A stretch of DNA of 64,000 bases from Pseudothauera lacus (GTDB lineage Bacteria; Pseudomonadota; Gammaproteobacteria; Burkholderiales; Rhodocyclaceae), in NCBI RefSeq assembly GCF_003034845.1, contig NZ_PZKC01000005.1, positions 186,001 to 250,000 of the forward strand, given 5' to 3'. Each line of letters starts with the position of its first letter. The first letter of the stretch is position 1. The translations under genes and the position numbers were made by a program. Shown here piece by piece: positions 1-64,000 of the stretch. A model generated the notes under the pieces. That model saw only the letters and a program-made list of their open reading frames with translations, did not search any database and was not told the origin of the DNA.

Positions 1-597
1 TCGCGCGACATCTCGTCGTCGCTGCAGAACCTCGCGTCGATCTACGACGATCCGGTGTTCCGCCTCTTCTACGAGGCGCTGGCAGCCTCCGAGCCCGATC
101 CCGTCGAGCGCGAACGCCTGACCCGCGAGCTGTTGCAGACCCTCGGCTACGGTTCCGGGGGGCTGCGCGACAGTGTGGTATCGACCAGTTATTTCGTCGA
201 TCGCCGCCTGCGTGCGGGCTTTTCCCTCATCGGTGCGCGCAACGTGCTCAGTTTCAGCTTTACGCGTTCCGACCGCGAGCGCCTTGGCACGGTGAGCTTC
301 ATCAACGCCCTCGACGACTTCTCGCAGTACGAGCGCGTGCGCGAGCGCAGTGCGGCGGTCACCTTCAACCATCGCCTCAGCCCGAACAGTTCGCTCAATG
401 TCTCGGCAAGCCGTTCGCATGCCAGCGGGCGGGGCGGGGGCGATGCGGAAACCCGGCGCACGCTGTACAGCCTCGGCCTTACCACCAGCCTGGGGCCGCA
501 GACCAGCGCCGGGCTGAGCTACCGCCGCCAGATCTCCCGCGGCAGCAGCGAGTTCACCGAGAACGCCCTCAGCGCCACGTTCGGGATGCGCTTCTGA
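1..597 (+). CDS. XrtA/PEP-CTERM system-associated outer membrane beta-barrel protein (3' part)
   Basis: The reading frame is open from the first base, so the start lies upstream and only the last 198 residues are visible. They show alternating hydrophobic/polar beta-strand character, several Arg/Ser-rich turns and a C-terminal Phe in the ending GMRF, the usual signature for Bam-dependent outer-membrane barrels. It sits directly upstream of the XrtA-associated ATPase gene, which is where the TIGR03016-type barrel protein is found in other exosortase A loci, presumably for export of the polysaccharide. A GTG at 55 is in frame but is not the true start. Family assignment rests on context plus barrel features. 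Confidence 0.75.
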   Translation, partial: SRDISSSLQNLASIYDDPVFRLFYEALAASEPDPVERERLTRELLQTLGYGSGGLRDSVVSTSYFVDRRLRAGFSLIGARNVLSFSFTRSDRERLGTVSFINALDDFSQYERVRERSAAVTFNHRLSPNSSLNVSASRSHASGRGGGDAETRRTLYSLGLTTSLGPQTSAGLSYRRQISRGSSEFTENALSATFGMRF

Positions 598-643
598 GCC
601 CCCGGCAAAGACCTGCAGGGGCGCCATCAACAGCGGACCATTG

Positions 644-1723
644 ATGTACGAATCCTACTACCGACTCAGCGGCAAGCCTTTCCAGCTCAACCCCGATCCT
701 GCCTTCTTCTACGGCAGTCGCGGCCATCGGCGGGCGATGGCCTATCTCGAATACGGCCTGCACCAGAGTGAGGGCTTCATCGTCATCACCGGCGAGATCG
801 GTGCGGGCAAGACCACCCTGGTGCGCAGCCTGCTCGAACGCCTGGATGCCGCGCAGGTGGTGGCGGCCAATCTGGTCAGCACCCAAATCGATGCAGGCGA
901 CATGCTGCGCATGGTCGCGGCGGCCTTCGGGGTGCCGACGCGCAACCTGCAGAAGGCCGACCTCCTGCTCGCCCTGGAGACCTTCCTGGTGTCGGTCACC
1001 GCTGCCGGCAAGCGCGCGCTGCTGATCGTCGACGAGGCGCAGAACCTCACCGCCGATGCGGTGGAGGAGCTGCGCATGCTGTCCAACTTCCAGCTCGAGG
1101 ACCATGCCCTGCTGCAGAGCTTCCTCGTCGGTCAGCCGGAGTTCCGCGACATCATGCAGGGCCCGGACATGCAGCAGCTGCGCCAGCGCGTCATCGCCTC
1201 CTACCACCTCGGCCCGATGGACGCCGGTGAGACCCAGGCCTACATCGAACACCGCCTTCACCACGTCGGTTGGGAGGACGATCCGCTTTTCTCCGCCGCT
1301 GCGATGCGCGCCGTGTATGCCGCCAGCGGAGGCATTCCGCGCCGCATCAACACCCTCTGCGACCGCCTCATGCTGGCCGCCTTCATCGCCGAGCGCCACA
1401 GCATCGACGAAGCCGACGTGCGCGAGGTGGTCGACGAGATGCATCAGGAGATGCAGGGCGGCAGCGCCGCCACCGGGCGCCCGGCGAATGGCGCCGCGCG
1501 CCCGGTGGGCGGGGTGGACGGACTGACGCTGGGCCACCTCGACATCGCTCCTGAACTCGCGCAGACCATCGAGGCGCTCGCCGCCGGTACCGACCTGCAG
1601 CGCATCGAGGCGCGCCTGACCCGTCTCGAACAGTCGGTTTCCGCCACCCTCTCCGCCCTCGACCAGCTCGTGCGCGCCGCGCGCCGCGAGCCCGCCAGCC
1701 AGGAAGGTCCGCATGAGCAGTGA
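644..1723 (+). CDS. XrtA/PEP-CTERM system-associated AAA ATPase (ExeA/GspA-like)
   Basis: A 359-residue ATPase with Walker A GEIGAGKTT at about residues 50-58 and Walker B LLIVDEAQ at 126-133. The order matches the ExeA/GspA-type AAA family, whose XrtA-linked branch is TIGR03015. After about residue 270 there is a Gly/Ala/Pro-rich linker and a short C-terminal predicted coiled coil (residues about 325-350). Likely a cytoplasmic or membrane-associated ATPase helping assembly or export of the polysaccharide machinery; its exact role is unknown. A TTG at 641 directly precedes the ATG; the ATG is chosen. The 3' end overlaps the next gene by 11 bp, so translation is probably coupled. Confidence 0.88.
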   Translation: MYESYYRLSGKPFQLNPDPAFFYGSRGHRRAMAYLEYGLHQSEGFIVITGEIGAGKTTLVRSLLERLDAAQVVAANLVSTQIDAGDMLRMVAAAFGVPTRNLQKADLLLALETFLVSVTAAGKRALLIVDEAQNLTADAVEELRMLSNFQLEDHALLQSFLVGQPEFRDIMQGPDMQQLRQRVIASYHLGPMDAGETQAYIEHRLHHVGWEDDPLFSAAAMRAVYAASGGIPRRINTLCDRLMLAAFIAERHSIDEADVREVVDEMHQEMQGGSAATGRPANGAARPVGGVDGLTLGHLDIAPELAQTIEALAAGTDLQRIEARLTRLEQSVSATLSALDQLVRAARREPASQEGPHEQ

Positions 1724-2870
1724 ATCCGGCCAGCCCGCGCCCATCCTCTGCGTTGTCGGCGCGCGCCCCAACTACATGAAGATGGCGCCCATCATCCGTG
1801 CCTTTGCCGCCCATCAGCCGCCCTTGCCGACGGTGCTGGTGCATACCGGGCAGCACTACGACACGGCGATGAACGACCGCCTCTTCGCCGATCTCGACCT
1901 GCCCGCACCGGATGTCAATCTCGGCGTCGGTTCGGCTTCCCATGCCGTGCAGACCGCCGAAGTGATGAAGCGCTTCGAGCCCCTCATCGACGCCCACGGC
2001 GCGCGCGCCGTGCTGGTGGTCGGCGACGTCAACTCGACCCTCGCCTGCGCGCTGGTGGCCAGCAAGCGCCAGGTGCCGGTGATCCACGTCGAATCCGGGC
2101 TGCGCAGCTACGACCGCGCGATGCCCGAGGAGATCAACCGCATCCTCACCGACCAGATCTCCGACCTGCTGTACACCACCGAGCGCAGCGCCCACGACAA
2201 CCTCGCCCGCGAAGGCATTGCCGGGCAGCGCGCGGTATTCGTCGGCAATGTCATGATCGACAGTCTCTTCGCCAGCCTGCCGCGCGCGGTACCGCCGCAG
2301 ACCCTGCTCGCAGCCGCCGGCGTCGATCCTGCGCGCATCGCCTCGGGCTATGGTGTGGTGACCCTGCACCGCCCCTCCAACGTAGACCATGCCGAAGTGC
2401 TGGGGCCGCTGATCGACGCGCTGCGCGAGATCTCCCTGCGCCTGCCGCTGGTGTTTGCGCTCCACCCGCGGACACGCGGCAATCTCGAACGCTTCGGCCT
2501 GCTCGACCGCCTCGATGCGCCGGGCATCATCATCCTGCCGCCACAGGGTTATCTGGAGATGCTCGGCCTGATGTCGCGTGCCGTGATGGTTCTCACAGAC
2601 TCCGGCGGCATACAGGAAGAAACTACTGCTCTGGGCGTGCCCTGCCTGACCATCCGCAACAACACCGAGCGGCCGATCACCGTGGAGCAGGGTACCAACA
2701 CCCTCATCGGCACCGATCCGCAGGCCCTCCTCGCCGGGGTTGACGACATCCTCGCCAACGGCGGCAAGCGCGGACGGGCGCCGGAATACTGGGACGGCAA
2801 GGCCGCCGAGCGCATTGCCGCCCATCTTGCCGACTGGCTGGCCACGCACGAGCGAGCGCCCCGAACATGA
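1713..2870 (+). CDS. wecB: UDP-N-acetylglucosamine 2-epimerase, non-hydrolysing
   Basis: This enzyme interconverts UDP-GlcNAc and UDP-ManNAc, supplying a sugar nucleotide for the polymer. The 385-residue protein has the expected length and motifs: GARPNYMKMAP near the N-terminus, HTGQHYD, VVGDVNST, HVESGLRSYD, MPEEINR, TLHRPSNVD and the substrate-binding stretch SGGIQEE followed by NNTERP. An AGGAAGG ribosome-binding site lies 5 bases before the ATG, inside the end of the ATPase gene. The stop overlaps the next start as ATGA. No dedicated UDP-ManNAc dehydrogenase is nearby, so the product may be used as ManNAc. Confidence 0.95.
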   Translation: MSSESGQPAPILCVVGARPNYMKMAPIIRAFAAHQPPLPTVLVHTGQHYDTAMNDRLFADLDLPAPDVNLGVGSASHAVQTAEVMKRFEPLIDAHGARAVLVVGDVNSTLACALVASKRQVPVIHVESGLRSYDRAMPEEINRILTDQISDLLYTTERSAHDNLAREGIAGQRAVFVGNVMIDSLFASLPRAVPPQTLLAAAGVDPARIASGYGVVTLHRPSNVDHAEVLGPLIDALREISLRLPLVFALHPRTRGNLERFGLLDRLDAPGIIILPPQGYLEMLGLMSRAVMVLTDSGGIQEETTALGVPCLTIRNNTERPITVEQGTNTLIGTDPQALLAGVDDILANGGKRGRAPEYWDGKAAERIAAHLADWLATHERAPRT

Positions 2871-3712
2871 GCACTGCCGCCGCCATCACCAACGCCCTTA
2901 CCATCGACGTCGAGGACTACTTCCAGGTCTCCGCGCTGGCCCCGCACTTTCCCCGCGAGCGCTGGGACAGCGTGCCCTGCAGGGTGGAAGCCAATGTCGA
3001 GCGCATTCTCGGCCTGCTCGCCGGGCGCGGCGTGAAGGCGACCTTCTTCACCCTCGGCTGGGTGGCCGAGCGCTACCCGCAACTGGTGCGCCGCATCGCT
3101 GCCGAAGGTCATGAAGTGGCCAGCCACGGCTACGGCCATGAACGGGCCAGCGCGTTGCCCCGCGAGGCTTTTCTGGCCGACATCCGGCTTGCCAAGGCAG
3201 TGCTCGAGGACATCACCGGCGAGGCCGTGAGCGGCTATCGCGCACCCAGCTTTTCCATCGGCCGCGCCAACCTGTGGGCCCACGATTGCCTGGCCGAGGC
3301 CGGCTACCGCTACAGCTCCAGCGTCTACCCGGTGCAGCACGATCACTACGGCATGCCGGAGGCGCCGCGTTTCCCGTGGCGGCTGGAGAACGGCCTGGTG
3401 GAGATCCCGGTCACCACCATGCGCTGGCTGGGGCGCAACTGGCCGGCCGGCGGCGGCGGCTATTTCCGCCTGCTGCCCTATGCGCTGTCGCGCTGGCAGA
3501 TCGCCCGCGTCAATCACAACGACCGGCGTCCGGCGATCTTCTACTTCCACCCCTGGGAGATCGACCCCGGGCAGCCGCGGGTGCGCGAGGCGGGGGCGAA
3601 GACGCGCTTCCGTCACTACGTCAATCTGCAGCACACCGAAGGCCGTCTGCGGCGCCTGTTGCAGGACTTCTCGTGGGGGCGGGCCGACACGGTGTTCCGC
3701 GACGCCGCCTGA
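2867..3712 (+). CDS. XrtA system polysaccharide deacetylase (NodB fold)
   Basis: A 281-residue NodB-type carbohydrate esterase. The catalytic Asp pair lies in TIDVEDYF near the N-terminus, the metal-binding histidines are in SHGYGHE, GYRAPSFS provides motif 3 and FYFHPWEID the C-terminal histidine motif. No signal peptide is seen, so it probably acts on lipid-linked sugars or precursors in the cytoplasm. It is the first of three deacetylases in the cluster (others at 16,912 and 33,365). Gene order places it in the DUF3473-containing XrtA-linked family (TIGR03006). ATGA overlap on both sides implies a translationally coupled operon. Confidence 0.92.
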   Translation: MSTAAAITNALTIDVEDYFQVSALAPHFPRERWDSVPCRVEANVERILGLLAGRGVKATFFTLGWVAERYPQLVRRIAAEGHEVASHGYGHERASALPREAFLADIRLAKAVLEDITGEAVSGYRAPSFSIGRANLWAHDCLAEAGYRYSSSVYPVQHDHYGMPEAPRFPWRLENGLVEIPVTTMRWLGRNWPAGGGGYFRLLPYALSRWQIARVNHNDRRPAIFYFHPWEIDPGQPRVREAGAKTRFRHYVNLQHTEGRLRRLLQDFSWGRADTVFRDAA

Positions 3713-4761
3713 TGTCTGCCGCGCATCCCGCTTCCGTACAGGTCTGCCGCCTGGACGCGGCCAGCCGGGCGCGCTGGGATGCCTTCGTGCATGCCTGCCC
3801 GCAGGCCACCTTCTTCCATCTCGCGGCCTGGCAAGGCATCGTCGAAGACGTCTTCCGCCACCGCTGTCATTTCCTCTACGCCGAGCGCAATGGCGAGATC
3901 CTTGCCGTGCTGCCGCTGGCCGAGGTCAGCAGCCGCCTCTTCGGTCATGCCCTGACCTCGCTGCCGTTCTGCGTCTACGGCGGCATCGCCGGCGACGACC
4001 CTGCCGCGGTCGCCGCGCTGGAAGCCGAGGCCGATGCGCTGGCGCGTACCCTCGGTGTGCAGCATCTCGAATACCGCAACCTCAGCGCGCGCCATCCCGA
4101 GTGGCCACGCCAGGAGGTCTACGTCACCTTCCGCAAGGCCATCCTCCCCGAGGTCGATGCCAACATGGCGGCCATCCCGCGCAAGCAGCGCGCAATGGTG
4201 CGCAAGGGGATCAAGAACGGTCTGGTGAGCGAGATCGATGCCGGCGTCGAACGTTTCTTCGCGCTGTATGCCGACAATGTCCGCCGCCATGGCACGCCGG
4301 CATTGCCGAAGCGCTTCTTTGCCCGTCTGCGCGAGGTGTTCGGCGAGGCCTGCGAGGTACTCATCGTTACCGACGGCGCCGGCAAGGCGCTGTCCGGCGT
4401 GCTGAGCTTCTATTTCCGTGACGAGGTGCTGCCCTACTATGCCGGCGACGACCTTGCCGCGCGCGACCTTGCCGCCAATGACTTCAAGTACTGGGAGCTG
4501 ATGCGCCGCGCCTGCGAGCGCGGCTGCCGACTGTTCGACTACGGTCGCAGCAAGATCGGCACCGGACCATGGAGTTTCAAGAAGAACTGGGGGTTCGAGG
4601 CCCAGCCGCTGTCCTATGAATACGTGCTCTACAAGCGCGACAGCGTGCCGCAGAACAATCCCATGAATCCCAAGTACCGACTCTTCATCGCCCTCTGGAA
4701 GCGTCTGCCGCTGGGGGTGGCGAATGCGCTGGGGCCGCACATCGTGCGCAATCTGGGTTAG
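3712..4761 (+). CDS. FemAB-like XrtA/PEP-CTERM system-associated protein (GNAT fold)
   Basis: A 349-residue protein of the FemAB/Acetyltransf_6 class, tandem GNAT folds that in Gram-positive bacteria transfer amino acids from aminoacyl-tRNA. Visible landmarks are the first domain around FFHLAAWQG, the basic segment RKQRAMVRKG in the middle, and the C-terminal FDYGRSKIGTG with WSFKKNWGFE typical of the XrtA-linked family (TIGR03019). The frame is open well upstream to 3,274, but the ATG overlapping the TGA of the deacetylase gene is chosen. Substrate unknown; it may add an acyl or aminoacyl group to an amino sugar freed by the neighbouring deacetylase. Confidence 0.88.
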   Translation: MSAAHPASVQVCRLDAASRARWDAFVHACPQATFFHLAAWQGIVEDVFRHRCHFLYAERNGEILAVLPLAEVSSRLFGHALTSLPFCVYGGIAGDDPAAVAALEAEADALARTLGVQHLEYRNLSARHPEWPRQEVYVTFRKAILPEVDANMAAIPRKQRAMVRKGIKNGLVSEIDAGVERFFALYADNVRRHGTPALPKRFFARLREVFGEACEVLIVTDGAGKALSGVLSFYFRDEVLPYYAGDDLAARDLAANDFKYWELMRRACERGCRLFDYGRSKIGTGPWSFKKNWGFEAQPLSYEYVLYKRDSVPQNNPMNPKYRLFIALWKRLPLGVANALGPHIVRNLG

Positions 4762-4763
4762 GC

Positions 4764-5975
4764 ATGGACGCGCGCCCCGCAGTCCTCTTCCTTGCCCACC
4801 GCATTCCCTGGCCGCCCAACAAGGGCGACAAGGTGCGCTCCTTCAACATCCTGCGCCACCTTGCGCAGCGCTACCGGGTATACCTGGGCACCTTTGTCGA
4901 CCATCCCGACGACCTCGCCCACGTCGACCGCCTCAGCGAGTGGTGCGCCGACGTGCACGTCGAGCGTCTGCACCCCTTGCCGGCGCGCCTCGCCAGCCTG
5001 CGCGGCCTGCTCAGCGGCGAGGCGCTGTCGTTGCCGTACTACCGCAACGCCACGCTGCAGCGCTGGGTGCGCGATACCCTGGCGAACCGCGCCATCGAGC
5101 GTGCGGTGGTGTTCTCCGGGCCAATGGCTCAGTACCTCGACGCCGCCGCGCTGCAGCGCGTGGTGGTGGATTTCTGCGATGTCGATTCCGCCAAGTGGAC
5201 GCAGTACGCCGCCAGCCGCAGTGGGCCGCTGGCCTGGCTGTACCGTCGCGAGGGGCGACGCCTGCTGGCCTTCGAGGCGGCCGCGGCGCAGCGTGCCGAC
5301 GCGGCCCTGTTCGTCACCGCGGCCGAGGCGCAACTCTTCCGCACCGCCGCGCCGCAGGCTGCCGCCAGGGTGGGGGTGATGCAGAACGGTGTCGATGCGG
5401 CGTACTTCAGCCCTGCGCACGACTTCACGCGGCCGTGGCCGGAGGGCGGACCGGTGCTGGCGTTCACCGGGGCGATGGACTACTGGCCGAACATCGATGC
5501 GGTGTGCTGGTTCGCCGCCGAGGTGCTCCCCGCCTTGCGTGCGCGCCACCCGGGCATCCGCCTCGCCATCGTCGGCATGAATCCCGCCCCCGCCGTGCGC
5601 GCGCTCGCCGCTGAGGACGTGCTGGTGACCGGCAGCGTGCCCGACGTGCGCCCCTATCTGGCCCATGCAGAAGTGGTGGTGGCGCCGCTGCGGGTGGCCC
5701 GCGGCATCCAGAACAAGGTCCTCGAAGCGATGGCGATGGCGCGCGCGGTGGTGGTGTCGGCCGATTCGGCCACCGGGCTTGCCGGGCAGGCCGGCGAGGC
5801 CTACGTCAGCGCACTCAGCGCCGTCGACTTTACCGCGGCGGTCAGTGCTCTGCTGCACGCACCGGAGCGTGCGCGTGCCATCGGCAGCGCGGCGCGGCGT
5901 ACGGTGGAGCGCTGCTACAGCTGGGATGCCCATCTCGGCCGTCTCGACGAACTGCTTGAAGGTGCATCATGCTGA
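4764..5975 (+). CDS. XrtA/PEP-CTERM system-associated glycosyltransferase (TIGR03087-like)
   Basis: A 403-residue GT-B glycosyltransferase. The N-terminal part begins with FLAHRIPWPPNKGDKVRS, which is characteristic of the sugar transferase found next to xrtA (stp1, TIGR03087). The C-terminal donor-binding half has MQNGVDAAYF, FTGAMDYWPN and the loop ARGIQNKVLEAMAMARAVV. It probably adds one sugar to the lipid-linked repeat at the cytoplasmic membrane. The stop overlaps the xrtA start by 7 bp. Confidence 0.9.
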   Translation: MDARPAVLFLAHRIPWPPNKGDKVRSFNILRHLAQRYRVYLGTFVDHPDDLAHVDRLSEWCADVHVERLHPLPARLASLRGLLSGEALSLPYYRNATLQRWVRDTLANRAIERAVVFSGPMAQYLDAAALQRVVVDFCDVDSAKWTQYAASRSGPLAWLYRREGRRLLAFEAAAAQRADAALFVTAAEAQLFRTAAPQAAARVGVMQNGVDAAYFSPAHDFTRPWPEGGPVLAFTGAMDYWPNIDAVCWFAAEVLPALRARHPGIRLAIVGMNPAPAVRALAAEDVLVTGSVPDVRPYLAHAEVVVAPLRVARGIQNKVLEAMAMARAVVVSADSATGLAGQAGEAYVSALSAVDFTAAVSALLHAPERARAIGSAARRTVERCYSWDAHLGRLDELLEGASC

Positions 5976-7531
5976 GCGCAGCCACCGTGTCGACCCCGCC
6001 CCTCGGCGGCCGCGGCCTGGCGTACGCCGCCGTGCTCGTTGGCGTGCTGCTCTGGCTGGTGGGCTGGTACTGGCCGACGGCGGCCGGCATGGCGTCGATC
6101 TGGTGGCATTCCGAAACCTATGCCCACGGCCTCGTGGTGCTGCCCCTGTGCGCCTGGCTGGTGTGGCGCAGCCGCGTGCGCCTGGTCGGGCTGGCGCCGC
6201 AGCCGGTGCCCTGGCTGGCGCTGCCCTTGGCGCTGGGCGGCGGTGCGTGGCTGCTCGGCCACATGGTGGCGGTGAATGCGCTCATGCATGCCGCACTGGT
6301 GACCATGGTGGTGGTGGCCAGCGTCGCCCTGCTGGGCTGGCGGCTCGCCCGCGTGCTGGCCTTTCCGCTGCTGTTCCTGTTCTTCGCGGTGCCGGTGGGT
6401 GACTTCCTGCTGCCCACGCTGATGCACTACACCGCAGAGTTCACCGTCGCCGCCCTGCGCATGTCCGGGGTGCCGGTGTATCAGGAGGGCCTGCATTTCG
6501 TCATCCCCAACGGGCGCTGGTCGGTGGTGGAAGCATGCAGCGGCGTGCGCTACCTGATCGCCTCGCTGATGGTCGGCACCCTCTACGCCTACCTCAACTA
6601 CCGCAGCCTGCATCGCCGCCTGCTGTTCGTGCTCGTTGCCGCGATCGTCCCCATCTTCGCCAACTGGCTGCGCGCCTACCTGATCGTGATGCTCGGTTAC
6701 CTGTCCGACAACCGCATCGCCGCCGGGGTCGATCACCTCATCTATGGCTGGGTGTTCTTCGGCGTAGTGATCCTGCTGATGTTCTTCATCGGCGCACGCT
6801 GGCGCGAGGATCTCGACGAGCCTGCCGCCCTTCCCGGAGGGGCGCCCGCAGAACCCCTCGACCTGCGCCGCCTGTGGGCCACGGCGGCTCTGCTGGGGGC
6901 AGTGAGTGCGGCCTTTCCGCTCCTCGCCGGTCGCCTCGATGCCGACGTGGCACCGTTTGCGGTCGATGTCCCGGCGCTGCCGGCAGTTGCCGGCTGGGAG
7001 AGCGACGCCACTGCGCTGAGCGACTTCCACCCGCATTACCGTGGCCAGCGCGGCGAACTGCGCCAGGGCTGGCGCCGCGGCGACGACAGCCTCACCCTGC
7101 AGGTCAGTTTCTACGCCCGTCAGCGCCCCGGCCATGAGCTGGCGATGTGGGGCAACCAGCTCGTCGGCTACGACGACAAGGCCTGGATGCAGCTCACCAG
7201 CAATGCCGACCGCCTGCCGCTGGGGGCCGACGGCAGCGCGCGGCCGGTGCGCCGCACGGTGGTGGCGAGCGCCGACGACCGCCGCCGCATCCACGTCTGG
7301 GAGTGGTACTGGGTGGATGGCGAGGTGGTCACCAGCATGACCCGCGTCAAGCTGCTGAAAGCCGTCCAGCGTCTGCGCGGGCGCGACAGCAATGCCGCCT
7401 ACGTCGCCATCGTCATCGAAGAAGCGGGCGACGGGCAGGCGGCGCGCTTGCGTGCGGAGGATTTCGCCGCGGCTGTTGGTGGTGCATTGCAGGACAGACT
7501 GCAGACCCTGGCGGAGCGGTCCGATGAGTGA
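5969..7531 (+). CDS. xrtA: Exosortase A fused to an EpsI-type domain
   Basis: XrtA is an integral-membrane transpeptidase-like enzyme that recognises PEP-CTERM sorting signals. Residues 1 to about 280 contain roughly eight hydrophobic segments and the catalytic triad: Cys190 in VVEACSGVRY, Arg235 in ANWLRAY and His256 in GVDHLIYG. After a short linker and one hydrophobic stretch near residue 300, residues about 320-510 form an EpsI-like domain (family TIGR02914) with landmarks FHPHYRGQR and HVWEWYWVDG. Fusion of EpsH and EpsI is a known arrangement in several proteobacteria. It overlaps the genes on both sides by 7-8 bp. All triad residues are present, so activity is expected. Confidence 0.95.
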   Translation: MLSAATVSTPPLGGRGLAYAAVLVGVLLWLVGWYWPTAAGMASIWWHSETYAHGLVVLPLCAWLVWRSRVRLVGLAPQPVPWLALPLALGGGAWLLGHMVAVNALMHAALVTMVVVASVALLGWRLARVLAFPLLFLFFAVPVGDFLLPTLMHYTAEFTVAALRMSGVPVYQEGLHFVIPNGRWSVVEACSGVRYLIASLMVGTLYAYLNYRSLHRRLLFVLVAAIVPIFANWLRAYLIVMLGYLSDNRIAAGVDHLIYGWVFFGVVILLMFFIGARWREDLDEPAALPGGAPAEPLDLRRLWATAALLGAVSAAFPLLAGRLDADVAPFAVDVPALPAVAGWESDATALSDFHPHYRGQRGELRQGWRRGDDSLTLQVSFYARQRPGHELAMWGNQLVGYDDKAWMQLTSNADRLPLGADGSARPVRRTVVASADDRRRIHVWEWYWVDGEVVTSMTRVKLLKAVQRLRGRDSNAAYVAIVIEEAGDGQAARLRAEDFAAAVGGALQDRLQTLAERSDE

Positions 7532-8690
7532 TCAGCGCGCACTGATCGTCCATGTCGTCTATGGCTTCCGTGTCGGCGGGCTGGAGAACGGCGTGGTCAA
7601 TCTGATCAATCGCCTGCCGCATGCGCACTATCGTCACGTCGTCGTGGCGCTGACCGACTGCTGCCCGACCTTCTGCGAGCGCGTCAGCCGCGCCGATGTC
7701 GAATTCATCTCCCTGCACAAGCCGCCAGGGCATGGTTACCGCCAGTTCGGCGCCCTGTATCGCCTGTTCCGCCGGTTGCGCCCACAGGTGGTGCATACGC
7801 GCAACCTCGCTGCGCTGGAGTCGCAACTGCCGGCGACGCTGGCGCGGGTGCCGGTGCGCGTGCATGGCGAACACGGCTGGGATGTCAGCGACCCCGGCGG
7901 GCGCAAGCGCCGCTATCGTCTCGCCCGCCGCCTGTATCGCCCCTTCGTATCGCGTTACGTCGCGCTTTCCGGCGATCTGGCGCGCTATCTCGAAGAGGGC
8001 GTGGGCGTGCCCGGCGGACGGGTGGAGCGCATCTGCAACGGCGTCGACACCGCGCGTTTCCACCCTGCCGCGCACGGCCGCGAACTGCTCGCCGGTTCGC
8101 CCTTCAACGACTCGCGTCTGTTCGTCATCGGCACCGTTGGCCGTCTGCAGACGGTCAAGGACCAGCTCCTGCTGGCGCGCGCCTTCGTCCGCCTGCGCCG
8201 CGAGCAGCCGGCGCTCAGCGCCCGCGCGCGCCTGTTGATCGTCGGCGAAGGGCCTTTGCGCAGCGGCATCGAGACCATTCTCGCCGAGGCTGGCCTGGGC
8301 GCGGAGGCCTGGCTCGCCGGCGAACGCGCCGACACCCCGGAGGTGATGCGCGCGCTCGACCTCTTCGTGCTGCCGTCGCAGGCGGAAGGCATCTCGAATA
8401 CCATACTGGAGGCCATGGCCAGCGGGCTGCCGGTGCTCGCCACCGCTGTCGGCGGCAACGCCGAGCTGGTCGACGCCGGCGTCACCGGTACCCTGGTGCC
8501 GGCAGGCGACGAGTCGGCGATGAGCGCCGCCCTGGCTGCAGCCCTCGGCGATCTGCCGCGCCTGCAGGAACAGGGGCGCGCCGGGCGTGCGCGCGCCGAG
8601 GCGCAATTCAGTCTGGATGGCATGGTGGGGCGTTACCACCGCATGTATCAACACCTGCTCGCCGCGGCAGGGCATCGACAGCGAGGCTAG
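7524..8690 (+). CDS. XrtA/PEP-CTERM system glycosyltransferase (TIGR03088-like, GT4)
   Basis: A 388-residue GT4 enzyme. The N-terminus HVVYGFRVGGLENGVVNL holds the glycine-rich acceptor-side loop. Other landmarks are HGEHGWDV, ICNGVDTARF, GTVGRLQTVKDQ and the donor-side EAEGISNT/EAMASGLPV region with the usual E-x7-E geometry. The position directly after xrtA matches the stp2 glycosyltransferase of exosortase A clusters. An open frame continues to 7,392, but the ATG overlapping the xrtA stop is the sensible start. Confidence 0.9.
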   Translation: MSDQRALIVHVVYGFRVGGLENGVVNLINRLPHAHYRHVVVALTDCCPTFCERVSRADVEFISLHKPPGHGYRQFGALYRLFRRLRPQVVHTRNLAALESQLPATLARVPVRVHGEHGWDVSDPGGRKRRYRLARRLYRPFVSRYVALSGDLARYLEEGVGVPGGRVERICNGVDTARFHPAAHGRELLAGSPFNDSRLFVIGTVGRLQTVKDQLLLARAFVRLRREQPALSARARLLIVGEGPLRSGIETILAEAGLGAEAWLAGERADTPEVMRALDLFVLPSQAEGISNTILEAMASGLPVLATAVGGNAELVDAGVTGTLVPAGDESAMSAALAAALGDLPRLQEQGRAGRARAEAQFSLDGMVGRYHRMYQHLLAAAGHRQRG

Positions 8691-8694
8691 CAAC

Positions 8695-10629
8695 ATGTGC
8701 GGCATTGCCGGACTCTTCGACACCCGGGGGCGCCGGGACTTCCCGCGCGAACTCGTCGAGCGCATGAACGCGGTGCAGTTTCACCGCGGTCCCGACGAGG
8801 GTGGTACCCACTTCGAGCCCGGGGTCGCGCTGGCCCATCGCCGGCTCTCCATCATCGACCTGTCCACCGGCCAGCAACCGCTGTTCAACGAGGATGGCAG
8901 TGTCGCCGTGGTGTTCAACGGCGAAATCTACAACTACCAGGAGCTGGTCCCCGAGCTTGAGGCCCTTGGCCACGTCTTCCATACCCGCAGCGATACCGAG
9001 GTCATCGTCCATGCCTGGGAGGCCTGGGGGGAGGACTGCGTACGGCGCTTCCGCGGCATGTTTGCCTTCGCCCTGCACGACCGTGCGCGCCAGACCCTGT
9101 TCATGGCGCGCGACCGCCTCGGCGTCAAGCCGCTGTTCTATGCCGAGCTCGACGACGGTACGGTGACCTTCGGTTCCGAGCTGAAGGTGCTCATGCAGCA
9201 CCCGCGGCTCGACCGCAGCATCGATCCGCTGGCGGTGGAGGAGTACTTCGCCCTCGGCTACGTCGCCGAGCCGCGCTGCATCTTCCGTGGCGCCCGCAAG
9301 CTGGGGCCGGGTGAGTCCCTGTGCATCCGCCGTGGCGAGGCTGCGGCGCCGCCGCGGCAGTACTGGGACGTGCGCTTCACCCTGGATAACCCGCTGAGTG
9401 CCGACGAGGCCATGGGCGAGCTCACCGCGCGCCTGCGTGAATCGGTGCGTCTGCGCATGATTGCCGAGGTGCCGCTGGGCGCCTTCCTCTCCGGCGGGGT
9501 CGATTCCAGCGCCGTGGTGGCGACCATGGCCGGTCTCAGCGGCGAAGCGGTCAACACCTGCTCGATCGCCTTTGACGATCCACGCTTCAACGAGTCCGAA
9601 TTCGCCGCCATGGTGGCGCAGCGCTACCACACCCGGCACTTCGTCGAGACCGTGAAGTCCGACGACTTCGATCTCATCGACACCCTCGCCGCGCTGTACG
9701 ACGAACCCTATGCCGACAGCTCGGCGATTCCCACCTACCGGGTCTGCCAGCTCGCCCGCAAGCATGTCACCGTGGCATTGTCGGGCGACGGCGGTGACGA
9801 GAGCTTCGGCGGCTACCGCCGCTACCGCATGCATCTGATGGAGGAGCGCATGCGTGCCGCGCTGCCGATGGCCGTGCGCCGGCCGCTCTTCGGCATGCTC
9901 GGCCGTCTCTACCCCAAGGCCGACTGGGCGCCGCGCTTCCTGCGTGCCAAGACCACCTTTCAGGCCATGGCCCGCGACGCCACCGAGGCCTACTTCCACA
10001 GCGTTTCCATCCTGCGCGGCGAGATGCGTGGGCGCCTGTTCAGCGCGCAGTTCCGCAAGCAGCTCGGGGGCTACGATGCCGTCGAGGTGTTCCGCCGCCA
10101 TGCCGCTGCGGGCGCCACTGATGATCCGCTGGCGCTGATCCAGTACCTCGACCTGAAGACCTACCTCGTCGGCGACATCAACACCAAGGTGGACCGTGCC
10201 AGCATGGCGCATTCGCTGGAGGTGCGCGAACCGTTGATGGACCACGAACTGGTCGAATGGCTCGCCACCCTGCCATCTTCATTGAAGATCCAGGGTCAGG
10301 AAGGCAAGTACCTGTTCAAGAAGGCGATGGAGCCGATGCTCCCCGACGACGTCCTCTACCGCCCCAAGATGGGCTTCTCGGTACCGCTCGCGCGCTGGTT
10401 CCGCGGCCCGCTGAAGGCACGTGTGCGCGAGGCCGTGCTGGGCGAGACCCTGGCGGCGACAGGCATGTTCAACCGCGACTACCTGCGCCATCTCGTCGAT
10501 GCCCACCAGAGCGGGGTGCGCGACTACAGCGCTGCGCTGTGGACGGTGCTGATGTTCGAGGCTTTCCTGCGCAACGTACAGGGCAGCGGAGGTATCACTG
10601 GCGCCATTCGTCAAGCGGAGGTGGCGTAG
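8695..10629 (+). CDS. XrtA-associated amidotransferase 1, asparagine synthase family (glutamine-dependent)
   Basis: A 644-residue two-domain enzyme. The start is fixed by MCGIAGLFD, which puts the glutaminase nucleophile Cys at position 2. The N-terminal class II glutaminase domain also carries HRGPDEGG, HRRLSIIDL and FNGEIYNY. The C-terminal ATP-pyrophosphatase domain has the P-loop FLSGGVDSSAVVA and the GDGGDESFGGY motif. It matches the amidotransferase of exosortase A loci (TIGR03108), thought to amidate a polymer carboxylate rather than make free asparagine. Related genes are required for floc formation in Zoogloea (from memory). Compare the Cys-less paralogue at 35,749. Confidence 0.92.
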   Translation: MCGIAGLFDTRGRRDFPRELVERMNAVQFHRGPDEGGTHFEPGVALAHRRLSIIDLSTGQQPLFNEDGSVAVVFNGEIYNYQELVPELEALGHVFHTRSDTEVIVHAWEAWGEDCVRRFRGMFAFALHDRARQTLFMARDRLGVKPLFYAELDDGTVTFGSELKVLMQHPRLDRSIDPLAVEEYFALGYVAEPRCIFRGARKLGPGESLCIRRGEAAAPPRQYWDVRFTLDNPLSADEAMGELTARLRESVRLRMIAEVPLGAFLSGGVDSSAVVATMAGLSGEAVNTCSIAFDDPRFNESEFAAMVAQRYHTRHFVETVKSDDFDLIDTLAALYDEPYADSSAIPTYRVCQLARKHVTVALSGDGGDESFGGYRRYRMHLMEERMRAALPMAVRRPLFGMLGRLYPKADWAPRFLRAKTTFQAMARDATEAYFHSVSILRGEMRGRLFSAQFRKQLGGYDAVEVFRRHAAAGATDDPLALIQYLDLKTYLVGDINTKVDRASMAHSLEVREPLMDHELVEWLATLPSSLKIQGQEGKYLFKKAMEPMLPDDVLYRPKMGFSVPLARWFRGPLKARVREAVLGETLAATGMFNRDYLRHLVDAHQSGVRDYSAALWTVLMFEAFLRNVQGSGGITGAIRQAEVA

Positions 10630-10631
10630 TC

Positions 10632-11837
10632 ATGCGCATCCTCCACATCCTCGACCATTCCATTCCCCTGCACAGCGGCTACACCTTCCGTACCGCAGCC
10701 ATCCTGCGGGAGCAGGGAGCGCGGGGCTGGGAGACCTTTCACCTCACTTCCCCCAAGCAGGGCAGCACCGCCGCCAGTGTCGAGGATGTCGATGGCCTGC
10801 GCTTTCATCGCACGCCGGTACCGCCGCCCGGCCCCGCGGGGATCAACGAATGGCGGCAGATACGCGCCACCGAGCGCCGTCTCGAGGAACTCGCCCGGAC
10901 GCTAGGCCCCGACGTGCTGCACGCCCACTCGCCGGTGCTCAACGCCATTCCCGCGATCCGCGTCGGCCGGCGCCTGGGTATCCCGGTGGTGTATGAGATC
11001 CGCGCCTTCTGGGAGGACGCCGCCGTCGATCACGGCACCACCCGCGAGGGCAGCCTGCGCTACCGCGCCACCCGGGCGCTGGAGACCTGGGCCCTGAAGC
11101 GGGTGGACCACGCCTTCACCATCTGCGAAGGGCTGCGCGCCGACATCGTTGCGCGCGGCATTCCCGCCGCCAGGGTGACGGTGATCCCCAACGCGGTGGA
11201 CGTCGCCGGCTTCCAGCTCTCCGGCGAAGCCGACCCCTTGCTGCGCCGCCAGCTCGGCCTGGAAGGCTGCACCACGATCGGTTTCGTCGGCTCGTTCTAC
11301 GCCTACGAAGGCCTCGATCTGCTGCTTGAAGCCTTTCCCGCGCTGCTGCGCCGGCGCCCCGGGCTGCGCCTGCTGCTGGTCGGCGGCGGTCCCCAGGAGG
11401 CCAGTCTGAAAGCCCAGGCCGAGCGCCTGGGGGTGGCCGGCGAGGTCATCTTCACCGGCCGCGTGCCGCATGCCGAGGTCAGCCGCTATTACGACCAGAT
11501 CGACCTGCTCGCCTATCCGCGTCACTCGATGCGCCTCACCGAGCTCGTCACTCCCCTCAAGCCGCTCGAGGCGATGGCGCAGGGGCGCCTGTTCGTGGCT
11601 TCCGACGTTGGCGGTCACAAGGAACTGATCCGTGACGGCGAGACCGGCAGGCTGTTTGCGGCCGGCAGCGCCGTGGCGCTCGCGGCGGCGATCGATGGCA
11701 TGCTCGACGACCGTGCGCAGTGGCCGGCAATGCGTACCGCGGGGCGCCGCTTCGTCGAGGAGGTGCGCAACTGGCGCAACAGCGTGGCCAGCTATGCGCC
11801 GGTGTACAACCGGCTTGCACGGCCAGTGGCGGCATGA
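10632..11837 (+). CDS. XrtA/PEP-CTERM system glycosyltransferase, exosortase A-associated (TIGR04063-like)
   Basis: A 401-residue GT4 enzyme starting MRILHILDHSIPLHSGYTFR, a beginning typical of the glycosyltransferase that follows the XrtA amidotransferase (TIGR04063). The donor half shows VIPNAVDVAGF, GFVGSFYAYEGL, LLLVGGGPQE and TPLKPLEAMAQGR with the catalytic-region Glu. The start lies 2 bp after the amidotransferase stop. The upstream in-frame extension to 10,257 overlaps that gene and is rejected. Confidence 0.9.
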   Translation: MRILHILDHSIPLHSGYTFRTAAILREQGARGWETFHLTSPKQGSTAASVEDVDGLRFHRTPVPPPGPAGINEWRQIRATERRLEELARTLGPDVLHAHSPVLNAIPAIRVGRRLGIPVVYEIRAFWEDAAVDHGTTREGSLRYRATRALETWALKRVDHAFTICEGLRADIVARGIPAARVTVIPNAVDVAGFQLSGEADPLLRRQLGLEGCTTIGFVGSFYAYEGLDLLLEAFPALLRRRPGLRLLLVGGGPQEASLKAQAERLGVAGEVIFTGRVPHAEVSRYYDQIDLLAYPRHSMRLTELVTPLKPLEAMAQGRLFVASDVGGHKELIRDGETGRLFAAGSAVALAAAIDGMLDDRAQWPAMRTAGRRFVEEVRNWRNSVASYAPVYNRLARPVAA

Positions 11838-12883
11838 CTGACGCAGTCGTGAAGGCGCCTGCAGTCGCGTCCGGGGTGGACGCCCGGGCGCGCCCCTATC
11901 TTGGGTATCTGCACAACTTCCGGGGTTTTGCGATAACGCTGATCATCGCCACCCACTGCGTCAGCATTTTTGACTGGTCGGCTTCGCCACTGCTCGAGAC
12001 AGTGCTGAAGCGCCTGGTGGCCAACGGCACGATACTCTTTCTGTTCATCGCCGGTTTCTTGTTTCAGCACTTGTCTGCAAAGTACGAGTTTCGTGACTAC
12101 CTGTGGAAGAAAACCCGTTTCGTGGTATTCCCGTACTTGTTTACCTCGCTCCCCGCGATCGTGCTGTTTACTGCGGTGATGGTCCGACCAGAAGTGCCGC
12201 AGGGGCTCTACGATGCCCCGGTGTGGCAGCAGGTCGGGATCTTTCTGCTGACCGGCAGCCATCTGGCACCGTTCTGGTTCATCCCCACCGTGGTGCTCTT
12301 CTACTTGGCGTCTCCGCTGCTTCACTGGCTGGATCGCAAGCCCTGGTTCTATGCCCTGCTGCCGGCAGCTCTGCTGATTCCAGTGTTTGTGCCGCGAGGG
12401 AGCTTCGACCCGCTGCAGTCCTTCATTCATTTCTTTCCTGTGTGGATGCTGGGCATGGCCTGCAGTCACTACCGGGCCACGGCAACGAACTGGCTTGAGA
12501 AGGGATTCTGGCCGCTGGGCCTGGCCTTTATGGTGTTTCTGATGCTCGAAATGACATATGCCCAGGGTACGCACAGCTGGTACAGCACTGTTGGCAAGAT
12601 CGTCCTCACCCTGTATCTGTTCGAGCTGTTCAGGCGATGGGGAAGCGGCTCCCGGCGATTTTTTGAGCTTGCCGGGACACTCAGTTTTGGCTTGTTTTTC
12701 GTACACTCCTACGTGATCTCAGTATCGAAGCTCGCTGTCGATCGCTTCGCCGGAGGCCCTCCCGCCGGGTCCCTTGTGGGCTATCTGCTGTCACTGGTCC
12801 TCGCTGTGCTGGTGAGTGTCGCTGTGGTCAGGATGGGCAAGTGGATGCTGGGCAGATACAGTCGTATGGCACTTGGAGTTTGA
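11834..12883 (+). CDS. Acyltransferase 3 family membrane protein
   Basis: A 349-residue integral-membrane O-acyltransferase of the Acyl_transf_3 (OafA/WecH) family. The conserved N-terminal histidine sits in ATHCVSIFDW, after LGYLHNFRGFAI. About ten hydrophobic helices follow, and HLAPFWFIP carries the second conserved histidine region. It would transfer acetyl or another short acyl group onto a sugar hydroxyl across the inner membrane. Base composition is visibly lower in GC than the genes on both sides, with freer codon use, which suggests replacement or acquisition by transfer. The ATG overlaps the preceding TGA. Confidence 0.88.
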   Translation: MTDAVVKAPAVASGVDARARPYLGYLHNFRGFAITLIIATHCVSIFDWSASPLLETVLKRLVANGTILFLFIAGFLFQHLSAKYEFRDYLWKKTRFVVFPYLFTSLPAIVLFTAVMVRPEVPQGLYDAPVWQQVGIFLLTGSHLAPFWFIPTVVLFYLASPLLHWLDRKPWFYALLPAALLIPVFVPRGSFDPLQSFIHFFPVWMLGMACSHYRATATNWLEKGFWPLGLAFMVFLMLEMTYAQGTHSWYSTVGKIVLTLYLFELFRRWGSGSRRFFELAGTLSFGLFFVHSYVISVSKLAVDRFAGGPPAGSLVGYLLSLVLAVLVSVAVVRMGKWMLGRYSRMALGV

Positions 12884-12917
12884 AGCATGGTGCGTCGCTC
12901 TGATTGCGGGTGTTTTG

Positions 12918-12933
12918 TGGCAGTGCCTTCGCT
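12918..12933 (+). promoter_or_regulatory. Possible sigma-54 (-24/-12) promoter before the GT4 gene
   Basis: In the 67-base gap after the acyltransferase gene, TGGCAGTGCCTTCGCT matches the sigma-54 pattern TGGCACGNNNNTTGCW at both essential dinucleotides, GG (-24) and GC (-12), with correct spacing. Two of the three mismatches are in the less critical CG of the -24 block. Transcription would begin near 12,944, leaving only about 6 bases before the ATG at 12,951; this weakens the call unless a later start is used. XrtA clusters are known to be controlled by the sigma-54 activator PrsR, so the site is plausible. Confidence 0.28.
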
Positions 12934-12950
12934 TGTGGTGATTTGCGCGC

Positions 12951-14216
12951 ATGCTTGATGAAAAAGTGACAGCGGGCTCTCCTGCGGTAGTGGTTCTGAG
13001 CAGCCTGTTCCCCAGCAAGGTCCAGCCCGGCGCGGGACCTTTCGTGCGCGAGCGCATGTTCCGTGTCGGTCGCCGTCTGCCGTTGTGCGTGGTCGCTCCC
13101 GTGCCGTGGTTTCCGCTCCAGAGCCTGCTGCGGCGCTGGCGGCCGCACTTCCGCCCTGGGGCGCCAGTGCATGAGGTTCAGCAGGGCTTCGAGGTCTGGT
13201 ATCCACGCTTTCTCTGCGTTCCGGGCGTGCTCAAGCGTGTCGACGGTCTGGCCATGGCGCTCGGCGCCTATCCGCGCATGCGCCGCCTCAGACGCGCCGG
13301 GCGTCTGGATCTGATCGACGCCCATTTCGGCTATCCGGACGGCTATGCGGCGGTGTTGCTGGGGCGCTGGCTGGGCGTGCCGGTGACCATCACCCTGCGG
13401 GGCACGGAGAGCCGCCACGCGGCCGACCCGGTGCTGCGTCCGCTGCTGCTGAAGGCGCTGCTCGGTGCCGAACGGGTCTTTGCGGTGGCCGATGCGCTCA
13501 AGCAGGTGGCGGTGTCGATCGGCGTGCCGGCGGAGCGCATCACCGTGGTCGGCAATGGCGTCGATACCGAGCGCTTTGCGCCGGTCGACCGCGCCCGGGC
13601 GCGTGAGGTGCTGGGGCTGGCGGAAAATGCGCCAGTGCTGGTTTCGGTAGGCGGGCTGGTCGAGCGCAAGGGCTTTCACCGCGTCATCGAACTGCTGCCA
13701 CGACTGCGCGAACGCTGGCCGGGGCTGACCTACCTGATCGTCGGCGGTGCCAGCGCCGAAGGCAACAACCGGCCGCAACTGGAGCAGCAGGTGGCTGCAC
13801 TGGGGCTGCAGGATACCGTCCGTTTTCTCGGCAGCATGCCGCCCGATGAACTCAGGCAACCACTTTCCGCCGCCGACGTGTTCGTCCTCGCGACGCGCAA
13901 CGAGGGCTGGGCAAACGTCTTCCTGGAGGCCATGGCCTGCGGCCTGCCGGTGGTCACCACCGACGTCGGCGGCAACCGTGAAGTGGTCGACCGCGATGAA
14001 CTTGGCATCGTTGTACCCTTCGGGGATGCTGCGGCGCTGGAGGCAGCGCTCGACGCGGCCCTGGCGAAGTCCTGGGATCGCGCACGGATTCGTCGCCATG
14101 CCGAGGACAACGCCTGGGATGGCCGTGTCGACCGTCTGTGCGCGGCCTTCGCCGAGCTGGCCGGGCGGCACGACGCTGCCGGGGCAGCAGCGGGCACATT
14201 GACTGGCAAGGTTTGA
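12951..14216 (+). CDS. Glycosyltransferase family 4
   Basis: A 421-residue GT4 enzyme. The N-terminal acceptor domain contains SSLFPSKVQPGAGPFVRER and LIDAHFGYPDGYAA. The donor domain has VVGNGVDTERF, SVGGLVERKGFHRVIELLP, the insertion ASAEGNNRP, and RNEGWANVFLEAMACGLPV with the catalytic-region Glu pair. Together these point to the WcaL/EpsD-like retaining group. It probably adds a sugar to the XrtA-linked polysaccharide repeat. The downstream CapK-like gene starts 5 bp after this stop. Confidence 0.88.
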   Translation: MLDEKVTAGSPAVVVLSSLFPSKVQPGAGPFVRERMFRVGRRLPLCVVAPVPWFPLQSLLRRWRPHFRPGAPVHEVQQGFEVWYPRFLCVPGVLKRVDGLAMALGAYPRMRRLRRAGRLDLIDAHFGYPDGYAAVLLGRWLGVPVTITLRGTESRHAADPVLRPLLLKALLGAERVFAVADALKQVAVSIGVPAERITVVGNGVDTERFAPVDRARAREVLGLAENAPVLVSVGGLVERKGFHRVIELLPRLRERWPGLTYLIVGGASAEGNNRPQLEQQVAALGLQDTVRFLGSMPPDELRQPLSAADVFVLATRNEGWANVFLEAMACGLPVVTTDVGGNREVVDRDELGIVVPFGDAAALEAALDAALAKSWDRARIRRHAEDNAWDGRVDRLCAAFAELAGRHDAAGAAAGTLTGKV

Positions 14217-14221
14217 TCGAC

Positions 14222-15580
14222 GTGAGCGAGCTCTACACCCGTTTCGTTTCCGCAGCGCTGTTCCCACTGCAGGAGCGCCTCAAGCGCCACGATACCGTGC
14301 GCGTGCGCCGTGCCATGGAGGCCTCGCAATGGTGGCCGCGTGAGCGCATCGCGGCATTGCAGCTGCAGCGGCTGCAAACCTTGCTGCAGGATGCGGCGCT
14401 GCATGTGCCCTACTACCGCGAGCTCTTCGCCCGCGCCGCCTTCGACCCCGCTGCCGTGCGCAGCACGGCGGACCTGCAGGCCCTGCCTTTTCTCACCAAG
14501 GCCGACATCCGTGCCCACAGCGATGCCTTGCGCGCCGACGATGCAGTGGGGCTGGCACGTTTCAATACCGGCGGCTCCAGTGGCGAGCCGCTGATCTTCT
14601 TCATCGGCAGCGAGCGCGTCACCCATGACGTTGCCGCCAAGTGGCGGGCGACGCGGTGGTGGGACGTGGATATAGGCGACCGCGAGATCGTCGTCTGGGG
14701 CTCGCCGATCGAGCTCGGCACCCAGGACCGCGTTCGCCTGCTGCGCGACGCGCTGATGCGCACCGAACTGCTGCCGGCCTTCGAAATGTCCGACGCCAGG
14801 GTCGACGGCTTCATCGCCCGCATCCGCGCGCGCCGCCCGCGGATGCTCTTCGGCTATCCGTCGGCGATCAGCCATATCGCGCTGCGCGCCGAGGCGCGCG
14901 GCGTGCGCCTCGACGACCTCGGCGTCCGGGTGGTGTTCTGCACCTCGGAGCGTCTTTACGACCACCAGCGCGAGCTCATCTCCAGGCTCTTCGGCTGCCC
15001 GGTGGCGAATGGCTACGGCGGCCGCGACGCCGGCTTCATCGCCCATCAGTGCCCGCACGGCAGCATGCACATCACTGCCGAGGACATCGTCGTCGAGATT
15101 ATCGACGGCGAGGGCAGGGTGCTGCCGCCCGGCGAGGCCGGCGAGATCGTCGTCACCCATCTCGCCACCCGAGATTACCCCTTCATCCGCTACCGCACCG
15201 GCGACATCGGCACGCTGTCGGAGGAGACCTGCACCTGCGGGCGCGGTCTGCCCGTCCTCAAGGACATCCAGGGGCGCAGTACCGATTTCGTCGTCGCTGC
15301 CGATGGCACGGTGCTGCACGGCCTGGCGCTGATCTACATCCTCCGTGACCTGCCCCAGGTACGTGCCTTCAAGATCGTCCAGGAAAGCCGCAGCCTCACC
15401 CGCGTGCTGGCGGTACCCGAAGCCGGCACCGCGACCGCGGCGCTGACGGCCCTGATTGTCGACGGCTTCCGCCGCCGCCTCGGTGCCACCGTGGAGGTCG
15501 AGGTGGATTGGGTCGATGCCATTCCCGCCGAGAAGTCGGGCAAGTTCCGCTACGTGGTCAGCCACGTCGCGGTGCGCTGA
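14222..15580 (+). CDS. CapK/PaaK-like adenylate-forming enzyme (phenylacetate-CoA ligase family)
   Basis: A 452-residue member of the PaaK/CapK branch of the ANL superfamily. The ATP-binding loop is NTGGSSGEPL at about residue 115. Other landmarks are NGYGGRDAGF (adenine-binding A5-like motif), YRTGDIG and a cysteine pair CTCGRG just after it. The C-terminal half is short, as usual for CapK. In capsule and exopolysaccharide loci such proteins are commonly found but rarely characterised; activation of a carboxylate for transfer to the polymer is likely. The start is GTG with AAGG about 10 bases upstream; an in-frame extension to 14,138 lies inside the GT4 gene. Confidence 0.85.
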   Translation: MSELYTRFVSAALFPLQERLKRHDTVRVRRAMEASQWWPRERIAALQLQRLQTLLQDAALHVPYYRELFARAAFDPAAVRSTADLQALPFLTKADIRAHSDALRADDAVGLARFNTGGSSGEPLIFFIGSERVTHDVAAKWRATRWWDVDIGDREIVVWGSPIELGTQDRVRLLRDALMRTELLPAFEMSDARVDGFIARIRARRPRMLFGYPSAISHIALRAEARGVRLDDLGVRVVFCTSERLYDHQRELISRLFGCPVANGYGGRDAGFIAHQCPHGSMHITAEDIVVEIIDGEGRVLPPGEAGEIVVTHLATRDYPFIRYRTGDIGTLSEETCTCGRGLPVLKDIQGRSTDFVVAADGTVLHGLALIYILRDLPQVRAFKIVQESRSLTRVLAVPEAGTATAALTALIVDGFRRRLGATVEVEVDWVDAIPAEKSGKFRYVVSHVAVR

Positions 15581-15592
15581 GGGCGAGCTCGC

Positions 15593-16909
15593 ATGCGTGA
15601 TCTGCTGATCGTCTCGATTGTCGCCGTGATGGCGGTAATGGCCCTGCGGCGACCCTGGATCGGCGTCATGCTGTGGACCTGGCTGAGCATCATGAATCCC
15701 CACCGTTATGCCTGGGGTTTCGCCTACTCGGCCCCGCTCGCGGCGACCGCCGCGTTGGCTACTCTGGCGGGGCTGATGATGACGCGGGAGCGCCAGCACC
15801 CTTTCAAGGGCGCTCCGGTGACCTGGTTCTTCCTGCTCTCGCTGTGGATCACCCTGTCCTGGCTGTTCGGCTATGACCCCAGCGGGGATTACGCGCAGTG
15901 GAACAAGGTGATGAAGATCTACTTCATGACCTTCGTCGCCCTGATGCTGCTAGACAACAGGCATCACATCATGGCCTTTGCCTGGGTCAGCGCGTTCTCG
16001 CTGGCCTTGCTGGGCGCCAAGGGCGGCCTGTTCACCATTGCCCACGGGGGCAACTACCGCGTTTGGGGGCCAATGGGGACCTTCATCGGCGACAACAATC
16101 ACTTTGCCCTCGCGCTGATCATGACCGTGCCGCTGCTGCATTTCCTGCAGTTGCAACTCACGCGCCCGTGGATGCGCCACGGCATGAGCGTGATCATGCT
16201 GCTGTGCGTGGCCTCCGCGCTGGGCAGCCACTCGCGTGGAGCGCTGCTCGCGGTCAGCGCCATGGGTGCCGTGCTGTGGTGGCGCAGTCGGCGCAAGGGG
16301 GTCATGACCTTGGCCCTGCTGGTGGTGATCCTGATGCTGCTGCCGATGATGCCCGAAGAGTGGTGGGAGCGCATGGGGACCATCAAGAGCTACGAGGAAG
16401 ACGCCTCGGCGATGGGACGCATCAACGGCTGGCTGGTCGCCATCGAGGTGGCCAAGCACCACTTCTTCGGTGGCGGCATGTCCTACCAGCACGATGTCTT
16501 CTTCCTGATGTGGGGGGTGCACAATACCGACGTCATTGCCGCGCACAGCATCTACTTCCAGATCCTCGGCAACCACGGTTTCGTCGGCCTCGCGCTGTAC
16601 CTCGGCTTCTGGTTCGTGACCTACGCCTGGGCGGGCTGGCTGCGGCGTAACGCGCGTGACATCCCGCAGGCGCGCTGGGCTGCCGACCTCGGCGGCATGG
16701 TGCAGGTCTCTCTGGTGGGCTTTGCTGTCGGTGGCGCGTTCCTGTCCATGCCCTACTTCGATCTGCCATACAACCTGATGGTGATGGTCGTCCTTGCCCG
16801 GCGCTGGGTCGAGACGCGCGGCTGGGAGCGTGATCCCCCGGGCTCCCTGCTGGAATATGCAGGTCTTGGCCGTTTCCTGCGCCGCTCGCCGGCCCGTGCA
16901 GGAGCCTGA
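15593..16909 (+). CDS. Putative O-glycosylation ligase / polymerase, XrtA-associated (Wzy/WaaL fold)
   Basis: A 438-residue polytopic membrane protein with about eleven hydrophobic segments and a large periplasmic loop. The sequence around GPMGTFIGDNNHFALAL, the Arg-containing GSHSRGALLA and AAHSIYFQILGNHGFVGLA match the O-antigen ligase family, and the position matches the exosortase A-linked ligase TIGR03097. It could polymerise the repeat units or ligate the glycan to a lipid or protein acceptor. No other Wzy candidate is seen in the window, so polymerase is a reasonable guess. Confidence 0.88.
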   Translation: MRDLLIVSIVAVMAVMALRRPWIGVMLWTWLSIMNPHRYAWGFAYSAPLAATAALATLAGLMMTRERQHPFKGAPVTWFFLLSLWITLSWLFGYDPSGDYAQWNKVMKIYFMTFVALMLLDNRHHIMAFAWVSAFSLALLGAKGGLFTIAHGGNYRVWGPMGTFIGDNNHFALALIMTVPLLHFLQLQLTRPWMRHGMSVIMLLCVASALGSHSRGALLAVSAMGAVLWWRSRRKGVMTLALLVVILMLLPMMPEEWWERMGTIKSYEEDASAMGRINGWLVAIEVAKHHFFGGGMSYQHDVFFLMWGVHNTDVIAAHSIYFQILGNHGFVGLALYLGFWFVTYAWAGWLRRNARDIPQARWAADLGGMVQVSLVGFAVGGAFLSMPYFDLPYNLMVMVVLARRWVETRGWERDPPGSLLEYAGLGRFLRRSPARAGA

Positions 16910-16911
16910 AG

Positions 16912-17877
16912 ATGCTTGCCAGGACAGCCTTCAGTCTGTTGTCGCCGGGCGGACGCGGTGCCCGTCTGTCGATCCTGATCTTCCATCGCGTGCTCGCGCA
17001 GCGTGATCCGCTTTTCCCCGCCGAGCCCGATGCACGCCGCTTCGATGAGCTCATGGGCTGGGTCGCCCGGTGGTTCAATGTCCTCCCCCTCGACGAGGCC
17101 GTGGCCAGGCTGCGCAGTGGGGAGCTGCCGCCGCGCGCGGCGGTGATCACCTTTGACGACGGTTATGCCGACAACTGCACCGTGGCCATGCCCATTCTTC
17201 AGCGCCATGGGCTGTCGGCGACCTTCTTCATCGCCGCCGGGTTTCTCGACGGGGGGCGGATGTGGAACGACACGCTCATCGAGGCCGTGCGCAATGCCCG
17301 GGTCGAGTGGCTGGAGACCGGGCTGCAGGGTATTGGCGGATTGCGGCTCTGCGGCATCGGCGAGCAGCGTGCAGCGATCGACAGGCTGATCAAGGCGGTC
17401 AAGCACCTCCCGCCTGCAGCCAGGTCGGACGCCGTGGCGCGCATCGCCGAGGCCAGTGCGGCCGATCTCCCCGACGACCTCATGCTCAGCACTTCACAGT
17501 TGCGGGCGCTCAGGGCAGGGGGCATGCTCATCGGCGGCCATACGCTGACCCACCCCATCCTCGCGGCCAGTACCGACACCGAGGCCGAACGCGAGATCGG
17601 CGACGGCAAGGCGCGCCTCGAGGCGCTGCTCGGCGAGCCGGTCAGACTCTTCGCTTACCCCAATGGGAAGCCCGGGGCGGACTATGAGCGCCGTCACGTA
17701 GACATGGTGCGGGCCCTTGGTTTCGACGCCGCGGTGTCAACCTGCTGGGGTGTCAATGATGGCGCTACCGACATCTTCCAGTTGCGCCGCTTCACTCCCT
17801 GGGACCGTCAGCGCTGGCGTTTTGCCTTGCGCCTGCTGGACAACCTGCGGCGCACGCCGGGAGCGCTGTGCAGATGA
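16912..17877 (+). CDS. Polysaccharide deacetylase family protein
   Basis: A 321-residue NodB-fold protein with the N-terminal LIFHRVLAQRDPLFP, the catalytic Asp pair in VITFDDGYADNC, GLSATFFIAAGFL, the metal-site IGGHTLTHPIL (His-x3-His) and LFAYPNGKPG. It is of the XrtA-cluster type that resembles PgaB/IcaB deacetylases; no clear signal peptide is seen. A GGAG ribosome-binding site lies 7 bases before the ATG. It probably N-deacetylates hexosamine in the polymer or its precursor, giving free amines that acyltransferases in the cluster could use. Confidence 0.9.
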   Translation: MLARTAFSLLSPGGRGARLSILIFHRVLAQRDPLFPAEPDARRFDELMGWVARWFNVLPLDEAVARLRSGELPPRAAVITFDDGYADNCTVAMPILQRHGLSATFFIAAGFLDGGRMWNDTLIEAVRNARVEWLETGLQGIGGLRLCGIGEQRAAIDRLIKAVKHLPPAARSDAVARIAEASAADLPDDLMLSTSQLRALRAGGMLIGGHTLTHPILAASTDTEAEREIGDGKARLEALLGEPVRLFAYPNGKPGADYERRHVDMVRALGFDAAVSTCWGVNDGATDIFQLRRFTPWDRQRWRFALRLLDNLRRTPGALCR

Positions 17878-18836
17878 GCAAGGCGCCGCCGGCTGTGCCG
17901 CCATGGCGCCCCAGCGTGTCGGTGATCGTGCCGGCCTACAACGCCGCGCGCTATGTTGCCGAAGCCCTGCAGAGCATCACGGAGCAGGGCCATGCGCCGC
18001 TCGAAGTGCTGCTTGTTGACGATGGCTCCACCGATGACACCGTTACCCTGGTGCGCCGGCAGTTCCCCGCAGTGCGCGTCATCAGCCAGCCCAATGCCGG
18101 CGTTGCCGAAGCACGCAATACGGGGCTGCGTCATGCCCGCGGTGACCTCATCTGTCTGCTCGATGCCGATGACGGCTGGTATCCGGGCAAGCTCCGTGCC
18201 CAGATCGAGCACCTGCGTACCCACCCTGAAACCGGTGCTGTCTACCACGCCTGGCGGGTGTGGGCTGCGGCGGCCGATGGCAGTTACCCGGCCCTGCCGG
18301 CGCCGCCGCAAGGGCAGGGTGGGGAGATCGTCGCCGAATTGTCGGGGTGGATCTATCCGCAGCTGCTGCTCGACTGCGTCGTTCACACCTCCAGCATCAT
18401 GATCCGTCGTGAATTCGTCGAGCAGCTTGGCGGCTTTCGCGCCGACCTGGTGAATGGCGAGGATTACGATTACTGGCTGCGCCTGTCGCGGCTCACCCGC
18501 ATCGACAAGCTTGCCGGGGTGTATTCCTTCTATCGCGCGGCGCCGGGCAGTCTGACCAGCTCCGTGAAGACGGTGAACTACGAATATGAGGTGGTGTGCG
18601 CGGCCCTTCACCGCTGGGGGCGGCAGGGGCCAGACGGCCGCAGCCTGCCGCCCATGGCAGTGCGGCGCCGCCTCGGCAAGCTGGCCTTCGATTTCGCCTA
18701 TGCCCACCTGCGCGGCGGCTCCCCCACTCTGGCGCGCCGCGCTGCGTTACGTTGCGTGCGCCACGATCCGCGGCGTCTGAAAGCGCTGCTGTTCGTCCTC
18801 GCCTCCTTCCTGCCAGCTCTGCGCCGGTGGCGCTGA
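17874..18836 (+). CDS. Glycosyltransferase family 2
   Basis: A GT-A fold glycosyltransferase of 320 residues, counted from the ATG that overlaps the preceding TGA (an in-frame GTG at 17,868 is the alternative). Motifs in order are VSVIVPAYNAARYVAEAL, LLVDDGSTDDT, the AEARNTGLRHARGD segment, the metal-binding LLDADDGW (DxD) and the catalytic-base region NGEDYDYWLRL. Inverting transfer to a lipid-linked acceptor at the inner face of the cytoplasmic membrane is expected. Confidence 0.92.
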   Translation: MSKAPPAVPPWRPSVSVIVPAYNAARYVAEALQSITEQGHAPLEVLLVDDGSTDDTVTLVRRQFPAVRVISQPNAGVAEARNTGLRHARGDLICLLDADDGWYPGKLRAQIEHLRTHPETGAVYHAWRVWAAAADGSYPALPAPPQGQGGEIVAELSGWIYPQLLLDCVVHTSSIMIRREFVEQLGGFRADLVNGEDYDYWLRLSRLTRIDKLAGVYSFYRAAPGSLTSSVKTVNYEYEVVCAALHRWGRQGPDGRSLPPMAVRRRLGKLAFDFAYAHLRGGSPTLARRAALRCVRHDPRRLKALLFVLASFLPALRRWR

Positions 18837-18867
18837 GCGCGGCGCGGTTCATCCCCTGATATCAGCC

Positions 18868-20820
18868 ATGCCGGACACCTCCCCGCGTTACCGAGAGCCT
18901 TCAACCGCCATGTGGCGCGACCCCGCGACCTACCGCGAGGTGCTGCGGCGCGACTTCCTGGAGCCGCTCCGGCAACTCGCCCGCGAACACGGCGCGGTGC
19001 CCGCAGCGCAGCAGCATGACCTCCTCTGCCGCCTGCACTGGTACTTCACCGCCGACATGCGCGAACGCGCACCCACCGTAACCCTTACGGAAAGCGAGGC
19101 CGACGGTTTTCATGCACTGCTCGAGCAGATCATGGCTCATGTCGATGACGCTGCGCTGGCCTCCTTCGCTGCCGCCGGGGCCGCCGTCGAGGTCCGTCAT
19201 GCGCTGTACTCCTACCGCCGCCTGCGGGCCTGGTCGCCTGCCGTGGCCGATGCCTGTGACCACCGCCAACGGCTGTTGCGGCTGAGCTACTACGTCCATG
19301 GCGAACCCCCGGTGGAGCAGTGGCTGGTGGACGGGCGCCCCTGCCAGCCGGTGTTCGAGAAATACCGCGGCTGCCGGTTCTTTCATCGCCTGCGTTTCCG
19401 TCAGCGCATCGTCTGGCTGCCGCTCGACGCTGGCAGCAGGCTGGAGCTTCGCCTCGATGGCGTTCTCCAGGCGCTTTGCATTGACGACTGCGGGTTTGCC
19501 CTGGTGCGGCAAGACGGCCAGCCTCGCGCCCTCAATCTGGCCGAGGCGCAGGCTTGTTTCCTGCCCGGCAAGGGCGGCCGCCGGCGCGCCGCAGAGCGCG
19601 GACTGCGCAGCCTCAAGGCACGGGTGCTGCGCACTCTGGCGCGACTGCCGTGGATACGGCAGCGTTATCGCGATGCCTGGGTGTTCATCGACCGCAACGA
19701 GAATGCAGACGATAACGCCGAGCACCTCTACCGCTGGGTGCGTGCTCAGCGCCCGCAGGTCAACGCCTGGTTCCTCCTGAACCGCGACTCGGCCGACTGG
19801 CAGCGCCTGCAGCGCGACGGCTTTCGCCTCGTGCCGCCGGGTCTGACCCGCAAGCTGCTGCTCCTCAACAGCCGCCACATCGTCTCTTCGCACACCGATC
19901 TTGTCTTTGGCGGTTTCGACCGTGCGCTGTACGCGCCGTCGATGGACTGGCATTTCACCTTCCTGCAGCACGGGGTAACCAAGGACGACATGTCGCGCTG
20001 GCTGGGGCCGCGCCAGTTCGACGGAGTTGTCACCAGCGGCCCTGCCGAGCAGGAAGCCTTCGCCGGGGCCGACAGCGGCTACCCCTACACCGCGCGCGAG
20101 GTGTGGATGACCGGCATGCCGCGTTACGATCGCCTGCTCCGTCTGCAGCGCGACCGCACGGTCCCGGCGCGCACCCTGCTGGTGATGCCGACCTGGCGGG
20201 GCGGGGCGTTCGAGGAGCGTACGCGGGGTATGGACGAGGCCGAACGCAAGCGCATCTTCGCCACTACCGAGTACGCCCGGGCGTGGTCGGCGCTGCTGCG
20301 CAGCACGGTCCTGCATGAGGCTCTGGCGCAGCATGGCTGGCGTCTCGCCTTCATGCCGCACTTGAACTCGCTGCCCTACGCGGACGTCTTCGATGTGCCA
20401 CCCGGCGTTGAGGTGATCTCTGTCCTGCGTACCCGTATTCAGGATCAACTGGTCGCTGCCGGCGCCTTTCTCACCGATTACACCTCTGTCGCTTTCGACA
20501 TGGCCTTGCTGCGCAAGGCGGTGTTCTACTACCAGTTCGATCGCGAGTACTTCTTTCGCGGCGGGCACAACTGGCGGCCGGGTTATTTCGATTACGTGCG
20601 CGACGGCTTCGGGCCGGTGGCGGAGAGCGAGGACGAGTGTGTCAGCCAGGTCGCCGCCTTTCTCGCCAGCGGCGCACGGGTGGCGCCGGTCTACCGTCAG
20701 CGCATGGAGCGCGCCATGCCTCTGGATGACGAGAGGGCCTGCCAGCGAACCTATGAGGCCATCGCCGCGCTCGACCGCCCGCGCAGCAGGGCGGTGGACG
20801 CTACGCCCCCTGCATCCTGA
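18868..20820 (+). CDS. CDP-glycerol glycerophosphotransferase family protein (TagF/TagB-like)
   Basis: A 650-residue protein. Residues about 270-630 match the CDP-glycerol:polyglycerophosphate glycerophosphotransferase fold (PF04464). The signature pieces are FIDRNENADDNAEHLYRW, HIVSSHTDLVFGG, FLQHGVTKDD, MPTWRGG and LTDYTSVAFDMALLRK. The N-terminal 250 residues are of unknown function. In Gram-positives this family builds wall teichoic acid; here it probably adds phospho-glycerol or another phospho-polyol to the exopolysaccharide. Its last 70 bp overlap the end of the convergent pyruvyl transferase gene. An ATG at 18,910 is an alternative start. Confidence 0.85.
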   Translation: MPDTSPRYREPSTAMWRDPATYREVLRRDFLEPLRQLAREHGAVPAAQQHDLLCRLHWYFTADMRERAPTVTLTESEADGFHALLEQIMAHVDDAALASFAAAGAAVEVRHALYSYRRLRAWSPAVADACDHRQRLLRLSYYVHGEPPVEQWLVDGRPCQPVFEKYRGCRFFHRLRFRQRIVWLPLDAGSRLELRLDGVLQALCIDDCGFALVRQDGQPRALNLAEAQACFLPGKGGRRRAAERGLRSLKARVLRTLARLPWIRQRYRDAWVFIDRNENADDNAEHLYRWVRAQRPQVNAWFLLNRDSADWQRLQRDGFRLVPPGLTRKLLLLNSRHIVSSHTDLVFGGFDRALYAPSMDWHFTFLQHGVTKDDMSRWLGPRQFDGVVTSGPAEQEAFAGADSGYPYTAREVWMTGMPRYDRLLRLQRDRTVPARTLLVMPTWRGGAFEERTRGMDEAERKRIFATTEYARAWSALLRSTVLHEALAQHGWRLAFMPHLNSLPYADVFDVPPGVEVISVLRTRIQDQLVAAGAFLTDYTSVAFDMALLRKAVFYYQFDREYFFRGGHNWRPGYFDYVRDGFGPVAESEDECVSQVAAFLASGARVAPVYRQRMERAMPLDDERACQRTYEAIAALDRPRSRAVDATPPAS

Positions 20821-21722
20821 ATGGAGGCGCTGCGGTGTGCGAAAGCGCGCCCGAAGAGTGCGAGGTAGCGCTCCACATGCTCGTCGAGCAGGCGCTCGGG
20901 GCTCAGCATGCCGGATGAGGACGCCAGCTTGTGCAACTGGCTGAGGGTCTGCTCCAGTTCGCGTGCGCCCGTCGGGCGCGCCCGCGGTGGGCTCCAGGCG
21001 CTGGCATAGAGGCCGATGCGGTGCAGCGAGCGTTTGCATGCCTGCTTCACGCGGGACAGCGGATCCTCGGCGGGCGCGGCGTGCAATGCAGTGAGGTGTT
21101 CGGGGCGGTAGCTCATCTGCAGCGAGGCAAGCCAGTCCTGCCACTTGAACTCCAGCAAGCGCCCGTAAAGCGAGACGGGAAGCCAGGGAATGCGCAGAGC
21201 GTCGGCGACGATGGCGCCGTGCATGGCTTCGCACAGCAGCAGTTCGCATTCGCCCATGGCCTGCAACACGCGGTCGACATCCCAGTGGCAACTGATGAAG
21301 CGTATCCCGGCCAATTCGCAGACAGCCTGCCAGTCGTAGCGCGCAAGGCTGTCGCCGGTGACCACCAGCCCGCAGCGGCTGCGCCGTGCCGGCAAGTGCA
21401 GCCCGAGCAGGCGGATCAGCACCGCCGCATCGGTGATCGCGCGCCCGGCCTCCAGCCCGAGGGCGGCGGCGCTGAGCGGCCCACGCACGGCATGTACGAC
21501 CCAGCTGGCGTCGGGCACAGGTGTGCGCCCGTAACCGACGCCGCTGCCGACGATGTGCTTGAGGGGTGTCGCAGGCAGGCGGTGGTTGATCAGCGTGCCG
21601 ATGCCAACGAACAGTTCGCGCTCGTCGTCGTCGTGCACGCCGGGCAGGATGCGCGGCCACAACCAGGCGTTGAGGTCGTCGCCGAAATTGCCGCGCGGGT
21701 CCTTGTAGTAATGCAGCCGCAT
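20751..21722 (-). CDS. Polysaccharide pyruvyl transferase family protein
   Basis: A 323-residue protein beginning MRLHYYKDPRGNFGDDLNAW, with GIGTLINHRL, VGSGVGYG, VHAVRGPLSA and the conserved LLCEAMHGAIVADAL. This pattern identifies the polysaccharide pyruvyl transferase family (PF04230), which uses phosphoenolpyruvate to form pyruvate ketals on sugars, adding negative charge. It is the last gene of a minus-strand group, 141 bases after the preceding glycosyltransferase. Its 3' end overlaps the convergent CDP-glycerol transferase gene by 70 bp. Confidence 0.88.
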   Translation of the reverse strand: MRLHYYKDPRGNFGDDLNAWLWPRILPGVHDDDERELFVGIGTLINHRLPATPLKHIVGSGVGYGRTPVPDASWVVHAVRGPLSAAALGLEAGRAITDAAVLIRLLGLHLPARRSRCGLVVTGDSLARYDWQAVCELAGIRFISCHWDVDRVLQAMGECELLLCEAMHGAIVADALRIPWLPVSLYGRLLEFKWQDWLASLQMSYRPEHLTALHAAPAEDPLSRVKQACKRSLHRIGLYASAWSPPRARPTGARELEQTLSQLHKLASSSGMLSPERLLDEHVERYLALFGRAFAHRSASIQDAGGVASTALLRGRSSAAMAS

Positions 21723-21863
21723 GGTGGCGCTCTAGCGGCTGTCGATAGCGGCGGTTGGTGGCGCAAGCGCCGTCAGCACAGGGAACACGCAAGGCTCTCC
21801 CGCTCCCGGAAGGGGAAGCGCGCCGCCATTTTCGCGCGCGTGCGTTGCAGCCGCGTTACAGCC
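21723..21863. other. Intergenic gap, no gene seen
   Basis: This 141-base gap separates two minus-strand genes. A weak GC-rich stem around the stretch CTCCCGCTCCCGGAAGGGG is possible, but it has no T-run, so no terminator is called. No promoter of good quality was found. The pyruvyl transferase gene may still be read through from upstream. Confidence 0.4.
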
Positions 21864-23042
21864 TCAGGTGCGGCGCAGCACCTTGCGGGCAAGATTGCGC
21901 AGGTTGTTGCGCAGGCTGCTGCCCAGCGAGTGGGAGGGCAGCCTCACCGGGCTGGCGGCGATGCGCGCGTAATGCTCGAGGTAGGCGGCCTTGAGGCTGT
22001 CGAGGCTGTAGCTTGCGGCGACGATCTCCGGGCCGCGTCGGCGCAGGAGAGCCATCTGCGCCGCGTCGCGGTGGAGCAGCGCATCGCGCAACACGCCGGG
22101 GCGGCGCAGGTCGAGAAAGACGCCTTCGCGCACGATGGAGCGTTGGTTGGGATGTTCGGTGCAGAACACAGGCAGGCCCATCGCCATCGCTTCGATATAA
22201 ACGATGCCAAAGGTTTCGAACAGTGATCCGAGCGCAAAGACATCCGCAGCGGCGTAGGCCTGCGGGAGTTCGTCGTGGGCCATGCGCGTGAAGACGATGC
22301 GCTCGCCCATCAGTGAGCGCCCGAGGGCGACGATCTCCGCGGTGTCGGCGCATTCCTGGCCGACCACCACCAGGTAGGCGCCGGGGACCTCGGCCACTTC
22401 ACGGATGACATAGTCCATGCGTTTGTGGAAGTAGCACACCGTACCGACGCTGATCACGACGAAGGCGTCCGGCGGGATGCCGTGACGGCTGCGGAAGTCG
22501 CTCTCGACCCCGGGATGGAAACGCGTGCAGTCGACGCCGTGGGGGATCACGAAGGCCTTCTCGCGTGCGCTGCTGCGCAGGTTGTAGGCAGTGTGTTCCT
22601 GCACGAAGTCGCACGCCGGCAGACGGGCGGCAGGAATCGCGCCGCCATTGGAGAAGAGCAGACGCGGCGGGCGGGCAAAGAGGTGGCGGAAGCCGTACAG
22701 GCGCGTGCATACCTCCTGCTCCAGGCAGTGGATGATGTCATAGTCGCCTTCGAGCAGGGGGAGCAGGGCGGCGTGAGCGAAGGTCTCGGTTTCCACCCGG
22801 ATGCGCTCCTGTTCCTGCATCGCCACCTGCCAGCGTGGTGACACTGGCAGGTGGATGTCCTGCAGACAGCCAGCGTTGCGCGGCACGTTGGCGACCACCC
22901 GTTCCTGCGGTGCCGCTTCGCCACCGCCCTTGAACAGGGTGATGTCGATGCTGCCGGAGAGAAGGTCGAACAGATCGCGGGCAAAGACCTCGTGACCACG
23001 ATTGACGTTGCCGAGACCGGAACACAGCAGGGCCACCTTCAT
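21864..23042 (-). CDS. Glycosyltransferase family 4
   Basis: A 392-residue GT4 enzyme starting MKVALLCSGLGNVNRGHEVF, with an acceptor-side glycine-rich loop. The donor side carries VIPHGVDCTRF, ISVGTVCYFHKRMDY, LVVVGQE, FALGSLFETFGIVYIEAMA and the catalytic-region Glu pair. It lies 7 bp after the flippase gene and so belongs to the same operon. It is not one of the XrtA-core glycosyltransferases and may be specific to this strain's polymer. Confidence 0.87.
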   Translation of the reverse strand: MKVALLCSGLGNVNRGHEVFARDLFDLLSGSIDITLFKGGGEAAPQERVVANVPRNAGCLQDIHLPVSPRWQVAMQEQERIRVETETFAHAALLPLLEGDYDIIHCLEQEVCTRLYGFRHLFARPPRLLFSNGGAIPAARLPACDFVQEHTAYNLRSSAREKAFVIPHGVDCTRFHPGVESDFRSRHGIPPDAFVVISVGTVCYFHKRMDYVIREVAEVPGAYLVVVGQECADTAEIVALGRSLMGERIVFTRMAHDELPQAYAAADVFALGSLFETFGIVYIEAMAMGLPVFCTEHPNQRSIVREGVFLDLRRPGVLRDALLHRDAAQMALLRRRGPEIVAASYSLDSLKAAYLEHYARIAASPVRLPSHSLGSSLRNNLRNLARKVLRRT

Positions 23043-23049
23043 CTTCTTT

Positions 23050-24567
23050 TCATCCTTTCTTCAGGAGCTTGCCGGCAAGCTCGGTAAAGTCCTTCAGGTA
23101 GCGGCGCGACAGCGCGTGCAGGGTCAGGGTGTACAGCAGCGCCCCGCACATCACCAGCAGGCCCAGTCGCGCGGCAAGGTGCAGCGCACTGCCGGCGAGC
23201 ACTTCGCGCAGCAGCACGATGCCGCCCCACATCACCAGTGCGGCAACGACCGGGCGTGCCAGCACATGCGCCACATCGCGGCTGCCAAGGCCGATCAGGC
23301 CAAAGGCGATGCGGAAGGTAAGGACCGAGAACAGGGCGTTGGCGGCGATCACCGTGGCGACCACATTCAGGCCGTGCGGCAGTGCGAGGGCCGCGGAAAC
23401 AACCAGCAATGCGGTGCCGAGGACGTTGTAACGGAAGGACAGCGACACCCGGTTCTGCGAATTGAACAGCGGTGAGGCAATGGCGGTGGAACCCCGCAGC
23501 GCGGCGCTGATGCCGAGCATGGTGAGGATGGGGGTCATCGCCAGCCATTGCCCGCCATACAGCACCGGGACGATCTCCGGTGCCACCGCCGAGAGCCCGA
23601 AGCCTACCGGGCAGATCAGCGCGGCGAGCAGGCGGGCGCTGCGCAGCACCGATTGCTGCAGTCGCGCGGTATCGCTCTGGATCGCCGAGAAGGCGGGAAA
23701 GAGCACGCGCTGCAGAGGCATGGCAATGCGCCCGCGGACCTCGTCGGTCAATGAGCGGGCGTTCTGGTAGTAGCCCAGGGCGCTGGCGCCGAACTGACGA
23801 CCGATCAGCAGCAGATCCACGTTCATGCTGATGTAGTAGAGCACGGTGTTGCCCATGTAGCTGCTGCTGGTCTTCCAACTCGACAGCAGGTAACGGGCGT
23901 TGAAGCGCAGACGTGGGCGGTAGGGAACGGCAATGGCCAGCAGCAGCACTGTCACCAGCGAACCGGTGAGCGCGCCGGCGACCAGGCTCCAGACGCCGAA
24001 GCCGGCCCAGGCCAGCGCAATCGCGGCCGCAGCGCGGATGGCGATGGCGGAGATCTGGATGAAGAACTCGGTGCGAAAGCGCATCAGCCGCGCGAGCAGG
24101 GCTTCCGGCACGGTGGTCATGCTGCCGAACACGAAGCTCAGGCAGAGTACGCGCAGCAACTCGCCGGTGCGGGTGTCGCCGAACAGCCAGCCGGTCGCGA
24201 AGGAGAGCGCGAACACTACAGCGGCGATGACGCAGCCGATCGCCAGCGCAGCCCAGAACACGGTGTCCAGTTGCAGGCGGGTGGCGACCTTGCGCTGGAT
24301 GAGGATGTTGGCGAGCCCGAAACTGCCGAGCAGGCCGGCGAACTCGGTCACCACCGTTGCCATGGCAATGTAGCCGAAATCTGCCGGGGTCAGCAGGCGG
24401 GCCAGAATCGCCATCGAGCCGATGGTCAACAGCGTACGCAGGGCAATGCCGAGAAAGGTGAAGCCTGCTCCGCGCACGACGCGCTTGCCAAGGCTGCTGC
24501 TGTCGAGGACCAGCGCGCTGCGTACCATGGCATGGCGGGGGTCATGGCGCCCCTTGGCCTTTCCCAT
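23050..24567 (-). CDS. Oligosaccharide flippase / lipopolysaccharide biosynthesis protein (Wzx/WzxC type, MOP superfamily)
   Basis: A 505-residue membrane protein with about fourteen hydrophobic helices. The N-terminal GAGFTFLGIALRTLLTIGS, LARLLTPADFGYIAMATV and the internal YYQNARSLTD identify the WzxC/TuaB-like branch of the MOP flippases. It would flip the undecaprenol-linked repeat unit to the periplasm and is the only flippase candidate here. The start is chosen at ATG 24,567; TTG at 24,579 and ATG 24,528 are in-frame alternatives and none has a good Shine-Dalgarno. It is about 100 bases downstream of the decarboxylase gene. Confidence 0.9.
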   Translation of the reverse strand: MGKAKGRHDPRHAMVRSALVLDSSSLGKRVVRGAGFTFLGIALRTLLTIGSMAILARLLTPADFGYIAMATVVTEFAGLLGSFGLANILIQRKVATRLQLDTVFWAALAIGCVIAAVVFALSFATGWLFGDTRTGELLRVLCLSFVFGSMTTVPEALLARLMRFRTEFFIQISAIAIRAAAAIALAWAGFGVWSLVAGALTGSLVTVLLLAIAVPYRPRLRFNARYLLSSWKTSSSYMGNTVLYYISMNVDLLLIGRQFGASALGYYQNARSLTDEVRGRIAMPLQRVLFPAFSAIQSDTARLQQSVLRSARLLAALICPVGFGLSAVAPEIVPVLYGGQWLAMTPILTMLGISAALRGSTAIASPLFNSQNRVSLSFRYNVLGTALLVVSAALALPHGLNVVATVIAANALFSVLTFRIAFGLIGLGSRDVAHVLARPVVAALVMWGGIVLLREVLAGSALHLAARLGLLVMCGALLYTLTLHALSRRYLKDFTELAGKLLKKG

Positions 24568-24672
24568 GCCGGGGCTCAATGCTTCACCGGCGCAGGCGGG
24601 CGGGGCACGCAGGCGGTCAAGCGGGTGCTACGCGCAGCGCTGCCCGGGCGATTACATCCGCGGGTGGCCATC

Positions 24673-25920
24673 TCAGACCAGGATCTCGGTGACCGCCGGA
24701 TGACCAAGGAAGGCCTGCGGGCTGGCGCTGGCGCCGTAGGCGCCGGACTGGAAGACCACCACCAGATCGCCTGGCATGGCATCGGCGAGCGCCATGCGGT
24801 CGGCCAGCAGGTCGAGCGGAGTGCACAAGGGGCCGACCACCGAGCACGGCTCGCCGGGCTCCGCACCCATGCGGTTGCCTATCGCCGCGGGATAGTTCTT
24901 GCGGATCACCTGGCCGAAGTTGCCGCTGGCCGAGAGGTGGTGGTGCAGGCCGCCATCGGTGACCAGATAGGTATGTCCGCGTGAAACCTTGCGGTCAATG
25001 ACCCGCGCCACATAGACGCCCGCCTCGCCGACCAGATAGCGTCCCAGCTCGATGACCAGCTCGGCCGCGGGCAGGGCGTGGGCAGCGCGTGCCAGGATGT
25101 CGGCGAGGTTGTCGCCGATCGGGGCGAGGTCGAGGCGCTGCTCGCCGGGGAAGTAGGGGATGCCGAAGCCGCCGCCGAGGTTGAGGAAGCGCACCGCTGC
25201 GGGGGCGTGTTCGGCCAGTCGCAGGGCGAGCTGATAGCTTTTCTGTTGAGCCTCGACGATGGCCTCCGCCTTGAGGTTCTGCGAGCCGGCGAAGAGATGA
25301 AAGCCCTCGAAGCACAGGCCCGCCGCAGCGACTGCGCGCAGCAGCGCCGGAACCTCTTCGGCGTCTACGCCGAATTGCTTGGGGCCGCCGCCCATCTTCA
25401 TCCCCGAAGACTTCAGCTCGAAGTCGGGATTCACCCGCACGGCTACCCGCGCAGGCAGACCGAGCGCCTGCGAGGCCGCGGCCAGCGGGCCGATCTCGCG
25501 GGCCGACTCCAGATTCACCAGAATGCCGGCGGCGACCGCCTGCCACAACTCGCCGTCCTGCTTGCCGGGGCCGGCAAAGCTGATCTCCCTGGGGTCTGCG
25601 CCGACGTCGAGGGCGATCTTGAGTTCTCCTGCGGAGGCGACGTCGATGCCGTCGACCAGCTTGGTCATGTGACAGACCAGCGCCGGCATCGGGTTGGCCT
25701 TCATGGCGTAGTGCAGCTTCAGCGCGGGTGGCAGGGCGCGGCGCAGGGTGGCGGCGCGCTGCGTCAGCAGTTCGCGGTCGTAGGCGTAGAACGGCGTGCG
25801 TCCCACGCGCGTCGCCAGGCGCGTCAGCGGCAGCCCGCCGACCTGCAGTTCGCCATCGGTGACGGGGAACTGGTCCATGGGGGCGTGCGAGGGGGGCTGA
25901 GGGCGGTTGGGCTCGGTCAT
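24673..25920 (-). CDS. PLP-dependent decarboxylase, exosortase A system-associated
   Basis: A 415-residue fold-III PLP enzyme of the ornithine/diaminopimelate decarboxylase superfamily, in the XrtA-linked family TIGR03099. The PLP-binding lysine is Lys74 in LHYAMKANP. GFHLFAGSQ and NLGGGFGIPYF bind the phosphate, and the catalytic Cys is in GPLCTPLD near residue 365. The true substrate is unknown; lysA is normally elsewhere, so this copy probably makes a special amine for the polymer pathway. It starts 2 bp after the GNAT gene stop. In other genomes its partner genes are an AMP ligase, an ACP and two hydrolases, all found in this window. Confidence 0.92.
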   Translation of the reverse strand: MTEPNRPQPPSHAPMDQFPVTDGELQVGGLPLTRLATRVGRTPFYAYDRELLTQRAATLRRALPPALKLHYAMKANPMPALVCHMTKLVDGIDVASAGELKIALDVGADPREISFAGPGKQDGELWQAVAAGILVNLESAREIGPLAAASQALGLPARVAVRVNPDFELKSSGMKMGGGPKQFGVDAEEVPALLRAVAAAGLCFEGFHLFAGSQNLKAEAIVEAQQKSYQLALRLAEHAPAAVRFLNLGGGFGIPYFPGEQRLDLAPIGDNLADILARAAHALPAAELVIELGRYLVGEAGVYVARVIDRKVSRGHTYLVTDGGLHHHLSASGNFGQVIRKNYPAAIGNRMGAEPGEPCSVVGPLCTPLDLLADRMALADAMPGDLVVVFQSGAYGASASPQAFLGHPAVTEILV

Positions 25921-25922
25921 CT

Positions 25923-26669
25923 TCAGTGGGGATCCGTGCTGATGTCTTGTCGGGAGGCCGGATGCGAACCGGCCAGCGCTGGTGGTGCAGTGAGGCGCAG
26001 GCTTGGACAGGAGCGTTTGTCGGCGCTCAGGCTGACGTAAGGCCAGCGCCCCAGGAAGCTCAGTTGGTGCTGTCCGGCAAGGAGGAAGGTCGCGCTGCCC
26101 AGCCGCTGCATGCCAAGCCGGCGATGCGCCGCATGCGAAGCGGGGTTGAAGGCCGATATGCGCGATAGGGTCCAGTTAACCCCTTCGCTTGCGAGGTGTG
26201 CGTTGACGGCTTGCCAGAGGCGCGCAAAGGTACGCCCCAGCCTGAAGGAGGGTTCGATGTAGACGTCGAAATCCCAGACGCTCCGCTGAGGATCGGCAAG
26301 CTCGCAGCGCAGGCGGACTTCATCTTCATCATATGCTCCTCTGGCCAGCCACAGATAGCCGGCAAAAACGCCTTTCTGCTCGGCGACGAAACACTCGTGG
26401 CCCTTCGCAAAGCGTTCCCGAATCACGTCGGCGGGGCGAGGAAACGCTGCACACACCGGGTCGACTGCGCTGACCTGCCGTATGACACATTGCCCGGACG
26501 TGCGCAAGACTGGCAGGAGCGCTGCGTTGATGGCCTGGGCAACCAGGTGATAGCGTACGAGCTGCACGCGCCCACCGCTGAGGTGCGCAAGGCCCCTGGC
26601 GAGGGCGTAAAACACCGCATCCTTGAAGCCAAGATCACGAATGCTGCGCTGCAGGCGGATGAGGGGCAT
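25923..26669 (-). CDS. GNAT family N-acetyltransferase, exopolysaccharide-associated
   Basis: A 248-residue protein from the chosen start MPLIRLQRSI; the longer frame to 26,798 has no better start and would cover the divergent promoter region. Residues about 90-230 look like a GNAT fold, with acetyl-CoA-binding-like segments around EPSFRLGRTFARLW and the late SAFNPASHAAHRRLGM, a typical motif B. It heads the minus-strand operon and is followed after 2 bp by the decarboxylase, so acylation of the decarboxylase product or of a sugar is possible. Substrate unknown. Its GC is lower than that of its neighbours. Confidence 0.72.
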   Translation of the reverse strand: MPLIRLQRSIRDLGFKDAVFYALARGLAHLSGGRVQLVRYHLVAQAINAALLPVLRTSGQCVIRQVSAVDPVCAAFPRPADVIRERFAKGHECFVAEQKGVFAGYLWLARGAYDEDEVRLRCELADPQRSVWDFDVYIEPSFRLGRTFARLWQAVNAHLASEGVNWTLSRISAFNPASHAAHRRLGMQRLGSATFLLAGQHQLSFLGRWPYVSLSADKRSCPSLRLTAPPALAGSHPASRQDISTDPH

Positions 26670-26743
26670 CGAGCGGCGGGTTTGTTGGTGACTCGGTAAA
26701 TGAGCGTGGAGGAATGCCATGCAAGGACATTGTGCCTGGGGCA

Positions 26744-26749
26744 TATAAT
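26744..26749 (+). promoter_or_regulatory. Candidate -10 element of the acyl-carrier-protein operon
   Basis: A perfect TATAAT lies about 73 bases before the ACP start in the divergent gap. No convincing -35 hexamer occurs at 16-18 bases upstream, where GCAAGG/AGGACA are poor, so an activator may be needed or the match is fortuitous. The same A/T stretch read on the other strand could serve the divergent GNAT gene. Confidence 0.4.
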
Positions 26750-26770
26750 AGCCGCCTGCACCCGACTGCG

Positions 26771-26798
26771 TTGCAACCTGCATCACGTTTGGTTGCAA
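26771..26798. promoter_or_regulatory. Perfect inverted repeat in the leader of the ACP operon
   Basis: TTGCAACC and GGTTGCAA form an 8-bp perfect inverted repeat separated by 12 bases, with half-site centres 20 bp apart. It lies between the candidate -10 element and the ACP start. The 20-bp centre spacing (about two helical turns) fits a dimeric repressor site; as RNA it could form a hairpin before the ribosome-binding site. It is not followed by T residues and is therefore not an intrinsic terminator. Confidence 0.5.
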
Positions 26799-26821
26799 GT
26801 CCGTGGAAACAACAGGAGATC

Positions 26822-27073
26822 GTGTTGGACATCAAGAAGGAAGTGCTCGCCATCATCGACGAGGTTCTCAGCCTGAATGGGCGGGCGGCTGCTTTCGGCC
26901 TCGATACCCCCTTGCTTGGCGCCTTGCCGGAGCTCGATTCGATGGCGGTGGTCGGGCTCATCAACATGCTTGAGGAGCGTTTCGGCTTCATGGTCGAGGA
27001 CGATGAAATCGACGGGGCGACGTTTGCCGATGTCGGCACCCTGGTGAGCTTCGTGGAAGGCAAGCTGGCCTGA
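26822..27073 (+). CDS. Acyl carrier protein, exosortase A system-associated
   Basis: An 83-residue acyl/peptidyl carrier protein. The phosphopantetheine attachment serine is Ser40 in PELDSMAVVG, and the surrounding helix pattern is typical. The start is GTG at 26,822 or TTG at 26,825; AGGAG at 26,814-26,818 gives better spacing to the TTG. The longer frame to 26,714 would run through the inverted repeat and is rejected. It probably carries an acyl group loaded by the AMP-forming ligase at 37,569, as the two families co-occur with XrtA. It is followed after 1 base by hydrolase 2. Confidence 0.9.
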   Translation: MLDIKKEVLAIIDEVLSLNGRAAAFGLDTPLLGALPELDSMAVVGLINMLEERFGFMVEDDEIDGATFADVGTLVSFVEGKLA

Positions 27074-27074
27074 C

Positions 27075-27890
27075 ATGACGGGCGTGCGGCGTCGGGCGTT
27101 CTTCCTCGATGCACAGGGTGGCGGGCGTTTTTGCACGCTGCTGGAGCCCGCGACGGCGGCATGTGGCAATCTGCTGCTGGTGCCGCCGTTTGCCGAAGAA
27201 CTCAACAAGTCGCGACGCATGCTGGCGCTTGCCGCTGCGGCCTTTGCCCGCAGTGGCTGGCGGGTGCTGCACATCGACCTGTTGGGGACCGGCGACAGTG
27301 CCGGCGAATTCCGCGATGCAAGCTGGACCACGTGGCTCGACGACCTCTCCTGCGGGCGCGATTTCCTGCAGCACGGCGCTGACCTGCCGCTGGTGCTGTG
27401 GAGCCTGCGTGCCGGCAGCCTGCTGTGCGCGCAGTGGCAGGCGCGTGAGGGTACCGCGCTGCCCTGGCTGGCGTGGCAGGCAGTGGCACAAGGGCGTCAG
27501 CATGTGCAACAGTTCCTGCGCCTGAAAGGGGTCAGCGAAATGCTCAACGATGCCGATGCGAAGGCGGTGATGAGCAACTTGCGGGCGGAGATCGCCGCTG
27601 GCGCCGTGGTCGAGGTGGCTGGTTACGAACTGGCGCCGCAACTGCTCGGCGGGCTCGATTGCGCGGTGCTGGAGCAGCCACCTGCGGCCACCCTGCTGCT
27701 GGAGGTGGGCAGCGGCGATGGCGGGCTGTCTCCGGGTTTGCAGCGCCTGCTGGAACGCTGGCGCGACGGTGGTGCCGCAGTCGATGCCGGGAGCGTTCCC
27801 GGAAGCGCCTTCTGGCAGACGCAGGAGATCGAGACGGTTCCGGCACTGATCGATGCCAGCCTGCCCTGGCTCGCGGCGAGAGGAGCCTGA
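27075..27890 (+). CDS. Exosortase A system-associated hydrolase 2 (alpha/beta fold, nucleophile missing)
   Basis: A 271-residue alpha/beta-hydrolase-fold protein of the XrtA-linked family TIGR03101. The N-terminal LLLVPPFAEELNKSRR gives the oxyanion region and HIDLLGTGDS the strand-4 turn. At the nucleophile elbow, where GxSxG is expected, it reads LWSLRAGSLL, so the central position is Arg112 and the first Gly is Ser. A classical serine-hydrolase mechanism is therefore not possible here. The protein may be a pseudoenzyme or bind a carrier-linked substrate. It sits between the ACP and hydrolase 1 in one operon. Confidence 0.87.
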   Translation: MTGVRRRAFFLDAQGGGRFCTLLEPATAACGNLLLVPPFAEELNKSRRMLALAAAAFARSGWRVLHIDLLGTGDSAGEFRDASWTTWLDDLSCGRDFLQHGADLPLVLWSLRAGSLLCAQWQAREGTALPWLAWQAVAQGRQHVQQFLRLKGVSEMLNDADAKAVMSNLRAEIAAGAVVEVAGYELAPQLLGGLDCAVLEQPPAATLLLEVGSGDGGLSPGLQRLLERWRDGGAAVDAGSVPGSAFWQTQEIETVPALIDASLPWLAARGA

Positions 27891-27893
27891 GTA

Positions 27894-28748
27894 ATGGAAG
27901 AGGCGCTGGTGTTCGCATGCGAGGGCGAGGAGTTGGTCGGCGTGCTGGCGCGCCCGGCGGGCGAGGCCGGCGAGATCGGGGTGGTGATCGTTGTCGGTGG
28001 CCCCCAGTACCGGATTGGCAGCCACCGACAGTTTGTCCTTCTCGCCCGTCATCTCGCCGCCCACGGCTACCCCTGCCTGCGCTTCGACTACCGCGGCATG
28101 GGTGATGCCAGCGGGAGCACCCGCAGTTTCGAGGAAGTCGGCGACGATATCCGCGCGGCGGTCGATGCCCTGTGTGTGGCGTTGCCGCAACTGCGCACGG
28201 TGGTGCTCTGGGGGCTCTGTGACGGCGCCAGCGCCGCTGCCCTCTACGCTCCGCAGGATGAGCGTGTCGGCGGACTGGTGCTGGCCAATCCGTGGGTGCG
28301 CACGGCAACCGGTGAGGCCCGTACCTATCTGCGCCACTACTACCTTCAGCGCCTGCTGTCGCGGGACTTCTGGCGCAAGCTGCTGGGGGGCGGGCTGGCC
28401 GTGGGGCGTTCGCTGCGCGGCTTTGGCGGTGCCTTGCGGCAGGCGCGTGCGGGTGCGCCTGCCGAGGATGCCGGTGCGGCCCTGCCGGCACGCATGGCCG
28501 CCGCGCTGGGGCGTGCCGGACGGCCGTTCCTGGTCGTGCTCAGCGGCCGCGACTACGTTGCCCGCGAGTTCGAGCAGGCGGCCGCGGCGAGTGAATGGAT
28601 GGCGCTGCAGACGCTGGGACACAGGGTTGCGGCGGCAGAAGCGGACCACACCTTTTCCTCCCGCAGGGACGTTGATACGGTGAATCGGCTCACCGAGGAG
28701 TGGTTGAACGGATTGCCCCGCGTGCGGGGCCTGGGGGAGATGCCATGA
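27894..28748 (+). CDS. Exosortase A system-associated hydrolase 1 (alpha/beta fold, Cys nucleophile)
   Basis: A 284-residue alpha/beta hydrolase of the XrtA-linked family TIGR03100. Landmarks are VVGGPQYRIGSHRQF, RFDYRGMGDASG and the nucleophile elbow LWGLCDGASAA, with Cys109 in the position of the usual serine. The late histidine lies in AEADHTFSSR. A Cys nucleophile suits thioester or acyl-transfer chemistry, for example release of an acyl group from the neighbouring ACP, which is an inference. It starts 3 bp after hydrolase 2 and overlaps the TPR gene as ATGA. Confidence 0.9.
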   Translation: MEEALVFACEGEELVGVLARPAGEAGEIGVVIVVGGPQYRIGSHRQFVLLARHLAAHGYPCLRFDYRGMGDASGSTRSFEEVGDDIRAAVDALCVALPQLRTVVLWGLCDGASAAALYAPQDERVGGLVLANPWVRTATGEARTYLRHYYLQRLLSRDFWRKLLGGGLAVGRSLRGFGGALRQARAGAPAEDAGAALPARMAAALGRAGRPFLVVLSGRDYVAREFEQAAAASEWMALQTLGHRVAAAEADHTFSSRRDVDTVNRLTEEWLNGLPRVRGLGEMP

Positions 28749-29413
28749 GGCTGAAGAAACTGCTGCTGGCCGTGTTGCTGCTGTGGTCGGGCACGCAGGT
28801 GGTGCATGCTCAGGGTGTGGTGCTGGGGGAGGCGGTGTGCGGCAGTTTGACGAATCACTTTGGTCCTTACGACTACCGCACGGTCTCACCGCAGAACTTG
28901 AATATGGTTGAGCGCGCTCACTTCACTCCGCCGGTTGAGCGCCTGGAGCGCGGCAACACTACCATGGGGCCGGGTGGTGACCTCAGCTATACCCTCAACG
29001 TCTTTCCCAACCACCACCGCGCCCTGATGTCGATGATGCGTTTTGCACTCAGGGAAGGGCGTGCGATGCCCAAGGGGTCGTCGCGCACCATCGAGTGCTG
29101 GTTCGACCGCGCGCAGCGCTATGCCCCCAACGACCCGATGCCCAAGGTGATCGAGGGCCTGTATCTGGCGGCCCGCGGACAGAACGCCCAGGCTGAGGCG
29201 AAGCTCGACGAGGCGCTTGCGCTGGAGCCCGCGGATCCCAACGTGCATTACAACCTTGGCCTCGCCTGGATGGATCTGCGGCGCTACGACCGCGCTCTGG
29301 AAAGTGCCCACAAGGCCTATGCTGCGGGGCATCCGCTGCCCGGCCTGCGCCTGCGTCTGGAGCGCGCCGGGCACTGGCGCGAACTGCCCGCGGCGGGCGC
29401 GCCGGTGCAGTGA
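28745..29413 (+). CDS. Periplasmic TPR-containing protein of the XrtA cluster
   Basis: A 222-residue protein with a signal peptide of about 22 residues (LLLAVLLLW core, cleavage near VHA-QG). The middle part contains FPNHHRALMSMMRF and two conserved-looking cysteines, followed by one to two TPR-like repeats at about 140-205 (ARGQNAQAEAKLDEALAL and VHYNLGLAWMDLRRYDRAL). It probably acts as a periplasmic scaffold for polymer assembly or export. No enzyme motif is seen. ATGA overlap at the start and one-base TGATG overlap at the end show it is in the ACP operon. Confidence 0.8.
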   Translation: MRLKKLLLAVLLLWSGTQVVHAQGVVLGEAVCGSLTNHFGPYDYRTVSPQNLNMVERAHFTPPVERLERGNTTMGPGGDLSYTLNVFPNHHRALMSMMRFALREGRAMPKGSSRTIECWFDRAQRYAPNDPMPKVIEGLYLAARGQNAQAEAKLDEALALEPADPNVHYNLGLAWMDLRRYDRALESAHKAYAAGHPLPGLRLRLERAGHWRELPAAGAPVQ

Positions 29414-30009
29414 TGGGCCGGCTTGCCGGCATTGCCGCGCGCATCCTGCGGATGCGCAGCCACCTGCTCTACGAGTGTGCCTGTGCCGGTGCCGCGATGC
29501 CGGCGCTACAGGAAGGCGAGCATTTCCACGTGCTCAGCGCCGGGAGTCTGCCCGGGCAGGAGGCGCTGGCCAAGATGCTGCTTGCCGCCGCTGCCGACAA
29601 TGCGGCCTACCTTGAGGATGTCAGGCGTGGGCGGGTGATTGCCTTGCTGATCAGCCGCGATGGCGAACTGGCGCATTACAGCTATCTCTTCCTGCGCAAC
29701 AAGACGGCATGCCTGCTTGGCCTCGGGAGTGGGACGGCGCTGGTCGGCAATGCGTGGACCGCACCGCGTTTCCGTGGCCAGGGCCTGCAGGCGCGCGCGG
29801 TGCAGGCCCGCGCCGCGCTGGCCGGTGAGCACGGATTCGAGCGCATTGCCGCGGAAACGTCGCCGGACAATCTGGCTTCGCAGCGTGGCATGAGCAAGGG
29901 TGGGATGCGTCTGCTCGGGCGCATGGACCTGATCGTCGTGCTCAGTGTGCTGGTGTTACGTTTGAGAAAACCTGCGGGATTCAGGCTGGTAGCATTCTGT
30001 TTGAGATAG
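29413..30009 (+). CDS. GNAT family N-acetyltransferase
   Basis: A 198-residue GNAT-like protein, last gene of the ACP operon. The acetyl-CoA pyrophosphate-binding loop is RFRGQGLQARAV (about residues 119-130), preceded by a beta strand NAWTAP and followed by TSPDNLASQRG, the usual motif B. The C-terminal 40 residues are hydrophobic and basic and could attach it to the membrane. Its substrate is unknown; by context it may use the ACP-bound acyl group or acetylate an amino sugar. Confidence 0.78.
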   Translation: MGRLAGIAARILRMRSHLLYECACAGAAMPALQEGEHFHVLSAGSLPGQEALAKMLLAAAADNAAYLEDVRRGRVIALLISRDGELAHYSYLFLRNKTACLLGLGSGTALVGNAWTAPRFRGQGLQARAVQARAALAGEHGFERIAAETSPDNLASQRGMSKGGMRLLGRMDLIVVLSVLVLRLRKPAGFRLVAFCLR

Positions 30010-30109
30010 CTTGCCGGTCAGCAACCGTTGGGAGAGCGGCGTTGCATTCAGGGCAGATGCCCGATGTTCTGTCTCTTGATGCTGTGTGAGGTATAACCGT
30101 TGGCAAGCT
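30008..30109. repeat. Short inverted and direct repeats bounding the gap before the low-GC gene pair
   Basis: AGCTTGCC at 30,008-30,015 is repeated in inverse as GGCAAGCT at 30,102-30,109. A direct repeat AACCGTTGG occurs at 30,023-30,031 and 30,095-30,103. They fill the 113-base gap between the ACP operon and the lower-GC DegT/FemAB pair. They could be regulator sites or a trace of a past insertion; no matching copy was found at the far end of the pair near 32,340. Confidence 0.45.
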
Positions 30110-30122
30110 TGGGTGTGGGCTC

Positions 30123-31292
30123 ATGGATTCGAGAATTCCGAAGCGGCCGGTGCTTGACTGGGGTGGGCGTGTCAAACGTGGGAGGGCGCATCTTCCTTCC
30201 GTCGCGACCCTCCCTAACAGAGTCAATACGACAAGCGGCCGTGCTGCCATATATCATGCGCTCAGAATGGCCGGGCTGAGCGCTGGCGATGAAGTTCTGG
30301 TGCCGACATACCACTGCCCGACAATGGTAGCGCCGTTGGTCATGCTGGGTTTGCAGCCATTGTTCTATGCGGTTGGCGAACATGGTCTACCCGAACTTGG
30401 AGGCCTTGAATGTGATCGCGTCCGAGCAGCTAGGTGCATGATCGTGCCCCATTACTTTGGCCTGCCGAGATCCTTGGCGGATGTCCGGGAGTGGTGTAGT
30501 GAACATGGCGTAGTGCTTATAGAAGATTGTGCTCATGCGTTTTACGGGATGGCCGGTGATCGTCAGGTGGGGGCATGGGGGGACTACGCAATTGCGAGCA
30601 TGACGAAGTTCTTTCCTGTGACTGAAGGAGGTTTGCTGGCCTCAATCACCCGACCGCTGGAGATTTCCCCCTTGCCGAATCAGGGTATCAGGGCCGAGCT
30701 GAAAGGGGTGTTTGACATGCTCCACATGGCAACTCGTTGCGGCCGCATGCGGGGAATGGGCGTCGTGCTCGAGGGGCTGCGGGGAGGCTGGTGGCGGAGG
30801 GAGGCGGGTGCTGTTCAGCGTGAGCCCAAGTTCTCCGCCCCTGAACCTCAGGGTGTGGCGATTTCATGCGATATGGGGAGGGTTGAATCTGCTCCATTGC
30901 TCTCGACAAGAGTGCTCTTCAATCTTTCTTCGGGTGATGATGCGTGCAATACAAGGCGCCAGCACTTTGAGAGATACCTGAATGAGCTGTCGAACCTGGA
31001 AGGTGGAAGATTTCTTTACCCCTCTCCAATTTCAGGGGGGGCGCCTTACGCTTTCCCGCTCTGGGTTGATGATGTGGAAAGGGTGTACCGGCGCTTGAGG
31101 ATGCGTGGGGTACCGGTCAATCGCTGGGACAGGCTGTGGCCGGATACTCCAGTGCTGGAAGGCGACGTTGGACTGCGGTGGAGCAGGCACGTTCTGCAGG
31201 TTCTTTGTCATCAGAGTCTGCGTGATTCGGAGGTTTCTTTTGTGATCAAAGAGATACGTGAAGCCATTGCATGTCAATGCGAAGAAGGTTGA
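30123..31292 (+). CDS. DegT/DnrJ/EryC1/StrS family aminotransferase
   Basis: A 389-residue PLP-dependent sugar aminotransferase-like protein. TTSGRAAIYHAL gives the phosphate-binding start, LVPTYHCPTMV the conserved loop, LIEDCAHAFYG the PLP-stacking Asp135, and ASMTKFFPVTEGG the Schiff-base Lys162. In this family the product is usually an amino sugar nucleotide, made from a keto sugar. No matching 4,6-dehydratase is visible, so the keto substrate must come from elsewhere, or the protein acts on something else. GC is clearly lower than in the surrounding genes, suggesting transfer. It has no strong Shine-Dalgarno. Confidence 0.87.
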   Translation: MDSRIPKRPVLDWGGRVKRGRAHLPSVATLPNRVNTTSGRAAIYHALRMAGLSAGDEVLVPTYHCPTMVAPLVMLGLQPLFYAVGEHGLPELGGLECDRVRAARCMIVPHYFGLPRSLADVREWCSEHGVVLIEDCAHAFYGMAGDRQVGAWGDYAIASMTKFFPVTEGGLLASITRPLEISPLPNQGIRAELKGVFDMLHMATRCGRMRGMGVVLEGLRGGWWRREAGAVQREPKFSAPEPQGVAISCDMGRVESAPLLSTRVLFNLSSGDDACNTRRQHFERYLNELSNLEGGRFLYPSPISGGAPYAFPLWVDDVERVYRRLRMRGVPVNRWDRLWPDTPVLEGDVGLRWSRHVLQVLCHQSLRDSEVSFVIKEIREAIACQCEEG

Positions 31293-31296
31293 CGGT

Positions 31297-32334
31297 GTGA
31301 GTTCAACGGCGATGCGATGGGAGATGCATCCCGCCAGTGCTCTGGTGGAGGACCGGGGGGCCATGGCGAGTTGGGATCGGTTGAACGGTCAAGCAACTCG
31401 GCAGGTCTTCATGGATACCAATGCAATTTCTCTTGCCCTGAAGCATTTTGGCTGCGGGCGTGAGCGTCTGCTGATCGGCAAGTGTCATGAAGAGATCTTC
31501 TGCATGGCGGTACTGGTCAAATCCGGGCTGATGCGCTGGGCGACCTTTCAACCGTCCCAGTTGCCCCTTGGGGCCTTCCTCCTGTGCCCGGAGTCCTCGT
31601 TCGAGCATGTCATCGCCTCTTTGATGCGGTATCTGTCTCCAGGTGTCATTACTCTTTCGTTCACGCAGATCGATCCGTTTTTTGTTGCTCGCCCACCCGA
31701 TCGAGAAACGGTGAGGGTGAGTGACCATGTGGAGACGGGTTGGATCGAGATCCCCGACGATTTTGAGGATTATTGGCGTTCGCGGAGCAAGAATCTGAAG
31801 AAGAGTTTGCGAAGTCAGGAGAACAAGCTGGCTGCTGCCAATGTGGTGTCAAGAATGTGCAGTGTCCAGGCCCCGGAGGATATGCCATCTGCCGTGGCGC
31901 GCTTCGGAGACCTGGAGAGTGCTGGCTGGAAGGGAAAGGCGGGTACGGCAGTTCATGCTGGCAACGCTCAAGGACGGTTTTATACGGACCTCATGGTTGC
32001 CGAGGCGCTGAACGGCAATGCGGTTGTGCATGAGTACTGGTTTGATGACCGTTTGGCGGCTTCGAATATTTGCCTCGTTCGGGATAAGTCTCTGGTTGTA
32101 TTGAAGACTGCTTACAACGAGAGTCTTGATCATTTTTCTCCTGCATTCCTGCTCAGGCGCGATCAGATCAGGCTTGCCTGTGATTCCGGTGAATTTAATC
32201 GCATTGAGTTCTATGGCCGCAAGCGAGATTGGCATACGCGGTGGACCGAGAAATTCCGCACTCTGTACCACGTTACGGCATATAGAAATGCCGCTCTTCG
32301 TCGAGCTGCCGGGTTGGTCAGAATGCTCGGCTGA
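31297..32334 (+). CDS. FemAB-like / GNAT-fold acyltransferase of the polysaccharide cluster
   Basis: A 345-residue protein of the Acetyltransf_6 class. The basic segment YWRSRSKNLKKSLRSQENKL (about residues 155-175) is the hallmark, and the second GNAT half carries FYTDLMVAEAL, HEYWFDDRLAASN, LKTAYNESLDHFSP and RIEFYGRKRDWHTRWT. The start is GTG 31,297 with GAAGAAGG 8 bases upstream; ATG 31,312 is an alternative. It forms a low-GC two-gene unit with the aminotransferase, so it may acylate the amino sugar which that enzyme makes. Paralogues lie at 3,712 and 32,433. Confidence 0.8.
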   Translation: MSSTAMRWEMHPASALVEDRGAMASWDRLNGQATRQVFMDTNAISLALKHFGCGRERLLIGKCHEEIFCMAVLVKSGLMRWATFQPSQLPLGAFLLCPESSFEHVIASLMRYLSPGVITLSFTQIDPFFVARPPDRETVRVSDHVETGWIEIPDDFEDYWRSRSKNLKKSLRSQENKLAAANVVSRMCSVQAPEDMPSAVARFGDLESAGWKGKAGTAVHAGNAQGRFYTDLMVAEALNGNAVVHEYWFDDRLAASNICLVRDKSLVVLKTAYNESLDHFSPAFLLRRDQIRLACDSGEFNRIEFYGRKRDWHTRWTEKFRTLYHVTAYRNAALRRAAGLVRMLG

Positions 32335-32361
32335 TCTGTCAGGGCGTATGGTTCAGGCATT

Positions 32362-32395
32362 CACCTCACGTCGTCCCGGGCGAGGTGCTTTTTTT
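32362..32395 (+). terminator. Rho-independent terminator after the DegT/FemAB pair
   Basis: The stem CACCTC/GAGGTG with a 14-base loop is followed directly by C and a run of seven T residues. It lies 27 bases after the last stop codon and closes the plus-strand transcription of this part of the cluster, before the convergent minus-strand operon. Confidence 0.8.
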
Positions 32396-32432
32396 ACCTC
32401 CGCTCCTTGCTGTCAGTGACCGTGCCAGCGCA

Positions 32433-33368
32433 TCAGGCGCTGCGGCGCAACCAGCGCTTGATGCGCTGCTTGAGGCCGAGACGGTCGAGCGTGGCCACCA
32501 CGCGGCGAGACAACTTCTCCAGGCTGCCGTGGGTGGCGAGCAGCAGGCGGTTGTGCAGGGTCGGGCGCAGCAGCAGCAACTGCAGGCAGGGGATCTGGTG
32601 GGTGCCGAACAGGCGCTTGTGCTCGGAGTCGCCCTCGGTGAAATCGAAGGCGCTGAAGCGCTGTTCGGCGAACAGGCGCTCCATGGCCAGCCATTGCAGC
32701 ACCGTGCCTGGCGACAGGTGGGCGTGATCGGGAGCGTAGCCGAGGTAGGCGTACTCCAGGGTGCCGGCCGCCACCGGGCAGTAGAGATAGGACACCGGCC
32801 GTGCGCCGGCGAACAGCAGGAAGGCGCGCACCTCGCCGCGTGCCGCGGCGGCCAGTGCGCGGGCGGTGAAGCCGTCATCGCCGGGCAGACCGCAGTCGAG
32901 CAGGCGGGCCTGGTAGGTGGCGGCGGAGAGCGGGCGGGCGAGGTCGAGGAAGGTCGCGATCTCCTCTGCGCTGGCGTAGCCGCGCAGGTCGATGCCGTCG
33001 CTGGCTTCGGCAAACTTGCGGATCTTGCGCTGGATGCCCGAGCGGGTCTTGCTGGAGAACTTGCCCTTGTAGGCCTCGAAATCCATGCCCATGTCGATGT
33101 AGCTGCGCTGGTAGGACTTCAGGCAGTAATGCAGCCAGTGCCCGGTGCCGTCCAGGGTGCCGGCGCTGGCTGCGGGGATGTTGGCGAGCAGGTAACCGTC
33201 GGCTCCGGCGTCGAGTGCGGGCAGTACCGGTGCGGCGGCACTGGCACGGATTTCGTCGAGGTTGTAGACCCGTCGCAGCAGCGGCAGGGCGACGCTGCCC
33301 AGGGCATGTTCACCGAGGCGCATGACGAGGCGGAAGGAGAAGCGGTGCCAGGGGCTGGGAGCGGTCAT
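32433..33368 (-). CDS. FemAB-like / GNAT-fold acyltransferase (Acetyltransf_6 class)
   Basis: A 311-residue protein, the third FemAB-like member of the cluster. The segment SYIDMGMDFEAYKGKFSSKT followed by RSGIQRKIRKFAEAS (about residues 88-122) marks the family. The second half has RAFLLFAGARPVSYLY, YAYLGYAPDHAHLSPGTVLQ and the final FDFTEGDSEHKRLFG, typical of CelD/BcsL-like acetyltransferases. Its ATG overlaps the end of the deacetylase gene, so a deacetylation-acylation pair on the same amino sugar is attractive, as an inference. It is the last gene of the long minus-strand operon. Confidence 0.82.
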   Translation of the reverse strand: MTAPSPWHRFSFRLVMRLGEHALGSVALPLLRRVYNLDEIRASAAAPVLPALDAGADGYLLANIPAASAGTLDGTGHWLHYCLKSYQRSYIDMGMDFEAYKGKFSSKTRSGIQRKIRKFAEASDGIDLRGYASAEEIATFLDLARPLSAATYQARLLDCGLPGDDGFTARALAAAARGEVRAFLLFAGARPVSYLYCPVAAGTLEYAYLGYAPDHAHLSPGTVLQWLAMERLFAEQRFSAFDFTEGDSEHKRLFGTHQIPCLQLLLLRPTLHNRLLLATHGSLEKLSRRVVATLDRLGLKQRIKRWLRRSA

Positions 33369-34327
33369 GGGAGATGGCGTAGGGCCTGTTCGAAGAGGCG
33401 GGTGGTGGTGGCGTGCATGGAGACCGCAGGCAGCGGCCGGGGGCGCGCGGCAAGCTGCAGTGTGTTGTCGGCGAAATGGCCGGTGGGCAGGATGCTGCGC
33501 TGGTGGGCGAGGTGTGCGCAGAGCTGCTCGAAGCGGCGCACCACGGTGGTGTCGGGAGCGCTGCTGGCGGGTTTCATGAGCTCGAAGCTGTGTGACAGCA
33601 GGACGAAGCAGGGCCAGCCGTGGAGCGCGGTCTGGTCGAGGGCCTGGACCAGTTCGGCGGTGCTGCAGGCGCCGATCTGTGCGTGACGGGGGCGGCCAAA
33701 GCCGTCGCGGAAGCTGCTCAGCGGAATGCAGCCGAGGCCGTCGGCTGCGAAGGGGCCGCAGTAGCCTGCGGCGGCGGGGACGAAATCACCTGGGGTGGAC
33801 TCGGGCATCGCCGGGTTGATGCTGCAGTCGTAACGCAGGCCGTTTGCGCGCACGGCGGCGAAGGTGTCGGGATTGCAGGCAAAACTGCCGGCGCGGAAGG
33901 CCATCGGGGGTTTGCAGCCCGCTTCGCGGAGCAGGCGCAGGCCGTGGGCGATGAGGGTCTGCTGTTCGGCGAGGGAGTAGGCTGTCAGGTGCTGGCGCTT
34001 GCCGGCCATGCCTGGCAGCAGGGGCGGACGGGCTTCGTCGGCCCATTCGGGATGCAGATGCAGCTGGACTTCCTGCCCGGCGTCCTCGATGAAGCGCACG
34101 ATGGTGGCCAGATATTCGACCCCGAAGCGTGCGGCAAACAGCGGCTCGACGAAGAAGATGCCCTTCAGCCCGTGCCTGGCGAGGGTGTCGAGGGTGCGGG
34201 GCAGGGCGTAGCCGTCGCGGCGCGAGTGGCCGAAGACATAGCGTTCGAAGCTGTCGGGGAAGTCCGTCTCGATGCTCTCCCAGCCGTTGCACCACACTTC
34301 AACATCGAAGGTGAGCAGTACCTCCAT
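33365..34327 (-). CDS. Polysaccharide deacetylase family protein
   Basis: A 320-residue NodB-like protein. [14 protein letters not shown] holds the catalytic Asp, [15 protein letters not shown] follows, QLHLHPEW holds the metal-site histidines, [12 protein letters not shown] is motif 3 and LLSHSFELM is the late histidine motif. No signal peptide is seen. It is the third deacetylase of the cluster, and its start lies inside the long C-terminal tail of ugd (29-bp overlap), so its translation depends on that of ugd. It overlaps the following FemAB-like gene by 4 bp. Confidence 0.88.
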
Positions 34328-35696
34328 GCGCTGTCGTCTCCTCGTCCGTGTCGCCGCGCGGCTGACCCCGGGGGCGCCCGATGCCGTAGTAATCCCAGCC
34401 GTCGCGTTGCATGCGGACCGGCGAGTATAGGTTGCGTCCGTCGACGATGACCGCGGTCGACATCATGTGTTTCATTTCCTCGAAGTCAGGGGCGCGGAAC
34501 TGCTGCCATTCGGTGCAGATGGCGAGTGCATCGGCGCCTTGCAGGGCGGCATACTTGCTGTCGTAGAGCTGCAGGTCGGGGCGCTCGCCGTAGAGGCGCC
34601 GGGCCTCCGCGCTGGCCACCGGGTCGAAGGCCTGGACGCGCGCGCCGGCTGCCCACAGGGCCTCCATGAGGGTGCGGCTGGGGGCTTCGCGCATGTCGTC
34701 GGTGTTGGGCTTGAAGGACAGGCCCCACACCGCCACGGTCTTGCCGCGCAGGTTGGCGCTGCCGCCGAAGTGGCTGGCGAGCTTGTCGAAGAGGACCGTC
34801 TTCTGGCGCGTGTTGACCGCTTCGACGGCCTTCAGCAGGGGGGCGTGGTAGCCGATCTGGTCGGCGGTGCGGCCCAGAGCCTGGACATCCTTGGGGAAGC
34901 AACTGCCGCCGTAGCCGCAGCCGGGGTAGATGAAGTGGTAGCCGATGCGGGGGTCTGCACCGATGCCCTTGCGGACCTCCTCGATGTCGGCGCCGAGGAT
35001 CTCGGCCATGTTGGCCATCTCGTTCATGAAGCTGATCTTGGTCGCCAGCATGGCGTTGGCGGCGTACTTGGTGAGCTCAGCGCTCTTCACGTCCATGAAC
35101 AGGGTGCGTTCGTGGTTGCGGTTGAAGGGCTCGTAGAGTTCGCGCATGCGCTCCTGGGCGGCCGCCGAGCGGGTGCCGATGATGATGCGGTCGGGCTTGA
35201 GGAAGTCGCCCACCGCGGCACCCTCCTTGAGGAATTCGGGGTTGGAGACGACGTCGAAGGGGATCGGGGCGCCGCGTTCGGCGAGCACGGCGTCTACCCG
35301 TGCGGCAACCTTGTCGGCGGTGCCCACGGGAACGGTGGACTTGTTGATGATGACGCGGTAGGCCGGCATGTGGCGGGCGATGCTCTCGGCCACGGCGAGG
35401 ACGTACTGGAGGTCGGCGGAGCCGTCTTCGTCGGGGGGGGTGCCGACGGCGATGAATTGCACTTCGGCGTGGCGGACGGCCTCGGCAACGTCGGTGGTGA
35501 AGCGCAGGCGCTGCTCGGCGACGTTGCGCTTGACGATGGCTTCCAGGCCCGGCTCCCAGATCGGGATGATGCCGGCCTTGAGGGCGTCGATCTTGCGCTG
35601 GTCGACGTCGATGCAGACGACGTTGTGGCCGACCTCTGCGAGGCAGGCGCCGGTGACGAGGCCGACGTAGCCGGTACCGAAGATGGTGAGTTTCAT
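34299..35696 (-). CDS. ugd: UDP-glucose 6-dehydrogenase
   Basis: This NAD-dependent enzyme oxidises UDP-glucose to UDP-glucuronate. The 465-residue protein shows the Rossmann start [28 protein letters not shown], the family region [14 protein letters not shown], the catalytic Cys in [16 protein letters not shown] and the C-terminal [17 protein letters not shown]. It is longer than usual: about 20 extra residues after GIGR run into the next gene. UDP-GlcA would supply acidic sugars whose carboxylates are the natural substrate for the amidotransferase-like protein encoded just upstream. Confidence 0.95.
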
Positions 35697-35748
35697 GGTG
35701 TGGGCAGGTACGTGAAGGACGGAGAGAGCGTGGCAGGCACCATGGTGC

Positions 35749-37557
35749 TCAGCATGCCACGACGGTGTTACCGGATTGATGCTCGCGCAGCCAGAACTCC
35801 AGCATCGTCAGGATCCATACCATCTCGCCGTAGTAGCCGGGGTGGGCGGGGAGGTGGATGGCAAGGAGGTCGTCGATGAAGGCCGGGCGGACGATGCCGC
35901 GTCCGCGCAGGCTGCCCAGGGCATCGGCGGCAAGCTTGCCGAGGCCGTCGTGCTGGCAGGCCCAGACGCCGAACGGCAGACCGAAGCCGTGCTTCTTCTT
36001 GGTGATGATGGCGTCGGGCAGGAAGCCGCGCAGGGCCTCCTTGAAGAACCAGCGCAGGGTCAGACCCTTCAGCTTCCACTGCGGCGGCAGGCTGGTCGAG
36101 AAGTCCACCAGTTCGTCGGAGAGGAGCGGGAAACCGACGTCGATCCCGGCGAGCTGGGTGCTGCCGATGACCTTCGGCAGGTCGTTGTCGGCGAGGGTGT
36201 ATTTCCAGTCGTAGGCCAGCATGCGGTTGATCAGGGTTTCGGCCTCGGCCGCCTGCCACACTGCGCGCTGGTCGCGCAGCGGGGCGTCGCGATCGACGGT
36301 GGCGAGGAAAGCGGCCTCGAAGACGGTGTCCATGCCCAGGCGCAGCAGCATGTTGTACATCTGCAGGCGGTCGGGCATCGGCACGCGGGCCTGTTCAATG
36401 TAGCTGGCGCCCTTCTTCAGCAGCGGGGCGCGGCCGACCCCCGGCAGGGCGAAGAGGGGTTCCAGCACGCCGCGGCGCAGTGCCGCGGGGATGCCGTCAT
36501 AGACCCCGAAGACGCGCTGCTTGGCATAGCGTGTGTTGCCGCCGAAGAGTTCGTCGCCGCCATCGCCGGCGAGCAGCTTGTCGATGCCGTCTTCGCGCGC
36601 ACGGCTGGCACAGATCCATGCCGGCACCGCGGAGGAGTTGCCGAAGGGCTGGTCGTAATGAGTGGCGACGCGCGGGATGCCGTCGAGCAGATCGTCCGGG
36701 GTGACGTAGTACTCGCGGTGATCGACACCGAAATGGCGCGCGGCAATGCGGGCGTATTCCATCTCGTCATAGCCGCTGGCGTCGAAGCCGATGGAGTGGC
36801 AGCGCGCCGGTGCGTCGAGCGCCCGGCCGAGCATGCCGGCAACGGTCGAACTGTCGGTGCCGCCGGAGAGGAAGGCACCAACCTGATGGCCGTCGGCTTC
36901 ACGCCGCACGCCGTCGTCGATGATCTGCAGGAAGCGCTCGCGCGCAGTGGCGAAGTCCGCCGCGCCGGGTTCCGCGAAGCGCGGCGTCCACCACGGCCGG
37001 CAACTGGCCTGGCCGTCCTGCCAGTGCAGCAGGTGGCCGCCGGGGAGGCGGGCGATGCCGTCGAAGATGGTCAGCGGGGCGGGGATGGCGTGGAAGAAGA
37101 GGTACTCGAAGATCGCCTGCGTGCTGATCGTGCGCTGTGTGGCGGGCACGCGGTCGGCGCGGTCGGCGAAGGCCAGGCCGTGGGCGTCGGCGCGGTAGCA
37201 CACCGGCCAGGTGGCGAAGCGGTCGCTGGCGAGCAGCGCACGGCTGCCGTCGGTGGCCACCATGACGACACAGAAGCGCCCGTGCATGCCGTTCAGCGCG
37301 GCTTCGCCGTGGCTCGCCCAGGCCTGCGCCCAGGCCGCTGCGGCGCCTTCGCGGATGGCGGTGTCGTGCACCGCGGGGTCGTCGAAACGGGGAGTGCCGG
37401 CGACCAGGCTGAGCAGGCCGTCGCGTTCATAGACGGTATGGGCACTGCGGTGGGCGAGCATGCCGCGGGCGAAGGCGAGGCGGGCGAGCTCCGCTGCCGG
37501 CGCAGGGAGGGCAGCGGTGGTGCCGCTGTGGATGTAGCCACTGAATTGTTCGAGCAC
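35749..37557 (-). CDS. Asparagine synthase-related protein lacking the glutaminase cysteine
   Basis: A 602-residue protein whose C-terminal synthetase domain is intact, with the P-loop [26 protein letters not shown] and [14 protein letters not shown]. The N-terminal glutaminase-like domain begins [11 protein letters not shown], so the usual Cys2 is replaced and glutamine hydrolysis is not expected. The start is GTG 37,557 with GGAG 6 bases upstream, 11 bp after the AMP-ligase stop; the frame is open to 37,710 but no start there restores a cysteine. It may use ammonia or an amine as nucleophile, as beta-lactam synthetase relatives do. Substrate unknown. Confidence 0.85.
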
Positions 37558-37568
37558 GGGGGTCTCCG

Positions 37569-39173
37569 TCAGCGCGCCGGGGGCGCGTCGTCTGCGAGGC
37601 TGTTGGCCAGGGCCTTGCGGTCGATCTTGCCGTTGGGGTTGCGCGGCAGCGGCCCGGCGCGCTCCACGAAACGCGCGGGCACCATGTAGGCCGGCATGCG
37701 CGCGCGGCACTCGGCGTGCAGGGCGTCAAGGTCGAGGCTTGCGCCGGGCGGGGCGCTGACCACCGCGACGATGGCCTGGCCCAGGGCGTCGCTGTCCACA
37801 CCGAAGGCGGCGCATTCGCCGACCAGGCGGGTGGCGTAGAGGATTTCCTCGACTTCGTTGGGGCTGACGCGGTAGCCCGAGGTCTTGATCATTTCGTCGC
37901 GGCGGCCGATGAAGTAGAGGAAGCCTTCCTCGTCGCGGCGCACGGTGTCACCCGAGAACACCGCCAGTTCGGGAATCACCAGGCCGTCCAGGCGTCCGCC
38001 GACGCCACTGGGCAGGGGCTTGTAGCGCTCGGCGGTCTTCTCTGCATCGTTCCAGTAGCCCATGCCGACCAGGGCGCCGCGCTGCACCAGTTCGCCGGGT
38101 TCGTTGGCGGCGCATTCACTGCCGTCCTCGCGCAGGACGAGGATCTCGGCGTTGGGGATGGCCTTGCCGATCGAGTCCGGGCGGCGGTCGACCTCCTCAG
38201 GGGGCAGGAAGGTGGCGCGGAAGGCCTCGGTGAGCCCGTACATCAGGTAGGGGCGGGCGGCAGGCAGGGCGGCGCGCAGGCGCTTCAGGGTTTCCAGCGG
38301 CATGCGCCCGCCGGTGTTGGCGAAGTAGCGCAGATGCTCGCCGACGCCGGTCGGCCACTCCAGCTGGGCAAGCTGTATCCACAGCGGCGGCACGGCGGTG
38401 AGCCCGGTGATGCGTTCGCGCTCCACGGCCTTGAGGACGTCGCGCGGCAGCAGGTAGTTGAGCAGCACCGTGCGTGCGCCGACGTGGAAGGCGGTGGTCA
38501 GTTGCGAGAAGCCGGCATCGAAGGACAGTGGCAGGGCGGCCAGCAGACTGTCCTCGGGGCGGTTGTCGAGATACTGGGCAACGCTCTTGGCGCCGGCCAC
38601 CATGTTGCGGTGGGAAAGCACGACACCCTTGGGGCGCCCGGTGCTGCCGGAGGTGTACAGGATGGTGGCGACGTCGGTATCGATGATGCGGTGGCCGGTG
38701 GCCGCGGGGGCGGCCTGCAGGGCCTCCCAGCCGTGCACCGAGGCGCCGCCCAGGGTGGGCAGGGCGTCGCCGCTGCCGACCAGCACGACATGGCGCAGAT
38801 CGTGGCAGCCGGCCAGCGTTTCGGCGAGGGCGGCGAAGCGCTCGTTGCTGGTGACGAGGACGCGGACGTTGCAGTCACGCAGGATGTGGCCGACCTGCTC
38901 GGCCTTGAGGATGGGATTGACGGGGACGAAGACGCCACCGGCCAGACCGCTTCCGAAGCTCGCCACGACGGTCTCGATGCGTTTGTCGAGATAGATCGCC
39001 ACGCGTTCGCCGCGCGCCAGGCCGAGGGCGCCGAGGCCGTTGGCGAAGCGCTGCAGGGCCGCTGCCAGGGAGCCGTAATCGAGCGTATCGCGGCCGAGGC
39101 TGAGGGCGGGCGCGGCGGGGCTGCGATGGGCCGAAGCGATGACGAGATCGGGCAGCAGTGCGGTGTTGAGCAT
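37569..39173 (-). CDS. Acyl-CoA/ACP ligase (AMP-forming), exosortase A system-associated
   Basis: A 534-residue ANL-superfamily ligase of the XrtA-linked family TIGR03098. The ATP loop is LYTSGSTGRPKGVVLSH at about residues 170-186. LMYGLTEAFRATFLP is the A5 region, SGDTVRRDEEGFLYFIGRRD the A7/A8 hinge, SGYRVSPNEVEEILY the A8 loop and PNGKIDRKAL the C-terminal catalytic lysine. It most likely adenylates a carboxylic acid and loads it on the ACP encoded at 26,822. Normally the ligase, decarboxylase and ACP genes are adjacent; here they are 10 kb apart. Confidence 0.92.
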   Translation of the reverse strand: MLNTALLPDLVIASAHRSPAAPALSLGRDTLDYGSLAAALQRFANGLGALGLARGERVAIYLDKRIETVVASFGSGLAGGVFVPVNPILKAEQVGHILRDCNVRVLVTSNERFAALAETLAGCHDLRHVVLVGSGDALPTLGGASVHGWEALQAAPAATGHRIIDTDVATILYTSGSTGRPKGVVLSHRNMVAGAKSVAQYLDNRPEDSLLAALPLSFDAGFSQLTTAFHVGARTVLLNYLLPRDVLKAVERERITGLTAVPPLWIQLAQLEWPTGVGEHLRYFANTGGRMPLETLKRLRAALPAARPYLMYGLTEAFRATFLPPEEVDRRPDSIGKAIPNAEILVLREDGSECAANEPGELVQRGALVGMGYWNDAEKTAERYKPLPSGVGGRLDGLVIPELAVFSGDTVRRDEEGFLYFIGRRDEMIKTSGYRVSPNEVEEILYATRLVGECAAFGVDSDALGQAIVAVVSAPPGASLDLDALHAECRARMPAYMVPARFVERAGPLPRNPNGKIDRKALANSLADDAPPAR

Positions 39174-39219
39174 GGCGGCGGCAATGAGGGTCGGGGAGGT
39201 CGAGTTTAAACCAGCTTGT

Positions 39220-40365
39220 TCACGATGCCTGAGACATATGACCGCGCGTCGCGTGTTGGCCGCCCTCGCGACGGGGTTGCAGGCGGGCGATGACGACGCC
39301 GAGGAGGATCGCCAGCAAGGGGTCGGTGATCTCCGCCGTACGCCCGGCGACGAGCACCTGCAGGCCTTCGATCACGCCCAGCCAGGTGGCGCATGCCAGG
39401 GTCGCTGCGCCCAGCGGCGTACCGTTGTGGACCATCAGGCAGATGAGGGCGCCGTAGAGATAGCATTTTTCCACCAGGACGAGGGTGTTGGTGCTCATGC
39501 TGCCTTCGAGGAAGCCGGAGAAGGGCAGCCAGGAGAAGCTGTTTGGCGGGCTGGCGAGGGCGAACGGGCGCAGGCCCTCGATGAGTACGGTGACGAAGAG
39601 TGCGGCGACGATCAGTCCGCTGGCCTGGGGGCGGCGCAGCAGCGGCAGGGCGGCGATGGCCAGGGCGACGGCGGCAATGTTGTTGAGCGAGATGCTGCCG
39701 CCGACGATGAAGGCCTGGCCGGCAGTGACCAGTGCGGCGCTGCCGGCGAGCGCGAGTGCAGGCAGCGGGCGTCCGGCCGCCACCGCGCCGAGGCGGAAGA
39801 AGGCCAGCCAGGCGACCGCGGTGTGCAGGCTGCGCAGCGGCGAGAAGCGTTCTATCGCCATCAGCGGCTTGAGGGCGTCACGGACGTTTTGCAGGTCGAC
39901 GGTTGGCACCAGCGGGAACCAGCGGTAGCAGATCCACAGCAACGCCAGCAGCATGGGGGCGAGCAGCAGGCGCCGGGGCCCGGCGTTGCGCAGCAGCGGC
40001 GCAAGGGCGAGGCCGAGGCCATAGCCGAGCAGCAGGCCGAAGGTATTGACGATGGCGTCGCCGAGTGCCGGCACGCGGCTGGGCAGCCAGATCTGCACGA
40101 CCTGCAGGGCCACCGCGAGGCTCACCCCCAGGACTGCCAGCGTGGCGGTGCGCAGGGTGCTGCCGCCGCGGTGCAGGGCGAGCACCAGCCCGTAGGGCAG
40201 GAACAGCAATACGTTGCCGACGAGGTCGCCGCGATGAGCGGGGAGGGCGGGGTCGCTGGCGAGTTGAAGAAGCTCGGTCATGCTGCCTTCGTGGGCGGCA
40301 AAGCTGAAGGGGTACAAGGAGCCGTAGCTGATCAGTACGGCAATGAGGATCAGCAGGGTGGGCAT
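39220..40365 (-). CDS. VanZ family membrane protein
   Basis: A 381-residue integral-membrane protein with about ten hydrophobic helices. It begins MPTLLILIAVLISYGSLYPF and has GDLVGNVLLFLPYG, typical of the VanZ/RDD-like family often found in exosortase clusters; a second half repeats the pattern around GSMSTNTLVLVEKCYLYGAL. The function of VanZ proteins outside glycopeptide resistance is unknown. The start is ATG 40,365 with GGAG upstream; the same frame stays open to 41,058, but that part overlaps the beta-helix gene in another frame and is not coding. Confidence 0.85.
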   Translation of the reverse strand: MPTLLILIAVLISYGSLYPFSFAAHEGSMTELLQLASDPALPAHRGDLVGNVLLFLPYGLVLALHRGGSTLRTATLAVLGVSLAVALQVVQIWLPSRVPALGDAIVNTFGLLLGYGLGLALAPLLRNAGPRRLLLAPMLLALLWICYRWFPLVPTVDLQNVRDALKPLMAIERFSPLRSLHTAVAWLAFFRLGAVAAGRPLPALALAGSAALVTAGQAFIVGGSISLNNIAAVALAIAALPLLRRPQASGLIVAALFVTVLIEGLRPFALASPPNSFSWLPFSGFLEGSMSTNTLVLVEKCYLYGALICLMVHNGTPLGAATLACATWLGVIEGLQVLVAGRTAEITDPLLAILLGVVIARLQPRREGGQHATRGHMSQAS

Positions 40366-40393
40366 GGCGGCGTTCTCCTTCCCTGTCGGTTCT

Positions 40394-42967
<2,574 letters not shown>

Positions 42968-43009
42968 GATGGTCTCCTGACTGTCTGTGGGTGGGGAACT
43001 GCCTGCGTT

Positions 43010-43039
43010 GAATATAGGTTCGGCAAGGGCGATTTCAAG
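43010..43039 (-). promoter_or_regulatory. Sigma-32 (heat-shock) promoter of hsp20
   Basis: On the minus strand CTTGAAA (-35, 43,039-43,033) is followed after 14 bases by CCTATATTC (-10, 43,018-43,010). This fits the sigma-32 pattern CTTGAA-N13-15-CCCCATNT well. It lies 43 bases upstream of the hsp20 start and within the last bases of the gap after barstar. Confidence 0.7.
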
Positions 43040-43050
43040 CCACCCCGGCA

Positions 43051-43452
43051 TTACCCCGGTGCGCCCAGTAGATAGACTGCCAGGCAGGTTCCCGCCACGG
43101 CCTGCCGTGCCGCGGCCTCGGCGAAGATGTCGAGGAGGGTGGCGTGGTCGGCCGGTGAATGCGCGTGCAGGGTGCCGAGGCCGCTGACGAGCACGACGAT
43201 GGCGTCATCGTGCAGCCAGTCGAGATCGCCGAGGCAGTCGGCGAGGGCATCCCAGTTGTGGCCGAAATGCCCGGGGAAGTGCAGCGCAGCGGCAAGGCGG
43301 CCAAGCACGGCGGCTTTGTCCGCGCAGTCATGCAGATCCACGCGGTGCACATCGCGGCCGCCGGCAGCGAGGGCGCTCAGCAGTGCTTCGGCGTGTGCTG
43401 CGGGCAGGTGGTGGACGCCCGCCTGGGGCGCGTGGTCGGCGAAGGGGTTCAT
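43051..43452 (-). CDS. Barstar family ribonuclease inhibitor
   Basis: A 133-residue barstar (PF01337). The core shows VDLHDCADKAAVLGRLA, then HFPGHFGHNWDALADCLGDL, which is the hallmark barstar helix region with the Asp that plugs the RNase active site. A helical C-terminus follows. Its ATG overlaps the TGA of the ribonuclease gene, the usual order and coupling for a toxic nuclease and its cytoplasmic inhibitor. The protein has no signal peptide, as expected for protection inside the cell. Confidence 0.92.
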   Translation of the reverse strand: MNPFADHAPQAGVHHLPAAHAEALLSALAAGGRDVHRVDLHDCADKAAVLGRLAAALHFPGHFGHNWDALADCLGDLDWLHDDAIVVLVSGLGTLHAHSPADHATLLDIFAEAAARQAVAGTCLAVYLLGAPG

Positions 43453-43823
43453 CGCTTGCGGTCTATGCGCTGGAAACTGCGGTAGTGGTCGGCGGTCCAG
43501 TAATACACCTCCGGCGGGCGGCCGCCGGTGACGATGCGGCGGGCGCCGCGGTTGCGCGCGCCGGGGGTGTCGACGGTGTATTCGCGGTAGTAGCCGCGCG
43601 GCTGGGCAGGCAGCAGCCCCTCGCGGTTGTGGAAGGTGGTGCCGTCCTGGCGGTAAGGGAAGGGGCCGCCGGCGTCGATCAGGGCGAGGGTGGCGTGGGC
43701 CTCGGCGGGGAGTCGGCTGGCTGCGATTCCGCCATCGTCGGCAGGGGCGCAGGCCAGCAGTGCGGCGCCGAGCAGCGCCAGCACGGCAGGGCGCAGGAGG
43801 GCTGCCAGACGGTCACGCATCAT
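43449..43823 (-). CDS. Guanyl-specific ribonuclease (barnase/RNase Sa family), predicted lipoprotein
   Basis: A 124-residue secreted RNase. The N-terminus has a hydrophobic core and a lipobox-like LLAC at residues 22-25, so it may be lipid-modified at Cys25. The mature part carries FHNREGLLP, the catalytic Glu81 in YREYTV, Arg96 in RGARRIV and His113 in ADHYRSF, which line up with Glu54, Arg69 and His85 of RNase Sa, so activity is expected. ATGA overlaps with both the response-regulator and the barstar genes imply one transcript. Unlike typical members it could stay anchored in the envelope. Confidence 0.92.
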   Translation of the reverse strand: MMRDRLAALLRPAVLALLGAALLACAPADDGGIAASRLPAEAHATLALIDAGGPFPYRQDGTTFHNREGLLPAQPRGYYREYTVDTPGARNRGARRIVTGGRPPEVYYWTADHYRSFQRIDRKR

Positions 43824-45493
43824 GCCGAGAAGAAATCCTTCAGGCCGGCGGCTGCCCGCATGCTGCCGGTGCCGCGCTGGCGCAGCTTGTCGTGCTTCTT
43901 GAACAGCGCATGCATGAATTCGGAGATTGCCGCCAGGCGTGGGCTGGCGGGGTCGGCGCGGCGCGCGCGGGTGATCAGGGCGCCGGCCTGGGTGGCGAAA
44001 CGCTCGTTCCAGCCGCGGTGTTCGATGTGGCGCAGCAGCGCCAGCGCGGCGTTGAAGAGGACGTGGGGATTGCCGGGCATGCGCCGCGCGGCGTTCATCA
44101 TCTCCACCACCGCGCCGTCGAAGTCGCCGCTCTTGGCTTTCTCCGCACCGGTGACGATGAGCTTGCGCACTTCCTCGCGGGTGCGCGTCTCGAGTTCTTC
44201 GGCGAGCGTTTCCAGGCCGCGGCTGTGCAGCGCGGCGCGGGTGCTCTCCACGGTGCCGTCGTCGGCGGCATTGCGCAGCACATCGAGCACCAGTTCGCAG
44301 CCTTCGGATTCCAGATCGTTGTCGAAGCAGGCCTTGAACAGATCCTGCTTCAGCGCCGGGCTCAGCTCGGTGGTGTCGGCGCCGGTGGCGATGGCGTCGA
44401 CCAGCGCGCTGCGGGCTTCCTCCGGTTGCGCGGCGGCGGTGTAGTAGAGGTTGCGGCACAGCGCCGCACAGATCTGCGTCTTGCGGCGGGCGCCGAGGCT
44501 GCGCTCCATGTCGCGGATGGTTTCGCGGGCCGCTTCAGGCTTGCCCTGGCCGAGTTGCGCCTGTACCAGACGGACGTGATCCTCGGGATCACGGAACTCG
44601 GAGTAGCGGCTCTTCTCGATCAGTGCGCCGAGGGCTTCGGCGGCGGCATCGGGCTGGCCGAGCTGCAGTGCCAGGGTGGCGCTGTTGCGCAGTCGGTGGA
44701 GGCGGTGGGGTGAGCGCCTGACGGCGTCGTTGAGGGTTTCCAGCGCTGCGCCGCTGTGCCCGCGCAGTTCGCGGCATTGCGCCAGCAGATCGTAGGCGCC
44801 GATATAGAGTTCGTGCTCGGCGACCAGAGCACAGAGGATGTCCTCGGCGGCTTCATAGTGCTTCTTGAGCATCAGCGTGCGTGCCAGGCCGAACTGTGCC
44901 CAGGGCAGGCTGCCGAGGGTCAGTGCGGCGCGATAGGCGGTCTCGGCGTCGTCCAGGCGGCCCATGTCGATGAGCAGTTCGGCCTGCTTGCGCAGCAGTT
45001 CGCTGCGGTACTGGGGGTGGCTGGCCTCGGCCTCGTGGAGGATCTCGGCGGCACCCATGGGGTTGCCCATCGCCATCAGGCGGTAGGCGGGCAGGAAGAC
45101 CTCGCGGCGATCGAGTACCTTCTGCAGCCTGTAGTGCAGGGCGTGGGCAGCGAGCGGCTTGAGGATGTAGTCATCCGGGGTGAGCTCGGCGGTGCTGACC
45201 ACGCGCTCGTAGTTGCGCTCGCCGGTGACCATCACGAACAGCGTGTCGAGGGGGATGATGTCGTGGCTGCGGAGGTCTTCGAGCAGATGCTGGCCGTCCT
45301 GGCCGTCGTCGAGGTTGTACTCGCACAGGACGATGTCGAAGCGCCGTTCCTTGAGCCGTTTGATGGCACTGCCGGCATTGGTGGCGAACTGCACCTGGCT
45401 GACCCCGAAGCTCGCCAGCATGGCGCGCAACTGTGCGCGCATGCCGGGATTGGCATCGATGACCAGTACGGAGGCGGCGGCTAGTTCGGCCAT
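43820..45493 (-). CDS. Response-regulator receiver domain protein with C-terminal TPR repeats
   Basis: A 557-residue protein. Residues 6-125 form a CheY-like receiver (SVLVIDANPGMRAQ, then DIVLCEYNLDDGQDG and DDYILKPLAAHAL). At the phospho-acceptor position the usual Asp is Glu58 in LCEYN, and the acidic pocket has one Asp only, so it is probably locked or regulated differently. Residues about 150-530 are helical with multiple TPR-like repeats (for example AETAYRAALTLG, AAEDILCALVAE and AALETLNDAVRR). It has no DNA-binding output and is likely a protein scaffold. It precedes the RNase/barstar pair. Confidence 0.88.
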   Translation of the reverse strand: MAELAAASVLVIDANPGMRAQLRAMLASFGVSQVQFATNAGSAIKRLKERRFDIVLCEYNLDDGQDGQHLLEDLRSHDIIPLDTLFVMVTGERNYERVVSTAELTPDDYILKPLAAHALHYRLQKVLDRREVFLPAYRLMAMGNPMGAAEILHEAEASHPQYRSELLRKQAELLIDMGRLDDAETAYRAALTLGSLPWAQFGLARTLMLKKHYEAAEDILCALVAEHELYIGAYDLLAQCRELRGHSGAALETLNDAVRRSPHRLHRLRNSATLALQLGQPDAAAEALGALIEKSRYSEFRDPEDHVRLVQAQLGQGKPEAARETIRDMERSLGARRKTQICAALCRNLYYTAAAQPEEARSALVDAIATGADTTELSPALKQDLFKACFDNDLESEGCELVLDVLRNAADDGTVESTRAALHSRGLETLAEELETRTREEVRKLIVTGAEKAKSGDFDGAVVEMMNAARRMPGNPHVLFNAALALLRHIEHRGWNERFATQAGALITRARRADPASPRLAAISEFMHALFKKHDKLRQRGTGSMRAAAGLKDFFSA

Positions 45494-45562
45494 GAAGACG
45501 GCTCGGCAGGGCAACGGCGGTATACGGTTTACGGCCGCAGCCGTCAGCCCTTGAGCGGACAA

Positions 45563-45589
45563 CAAAAAGCGGACGGCAGGCCGTCCGCT
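45563..45589 (-). terminator. Rho-independent terminator of aspS
   Basis: On the minus strand, 23 bases after the aspS stop, AGCGGACGGC pairs with its complement (9-10 bp, 2-4 base loop) and is followed by TTTTTGTT. This is a good intrinsic terminator for aspS. It stands in the 118-base gap before the TPR response-regulator gene, in which no other feature was seen. Confidence 0.85.
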
Positions 45590-45611
45590 CATCTTGCCAT
45601 ACGCCGCTCGC

Positions 45612-47411
45612 TCAGTCGCGGGCGATCTCGATCTGGTTGTCCACCTTCTGGCGCAGGCGGATGTGCAGCTCGCGCAGTTGCTTCTCATCGACCCCCGAAG
45701 GCGCATCGGTGAGCAGGCACTGGGCGCGCTGGGTCTTGGGGAAGGCGATGACGTCGCGGATCGACTCGGCGCCGGTCATCAGGGTGACGATACGGTCCAG
45801 GCCGAAGGCCAGGCCGCCGTGCGGCGGCGCGCCGTACTTGAGCGCGTCGAGCAGGAAGCCGAACTTCACCTGCTGCTCCTCGGGGCCGATGTTGAGCGCC
45901 TCGAAGACCTCGGCCTGCACGTCGGCGCGGTGGATACGCACCGAGCCGCCGCCGATCTCCCAGCCGTTGAGCGCGAGGTCGTAGGCCTTGGCCAGGCACT
46001 CGCCCGGATTGCTCTTGAGCAGTTCGAGGTGGCCGTCCTTCGGGCTGGTGAAGGGATGGTGGCAGGCGGTCCAGCGCTTGTCGTCCTCGTCGTATTCGAA
46101 CATCGGGAAGTCCACCACCCACACCGGGCACCAGGTCTCACCGGTGAGGTAGCCCTTCTCGTGGCCGAGCTTGACGCGCAGCGCGCCCAGCGCATCGTTG
46201 ACCACCTTGGTCTTGTCGGCGCCGAAGAAGATCAGGTCGCCGGACTGCGCGCCGGTACGCTCCAGGATGGTGGTGAGCGCCTTCTCGTGCAGGTTCTTGA
46301 CGATCGGCGACTGCAGGCCTTCCTCGTTGGGCTTGGCGGCGTCGTTGACCTTGATGTAGGCCAGGCCCTTGGCGCCATAGATGCCGACGAACCTGGTGTA
46401 CTCGTCGATCTCGCCGCGCGTCAGGCTGCCGCCGCCGGGCACGCGCATCGCCGCCACGCGCCCGCCGCTGGCGGCCGGGCCGGAGAACACCTTGAAGGCC
46501 ACGTCGGCCACCGCGTCGGTGACGTCGACCAGTTCCAGGGTGACGCGCAGGTCCGGCTTGTCGGAGCCGTAGCGGCGCATCGCCTCGGCGTAGGTCATGC
46601 GCGGGAAGGGGGCGGGCAGTTCGACGGCGAGCGACTCGCGGAACACGAAGCGGATCATCTCCTCGACCAGCGCGGTGATCTGCTGCTCGTCCATGAAGGA
46701 GGTTTCCAGGTCGACCTGGGTGAATTCCGGCTGGCGGTCGGCACGCAGGTCCTCGTCGCGGAAGCACTTGGTGATCTGGTAGTAGCGGTCGTAGCCGGCC
46801 ACCATGAGCAGCTGCTTGAAGAGCTGCGGCGACTGCGGCAGGGCGAAGAACTGGCCCGGATGCACGCGCGAGGGCACCAGATAGTCGCGCGCGCCTTCCG
46901 GCGTGCTCTTGGTGAGCATCGGCGTTTCGACGTCGATGAAACCCTGGGCGTCGAGGAAGCGGCGGAAGGCCATCGCCACCTTGTAGCGCAGCATCAGGTT
47001 CTTCTGCATCTGCGGGCGGCGCAGGTCGATGACGCGGTGGGTGAGGCGCACGTTCTCCGACAGGTTGTCGTCGTCGAGCTGGAAGGGCGGGGTGGCTGCG
47101 GCGTTGAGGACTTCGATGTCCTGGCACAGCACCTCGATCTCGCCCGAGGTCAGGTTGGCGTTCTCGGTGCCGGCCGGGCGGCGGCGCACGCGGCCGCTCA
47201 TCTTCAGCACGAACTCGTTGCGCACCGATTCGGCGATGGCGAACATCTCCGCACGGTCCGGGTCGCACACCACCTGCACCAGGCCTTCGCGGTCGCGCAG
47301 GTCGATGAAGATCACCCCGCCGTGGTCGCGGCGGCGATGTACCCAGCCGCAGAGGGTGACGGTCTGGTCGAGGTCGGCGGCAGTGACTTGGCCGCAGTAG
47401 TGGGTTCGCAT
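45612..47411 (-). CDS. aspS: Aspartyl-tRNA synthetase
   Basis: A class IIb aminoacyl-tRNA synthetase of 599 residues, the usual bacterial length with the GAD insertion. The N-terminal OB fold begins at [20 protein letters not shown]. The catalytic core has [11 protein letters not shown], motif 2 [18 protein letters not shown] and motif 3 GLAFGLDRI. It charges tRNA-Asp; in many betaproteobacteria it also mischarges tRNA-Asn for the GatCAB route, which cannot be told from sequence by eye. It follows the DUF502 gene by 35 bases and ends in a good terminator. Confidence 0.97.
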
Positions 47412-47446
47412 GGTCGTTCGGGTTCCGGCAGAAAACAGGATGAGGG

Positions 47447-48094
47447 TCAGGGGGCGCTCGCCCCGGGCTGGCCGCCCAGCAGGGCGGCGCGGGCTTCGGC
47501 ATGGCGTGGCGGTGGTGCTACCACGCCCATCGAGATGATGTACTTGAGGGCTTCATCCACGCTCATGTCGAGCTCGATGACGTCTTCGCGCGGCATCATC
47601 AGGAAGAAACCAGAGGTCGGGTTGGGCGTGGTCGGGACATAGACACTGACGTAGTCGCCGTGCAGGTGACGGGCGGCATCGCCGCCCGGTTGCCCGGTAA
47701 GGAAGGCAATGGTCCATGAGCCATGGCGCGGGTACTGCACCAGCAGGGCCTTGCGGAAGGCCTGGCCGGTACTCGAAAAAAGGGTGTCGGAAACCTGCTT
47801 GACACCGTAATAGAGCGACTTCACCACCGGGATGCGGCCGAGCAGGGCCTCCCAGTAACGCACCAGCTTCTGCCCCAGCACGTTGGCGGCGACGACGCCG
47901 GTGAGCAGCACCAGGGTGACGCTCACCAGCAGGCCGACACCCGGCAGGTTGAAGCCCAGCATCGCCCGTGGTTGCACGTCGGCGGGCAGCCACTCGATGA
48001 CCTGGTCAAGGGTGCCGATGATCCACGCCAGCACCATGAAGGTGATGGCGAGGGGAATCCAGATCAGCAGTCCGGTGACGAAGTATTTCTTCAC
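47447..48094 (-). CDS. DUF502 family membrane protein
   Basis: A 215-residue protein starting [19 protein letters not shown], with two N-terminal hydrophobic helices (about residues 5-30 and 52-75). Conserved stretches follow: [40 protein letters not shown] and [16 protein letters not shown], all typical of DUF502 (PF04367). Function unknown. It commonly sits next to aspS and an FmdB-like zinc-ribbon gene in betaproteobacteria, as here. Confidence 0.93.
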
Positions 48095-48112
48095 GCCGCG
48101 GGGTGTCCGGGC

Positions 48113-48376
48113 TCAGCCCGGGTGGCAGGCACAGCTGCCGCCGCAGCCTGCCGGCGCGGGGGCGGCCTCGCCCTGCGGCGCGGCCGGGCAGCTGGCACCC
48201 TTGAAATCGGTGGCATACCAGCCGCTGCCCTTGAGCTGGAAGCCCGCTGCCGACAGCAGCTTGACGTAGCTGGCAGTGCCGCACGACGGGCAGGTGCTGA
48301 GCGGTGCATCGCTCATCTTCTGGATGTGTTCCTTCTGGAACCCGCAGCTTTCACAACGATATTCGTAAATGGGCAT
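48113..48376 (-). CDS. FmdB family zinc ribbon protein
   Basis: An 87-residue putative regulatory or metal-binding protein. It begins MPIYEYRCESCGFQKEHIQK and has a second Cys pair in STCPSCG, giving a CxxC-CxxC zinc ribbon. The C-terminus is Ala/Gly/Pro rich with extra cysteines (GGSCACHPG). The family function is unknown. A GGAG ribosome-binding site lies upstream; the 116-base gap before it holds no other gene or clear terminator. Confidence 0.92.
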   Translation of the reverse strand: MPIYEYRCESCGFQKEHIQKMSDAPLSTCPSCGTASYVKLLSAAGFQLKGSGWYATDFKGASCPAAPQGEAAPAPAGCGGSCACHPG

Positions 48377-48492
48377 GACGACCTCCCGAAAGGCAAGCGT
48401 GCAAGTCTAGCGCAATGCGGCAATGCGGAAAAGCAAGCCTCCGCGCTCCGGCGTCAGCAAGGTGGGGGCGTCGCGGCTGCTTTCAAGAGCAC

Positions 48493-49344
48493 TCAGAAAA
48501 TGGCCAGGTAGTGGCGCGTGATCGCTTCGCCCCAGAACAGCGCGATGACGCCGGCGGCAGCGAGGTAGGGGCCGAAAGGGATGGGGACGTTGCGGCCGTG
48601 GCGGGCAAGGACGATGAGGGCGATGCCGACCGCGGCGCCGACCAGCGAGGACAGCAGGATGGTCAGCGGCAGCACCTGCCAGCCCAGCCATGCGCCGATG
48701 GCGGCGAGCAGCTTGAAGTCGCCGTAGCCCATCCCTTCCTTGCCGGTGAGGAGCTTGAAGAGCCAATACACCGACCACAGGGCGAGGTAGCCGGCCATCG
48801 CGCCGATCACCGCACTGGAGAGGTCGGTGTAGGTGCCGGCGAGGTTGAACAGCAGCCCACCCCACAGCAGCGGCAGCGTGAGGTCGTCGGGGAGGAGCTG
48901 GGTATCGAGGTCGATGAAGGCCAGTGCAATCATCGTCCACAGGAAGAACAGGGCGCCGAGCGCGGCGAGCCCGAAGCCGAAGTGCCAGGCGGCGTAGCCG
49001 CTGAGCGCGGCGCTGAGCAGCTCGACCACCGGATAACGGCCGCTGATCGGCGCCGAACAATGGCGGCAGCGTCCCCGCAGGATCAGGTAGCTGACCACCG
49101 GGATGTTCTCTACCGCGGTGATCAGGTGGCCGCAGTGCGGACAGCGCGAGCGTGGGGTGGCGAGATTGAAGCGCTCCTGGGAGGGCGCCGCTTCGCCCCG
49201 CAGTTCGGCCGCCTGGGCTTGCCATTCGCGTTCCATCATGCGCGGCAGGCGGTGGATGACGACGTTGAGGAAGCTGCCGACGAAGAGGCCGAGCACGGCC
49301 GCGACGACGCCGAAAGCGAGCGGCTGTTGGAGGAATTCTGTCAT
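48493..49344 (-). CDS. pilD: Type IV prepilin peptidase / N-methyltransferase
   Basis: PilD cuts the leader of type IV prepilins and methylates the new N-terminus. The 283-residue membrane protein starts MTEFLQQPLAFGVVAAV (a frame open to 49,428 is not used). The methylase part carries CPHCGH and CRHCSAP zinc-type cysteines, and the peptidase Asp residues are in FIDLDTQLLPDD and GMGYGDFKLLAAIG. It follows pilC with a small hairpin between them. The coaE/zapD genes often found after pilD are absent; the next gene is the FmdB-like one. Confidence 0.95.
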   Translation of the reverse strand: MTEFLQQPLAFGVVAAVLGLFVGSFLNVVIHRLPRMMEREWQAQAAELRGEAAPSQERFNLATPRSRCPHCGHLITAVENIPVVSYLILRGRCRHCSAPISGRYPVVELLSAALSGYAAWHFGFGLAALGALFFLWTMIALAFIDLDTQLLPDDLTLPLLWGGLLFNLAGTYTDLSSAVIGAMAGYLALWSVYWLFKLLTGKEGMGYGDFKLLAAIGAWLGWQVLPLTILLSSLVGAAVGIALIVLARHGRNVPIPFGPYLAAAGVIALFWGEAITRHYLAIF

Positions 49345-49354
49345 GGGAAGATGA

Positions 49355-49376
49355 GCGGGTGCCCGCAGGCACCCGC
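49355..49376 (-). other. Stable hairpin between pilC and pilD
   Basis: GCGGGTGCC and its exact complement form a 9-bp stem around a CGCA loop, 8 bases after the pilC stop and just before the pilD ribosome-binding site. There is no T-run. It may act as an attenuator or mRNA-processing site setting a lower level of PilD. Confidence 0.5.
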
Positions 49377-49384
49377 CGGAGGGG

Positions 49385-50620
49385 TCAGACCACGGCGCCG
49401 ATCTTGAAGATGGGCAGGTACATGGCAACCACCAGGCCGCCGATCACGGTGCCGAGGAAGACCATGATGATGGGCTCAAGGAGCTGCGACAGGCCGGCAA
49501 CGGCATCGTCGACTTCCTGCTCGAAGAAATCAGCGACCTTGCTGAGCATGGAGTCGAGCTGGCCGGATTCCTCACCGATGGAAACCATCTGCACCACCAT
49601 GGTGGGGAAGACGAAGGCGTTCTGCATCGCCACGGTGAGGCTGGTGCCGGTGCTGACTTCGCCCTGGATCTGCTTGGTGGCGGTGACGTAAACATGGTTG
49701 CCGGAAGCGCTGCCCACCGAATCGAGCGCTTCGACGAGCGGGACGCCGGCGGCAAACATCGTCGATAACGTGCGGGCCCAGCGCGCCACGGTGGCCTTGC
49801 GGATGATGTCGCCGATCACCGGCAGCTTCAGCACGGTACGGTCGACCGCGATCTGCATTGCCACCGAGCGCCGGTAGGTGTAGCCGATGGCGACGACGAT
49901 GCCGATGAGGATGCCGAAGATGACGTACCAGTAGTCGACGAAGAAGTCGGAGATGGCGATGACGATCTGCGTCGGTGCGGGAAGGTCGGCACCAAAGCTG
50001 GAAAAGACATTCTTGAACTCGGGAATCACGAACAGCATCATTACCGAGATCACCAGGGCGGCTACCACCATCACCGCGATGGGGTAGAACAGCGCCGACT
50101 TGATCTTGCTCTTGATGGCGAGGATCTTTTCCTTGTAGGTGGCGATGCGGTCGAGCAGGCTGTCGAGGATGCCGGCCTGTTCGCCGGCGGCGACGAGGCT
50201 GCAGAAGAGCTTGTCGAAATGCACCGGGTGCCTGCTGAAGGCCTGCGACAGGCTGAGGCCGGTTTCGACGTCGTTGCGCACTTCGTTGAGCAGGCGGGCC
50301 AGGGCGGGGTTGCCGGAACCCTTGATGCCGATGTCGAAAGCCTGCAGCAGCGGCACGCCGGCCTTCATCATGGTCGCCAGCTGACGGGTGAACAGGGCGA
50401 TGTCCTTGTCGGTAATCTTGCCGCCGCGCGACATGCGCTGCTTCTTGACCTTGCTGACCGTCACCCCCTGGCGCCGCAGGGTGGCCTGCACCACCGACTC
50501 CGCCGCGGCGCGCATTTCGCCGCGAATGATCTTGCCGCCCTTGTCCTTGCCTTCCCAGTGATAGAGATCTTCCTTGGGGCCGCCCTTCACTGGTCGGCTG
50601 GCGCGGGTTGCTGTGGCCAT
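49385..50620 (-). CDS. pilC: Type IV pilus inner membrane platform protein
   Basis: A 411-residue T2SSF-domain protein with two repeats of the GspF fold. Landmarks are LATMMKAGVPLLQAFDIG and the repeat TLSTMFAAGVPLVEALDSVG, FSRHPVHFDKLFCSLVAAGE and its counterpart MVSIGEESGQLDSMLS, and three hydrophobic helices (residues about 185-205, 230-250, 380-400). It anchors the motor ATPase PilB to the pilus base. It starts 16 bp after the pilB stop, in one operon. Confidence 0.96.
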   Translation of the reverse strand: MATATRASRPVKGGPKEDLYHWEGKDKGGKIIRGEMRAAAESVVQATLRRQGVTVSKVKKQRMSRGGKITDKDIALFTRQLATMMKAGVPLLQAFDIGIKGSGNPALARLLNEVRNDVETGLSLSQAFSRHPVHFDKLFCSLVAAGEQAGILDSLLDRIATYKEKILAIKSKIKSALFYPIAVMVVAALVISVMMLFVIPEFKNVFSSFGADLPAPTQIVIAISDFFVDYWYVIFGILIGIVVAIGYTYRRSVAMQIAVDRTVLKLPVIGDIIRKATVARWARTLSTMFAAGVPLVEALDSVGSASGNHVYVTATKQIQGEVSTGTSLTVAMQNAFVFPTMVVQMVSIGEESGQLDSMLSKVADFFEQEVDDAVAGLSQLLEPIIMVFLGTVIGGLVVAMYLPIFKIGAVV

Positions 50621-50636
50621 GAGTGTGGTCCTCGTG

Positions 50637-52364
<1,728 letters not shown>

Positions 52365-52433
52365 GTGTGCAATATTAACTAACTGACATTCGATCTTGCA
52401 CGCCGCCGCCCGGCTTGTAAAGGCCCGCGGCGC

Positions 52434-53738
52434 TCAGGGGTGTTCCAGAGAGTGTGTGGAGGCGTCCGGCCGGGTCTGGGGGCGGAACAGGCGTACCGTG
52501 CGCACCCGCCTATCCTGAGTCTGTACGACCTCGATCGGGGTGTCGGCGATCTTCAGCGACAGTCCGCCTTCAGGAATATCCTGCAGGTGCTCGAGGATCA
52601 GTCCGTTGAGGGTCTTGGGGCCGTCAAGCGGCAGGGAGAGGTCGAGCTTGCGGTTCAGCTCGCGCAGGTTGAGGCTGCCATCGACCAGCACGCTGCCGTC
52701 CTCGCCCCAGCATACGCGGTCGCCGCTGTCGGGCACGCTGGTGGTGAATTTGCCGATCAGTTCCTCGATGATGTCTTCCAGGGTCACCAGGCCGAGCAGT
52801 TCGCCGTATTCGTCCACCACCAGGGCGAGGCGCTGGTGGTTTTCCTGGAAGAACTGCAACTGCGAGTACAGCGGTGTGTCGGCGGGGATGAAGTAGGGTT
52901 TGCCGACCAGCTCGCGGATTGCCTCGGGCTCGAAGCCTTCCTCCAGAGTGTGGCCGAGCAGGCGGCGCAGGTGGAGGATGCCGATGACGCGTTCGGAGTC
53001 GTCTTCGAACACCGGCAGGCGGGTGTGGTAGCTGGTGGCGATGCGGCGGCGGATCTCCTCGGGCGGGGCGGAGAGATCGATGCTCTCGATGGCGCCGCGT
53101 GCGGTCATGACGTCTTCGACGGTGATGTTCTCGAGATCGAAGATATTGACCAGGATGCTGCGGTGCTTGCCGGGAATGTACTGCCCGGACTCCAGCACCA
53201 TGGCGCGCAGTTCTTCCAGTGACAGGCTGCTCGCCGCCGCGTCGCTCTGCGGCTGCAGGCGCAGGATGGAGAGCAGGCCGGCAACGAAGAGGTTGACGAA
53301 CCAGACCGCGAAATAGGACAGCTTCAGCAACGCGGTGAGCGGATAGCTGAGGATGGGGGCGAGGCGGTCGGCGTGGTGGGCGCCGATGACTTTCGGGGAG
53401 ATCTCCGAGAACACCAGGATCAGGAAGGTCAGGGCGACCGTGCCGGCGCCCAGCGCCCAGCGATCCTCGCCGAAGAGGTGAATGGTGATCACGCTCGACA
53501 GCGTCGCTGCGGCGATGTTGATCAGATTGTTGAACAGCAGGATCACGCCCAGCAGGCGATCGGTCTTGGCCAGCAGTTCAAGTGCAAGCCTGGCGCCGGT
53601 GTGGCCTGCGGCGGCCCTGGAGCGAAGCTTGTAGCGGTTGGCGGCCATCATGACCGTTTCGGTCATGGAAAAGGCCCCCGAGAAGATCAGCAGCAGAACC
53701 AGGGTGGCAAGCTGCGCGGGGAGAAGTGATTCGGACAC
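52434..53738 (-). CDS. CNNM/CorC-type membrane protein with CBS domains
   Basis: A 434-residue protein in the HlyC/CorC (YfjD) family. It has an N-terminal DUF21 domain with four hydrophobic segments (residues about 5-185, with FSGAFSMTETVMMAANRYKL), two CBS domains (about 205-320; VEDVMTARGAIESID and VVDEYGELLGLVTLEDIIEE) and a C-terminal CorC_HlyC domain (345-425; GSLNLRELNRKL). It is associated with magnesium or cobalt efflux. No operon partner is obvious; the pilB gene follows after 69 bases. Confidence 0.92.
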   Translation of the reverse strand: MSESLLPAQLATLVLLLIFSGAFSMTETVMMAANRYKLRSRAAAGHTGARLALELLAKTDRLLGVILLFNNLINIAAATLSSVITIHLFGEDRWALGAGTVALTFLILVFSEISPKVIGAHHADRLAPILSYPLTALLKLSYFAVWFVNLFVAGLLSILRLQPQSDAAASSLSLEELRAMVLESGQYIPGKHRSILVNIFDLENITVEDVMTARGAIESIDLSAPPEEIRRRIATSYHTRLPVFEDDSERVIGILHLRRLLGHTLEEGFEPEAIRELVGKPYFIPADTPLYSQLQFFQENHQRLALVVDEYGELLGLVTLEDIIEELIGKFTTSVPDSGDRVCWGEDGSVLVDGSLNLRELNRKLDLSLPLDGPKTLNGLILEHLQDIPEGGLSLKIADTPIEVVQTQDRRVRTVRLFRPQTRPDASTHSLEHP

Positions 53739-53819
53739 GCCGACTCGTCAGTTACGCGGGAATCCGAGTATTGGCGGGGGGGCTCCGGCTGTCAAGTGAT
53801 GAGCCGTTGTGTGCCCGTC

Positions 53820-54647
53820 TCAGTAGGCGCGGCTGAGCATCACCTCGATCACGAAGCGGCTGCCGACGTAGGCCAGCAGCAGGGCGACGAAGCCTGCCAG
53901 GGTCCAGCGCAGCGCCATGCGTCCGCGCCAGCCGCGGACGTGGCGGCCGATCAGCAGGATGCCGAAGAGCAGCCAGGACACCACCGCAAACACCGTCTTG
54001 TGGTCGAGTCGGAAGGCCTGCCCGAAGAGCGTTTCGGAAAAGGCGATGCCGGTGATCAGGGTGAGGGTGAGCAGCACGAAGGCGATGCCGATGAGGCGGA
54101 ACAGCAGCGCCTCCATGGTCAGCAGTGGCGGCAGGCTGGCGAGTGCGCGGGAAAAGCGGGCGTTGTGGAGCTGGCGCGCGGCCACGGCCATGAGCATGGC
54201 GTGCAGGGCGGCAAGGGTGAACAGGCTGTAGGCCAGCATGGCGATGATGAAGTGGGCGCGGAAGGCCGGCGAGCCGGCGTTGGTGAGCACGTGATCGCCG
54301 GGGAACAGCGCCGGCAGCAGGCTGCCACCGACGCCGGCGAACATCGCCAGCGCGTGCAGGCCGTCGAGGCGGGCGTAGAGGGTTTCCACCCAGTAGAAGC
54401 AGATCGCCAGCCACACCATCAACGAGATGGCCACGCCAAAGCCGAAGCGCATCTCGCCGCCGGCGAACAGGGCGCCGTGCAGTGCCGCGCCGTGGGCGAG
54501 CAGGGCGGCGAGCAGCACCAGACGCTCACGCAATGACATGCACTGGCGCGCGCCGGAGACGCCGCCGGCATGGCAGGCGCGCCAGAAATGCAGGCCCAGT
54601 GCGGCATACAGTGCCGCGGGCAGGAGATGAAGTAGAATCTTGACCAT
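53820..54647 (-). CDS. Cytochrome c assembly (CcsA/YpjD-like) membrane protein
   Basis: A 275-residue membrane protein with eight hydrophobic helices. The sequence around LTNAGSPAFRAHFIIAMLAYSLFTLAALHA and the late HKTVFAVVSWLLFGILLIGR gives the conserved haem-binding-type histidines of the CcsA/CcmF family; the short YpjD branch is commonly encoded next to ffh, as here. Its true role in cytochrome c maturation is unproven. It is divergent from ffh with only 41 bases between starts. Confidence 0.9.
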   Translation of the reverse strand: MVKILLHLLPAALYAALGLHFWRACHAGGVSGARQCMSLRERLVLLAALLAHGAALHGALFAGGEMRFGFGVAISLMVWLAICFYWVETLYARLDGLHALAMFAGVGGSLLPALFPGDHVLTNAGSPAFRAHFIIAMLAYSLFTLAALHAMLMAVAARQLHNARFSRALASLPPLLTMEALLFRLIGIAFVLLTLTLITGIAFSETLFGQAFRLDHKTVFAVVSWLLFGILLIGRHVRGWRGRMALRWTLAGFVALLLAYVGSRFVIEVMLSRAY

Positions 54648-54688
54648 AGCCTTCGCAGTTTACTCCAACGCCGAGATCCTCATACAAC

Positions 54689-56050
54689 ATGCTCGACAAT
54701 CTCACCCAGCGCCTCTCCAAGGTCGTCAAGTCCCTGCGTGGACAGGCCCGGCTGACCGAAGACAACATTCAGGAAGCGATGCGCGAGGTGCGCATGGCCC
54801 TGCTGGAGGCCGATGTCGCCCTGCCGGTGGTCAAGGACTTCGTCGCCCGTGTGCGCGAGAAGGCTGTCGGCCAGGAAGTGATCGGCTCGCTGACGCCGGG
54901 CCAGGCCCTGGTGGGGGTCGTGCACGACGAGCTCAAGGCCCTGATGGGGGGCACCCACAGCGGCCTCGACCTGGCGGCGCAGCCGCCGGCGGTGATCCTG
55001 ATGGCCGGCCTGCAGGGCGCGGGCAAGACCACCACCACCGGCAAGCTCGGCAAGCTGCTCACCGAGCGCATGAAGAAGAAGGTGCTGGCGGTGTCGGCCG
55101 ACGTCTATCGCCCGGCGGCGATAGAGCAGTTGAAGACCGTCGCCGCTCAGGCCGGCATCGAATTCTTCCCCTCGTCGGCCGATCAGAAGCCCGTCGACAT
55201 CGCCCTTGCTGCGCTCGACTACGCGCGCCGGCACTATTTCGACGTGCTGCTCGTCGATACCGCCGGCCGTCTGGCCATCGACGACGCCATGATGGCCGAG
55301 ATCAAGGCCCTCCATGCCGCAGTGAAGCCGGTCGAAACGCTCTTCGTCGTCGATGCCATGCTCGGCCAGGATGCGGTCAATACCGCACGCGCATTCAGCG
55401 AGGCGCTGCCGCTTACCGGCGTGGTGCTGACCAAGCTCGACGGTGACGCGCGCGGCGGTGCTGCGCTGTCGGTGCGCCACGTCACCGGCAAGCCGCTGAA
55501 GTTCGCCGGTGTCGGCGAGAAGCTCTCCGGGCTGGAGGAATTCCACCCCGAGCGCATGGCCAGCCGCATCCTCGGCATGGGCGACATCCTCGGCCTGGTC
55601 GAAGAGGCGCGCCGCGGTGTGGACGAGGACAAGGCCCGTGCCTTTGCGCAGAAGCTCAAGACCGGCAAGGGCTTCGACCTCAACGATTTCAAGGAACAGA
55701 TTGCCCAGATGCGCAGCATGGGCGGCATCGGCGCGATGCTCGACAAGCTGCCCGCACAGTTCGCCCAGGCCGCAGGCAAGCTGCAGGGCGGGGCGGAAGA
55801 GAAGGCCATCGGCCGCGTCGAAGGCATCATCAACTCGATGACTCCGCAGGAGCGCGCCAAGCCCGAGATCCTCAAGGCCAGCCGCAAGCGGCGCATTGCC
55901 GCCGGCGCGGGGGTGAGCGTGCAGGAGGTCAACCGCCTGCTCAACCAGTTCGAGCAAACCCAGAAGATGATGAAGCAGTTCTCCAAGGGCGGCATGCAGA
56001 AGATGATGCGCGGCCTCAAGGGCATGCTGCCCGGCGGCATGATGCGATGA
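54689..56050 (+). CDS. ffh: Signal recognition particle protein
   Basis: Ffh is the GTPase of the signal recognition particle and binds signal sequences together with 4.5S RNA. The 453-residue protein has an N domain (LTQRLSKVVKSLRGQARLTE), the G domain with GLQGAGKTTTTGKLG, VSADVYRPAA, DTAGRLAIDD and TKLDGDARGG, and a Met-rich M domain that ends in MRGLKGMLPGGMMR. No 4.5S RNA gene is seen nearby. The promoter must lie mostly in the divergent ccsA-like gene; a TAGAAT at 54,632 has no good -35 partner. It overlaps the next gene as ATGA. Confidence 0.97.
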   Translation: MLDNLTQRLSKVVKSLRGQARLTEDNIQEAMREVRMALLEADVALPVVKDFVARVREKAVGQEVIGSLTPGQALVGVVHDELKALMGGTHSGLDLAAQPPAVILMAGLQGAGKTTTTGKLGKLLTERMKKKVLAVSADVYRPAAIEQLKTVAAQAGIEFFPSSADQKPVDIALAALDYARRHYFDVLLVDTAGRLAIDDAMMAEIKALHAAVKPVETLFVVDAMLGQDAVNTARAFSEALPLTGVVLTKLDGDARGGAALSVRHVTGKPLKFAGVGEKLSGLEEFHPERMASRILGMGDILGLVEEARRGVDEDKARAFAQKLKTGKGFDLNDFKEQIAQMRSMGGIGAMLDKLPAQFAQAAGKLQGGAEEKAIGRVEGIINSMTPQERAKPEILKASRKRRIAAGAGVSVQEVNRLLNQFEQTQKMMKQFSKGGMQKMMRGLKGMLPGGMMR

Positions 56051-56841
56051 GTGCCTTGCTGCTGGCCATCGGCCGGGCGCTGCGCAGCCTGGGGCGGCGC
56101 GGGGTGCTCTGGCATCTGCTGTGGCCGGGGCTGGTGGCGGCGCTGATCTGGCTGCTGGTGGGTATTCTCAGCTGGAGCGTGCTGATCGCCACGGTGCTCG
56201 ACTGGGTGCTGGGCTGGCCGGGCCTGGGGGCCTGGCTGAGCAGCTCCGAGTCCGCCACTGCGGTGCTCGCGGTGCTGGTCAAGATCGCTGTCTTCCTGCT
56301 CTTCGTGCCGCTGATCTACATCACCGCCGCGGTACTCGTGGGGGCGGTGGCGTTGCCGCTGATCCTTGAGAAGGTGTCGGTGGCCGAATACGGCGATCTC
56401 GAACTGCGCCGTGGCGGCAGCGCCCTCGGCAGTGTGTGGAACACCGCCGCTGCCGCCACGCTGTTCGTCTGCGCCTTGCTGCTGTCGCTGCCCTTGTGGC
56501 TGATCCCCGGCCTCGGTCTGGTGATCACCGTTGCCCTCACCGCCTGGCTCAACCAGCGCGCCTTCGCCTACGATGCCCTGATGCTGCATGCCGATGCCGA
56601 CGAACTCGCCGCTCTGCCGCGCGTCCACCGGCTGCCCATGCTCACCCTCGGCGGGCTGGGGGCGCTGATGGCCTACGTGCCGGTCTTCAACATCCTCGCG
56701 CCGGCGTTCTGCGGGTTGACCTTCGTGCACTTCATGCTCGAATCCCTGCGTCGCGAGCGCGCCGAGCATGGTGTCACCCTGCTCGACCCTGAACCCCAGA
56801 CCTCGACCTCCGTGGAGCAGACATGGCATTTGGAGCCCTGA
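56047..56841 (+). CDS. EI24 domain membrane protein (CysZ-like)
   Basis: A 264-residue membrane protein with four main hydrophobic regions (residues about 25-60, 75-110, 140-175 and 205-225) and the conserved NQRAFAYDALMLHAD stretch and FNILAPAFCGLTFVH of the EI24 (PF07264) family. CysZ in E. coli carries sulfate; whether this one does is not known. It is coupled to ffh by ATGA and overlaps the CinA-like gene by 19 bp. Confidence 0.88.
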   Translation: MSALLLAIGRALRSLGRRGVLWHLLWPGLVAALIWLLVGILSWSVLIATVLDWVLGWPGLGAWLSSSESATAVLAVLVKIAVFLLFVPLIYITAAVLVGAVALPLILEKVSVAEYGDLELRRGGSALGSVWNTAAAATLFVCALLLSLPLWLIPGLGLVITVALTAWLNQRAFAYDALMLHADADELAALPRVHRLPMLTLGGLGALMAYVPVFNILAPAFCGLTFVHFMLESLRRERAEHGVTLLDPEPQTSTSVEQTWHLEP

Positions 56842-57569
56842 TCGTTGGCGATGAGATCCTCTCCGGCCGGCGTGCCGACAAGCATCTGACCAAGCTCATC
56901 GAACTGCTGGCCGCGCGCGGCCTGAAGCTGGCGTGGGCACGCTATGAGGGCGACGACCCGCAGCGCCTGGCCGCCGCGCTGCGCGACAGCTTTGCTTCGG
57001 GAGACACGGTGTTCAGCTTCGGCGGCATCGGTGCAACCCCCGACGACCATACGCGCCAGGCCGCTGCCACTGCGCTGGGCGTCGAGCTTGCCCTCCACGC
57101 CGAGGCAGAGGCCGAGATCCGCGCCCGCTTCGGCGACGAAACCACGCCCGAGCGCCTGCAGATGGGCGTCTTTCCGCTCGGCAGCACGATCATCCCGAAT
57201 CCCTATAACCGCGTTCCCGGCTTCGCCATCCACGGGCACTGGTTCGTCCCCGGCTTCCCGCAGATGGCCTGGCCGATGGTCGAATGGGTGCTCGACACGC
57301 ACTACGCCCACCTCCATCACGCCGAAGACTACGTCGAGCAATCGCTTACCGTCTGGGACACCTACGAAGGCCAGCTCATCGACCTGATGCGCAGCCTGAC
57401 CGCAGAGTTTCCCGCGGCTACGCTGTTCAGCCTGCCCACGCTGCCCGGCGAAGGGCAGCGCCGCAGCCTGGAGCTGGGCATGAAGGGCGCGCAGGCGGTG
57501 GTGGAGGCGGCGATGGCACGCATCCGCGCCGAACTCGACCGCCGCGGCCACCCCTGGGAGGCGCGCTGA
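56823..57569 (+). CDS. Competence/damage-inducible protein A N-terminal (MoCF_biosynth) domain protein
   Basis: A 248-residue single-domain member of the MoaB/Mog-like fold. GALIVGDEILSGRRADKH lies at the N-terminus, then FSFGGIGATPDDHTRQAAA is the molybdopterin-type binding motif, followed by NPYNRVPGF. It corresponds to the N-terminal half of CinA and lacks the C-terminal nicotinamide-nucleotide amidase domain, as in many proteobacterial stand-alone forms. Biochemical role unknown. Confidence 0.9.
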   Translation: MAFGALIVGDEILSGRRADKHLTKLIELLAARGLKLAWARYEGDDPQRLAAALRDSFASGDTVFSFGGIGATPDDHTRQAAATALGVELALHAEAEAEIRARFGDETTPERLQMGVFPLGSTIIPNPYNRVPGFAIHGHWFVPGFPQMAWPMVEWVLDTHYAHLHHAEDYVEQSLTVWDTYEGQLIDLMRSLTAEFPAATLFSLPTLPGEGQRRSLELGMKGAQAVVEAAMARIRAELDRRGHPWEAR

Positions 57570-57574
57570 GCGGC

Positions 57575-58345
57575 ATGCTGCGCCCCAGGCGCGCGACGGC
57601 GATCGAGCACGACGCCTGTCTGCTGGTTGATGGCCGCGAACTGCGCTACACCCTGCGTCGCTCAACGCGCCGCACCCTGGCCATGCAGGTCGATGCGCGC
57701 GGCCTGCGCGTCGCCGTGCCGCTGCGCTGCGCCGCGGGGGAGGTCGAAGGCTTCGTGCGCCAGCATGCGCAGTGGGCATTCGCCCGTCTTGCGGCGCTTG
57801 CCGAACGGCAGCAGCGCAGCGCCTTTGCCATCGTCGACGGCGCCACCTTCCCGCTCCTCGGTCATCCCTGCCGCGTGCGCCTCGGCGGGGGGCGCGGGGC
57901 ACGGTGGGCACCTGCCGCCGACGGTCATGACGAACTGTGGCTGCCGGCCGCTGCGGCCGACCACGCCGCGTTGTTGCAGCGTGCCCTGCGGGGGCGGGCG
58001 TTGGCGTGGTTTGGCGGGCGGGTGGCCGAGTACTGCCATCGCCTCGGCGTGGCCGCCCCGCCGGTGCGTCTGAGTTCGGCGCGCACGCGCTGGGGCAGTT
58101 GCTCGCTGCGTTCGGGAATCCGCCTGCACTGGCGCCTGATCCATCTGCCGCCGGCGCTGGGCGATTACGTGGTCGCCCACGAAGTCGCCCACCTGCTGGA
58201 AATGAACCACTCGCCGCGTTTCTGGTCGGTGGTCGAGTCGCTGTATCCGGACTGGCGTGCGGCGCGCGTGCGCCTGCGTGCGGCCGCCGCCGGCCTGCCG
58301 CTGTTCCTGCCCGGGGAGGATGCCGGGCCCATCAACGAGGATTGA
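57575..58345 (+). CDS. YgjP-like metallopeptidase domain protein (SprT/M48-like)
   Basis: A 256-residue protein with the zinc-binding sequence [19 protein letters not shown] near residues 200-220, which fits HExxH plus a third His, and [20 protein letters not shown] before it, typical of YgjP (DUF45, PF01863). The N-terminal half has [20 protein letters not shown]. Probably an intracellular zinc protease; targets unknown. The ATG at 57,575 follows the CinA-like stop by 5 bp; the in-frame extension to 57,284 overlaps that gene. Confidence 0.92.
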
Positions 58346-58350
58346 ACACC

Positions 58351-58734
58351 ATGCGCATTCTTCACACCATGCTGCGCGTCGGCGACCTGGAGCGCTCCAT
58401 CGCCTTCTATACCGAGGTCCTGGGCATGCGTCTGCTGCGCCGCCAGGACTATCCCGAGGGGCGCTTCACGCTGGCTTTCGTCGGTTACCAGGACGAGGCC
58501 GCCGGCGCGGTGCTCGAGCTTACCCACAACTGGGATACCGCGGCCTACGAACTGGGTACTGCCTATGGCCACATCGCTCTGGCGGTGCCCGATGCCGCCG
58601 GCGCCTGTGAGCAGATCCGCGCACGCGGCGGCAAGGTGGTGCGCGAGGCCGGGCCGATGAAGCACGGCAGCACGGTGATCGCCTTCGTCGAGGATCCGGA
58701 CGGCTACAAGGTCGAACTCATCGAGCGCGACTGA
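58351..58734 (+). CDS. gloA: Lactoylglutathione lyase (glyoxalase I)
   Basis: GloA converts the methylglyoxal-glutathione hemithioacetal to lactoylglutathione in the cytoplasm. The 127-residue protein has the normal length and metal ligands: His5 in [11 protein letters not shown], Glu in VLELTHNWD, His in [10 protein letters not shown] and Glu in YKVELIERD. The Ni/Co-type short form without the long insertion fits bacteria. It ends the plus-strand operon starting at ffh, and the next gene is convergent. The ATG is preceded by GAGG at about 14 bases. Confidence 0.95.
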
Positions 58735-58783
58735 ACGGAGCGACGGCCGTTGCGGTCGCGCCCCGGGGGGCGGGAAGTCTGGC

Positions 58784-59842
58784 TCAGGCCTGGTCGCCGT
58801 AGCGCTGGCGGATGGAGAGCACCTCTTCCCAGGCGCCGAGCAGGGCATTCACGCACTGCGGGTCGAAATGGCTGCCGCGGCCGTTGCGCAGCAGCGCCTC
58901 GGCGTCCGCCAGCGCCCACGCCGGTTTGTAGGGGCGTGCCGAGGTGAGCGCATCGAAGACGTCGGCGACGGCAACGATGCGTCCTTCAAGAGGAATCCCG
59001 TCACCGGCGAGGCGGCGCGGGTAGCCGCTGCCGTCGAACCTCTCGTGATGGCTCAGGGCGATGCTGGCGCCGAACTGGATGATCGGTGAGCTGGAACCTT
59101 TCAGGATGTCGTGGCCGATCTCCGGATGGCGGCGCATCAGCGCCATCTCCGTGCTGCTCAGCGGCCCCGGCTTGAGCAGGATGTGGTCGGGGATGCCCAG
59201 CTTGCCGACGTCGTGCATCGGTGCGGCGAGCAGCAGTGCCTCCACGTAGGCGGCGTCACAGCCCAGTTGGCGGCCGATCAGTGCCGCATACTGGGCCATG
59301 CGCTGAATGTGGGCGCCGGTCTCGGGGTCGCGGAACTCCGCCGCGCGCGCCAGGCGGGTCACCGTCTCGCGTTCGCGGGCGTGAATCTCCGCGGTGGCGC
59401 GACGGACCTCCTCGGCGAGGGTTTCGGCACGGTTGCGGGTGGCGAGGTGGGCTTCGCGCAGCGCCAGCATGTTGCGCACCCGCGGCTCGAACTCGTGGGC
59501 GTCGATGGGCTTGAGGAGGAAATCGTTGGCCCCGGCCTCCAGCGCCTGGTAGCGCACCTTGCGCTCGTCGCTGGCGGTGACCATCAGGATGGGTACGTCG
59601 TTGTGGGCGTGCTCGGCGCGTACGCGGCGGATCAGCTCGACGCCGTTGAGCTCGGGCATCATGTAATCGACGACGATGAGGTCCGGTTCGTGGCCTAGGC
59701 ACCACGCCAGGCCCTCGCGGGGGTCGGCGAAGGCGCGGGGCAGCCAGCCGGGGTGGCGGCCGACGAGCTTCTCCATCAGCACCAGATTGAGCGGGGTGTC
59801 GTCGATGATGGCGATCTGCATCAGCGGGCCGGGCGGATTCAT
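58784..59842 (-). CDS. Response regulator with HD-GYP domain (cyclic-di-GMP phosphodiesterase, RpfG-like)
   Basis: A 352-residue protein. Residues 8-125 are a receiver domain with the phospho-acceptor Asp in [13 protein letters not shown] and the Lys in [12 protein letters not shown], joined by a helical linker to an HD-GYP domain (about 155-340). The catalytic HD pair is in [28 protein letters not shown] carries the GYP motif, and [14 protein letters not shown] follows. It should hydrolyse cyclic di-GMP under control of an unidentified kinase. This could feed back on exopolysaccharide production, which is an inference. ATG 59,821 is an alternative start. Confidence 0.93.
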
Positions 59843-59965
59843 GGGGGCGATTGTATGCCGGGGTGCTGCCGGCGTGGACCCATGGCACACCATTTTGAGC
59901 ACTTTGGCGGCGTTCTGCTGCCTTGCAGTAGAATGCGGCTCCCCCTTGCCAGCCAGAGCGGAGCA

Positions 59966-60985
59966 ATGAAGGTACTGGGTATCGAATCCTCCTGCGATGA
60001 AACCGGCGTTGCGCTCTACGACAGCGCGCGCGGCCTGCTCGGTCACAGAGTGCACTCGCAGATCGACCTCCATGCCGCTTACGGTGGCGTGGTCCCCGAG
60101 CTCGCCTCGCGCGACCACATCCGCCGCCTGCCGCTGCTGGTGCGCGAGACGCTCGCCGAGGCCGGCTGTGCGCTGAGTGAGATCGATGCGCTGGCCTATA
60201 CCGCCGGCCCCGGGCTGGCCGGCGCCCTGCTCGTCGGCGCCGGCGCGGCCGAGGCGCTGGCGCTGGCGCTCGACGTGCCCGCCCTGCCCATCCACCACCT
60301 CGAAGGTCATCTGCTGTCGCCGCTGCTGGCAGCTGACGCGCCCGATTTCCCCTTCGTCGCCCTGCTGGTATCGGGTGGCCATACCCAGTTGATGCGCGTC
60401 ACCGGGGTGGGTGAGTACGAACTGCTCGGTGAGTCCCTCGACGATGCCGCCGGAGAGGCATTCGACAAGACCGCAAAGCTCCTCGGTCTCGGCTATCCGG
60501 GCGGCCCCCAGCTCGCGGCGCTGGCCGCCACCGGCAGCGCCGGGCGTTTCCGCCTGCCGCGACCGATGCTCAACTCCGGCGACCTCGATTTCAGCTTCAG
60601 CGGTCTCAAGACGGCGGTGCTCAACGTCGTTTCCGCACCGGGCTGGCAAGCCGCCGACGCTGCCGATCTGGCGGCGGATTTTCAGCAGGCGGTGGTCGAG
60701 GTGCTGGTCAGGAAGGCCCTCGCCGCGCTGCGCAGCACCGGCCTGCAGCGTCTGGTGGTGGCCGGCGGGGTCGGTGCCAACCGCGAACTGCGCGCCCAAC
60801 TCGATCGCGCCGCGGCGCGCCGCGGCTGGCGGGTGTATTACCCCGAGGCCGAACTATGCACTGACAACGGCGCCATGATCGCCTTTGCCGGAGCGCTGCG
60901 CCTGGCGGCTGGCGCAGGCGGCAGCCGGGAAGGGCGGATTGCCATCCGGCCGCGCTGGCCGCTTGCCGAGCTCATGCGGCCTTAG
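59966..60985 (+). CDS. tsaD: tRNA N6-adenosine threonylcarbamoyltransferase
   Basis: TsaD transfers threonylcarbamoyl to A37 of ANN-decoding tRNAs. The 339-residue protein has the normal length, starting [19 protein letters not shown]. The metal-binding histidines are in [11 protein letters not shown], and [29 protein letters not shown] and NGAMIAF-like [11 protein letters not shown] are present. Upstream, TTGGCG and TAGAAT with a 19-base spacer form a weak promoter candidate (59,904-59,934). It is divergent from the HD-GYP gene. Confidence 0.97.
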
Positions 60986-61003
60986 CGCCCCTGGCGCCTT
61001 CGC

Positions 61004-61594
61004 TCAGGACTTCTGCCCGATACGCCCCTCGGTGCCGGCCAGCAGGCGGCGGATGTTGGCGGCGTGGCGCCACACCAGCACTGCGGCCATGACGGCCAGG
61101 ACGCCCACCACCACGCCGTCACCGACGAGGAAGTAGCCTGCCAGCGGTGACACCAGCGCGGCGGCCAGCGCCGCGGCCGACGAGTAGCGGCTGAGCAGCG
61201 CGGTCAGCAGCCAGACCGCCAGGCACAGCAGGGCCAGCCAGGGGTTGATGCCGGCGAGCACGCCGAGGGCGGTGGCGACCCCCTTGCCGCCGTTGAAGCG
61301 CAGGAAGAGCGAGAACACGTGACCGAAGAAAGCAGCCAGCCCGGCCAGTGCCGCCTCTGCGGCGCTGAAGCCGAGGGCGGCGGCGATCCACACCGCGGCA
61401 GCGCCTTTCAGGCAGTCGCCGACCAGGGTGAGGGCGGCGGCGGCCTTGTTGCCGCTGCGCAGCACGTTGGTGGCGCCGGGGTTGCCCGAGCCGTAGGCGC
61501 GTGGATCGGCAAGGCCGAACAGGCGGCTGGAGACGATGGCGAAGGGAACGGAGCCGAGCAGGTAGGCGCCGGCGAGCAGGAGCAGGAGGTTCAT
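61004..61594 (-). CDS. plsY: Glycerol-3-phosphate acyltransferase
   Basis: PlsY acylates glycerol-3-phosphate using acyl-phosphate in the inner membrane. The 196-residue protein has about five hydrophobic helices and the conserved motifs [35 protein letters not shown] and [14 protein letters not shown]. Convergent with tsaD (18-base gap). The 85-base gap to folB holds the divergent promoters. Confidence 0.96.
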
Positions 61595-61679
61595 GGGCGG
61601 AGGCGGATGGGGCCGTGGAAGGAAACCGGAGAAATCGGCATTGGCGCTACAATGTGCGCGATTCTAATCGGGAAGGCCC

Positions 61680-62057
61680 ATGGATTTCATATTTATCGAA
61701 GAGCTCCGCGTGCAGGCCTGGGTCGGCATCTATGCGCGCGAAAAGGCGGCGCCACAGACGGTGGAACTCAATCTCACCTTCGGCGTTCCGGATGCCGCCG
61801 CCGAGCATGACGATATTGCCGACACGATCAATTACGCCGAGGTGATCGAACGCATTCGTGCCGAACTTGCCGAGCGCCATTTCAATCTCATCGAAACGCT
61901 CGGCGAGTTCGTCGTCAGCCTGCTGTTCGAGGAATTCGGTGCGCCGTGGGTCAAGATCCGCATCGCCAAGACCGGAGTGATGAAAGGCGTGCGTCGGGTC
62001 GGGGTATTCATCCAGCGCGGCCGCGCCGGCGTTTCATTGCCCGACGTGCAGTGCTGA
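61680..62057 (+). CDS. folB: Dihydroneopterin aldolase
   Basis: FolB cleaves dihydroneopterin in folate synthesis. The 125-residue protein begins MDFIFIEELRVQAWVGIYAREK, with Glu in the region TVELNLTF, the DTINYAEVIERI segment and the catalytic Lys in VKIRIAKTGVMKG. It has a GGAAGG ribosome-binding site 4 bases before the ATG and a TACAAT -10-like element at 61,648-61,653 without a good -35. It ends at a strong shared terminator. Confidence 0.95.
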   Translation: MDFIFIEELRVQAWVGIYAREKAAPQTVELNLTFGVPDAAAEHDDIADTINYAEVIERIRAELAERHFNLIETLGEFVVSLLFEEFGAPWVKIRIAKTGVMKGVRRVGVFIQRGRAGVSLPDVQC

Positions 62058-62080
62058 GGGTGCTTGCCGCGCGCAAGAAT

Positions 62081-62112
62081 AAAAATGACGGGCCCGCAGG
62101 CCCGTCATTTTT
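62081..62112. terminator. Bidirectional rho-independent terminator between folB and the H-NS gene
   Basis: AAAAATGACGGGCC and its complement form a 14-bp stem around a CGCA loop, with A-runs on the left and T-runs on the right. It can stop transcription from both convergent genes (folB and the H-NS-like gene). Confidence 0.9.
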
Positions 62113-62120
62113 CTTTCTGC

Positions 62121-62498
62121 TCAGCCCTGCTTGATCAGCAGCGCTTCGAGGGCGCCGCCTTCGGCCAGCCATTTCTCCACCCACAGCGGCTTGCGGCCGC
62201 GGCCGGTCCAGGTGGCCTTTTCGTCTTCCGGGTGGCGGTACTTGGGCGCCACGCGGCTGCCCTTGCTGCCTGCAGCCTTGGCGGCGCGGCGCGGCTTGGC
62301 GGCAGCAGCCTTGGGCTTCTTCTCGGTGCCGGCTGCGGCAGCCACGACTTCTTCCAGCGACAGGCCCTGGTCGGCCGCCATGCGCTGCATCTTCTTGAGC
62401 AGGTCCTTGCGCGTGGAGTCGCTGCGGCGGCGGATTTCGTTTTCCACCCTGGCCTGCAGGCGGCGCAATTCGGTCAGCGACAGGCTGGACAGTTCCAT
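62121..62498 (-). CDS. H-NS histone family DNA-binding protein
   Basis: A 125-residue H-NS-like nucleoid protein. The N-terminal coiled-coil dimerisation region spans residues 1-55 (LSLTELRRLQARVENEIRRR), a Lys/Ala/Pro-rich linker 70-95, and the C-terminal DNA-binding domain contains KYRHPEDEKATWTGRGRKP, the AT-hook-like family signature. H-NS proteins silence AT-rich acquired DNA, so the low-GC genes in the polysaccharide cluster could be targets. AAGGAG lies 7 bases upstream of the ATG. Confidence 0.95.
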   Translation of the reverse strand: MELSSLSLTELRRLQARVENEIRRRSDSTRKDLLKKMQRMAADQGLSLEEVVAAAAGTEKKPKAAAAKPRRAAKAAGSKGSRVAPKYRHPEDEKATWTGRGRKPLWVEKWLAEGGALEALLIKQG

Positions 62499-62587
62499 GA
62501 TTTCTCCTTTATTCGGATCGGGTCATATTGCGGTGAGAATCGACACGCGCACCGAAACATATCCATCCAGTTTGCGTGATGCCCGCC

Positions 62588-62617
62588 ATTGTGCAGGAAA
62601 AACTCTTACGCAGTAAA
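62588..62617 (-). promoter_or_regulatory. Candidate promoter of the H-NS-like gene
   Basis: In the 201-base gap upstream of the gene, the minus strand has TTTACT (-35, 62,617-62,612), an 18-base spacer and CACAAT (-10, 62,593-62,588), with AT-rich DNA around. The leader would be about 85 bases. The match is moderate. Confidence 0.35.
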
Positions 62618-62660
62618 ACCTTTGTGTTATTTCCGGAGAAATTCTGCGACATCTTGCGCG

Positions 62661-62694
62661 CTTTTTACCCTGCACTGCTGCGCAGGGTAAAAAG
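62661..62694. terminator. Hairpin after ybaK, possible terminator
   Basis: CTTTTTACCCTGC and its exact complement form a 13-bp stem with an 8-base loop, six bases after the ybaK stop. The A/T pairs are inside the stem base, so a U-rich end is available on either strand. It may insulate ybaK from the H-NS promoter region. Confidence 0.55.
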
Positions 62695-62699
62695 CTGAT

Positions 62700-63188
62700 T
62701 CACTGCCCGACCTGAACCAACTGCGGCTGCAGTACGCGCAGGATGTCGTGCGGGTGAACGCCGACAAGAAAACCGCGCCTGCCGCCGTTGATGTAGACCA
62801 GCGGCATGTCGAGGATGGTCTTCTCGATGAATACCGGCATGCGTTTGCGCGTACCGAACGGCGAGGTGCCGCCGATCAGGTAGCCGCTGTGACGGTTGGC
62901 GATTTCCGGGGCGCAGGGTTCGATGCGCTTGCGTCCGGCCTGACGGGCCAGCTCCTTGGTGGACACCTTGCGGTCGCCGTGCATCAGCACGATGAGGGGC
63001 GCAGCGTGTTCGTCTTCCATCACCAGGGTCTTGATCACCGCGTGTTCGGCCACGTTCAGCTCGCGCGCCGAAACCCGTGTGCCGCCGTGCTCCTCGTAGT
63101 CGTATGGGTGGGCCGAGAAGGCCACGCCGTGCTGGCGCAGGAAGCGGGTGGCGGGGGTTTCCGGGGCGTGTGCGTCGTGCTTGCTCAT
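62700..63188 (-). CDS. ybaK: Cys-tRNA(Pro)/Cys-tRNA(Cys) deacylase, YbaK family
   Basis: A 162-residue editing enzyme that removes mischarged Cys from tRNA-Pro. ATRFLRQHGVAFSAHPYDY at the N-terminus, VIKTLVMEDEHAA, LMHGDRKVSTKELAR with the catalytic-region Lys, and GGTSPFGTRKRMPVFIEKTI are typical of YbaK/EbsC. The start is ATG 63,188 with GGAGAATC just upstream; the longer frame to 63,428 runs into xerD and is not used. Confidence 0.93.
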   Translation of the reverse strand: MSKHDAHAPETPATRFLRQHGVAFSAHPYDYEEHGGTRVSARELNVAEHAVIKTLVMEDEHAAPLIVLMHGDRKVSTKELARQAGRKRIEPCAPEIANRHSGYLIGGTSPFGTRKRMPVFIEKTILDMPLVYINGGRRGFLVGVHPHDILRVLQPQLVQVGQ

Positions 63189-63219
63189 GTTGATTCTCCG
63201 GCTGTCGCGGACCCGCTGC

Positions 63220-64000
63220 TCAGGCGCGCGGGTGATGGCGGGCGTGCAGGGCCTTGAGGCGCTCGCGGGCGACGTGGGTATACACCTGGGTGGTGGAAAT
63301 GTCGGCATGGCCGAGCAGCATCTGCACCACGCGCAGGTCGGCGCCATGATTAATGAGGTGGGTGGCGAAGGCGTGGCGCAGGGTGTGGGGGGAGATGCGT
63401 GTACCCGGAATGCCGGCGCTTGCCGCATGGTTCTTGACGATGCGCCAGAACATCTGCCGGCTCATGGCGCTGCCGAAGCGGCTGACGAATAGATCGTCGC
63501 TGAGCCGTCCGCCGAGCAGTTGCGGGCGGGCGTCGCGCACGTAGGCAGCGAGCCAGTCGGCGGCGACTTCGCCGAGCGGCACCAGGCGTTCCTTGCTGCC
63601 CTTGCCCATCACCTTCAGCACGCCTTCGCCGAGGCTGACGTTGAAGCCCTGCAGGCCGACCAGTTCGGAGACCCGCAGGCCGGTGGCGTAAAGCAGTTCC
63701 AGCATGGCGCGGTCGCGCAGCCCCTGGGCGGTGCCGGGGTCGGGGGCGGCAAGCAGGTCTTCCACCTGGCGCTCGGAGAGGGTGCGCGGGAAGCGTTGCC
63801 CGGGCAGGGGCGAATCGAGCAGGCGGGTGGGGTCTTCGGCGAGTTGTCCCTGGGCGATCAGGTGGCGGTAGAAGCGCCGCCATGCCGACAGCAGACGGCG
63901 CTGGCTGGCGGGACGGGAGCGGGTGCTGAATTCGGCCAGGTAGGCGGCCAGATCGCTGCCGTGGGCAGCGCGCAGGGTGGTGCCGCGGCGCTGCAGCCAG
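63220..64000 (-). CDS. xerD: Site-specific tyrosine recombinase XerD (5' end outside the window)
   Basis: XerD resolves chromosome dimers at dif together with XerC. The frame is open to the last base, so about 40 N-terminal residues are missing. The SAM-like N-terminal domain (WRRFYRHLIAQGQLAEDPT) is followed by the catalytic core: Arg in YATGLRVSELVGL, Lys in VMGKGSKERLVPLG, the HxxR of ISPHTLRHAFATH, His in LLGHADISTTQVY and the nucleophile Tyr in the same stretch. All residues are intact. It is a chromosomal housekeeping gene and not evidence of an integrative element. Confidence 0.93.
   Translation of the reverse strand, partial: WLQRRGTTLRAAHGSDLAAYLAEFSTRSRPASQRRLLSAWRRFYRHLIAQGQLAEDPTRLLDSPLPGQRFPRTLSERQVEDLLAAPDPGTAQGLRDRAMLELLYATGLRVSELVGLQGFNVSLGEGVLKVMGKGSKERLVPLGEVAADWLAAYVRDARPQLLGGRLSDDLFVSRFGSAMSRQMFWRIVKNHAASAGIPGTRISPHTLRHAFATHLINHGADLRVVQMLLGHADISTTQVYTHVARERLKALHARHHPRA

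Follow-up and report, generated by a model that had tools for sequence, protein, structure and literature searches.

An AMP-forming ligase, a carrier protein and a BtrK-like decarboxylase in an exopolysaccharide locus of Pseudothauera lacus: a predicted route to aminoacyl decoration

What is a stand-alone acyl carrier protein (ACP) loaded with when its gene lies in an exopolysaccharide locus beside a pyridoxal phosphate (PLP) decarboxylase, hydrolase-like proteins and GNAT proteins? This question is raised by a 64,000-nucleotide stretch of Pseudothauera lacus DNA (the window; contig NZ_PZKC01000005.1, positions 186,001 to 250,000). Its ligase, decarboxylase and hydrolases belong to the families TIGR03098-TIGR03101, whose models are typed hypoth_equivalog and whose names give no substrate. 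In open-licence papers we found no function assigned to these families, and none of the terms searched is present in Haft 2006 (PMC1569441).

Results

Organization of the locus

All ORFs of the module were present at the positions given in the preliminary description. On the minus strand lie the decarboxylase (24673..25920; TIGR03099, 641.8 bits, cut-off 478.45) and the GNAT-fold protein GNAT1 (25923..26669), a candidate acyl or aminoacyl transferase. The plus strand carries the ACP (26822..27073; 83 residues, GTG start, DSM phosphopantetheine site), hydrolase 2 (27075..27890; TIGR03101, 234.1 bits, cut-off 202.75), hydrolase 1 (27894..28748; TIGR03100, 325.1 bits, cut-off 168.45), a TPR protein (28745..29413; Pfam TPR) and GNAT2 (29410..30009; Pfam Acetyltransf_1, 28.5 bits), a candidate acyltransferase, followed by a DegT-type PLP aminotransferase-like protein (30123..31292; Pfam, 70.7 bits) and a FemAB/GNAT-type protein (31258..32334; Pfam Acetyltransf_6, 65.5 bits), a candidate aminoacyl transferase. 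The AMP-forming ligase (37569..39173, minus strand; TIGR03098, 795.3 bits, cut-off 592.35) adjoins an asparagine-synthase-like protein (35749..37557, minus strand; Pfam Asn_synthase, 234.3 bits in a run on 35749-37710). The latter starts with MLEQ and is without the N-terminal glutaminase Cys; an MC start was seen in 1 of 25 aligned rows, all with automated starts.

The XrtA-type family calls made earlier for the decarboxylase and the ligase hold; these two proteins and both hydrolases exceed the curated NCBIfam cut-offs. The ligase does lie apart from the module, but the distance is 7.6 kb from the module end, or 11.6 kb when counted from the decarboxylase ORF, instead of 8-10 kb. As to the three deacetylases that had been named, Pfam recognizes two (2867-3712 and 16912-17877), but for the ORF at 33365-34327 there was no Pfam match at E ≤ 0.001. 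Where window genes are labelled UGD, Wzx, GTb or WecB, this is a reading of their sequences, not the outcome of family searches.

Substrate pocket of the ligase

The pocket stretch of the ligase matched VinN best, scoring 58 bits, with the next adenylating enzyme at 26. VinN activates 3-methylaspartate as a beta-amino acid, according to PMC11253843 and PMC10662134. D219 of the ligase, placed through its FD motif on the numbering of VinN, corresponds to the amine-binding Asp, D230, and R319 corresponds to the pocket Arg331; the two sequences align gap-free through the short beta13-beta14 loop bearing VinN K330/R331. D219, F318 and R319 are kept in 105/105 ligases, Phe318 taking the position of VinN K330 in every one. 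IdnL1 has Ala where VinN has Arg331, and its substrate, 3-aminobutyrate, is without a second carboxylate.

In the window ligase, Ala220/Thr287 stand at the positions of VinN F231/S299, and the bulkier residues of VinN-type enzymes are missing there. This combination occurs in 68 of the 105 ligases and Tyr/Ser in the other 37; on the ligase tree, two or more changes are needed to explain the paired states, so that the coupling within these sequences rests on few events. When whole sequences were ranked, multi-domain chains came above VinN (gramicidin synthetase on top; also the peptide synthetase 8xjz), their scores being sums over several stretches, and the amino acid adenylation model TIGR01733 gave 258.8 bits, below its cut-off of 317.4. 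The ligase is VinN-like and is predicted to load the side-chain carboxylate of an amino acid on the ACP; loading of an ACP by this enzyme had been proposed before, and homology supports it. We regard the ligase as working like VinN but do not class it as a VinN, because Ala220/Thr287 replace F231/S299. Together with Phe318 at the K330 position, these replacements mean that its substrate may differ from that of VinN.

The decarboxylase

BtrK is the closest solved relative of the decarboxylase and scored 267 bits; the best LysA scored 160. In the tree, the decarboxylases together with BtrK were split from 13 LysA proteins by a branch with support 100/100 that appeared in 100% of 200 bootstrap trees; the only carrier-dependent reference in this tree is BtrK, a single long-branched row. 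The LysA ORFs were chosen by motif in 12 regions, which presupposes the LysA motif, and such an ORF was present in 12/12. CTPLD is invariant in the decarboxylases (28/28), and both CTPxD and a somewhat varied KMGGxPxxFG-like stretch are common to the decarboxylase and BtrK and absent from the LysA proteins shown. An assignment as LysA was rejected: the score lies below the diaminopimelate decarboxylase cut-off (241.8 against 297.9 bits), the LysA motif CE[ST][GA]D is missing with CTPLD in its place, and the tree places the protein with BtrK. A LysA-like gene of the same genome lies on another contig.

In the butirosin pathway, BtrK decarboxylates ACP-bound glutamate. The window decarboxylase is BtrK-like and is predicted to act on an aminoacyl group attached to the ACP. 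It had earlier been taken to make an amine in a reaction of its own; the kinship of decarboxylase and ligase with BtrK and VinN points instead to decarboxylation of the aminoacyl group on the ACP. With the thresholds set in this analysis, just four mild positions of the decarboxylase (157, 209, 211 and 248) separate the two ligase pocket classes (68 and 32 sequences), which gives little sign of a changed amino-acid head group.

Carrier protein, hydrolases and candidate transferases

The ACP matched the Pfam PP-binding model with 25.7 bits (gathering 20.8) in a run on the longer ORF 26714-27073, and its DSM serine is found in 60/60 aligned ACPs. Against the DltC model it reached 19.3 bits, with a cut-off of 68. 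The S. meliloti carrier SMb20651 was considered as a possible earlier report of this ACP and set aside, since passages citing that work did not show the two to be the same.

Two hydrolases had been described. Hydrolase 1 indeed keeps a Cys-Asp-His triad (Cys109 in 45/46, Asp220 in 44/46 and His252 in 43/46 aligned sequences), its Cys aligning where MHETase chain 9pjb_A has the Ser of GLSMGG; this alpha/beta hydrolase with a predicted Cys nucleophile is a candidate acyl transferase or thioesterase. Hydrolase 2, on the other hand, has Arg112 at the nucleophile position, with Arg in 46/46 letters and one gap, and no Ser, Cys or Asp nucleophile at the elbow among these letters. Its model (pLDDT 94) shows a strand at 106-111 followed by a helix at 114-125, and superimposes on PET46 with Z 25.2 and rmsd 2.7 over 244 aligned residues. 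It keeps the alpha/beta-hydrolase fold, yet is probably not a hydrolase, and would then be a conserved pseudoenzyme. The stretches from Sinorhizobium, Aureimonas and Shinella showed neither hydrolase, which makes these proteins unlikely as the general transferase.

GNAT1 scored 17.4 bits against Pfam Acetyltransf_1, below the gathering value of 20.7, and its AlphaFold model, built on an alignment of 5 sequences and with a mean pLDDT of 81.8, has a GNAT fold. The best PDB match gave Z 13.4 and rmsd 3.8 over 162 aligned residues, and the matches include the aminoacyl transferases A-PGS, MprF and Sba18 within about 2 Z of acetyltransferases; with such near-equal values they cannot separate acetyl from aminoacyl transferases. 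GNAT1 was found in 5/80 loci, three of which (L101, L104 and L113) have the order GNAT1-ligase-decarboxylase. The DegT-type protein is a frequent neighbour (19/80 loci), the FemAB/GNAT-type protein occurs in 18/80 and the TPR protein, whose N-terminus looks like a signal peptide, near the module in 18/80 named loci. Further AMP-ligase-like matches lie near the module in a few loci (L133, L144 and L163).

Co-occurrence and gene order

Among 229 genomes from the class, the ligase exceeded its cut-off in 31, the decarboxylase in 27 and both in 26. This co-occurrence exceeds chance (Fisher p 3.5e-28, a guide only since the genomes are related). Four genomes (G077, G120, G204 and G212) have the ligase and no decarboxylase over the cut-off. 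In 24 of the 27 surveyed genomes with both, the ligase precedes the decarboxylase by no more than 160 bp; among the 77 named loci with both, the two lie at most 200 bp apart on the same strand in 67, and further apart or on opposite strands in 10. The ACP was located in 59 named loci and is divergent from and upstream of the ligase in 54 of them. Adjacency and co-occurrence support the module being one functional unit, as had been assumed. The split of ligase from ACP had been read as room for strain-specific chemistry. Against this, three relatives (those with the GNAT1 order above) keep the genes together, the pocket variant of the window is the common one, and ligase and decarboxylase are separated in few loci; because most relatives pair the ligase with the decarboxylase, the separation appears to be a local rearrangement.

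XrtA exceeded its cut-off in 18 of the 27 genomes with the ligase-decarboxylase pair. In five of the nine others (G052, G104, G146, G185 and G197) there was no match to the exosortase family at E ≤ 0.001, which argues against a strict dependence of the module on exosortase, and 27 of the 45 genomes with XrtA over the cut-off are without the pair. Within the pair genomes, hydrolase 2 goes with XrtA, being present in 18/18 with XrtA and 3/9 without (E ≤ 1e-25). The ACP adjoins the pair in Sinorhizobium and Shinella, while in Aureimonas 1.9 kb separate it from the ligase; each of these loci has glycosyltransferases. The acyl or aminoacyl group had been proposed to pass to amino sugars freed by deacetylases, which may be so; in Sinorhizobium and Aureimonas the annotation has a polysaccharide deacetylase within 10 kb. 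Genes for an MFS transporter and for amino-acid transport lie beside the Shinella locus. In the B. cenocepacia locus, which is without annotation, only the ligase and decarboxylase match out of 24 window proteins.

Discussion

From the families, gene order, conserved residues and co-occurrence described above we infer a route with the ligase, the ACP and the decarboxylase as its core. The ligase would adenylate the side-chain carboxylate of a dicarboxylic amino acid, most likely L-Asp, and then load the ACP; in the Ala220/Thr287 pocket class, to which the window ligase belongs, the substrate might also be L-Glu or a substituted Asp. The BtrK-like decarboxylase would remove the alpha-carboxylate from the ACP-held residue, yielding an omega-aminoacyl thioester (beta-alanyl- or 4-aminobutyryl-S-ACP) instead of a free amine. 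GNAT/FemAB-type proteins may transfer this group to a sugar of an exopolysaccharide precursor and, in many exosortase loci, the Cys-type hydrolase 1 and the nucleophile-less hydrolase 2 may join in the transfer. On-carrier decarboxylation is probable, given that the decarboxylase is nearest to BtrK and the ligase pocket nearest to VinN; loading followed by decarboxylation on a stand-alone ACP has precedent in butirosin and the 3-amino-2-methylpropionate macrolactams. Delivery of the aminoacyl group to polysaccharide stands at about even chances, and the whole route to an aminoacyl-decorated exopolysaccharide is one that we favour with reserve. On the whole, the preliminary interpretation is supported in part.

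Other uses of the same genes have to be weighed. The omega-aminoacyl-ACP could feed a secreted amide metabolite or signal in place of polymer decoration: the characterized relatives considered (butirosin and macrolactams) serve antibiotics, the transport genes in Shinella and the extra AMP-ligase-like matches at three loci would fit, and many recurrent neighbour families carry no label. We consider this unlikely, as the recurrent neighbours that do have labels, read from the window sequences, are polysaccharide genes (Wzx, UGD, glycosyltransferase), and the Sinorhizobium and Aureimonas loci are annotated with a deacetylase and several glycosyltransferases. Somewhat less likely still is the version proposed earlier, with the ligase loading a fatty or hydroxy acid for N-acylation and the decarboxylase independently yielding a free amine. 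The NCBIfam name of the ligase, acyl-CoA ligase, and the nearby GNAT/FemAB genes are in its favour; the invariant Asp219 and Arg319, the VinN-like pocket, the grouping of the decarboxylase with BtrK apart from LysA and the tight ligase-decarboxylase pairing argue against it.

That the ligase loads an alpha-carboxylate, like the adenylation domains of nonribosomal peptide synthetases, with the decarboxylase using another, free substrate, is suggested by the gramicidin synthetase match and by the TIGR01733 score, though this is under the cut-off. It appears very improbable, since the pocket stretch favours VinN by more than 30 bits, the loop aligns with VinN gap-free, and an alpha-loaded residue would leave no role for the adjacent decarboxylase. 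An extension of the preferred on-carrier route would make the new primary aliphatic amine (beta-alanyl or 4-aminobutyryl), on exopolysaccharide or a lipid-linked precursor, the nucleophile by which exosortase A joins PEP-CTERM proteins, with hydrolase 2, perhaps with hydrolase 1, linking both systems. The tracking of XrtA by hydrolase 2 counts for it; the XrtA genomes without the pair and the five pair genomes without an exosortase match count against it, and we regard it as a long shot.

Should the favoured aminoacyl route be correct, families named solely for co-occurrence with exosortase A would gain a testable function, and matrix polymers in floc-forming and root-nodule bacteria would acquire positive charge. 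To our knowledge, amino-acid decarboxylation on a carrier protein has so far come from antibiotic pathways only; it would then serve bacterial exopolysaccharides too.

Among known systems, Dlt, which D-alanylates teichoic acids, supplies a surface polymer with an amino acid by means of an adenylating enzyme and a carrier protein; the window module would work like it, with the decarboxylation step as an extra. The butirosin side chain is made by BtrJ, BtrI and BtrK, of which BtrK, acting on glutamyl-ACP, is closest to the window decarboxylase. Its ACP is loaded by the ATP-grasp ligase BtrJ, whereas adenylation in the window module falls to an AMP-forming enzyme. The NCBIfam exosortase A system-associated families take in four proteins of the window, all above the cut-offs, but the ligase-decarboxylase pair is also present in genomes that gave no exosortase match. 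Vicenistatin-type beta-amino acid starter loading (VinN, VinL and VinO) likewise has a stand-alone adenylating enzyme, a stand-alone ACP and a decarboxylase, as described in PMC11253843 and PMC10662134; that pathway also has the Ala-protecting ligase VinM and the acyltransferase VinK. VinN and the window ligase have in common the amine-binding Asp, the pocket Arg and the gap-free loop alignment; they differ in that the ligase has Phe for K330 and Ala/Thr for F231/S299, and in that the window module lies in a proteobacterial exopolysaccharide locus.

Gene content of the module in the window

In the NCBIfam profile search, four exosortase-associated families were matched in the window, all well over their curated cut-offs. 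The four models (TIGR03098, ligase; TIGR03099, decarboxylase; TIGR03100, hydrolase 1; TIGR03101, hydrolase 2) are of the type hypoth_equivalog and none of them names a substrate. The decarboxylase (24673-25920, minus strand) lies beside a GNAT-fold protein, GNAT1 (25923-26669, minus strand). On the plus strand, an 83-residue ACP with a GTG start at 26822 and AGGAGA upstream is followed by genes for hydrolase 2, hydrolase 1, a TPR protein, another GNAT and proteins of the DegT and FemAB types. The ligase (37569-39173, minus strand) is located in a minus-strand gene run, directly before the gene of an asparagine-synthase-like protein (35749-37557, minus strand) in which the N-terminal glutaminase Cys is missing. 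In the alignment of the latter an MC start was seen in 1 of 25 rows, the starts being automated and four rows seemingly mis-started members of the other amidotransferase type. This protein may use an amine source other than ammonia from Gln.

Exosortase A (XrtA) was found at about 6032-6808 (plus strand, 348.3 bits); a second exosortase-family protein (143.3 bits) is encoded in the same genome (G000, contig C1:353503-354219, locus L002). A further AMP-binding protein at 14138-15580 (plus strand; Pfam 32.2 bits, gathering threshold 29.9) is a possible alternative activating enzyme, and the exopolysaccharide locus also holds a CDP-glycerol:poly(glycerophosphate) glycerophosphotransferase-like protein (18868-20820, plus strand; Pfam 89.3 bits). 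The protein at 33365-34327 (minus strand), previously read as a deacetylase, gave no Pfam match at E≤0.001 and no NCBIfam match at 0.01.

Conservation of the module

Of the 229 genomes of the class-wide survey, 31 had a ligase and 27 a decarboxylase over cut-off, and 26 had both; with G094, in which the decarboxylase is truncated by the contig end, 27 genomes carry the pair. In 24 of these the two genes share a strand and the ligase immediately precedes the decarboxylase, no more than 160 bp separating the profile matches. The other three are the window genome (11.7 kb apart), G228 (4.9 kb) and G111 (1.2 kb). Four genomes (G077, G120, G204 and G212) have a ligase over cut-off without such a decarboxylase and constitute a natural test of the role of the ligase on its own.

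The named loci are the best 80 of 576 candidates, a sample thus biased toward close relatives. Within this sample, the ligase lies within 10 kb in 77 loci, 67 of them with ligase and decarboxylase on the same strand and at most 200 bp apart. The ACP is present in 59 of the 80, upstream of the ligase and divergent from it in 54, and hydrolases 2 and 1 in 46 and 45, respectively, some contigs being short. Two loci, L126 and L143, have two ACP genes that flank hydrolases 1 and 2 on both sides. The gene module of the preliminary description is real, and adjacency and co-occurrence across genomes and loci support its reading as a unit.

In L101 and L104 (Thauera, Azoarcus) the order is TPR protein, hydrolase 1, hydrolase 2 and ACP on the minus strand, then GNAT1, ligase and decarboxylase on the plus strand; in L102, 5.6 kb separate ligase from decarboxylase. 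Since the window resembles L101 with the ligase relocated outside, the ligase/ACP split was probably produced by a local rearrangement.

Relation to exosortase

XrtA was over cut-off in 45 of the 229 genomes and in 18 of the 27 pair genomes. A search with the broad exosortase family in the remaining nine brought G008, G044 and G068 over its cut-off and gave a weak match in G199 (47.8 bits) and none in G052, G104 (85% complete), G146, G185 and G197. Hydrolase 2 (E≤1e-25) was present in 18/18 pair genomes with XrtA versus 3/9 without (Fisher 0.0003), and at the curated cut-off in 14/18 versus 1/9 (Fisher 0.003). The ligase-decarboxylase pair is therefore separable from exosortase, and hydrolase 2 tracks XrtA more closely than the pair does. 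The ligase also occurs in 38 plasmid records, 27 of them from Sinorhizobium. Three annotated loci (Sinorhizobium, Aureimonas, Shinella) comprise ligase, decarboxylase, ACP and glycosyltransferases; these stretches have no annotated hydrolase 1, hydrolase 2 or exosortase in the PLSDB gene table, which is incomplete.

Hydrolases and candidate transferases

Of the 46 aligned hydrolase 1 rows, 45 carry Cys at the nucleophile position, 44 the triad Asp and 43 the triad His. The Cys is aligned with the Ser of MHETase GLSMGG, and a DHTFS stretch is common to both. Such a Cys nucleophile would suit the transfer of a thioester-bound acyl group. Hydrolase 2 is probably a conserved pseudo-hydrolase: the fold is retained (model pLDDT 94; PET46 Z 25.2, rmsd 2.7, 244 aligned) and the elbow after strand 106-111 has Arg in 46/46 letters (one row gapped). 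It may serve as a partner to hydrolase 1 or to the ACP.

In Sinorhizobium and Aureimonas the gene just upstream of the ligase, and in Shinella the one just upstream of ACP and ligase, encodes a protein of 281-295 residues that we read from its sequence as GNAT-like; none of these proteins gave a Pfam match at E≤0.05. GNAT1 occupies the corresponding position in the window. It thus appears that different transferases accompany the core in several lineages.

Ligase and decarboxylase

The ligase is an amino-acid-type adenylating enzyme. Its top whole-sequence scores, to a multi-domain gramicidin synthetase and the peptide synthetase 8xjz, sum several stretches; the best single-domain chain among the matches listed was VinN, the vicenistatin adenylating enzyme (187.5 bits). 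With the 110-residue pocket stretch VinN scored 57.9 bits and the next adenylating enzyme, IdnL1, 26.2, two Hax3 repeat proteins ranking between them via many short weak stretches. According to section 2.3 of PMC11253843, 3-methylaspartate is the substrate that VinN activates, as a beta-amino acid, with D230 holding the amine; in the same source, the K330/R331 loop lacks one residue relative to alpha-amino acid enzymes, with F231 and S299 opposite. D219, F318 and R319, equivalent to VinN D230, K330 and R331, are invariant in 105/105 ligases. Positions 220 and 287 (VinN F231 and S299) are Ala and Thr in 68 and Tyr and Ser in 37, without mixed states (4 versus 25 among the 29 class-wide ligases), and at least two switches between these pocket classes were found on the ligase tree. 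We infer that R319 would hold the free alpha-carboxylate, the side-chain carboxylate being activated. As a guess, the Ala/Thr pocket of the window ligase may take a substrate larger than Asp.

The best solved relative of the decarboxylase was BtrK, the L-glutamyl-[BtrI acyl-carrier protein] decarboxylase of butirosin (267 bits, nearly full length); the best diaminopimelate decarboxylase (LysA) scored 160 bits. CTPLD is present in 28/28 aligned decarboxylases, where BtrK has CTPED and Aquifex LysA CETGD, and the KMGGGPxxFG stretch, which varies somewhat between these 28 sequences, has KMGGVPRQFG as its BtrK counterpart. In a tree with LysA as sole comparison group (12 from the same genomes and that of Aquifex), the decarboxylases and BtrK, the latter on a long branch, split from LysA at 100/100, in 100% of 200 bootstrap trees.

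Proposed pathway and comparison with known systems

The module is most likely a VinN/BtrK-like load-and-decarboxylate unit making an aminoacyl-ACP donor for exopolysaccharide. The ligase would activate Asp, or alternatively Glu or a substituted Asp, at its side-chain carboxylate as the AMP ester and then load it on the ACP thiol, and the decarboxylase would remove the alpha-carboxylate on the carrier, yielding an omega-aminoacyl-S-ACP. Of the earlier proposal, in which the ligase loads an acid on the ACP, the decarboxylase makes an amine and three deacetylases free amino sugars, the module as a unit and a ligase that loads the ACP are retained and the detailed chemistry is revised, the decarboxylase being BtrK-like and the ligase pocket VinN-like.

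TIGR03100 is given in PMC3584217 for a hypothetical protein in a B. cenocepacia exopolysaccharide cluster. In the portions of the open-licence literature consulted, we found no function for the exosortase-associated families and no report of carrier-bound load-and-decarboxylate chemistry beside exopolysaccharide genes; the chemistry is known from antibiotics. In the window ligase the bulky residues at F231/S299, a defining feature of the VinN pocket, are replaced, and of K330 and R331 just one has its counterpart; we therefore do not class it as VinN. IdnL1, whose substrate is without a second carboxylate, has Val-Ala where the ligase has Phe-Arg. As described in PMC7857480, BtrK converts BtrI-bound glutamate to 4-aminobutyryl-BtrI by decarboxylation, and PMC10662134 describes the same load-then-decarboxylate order for the stand-alone ACPs of macrolactam pathways.
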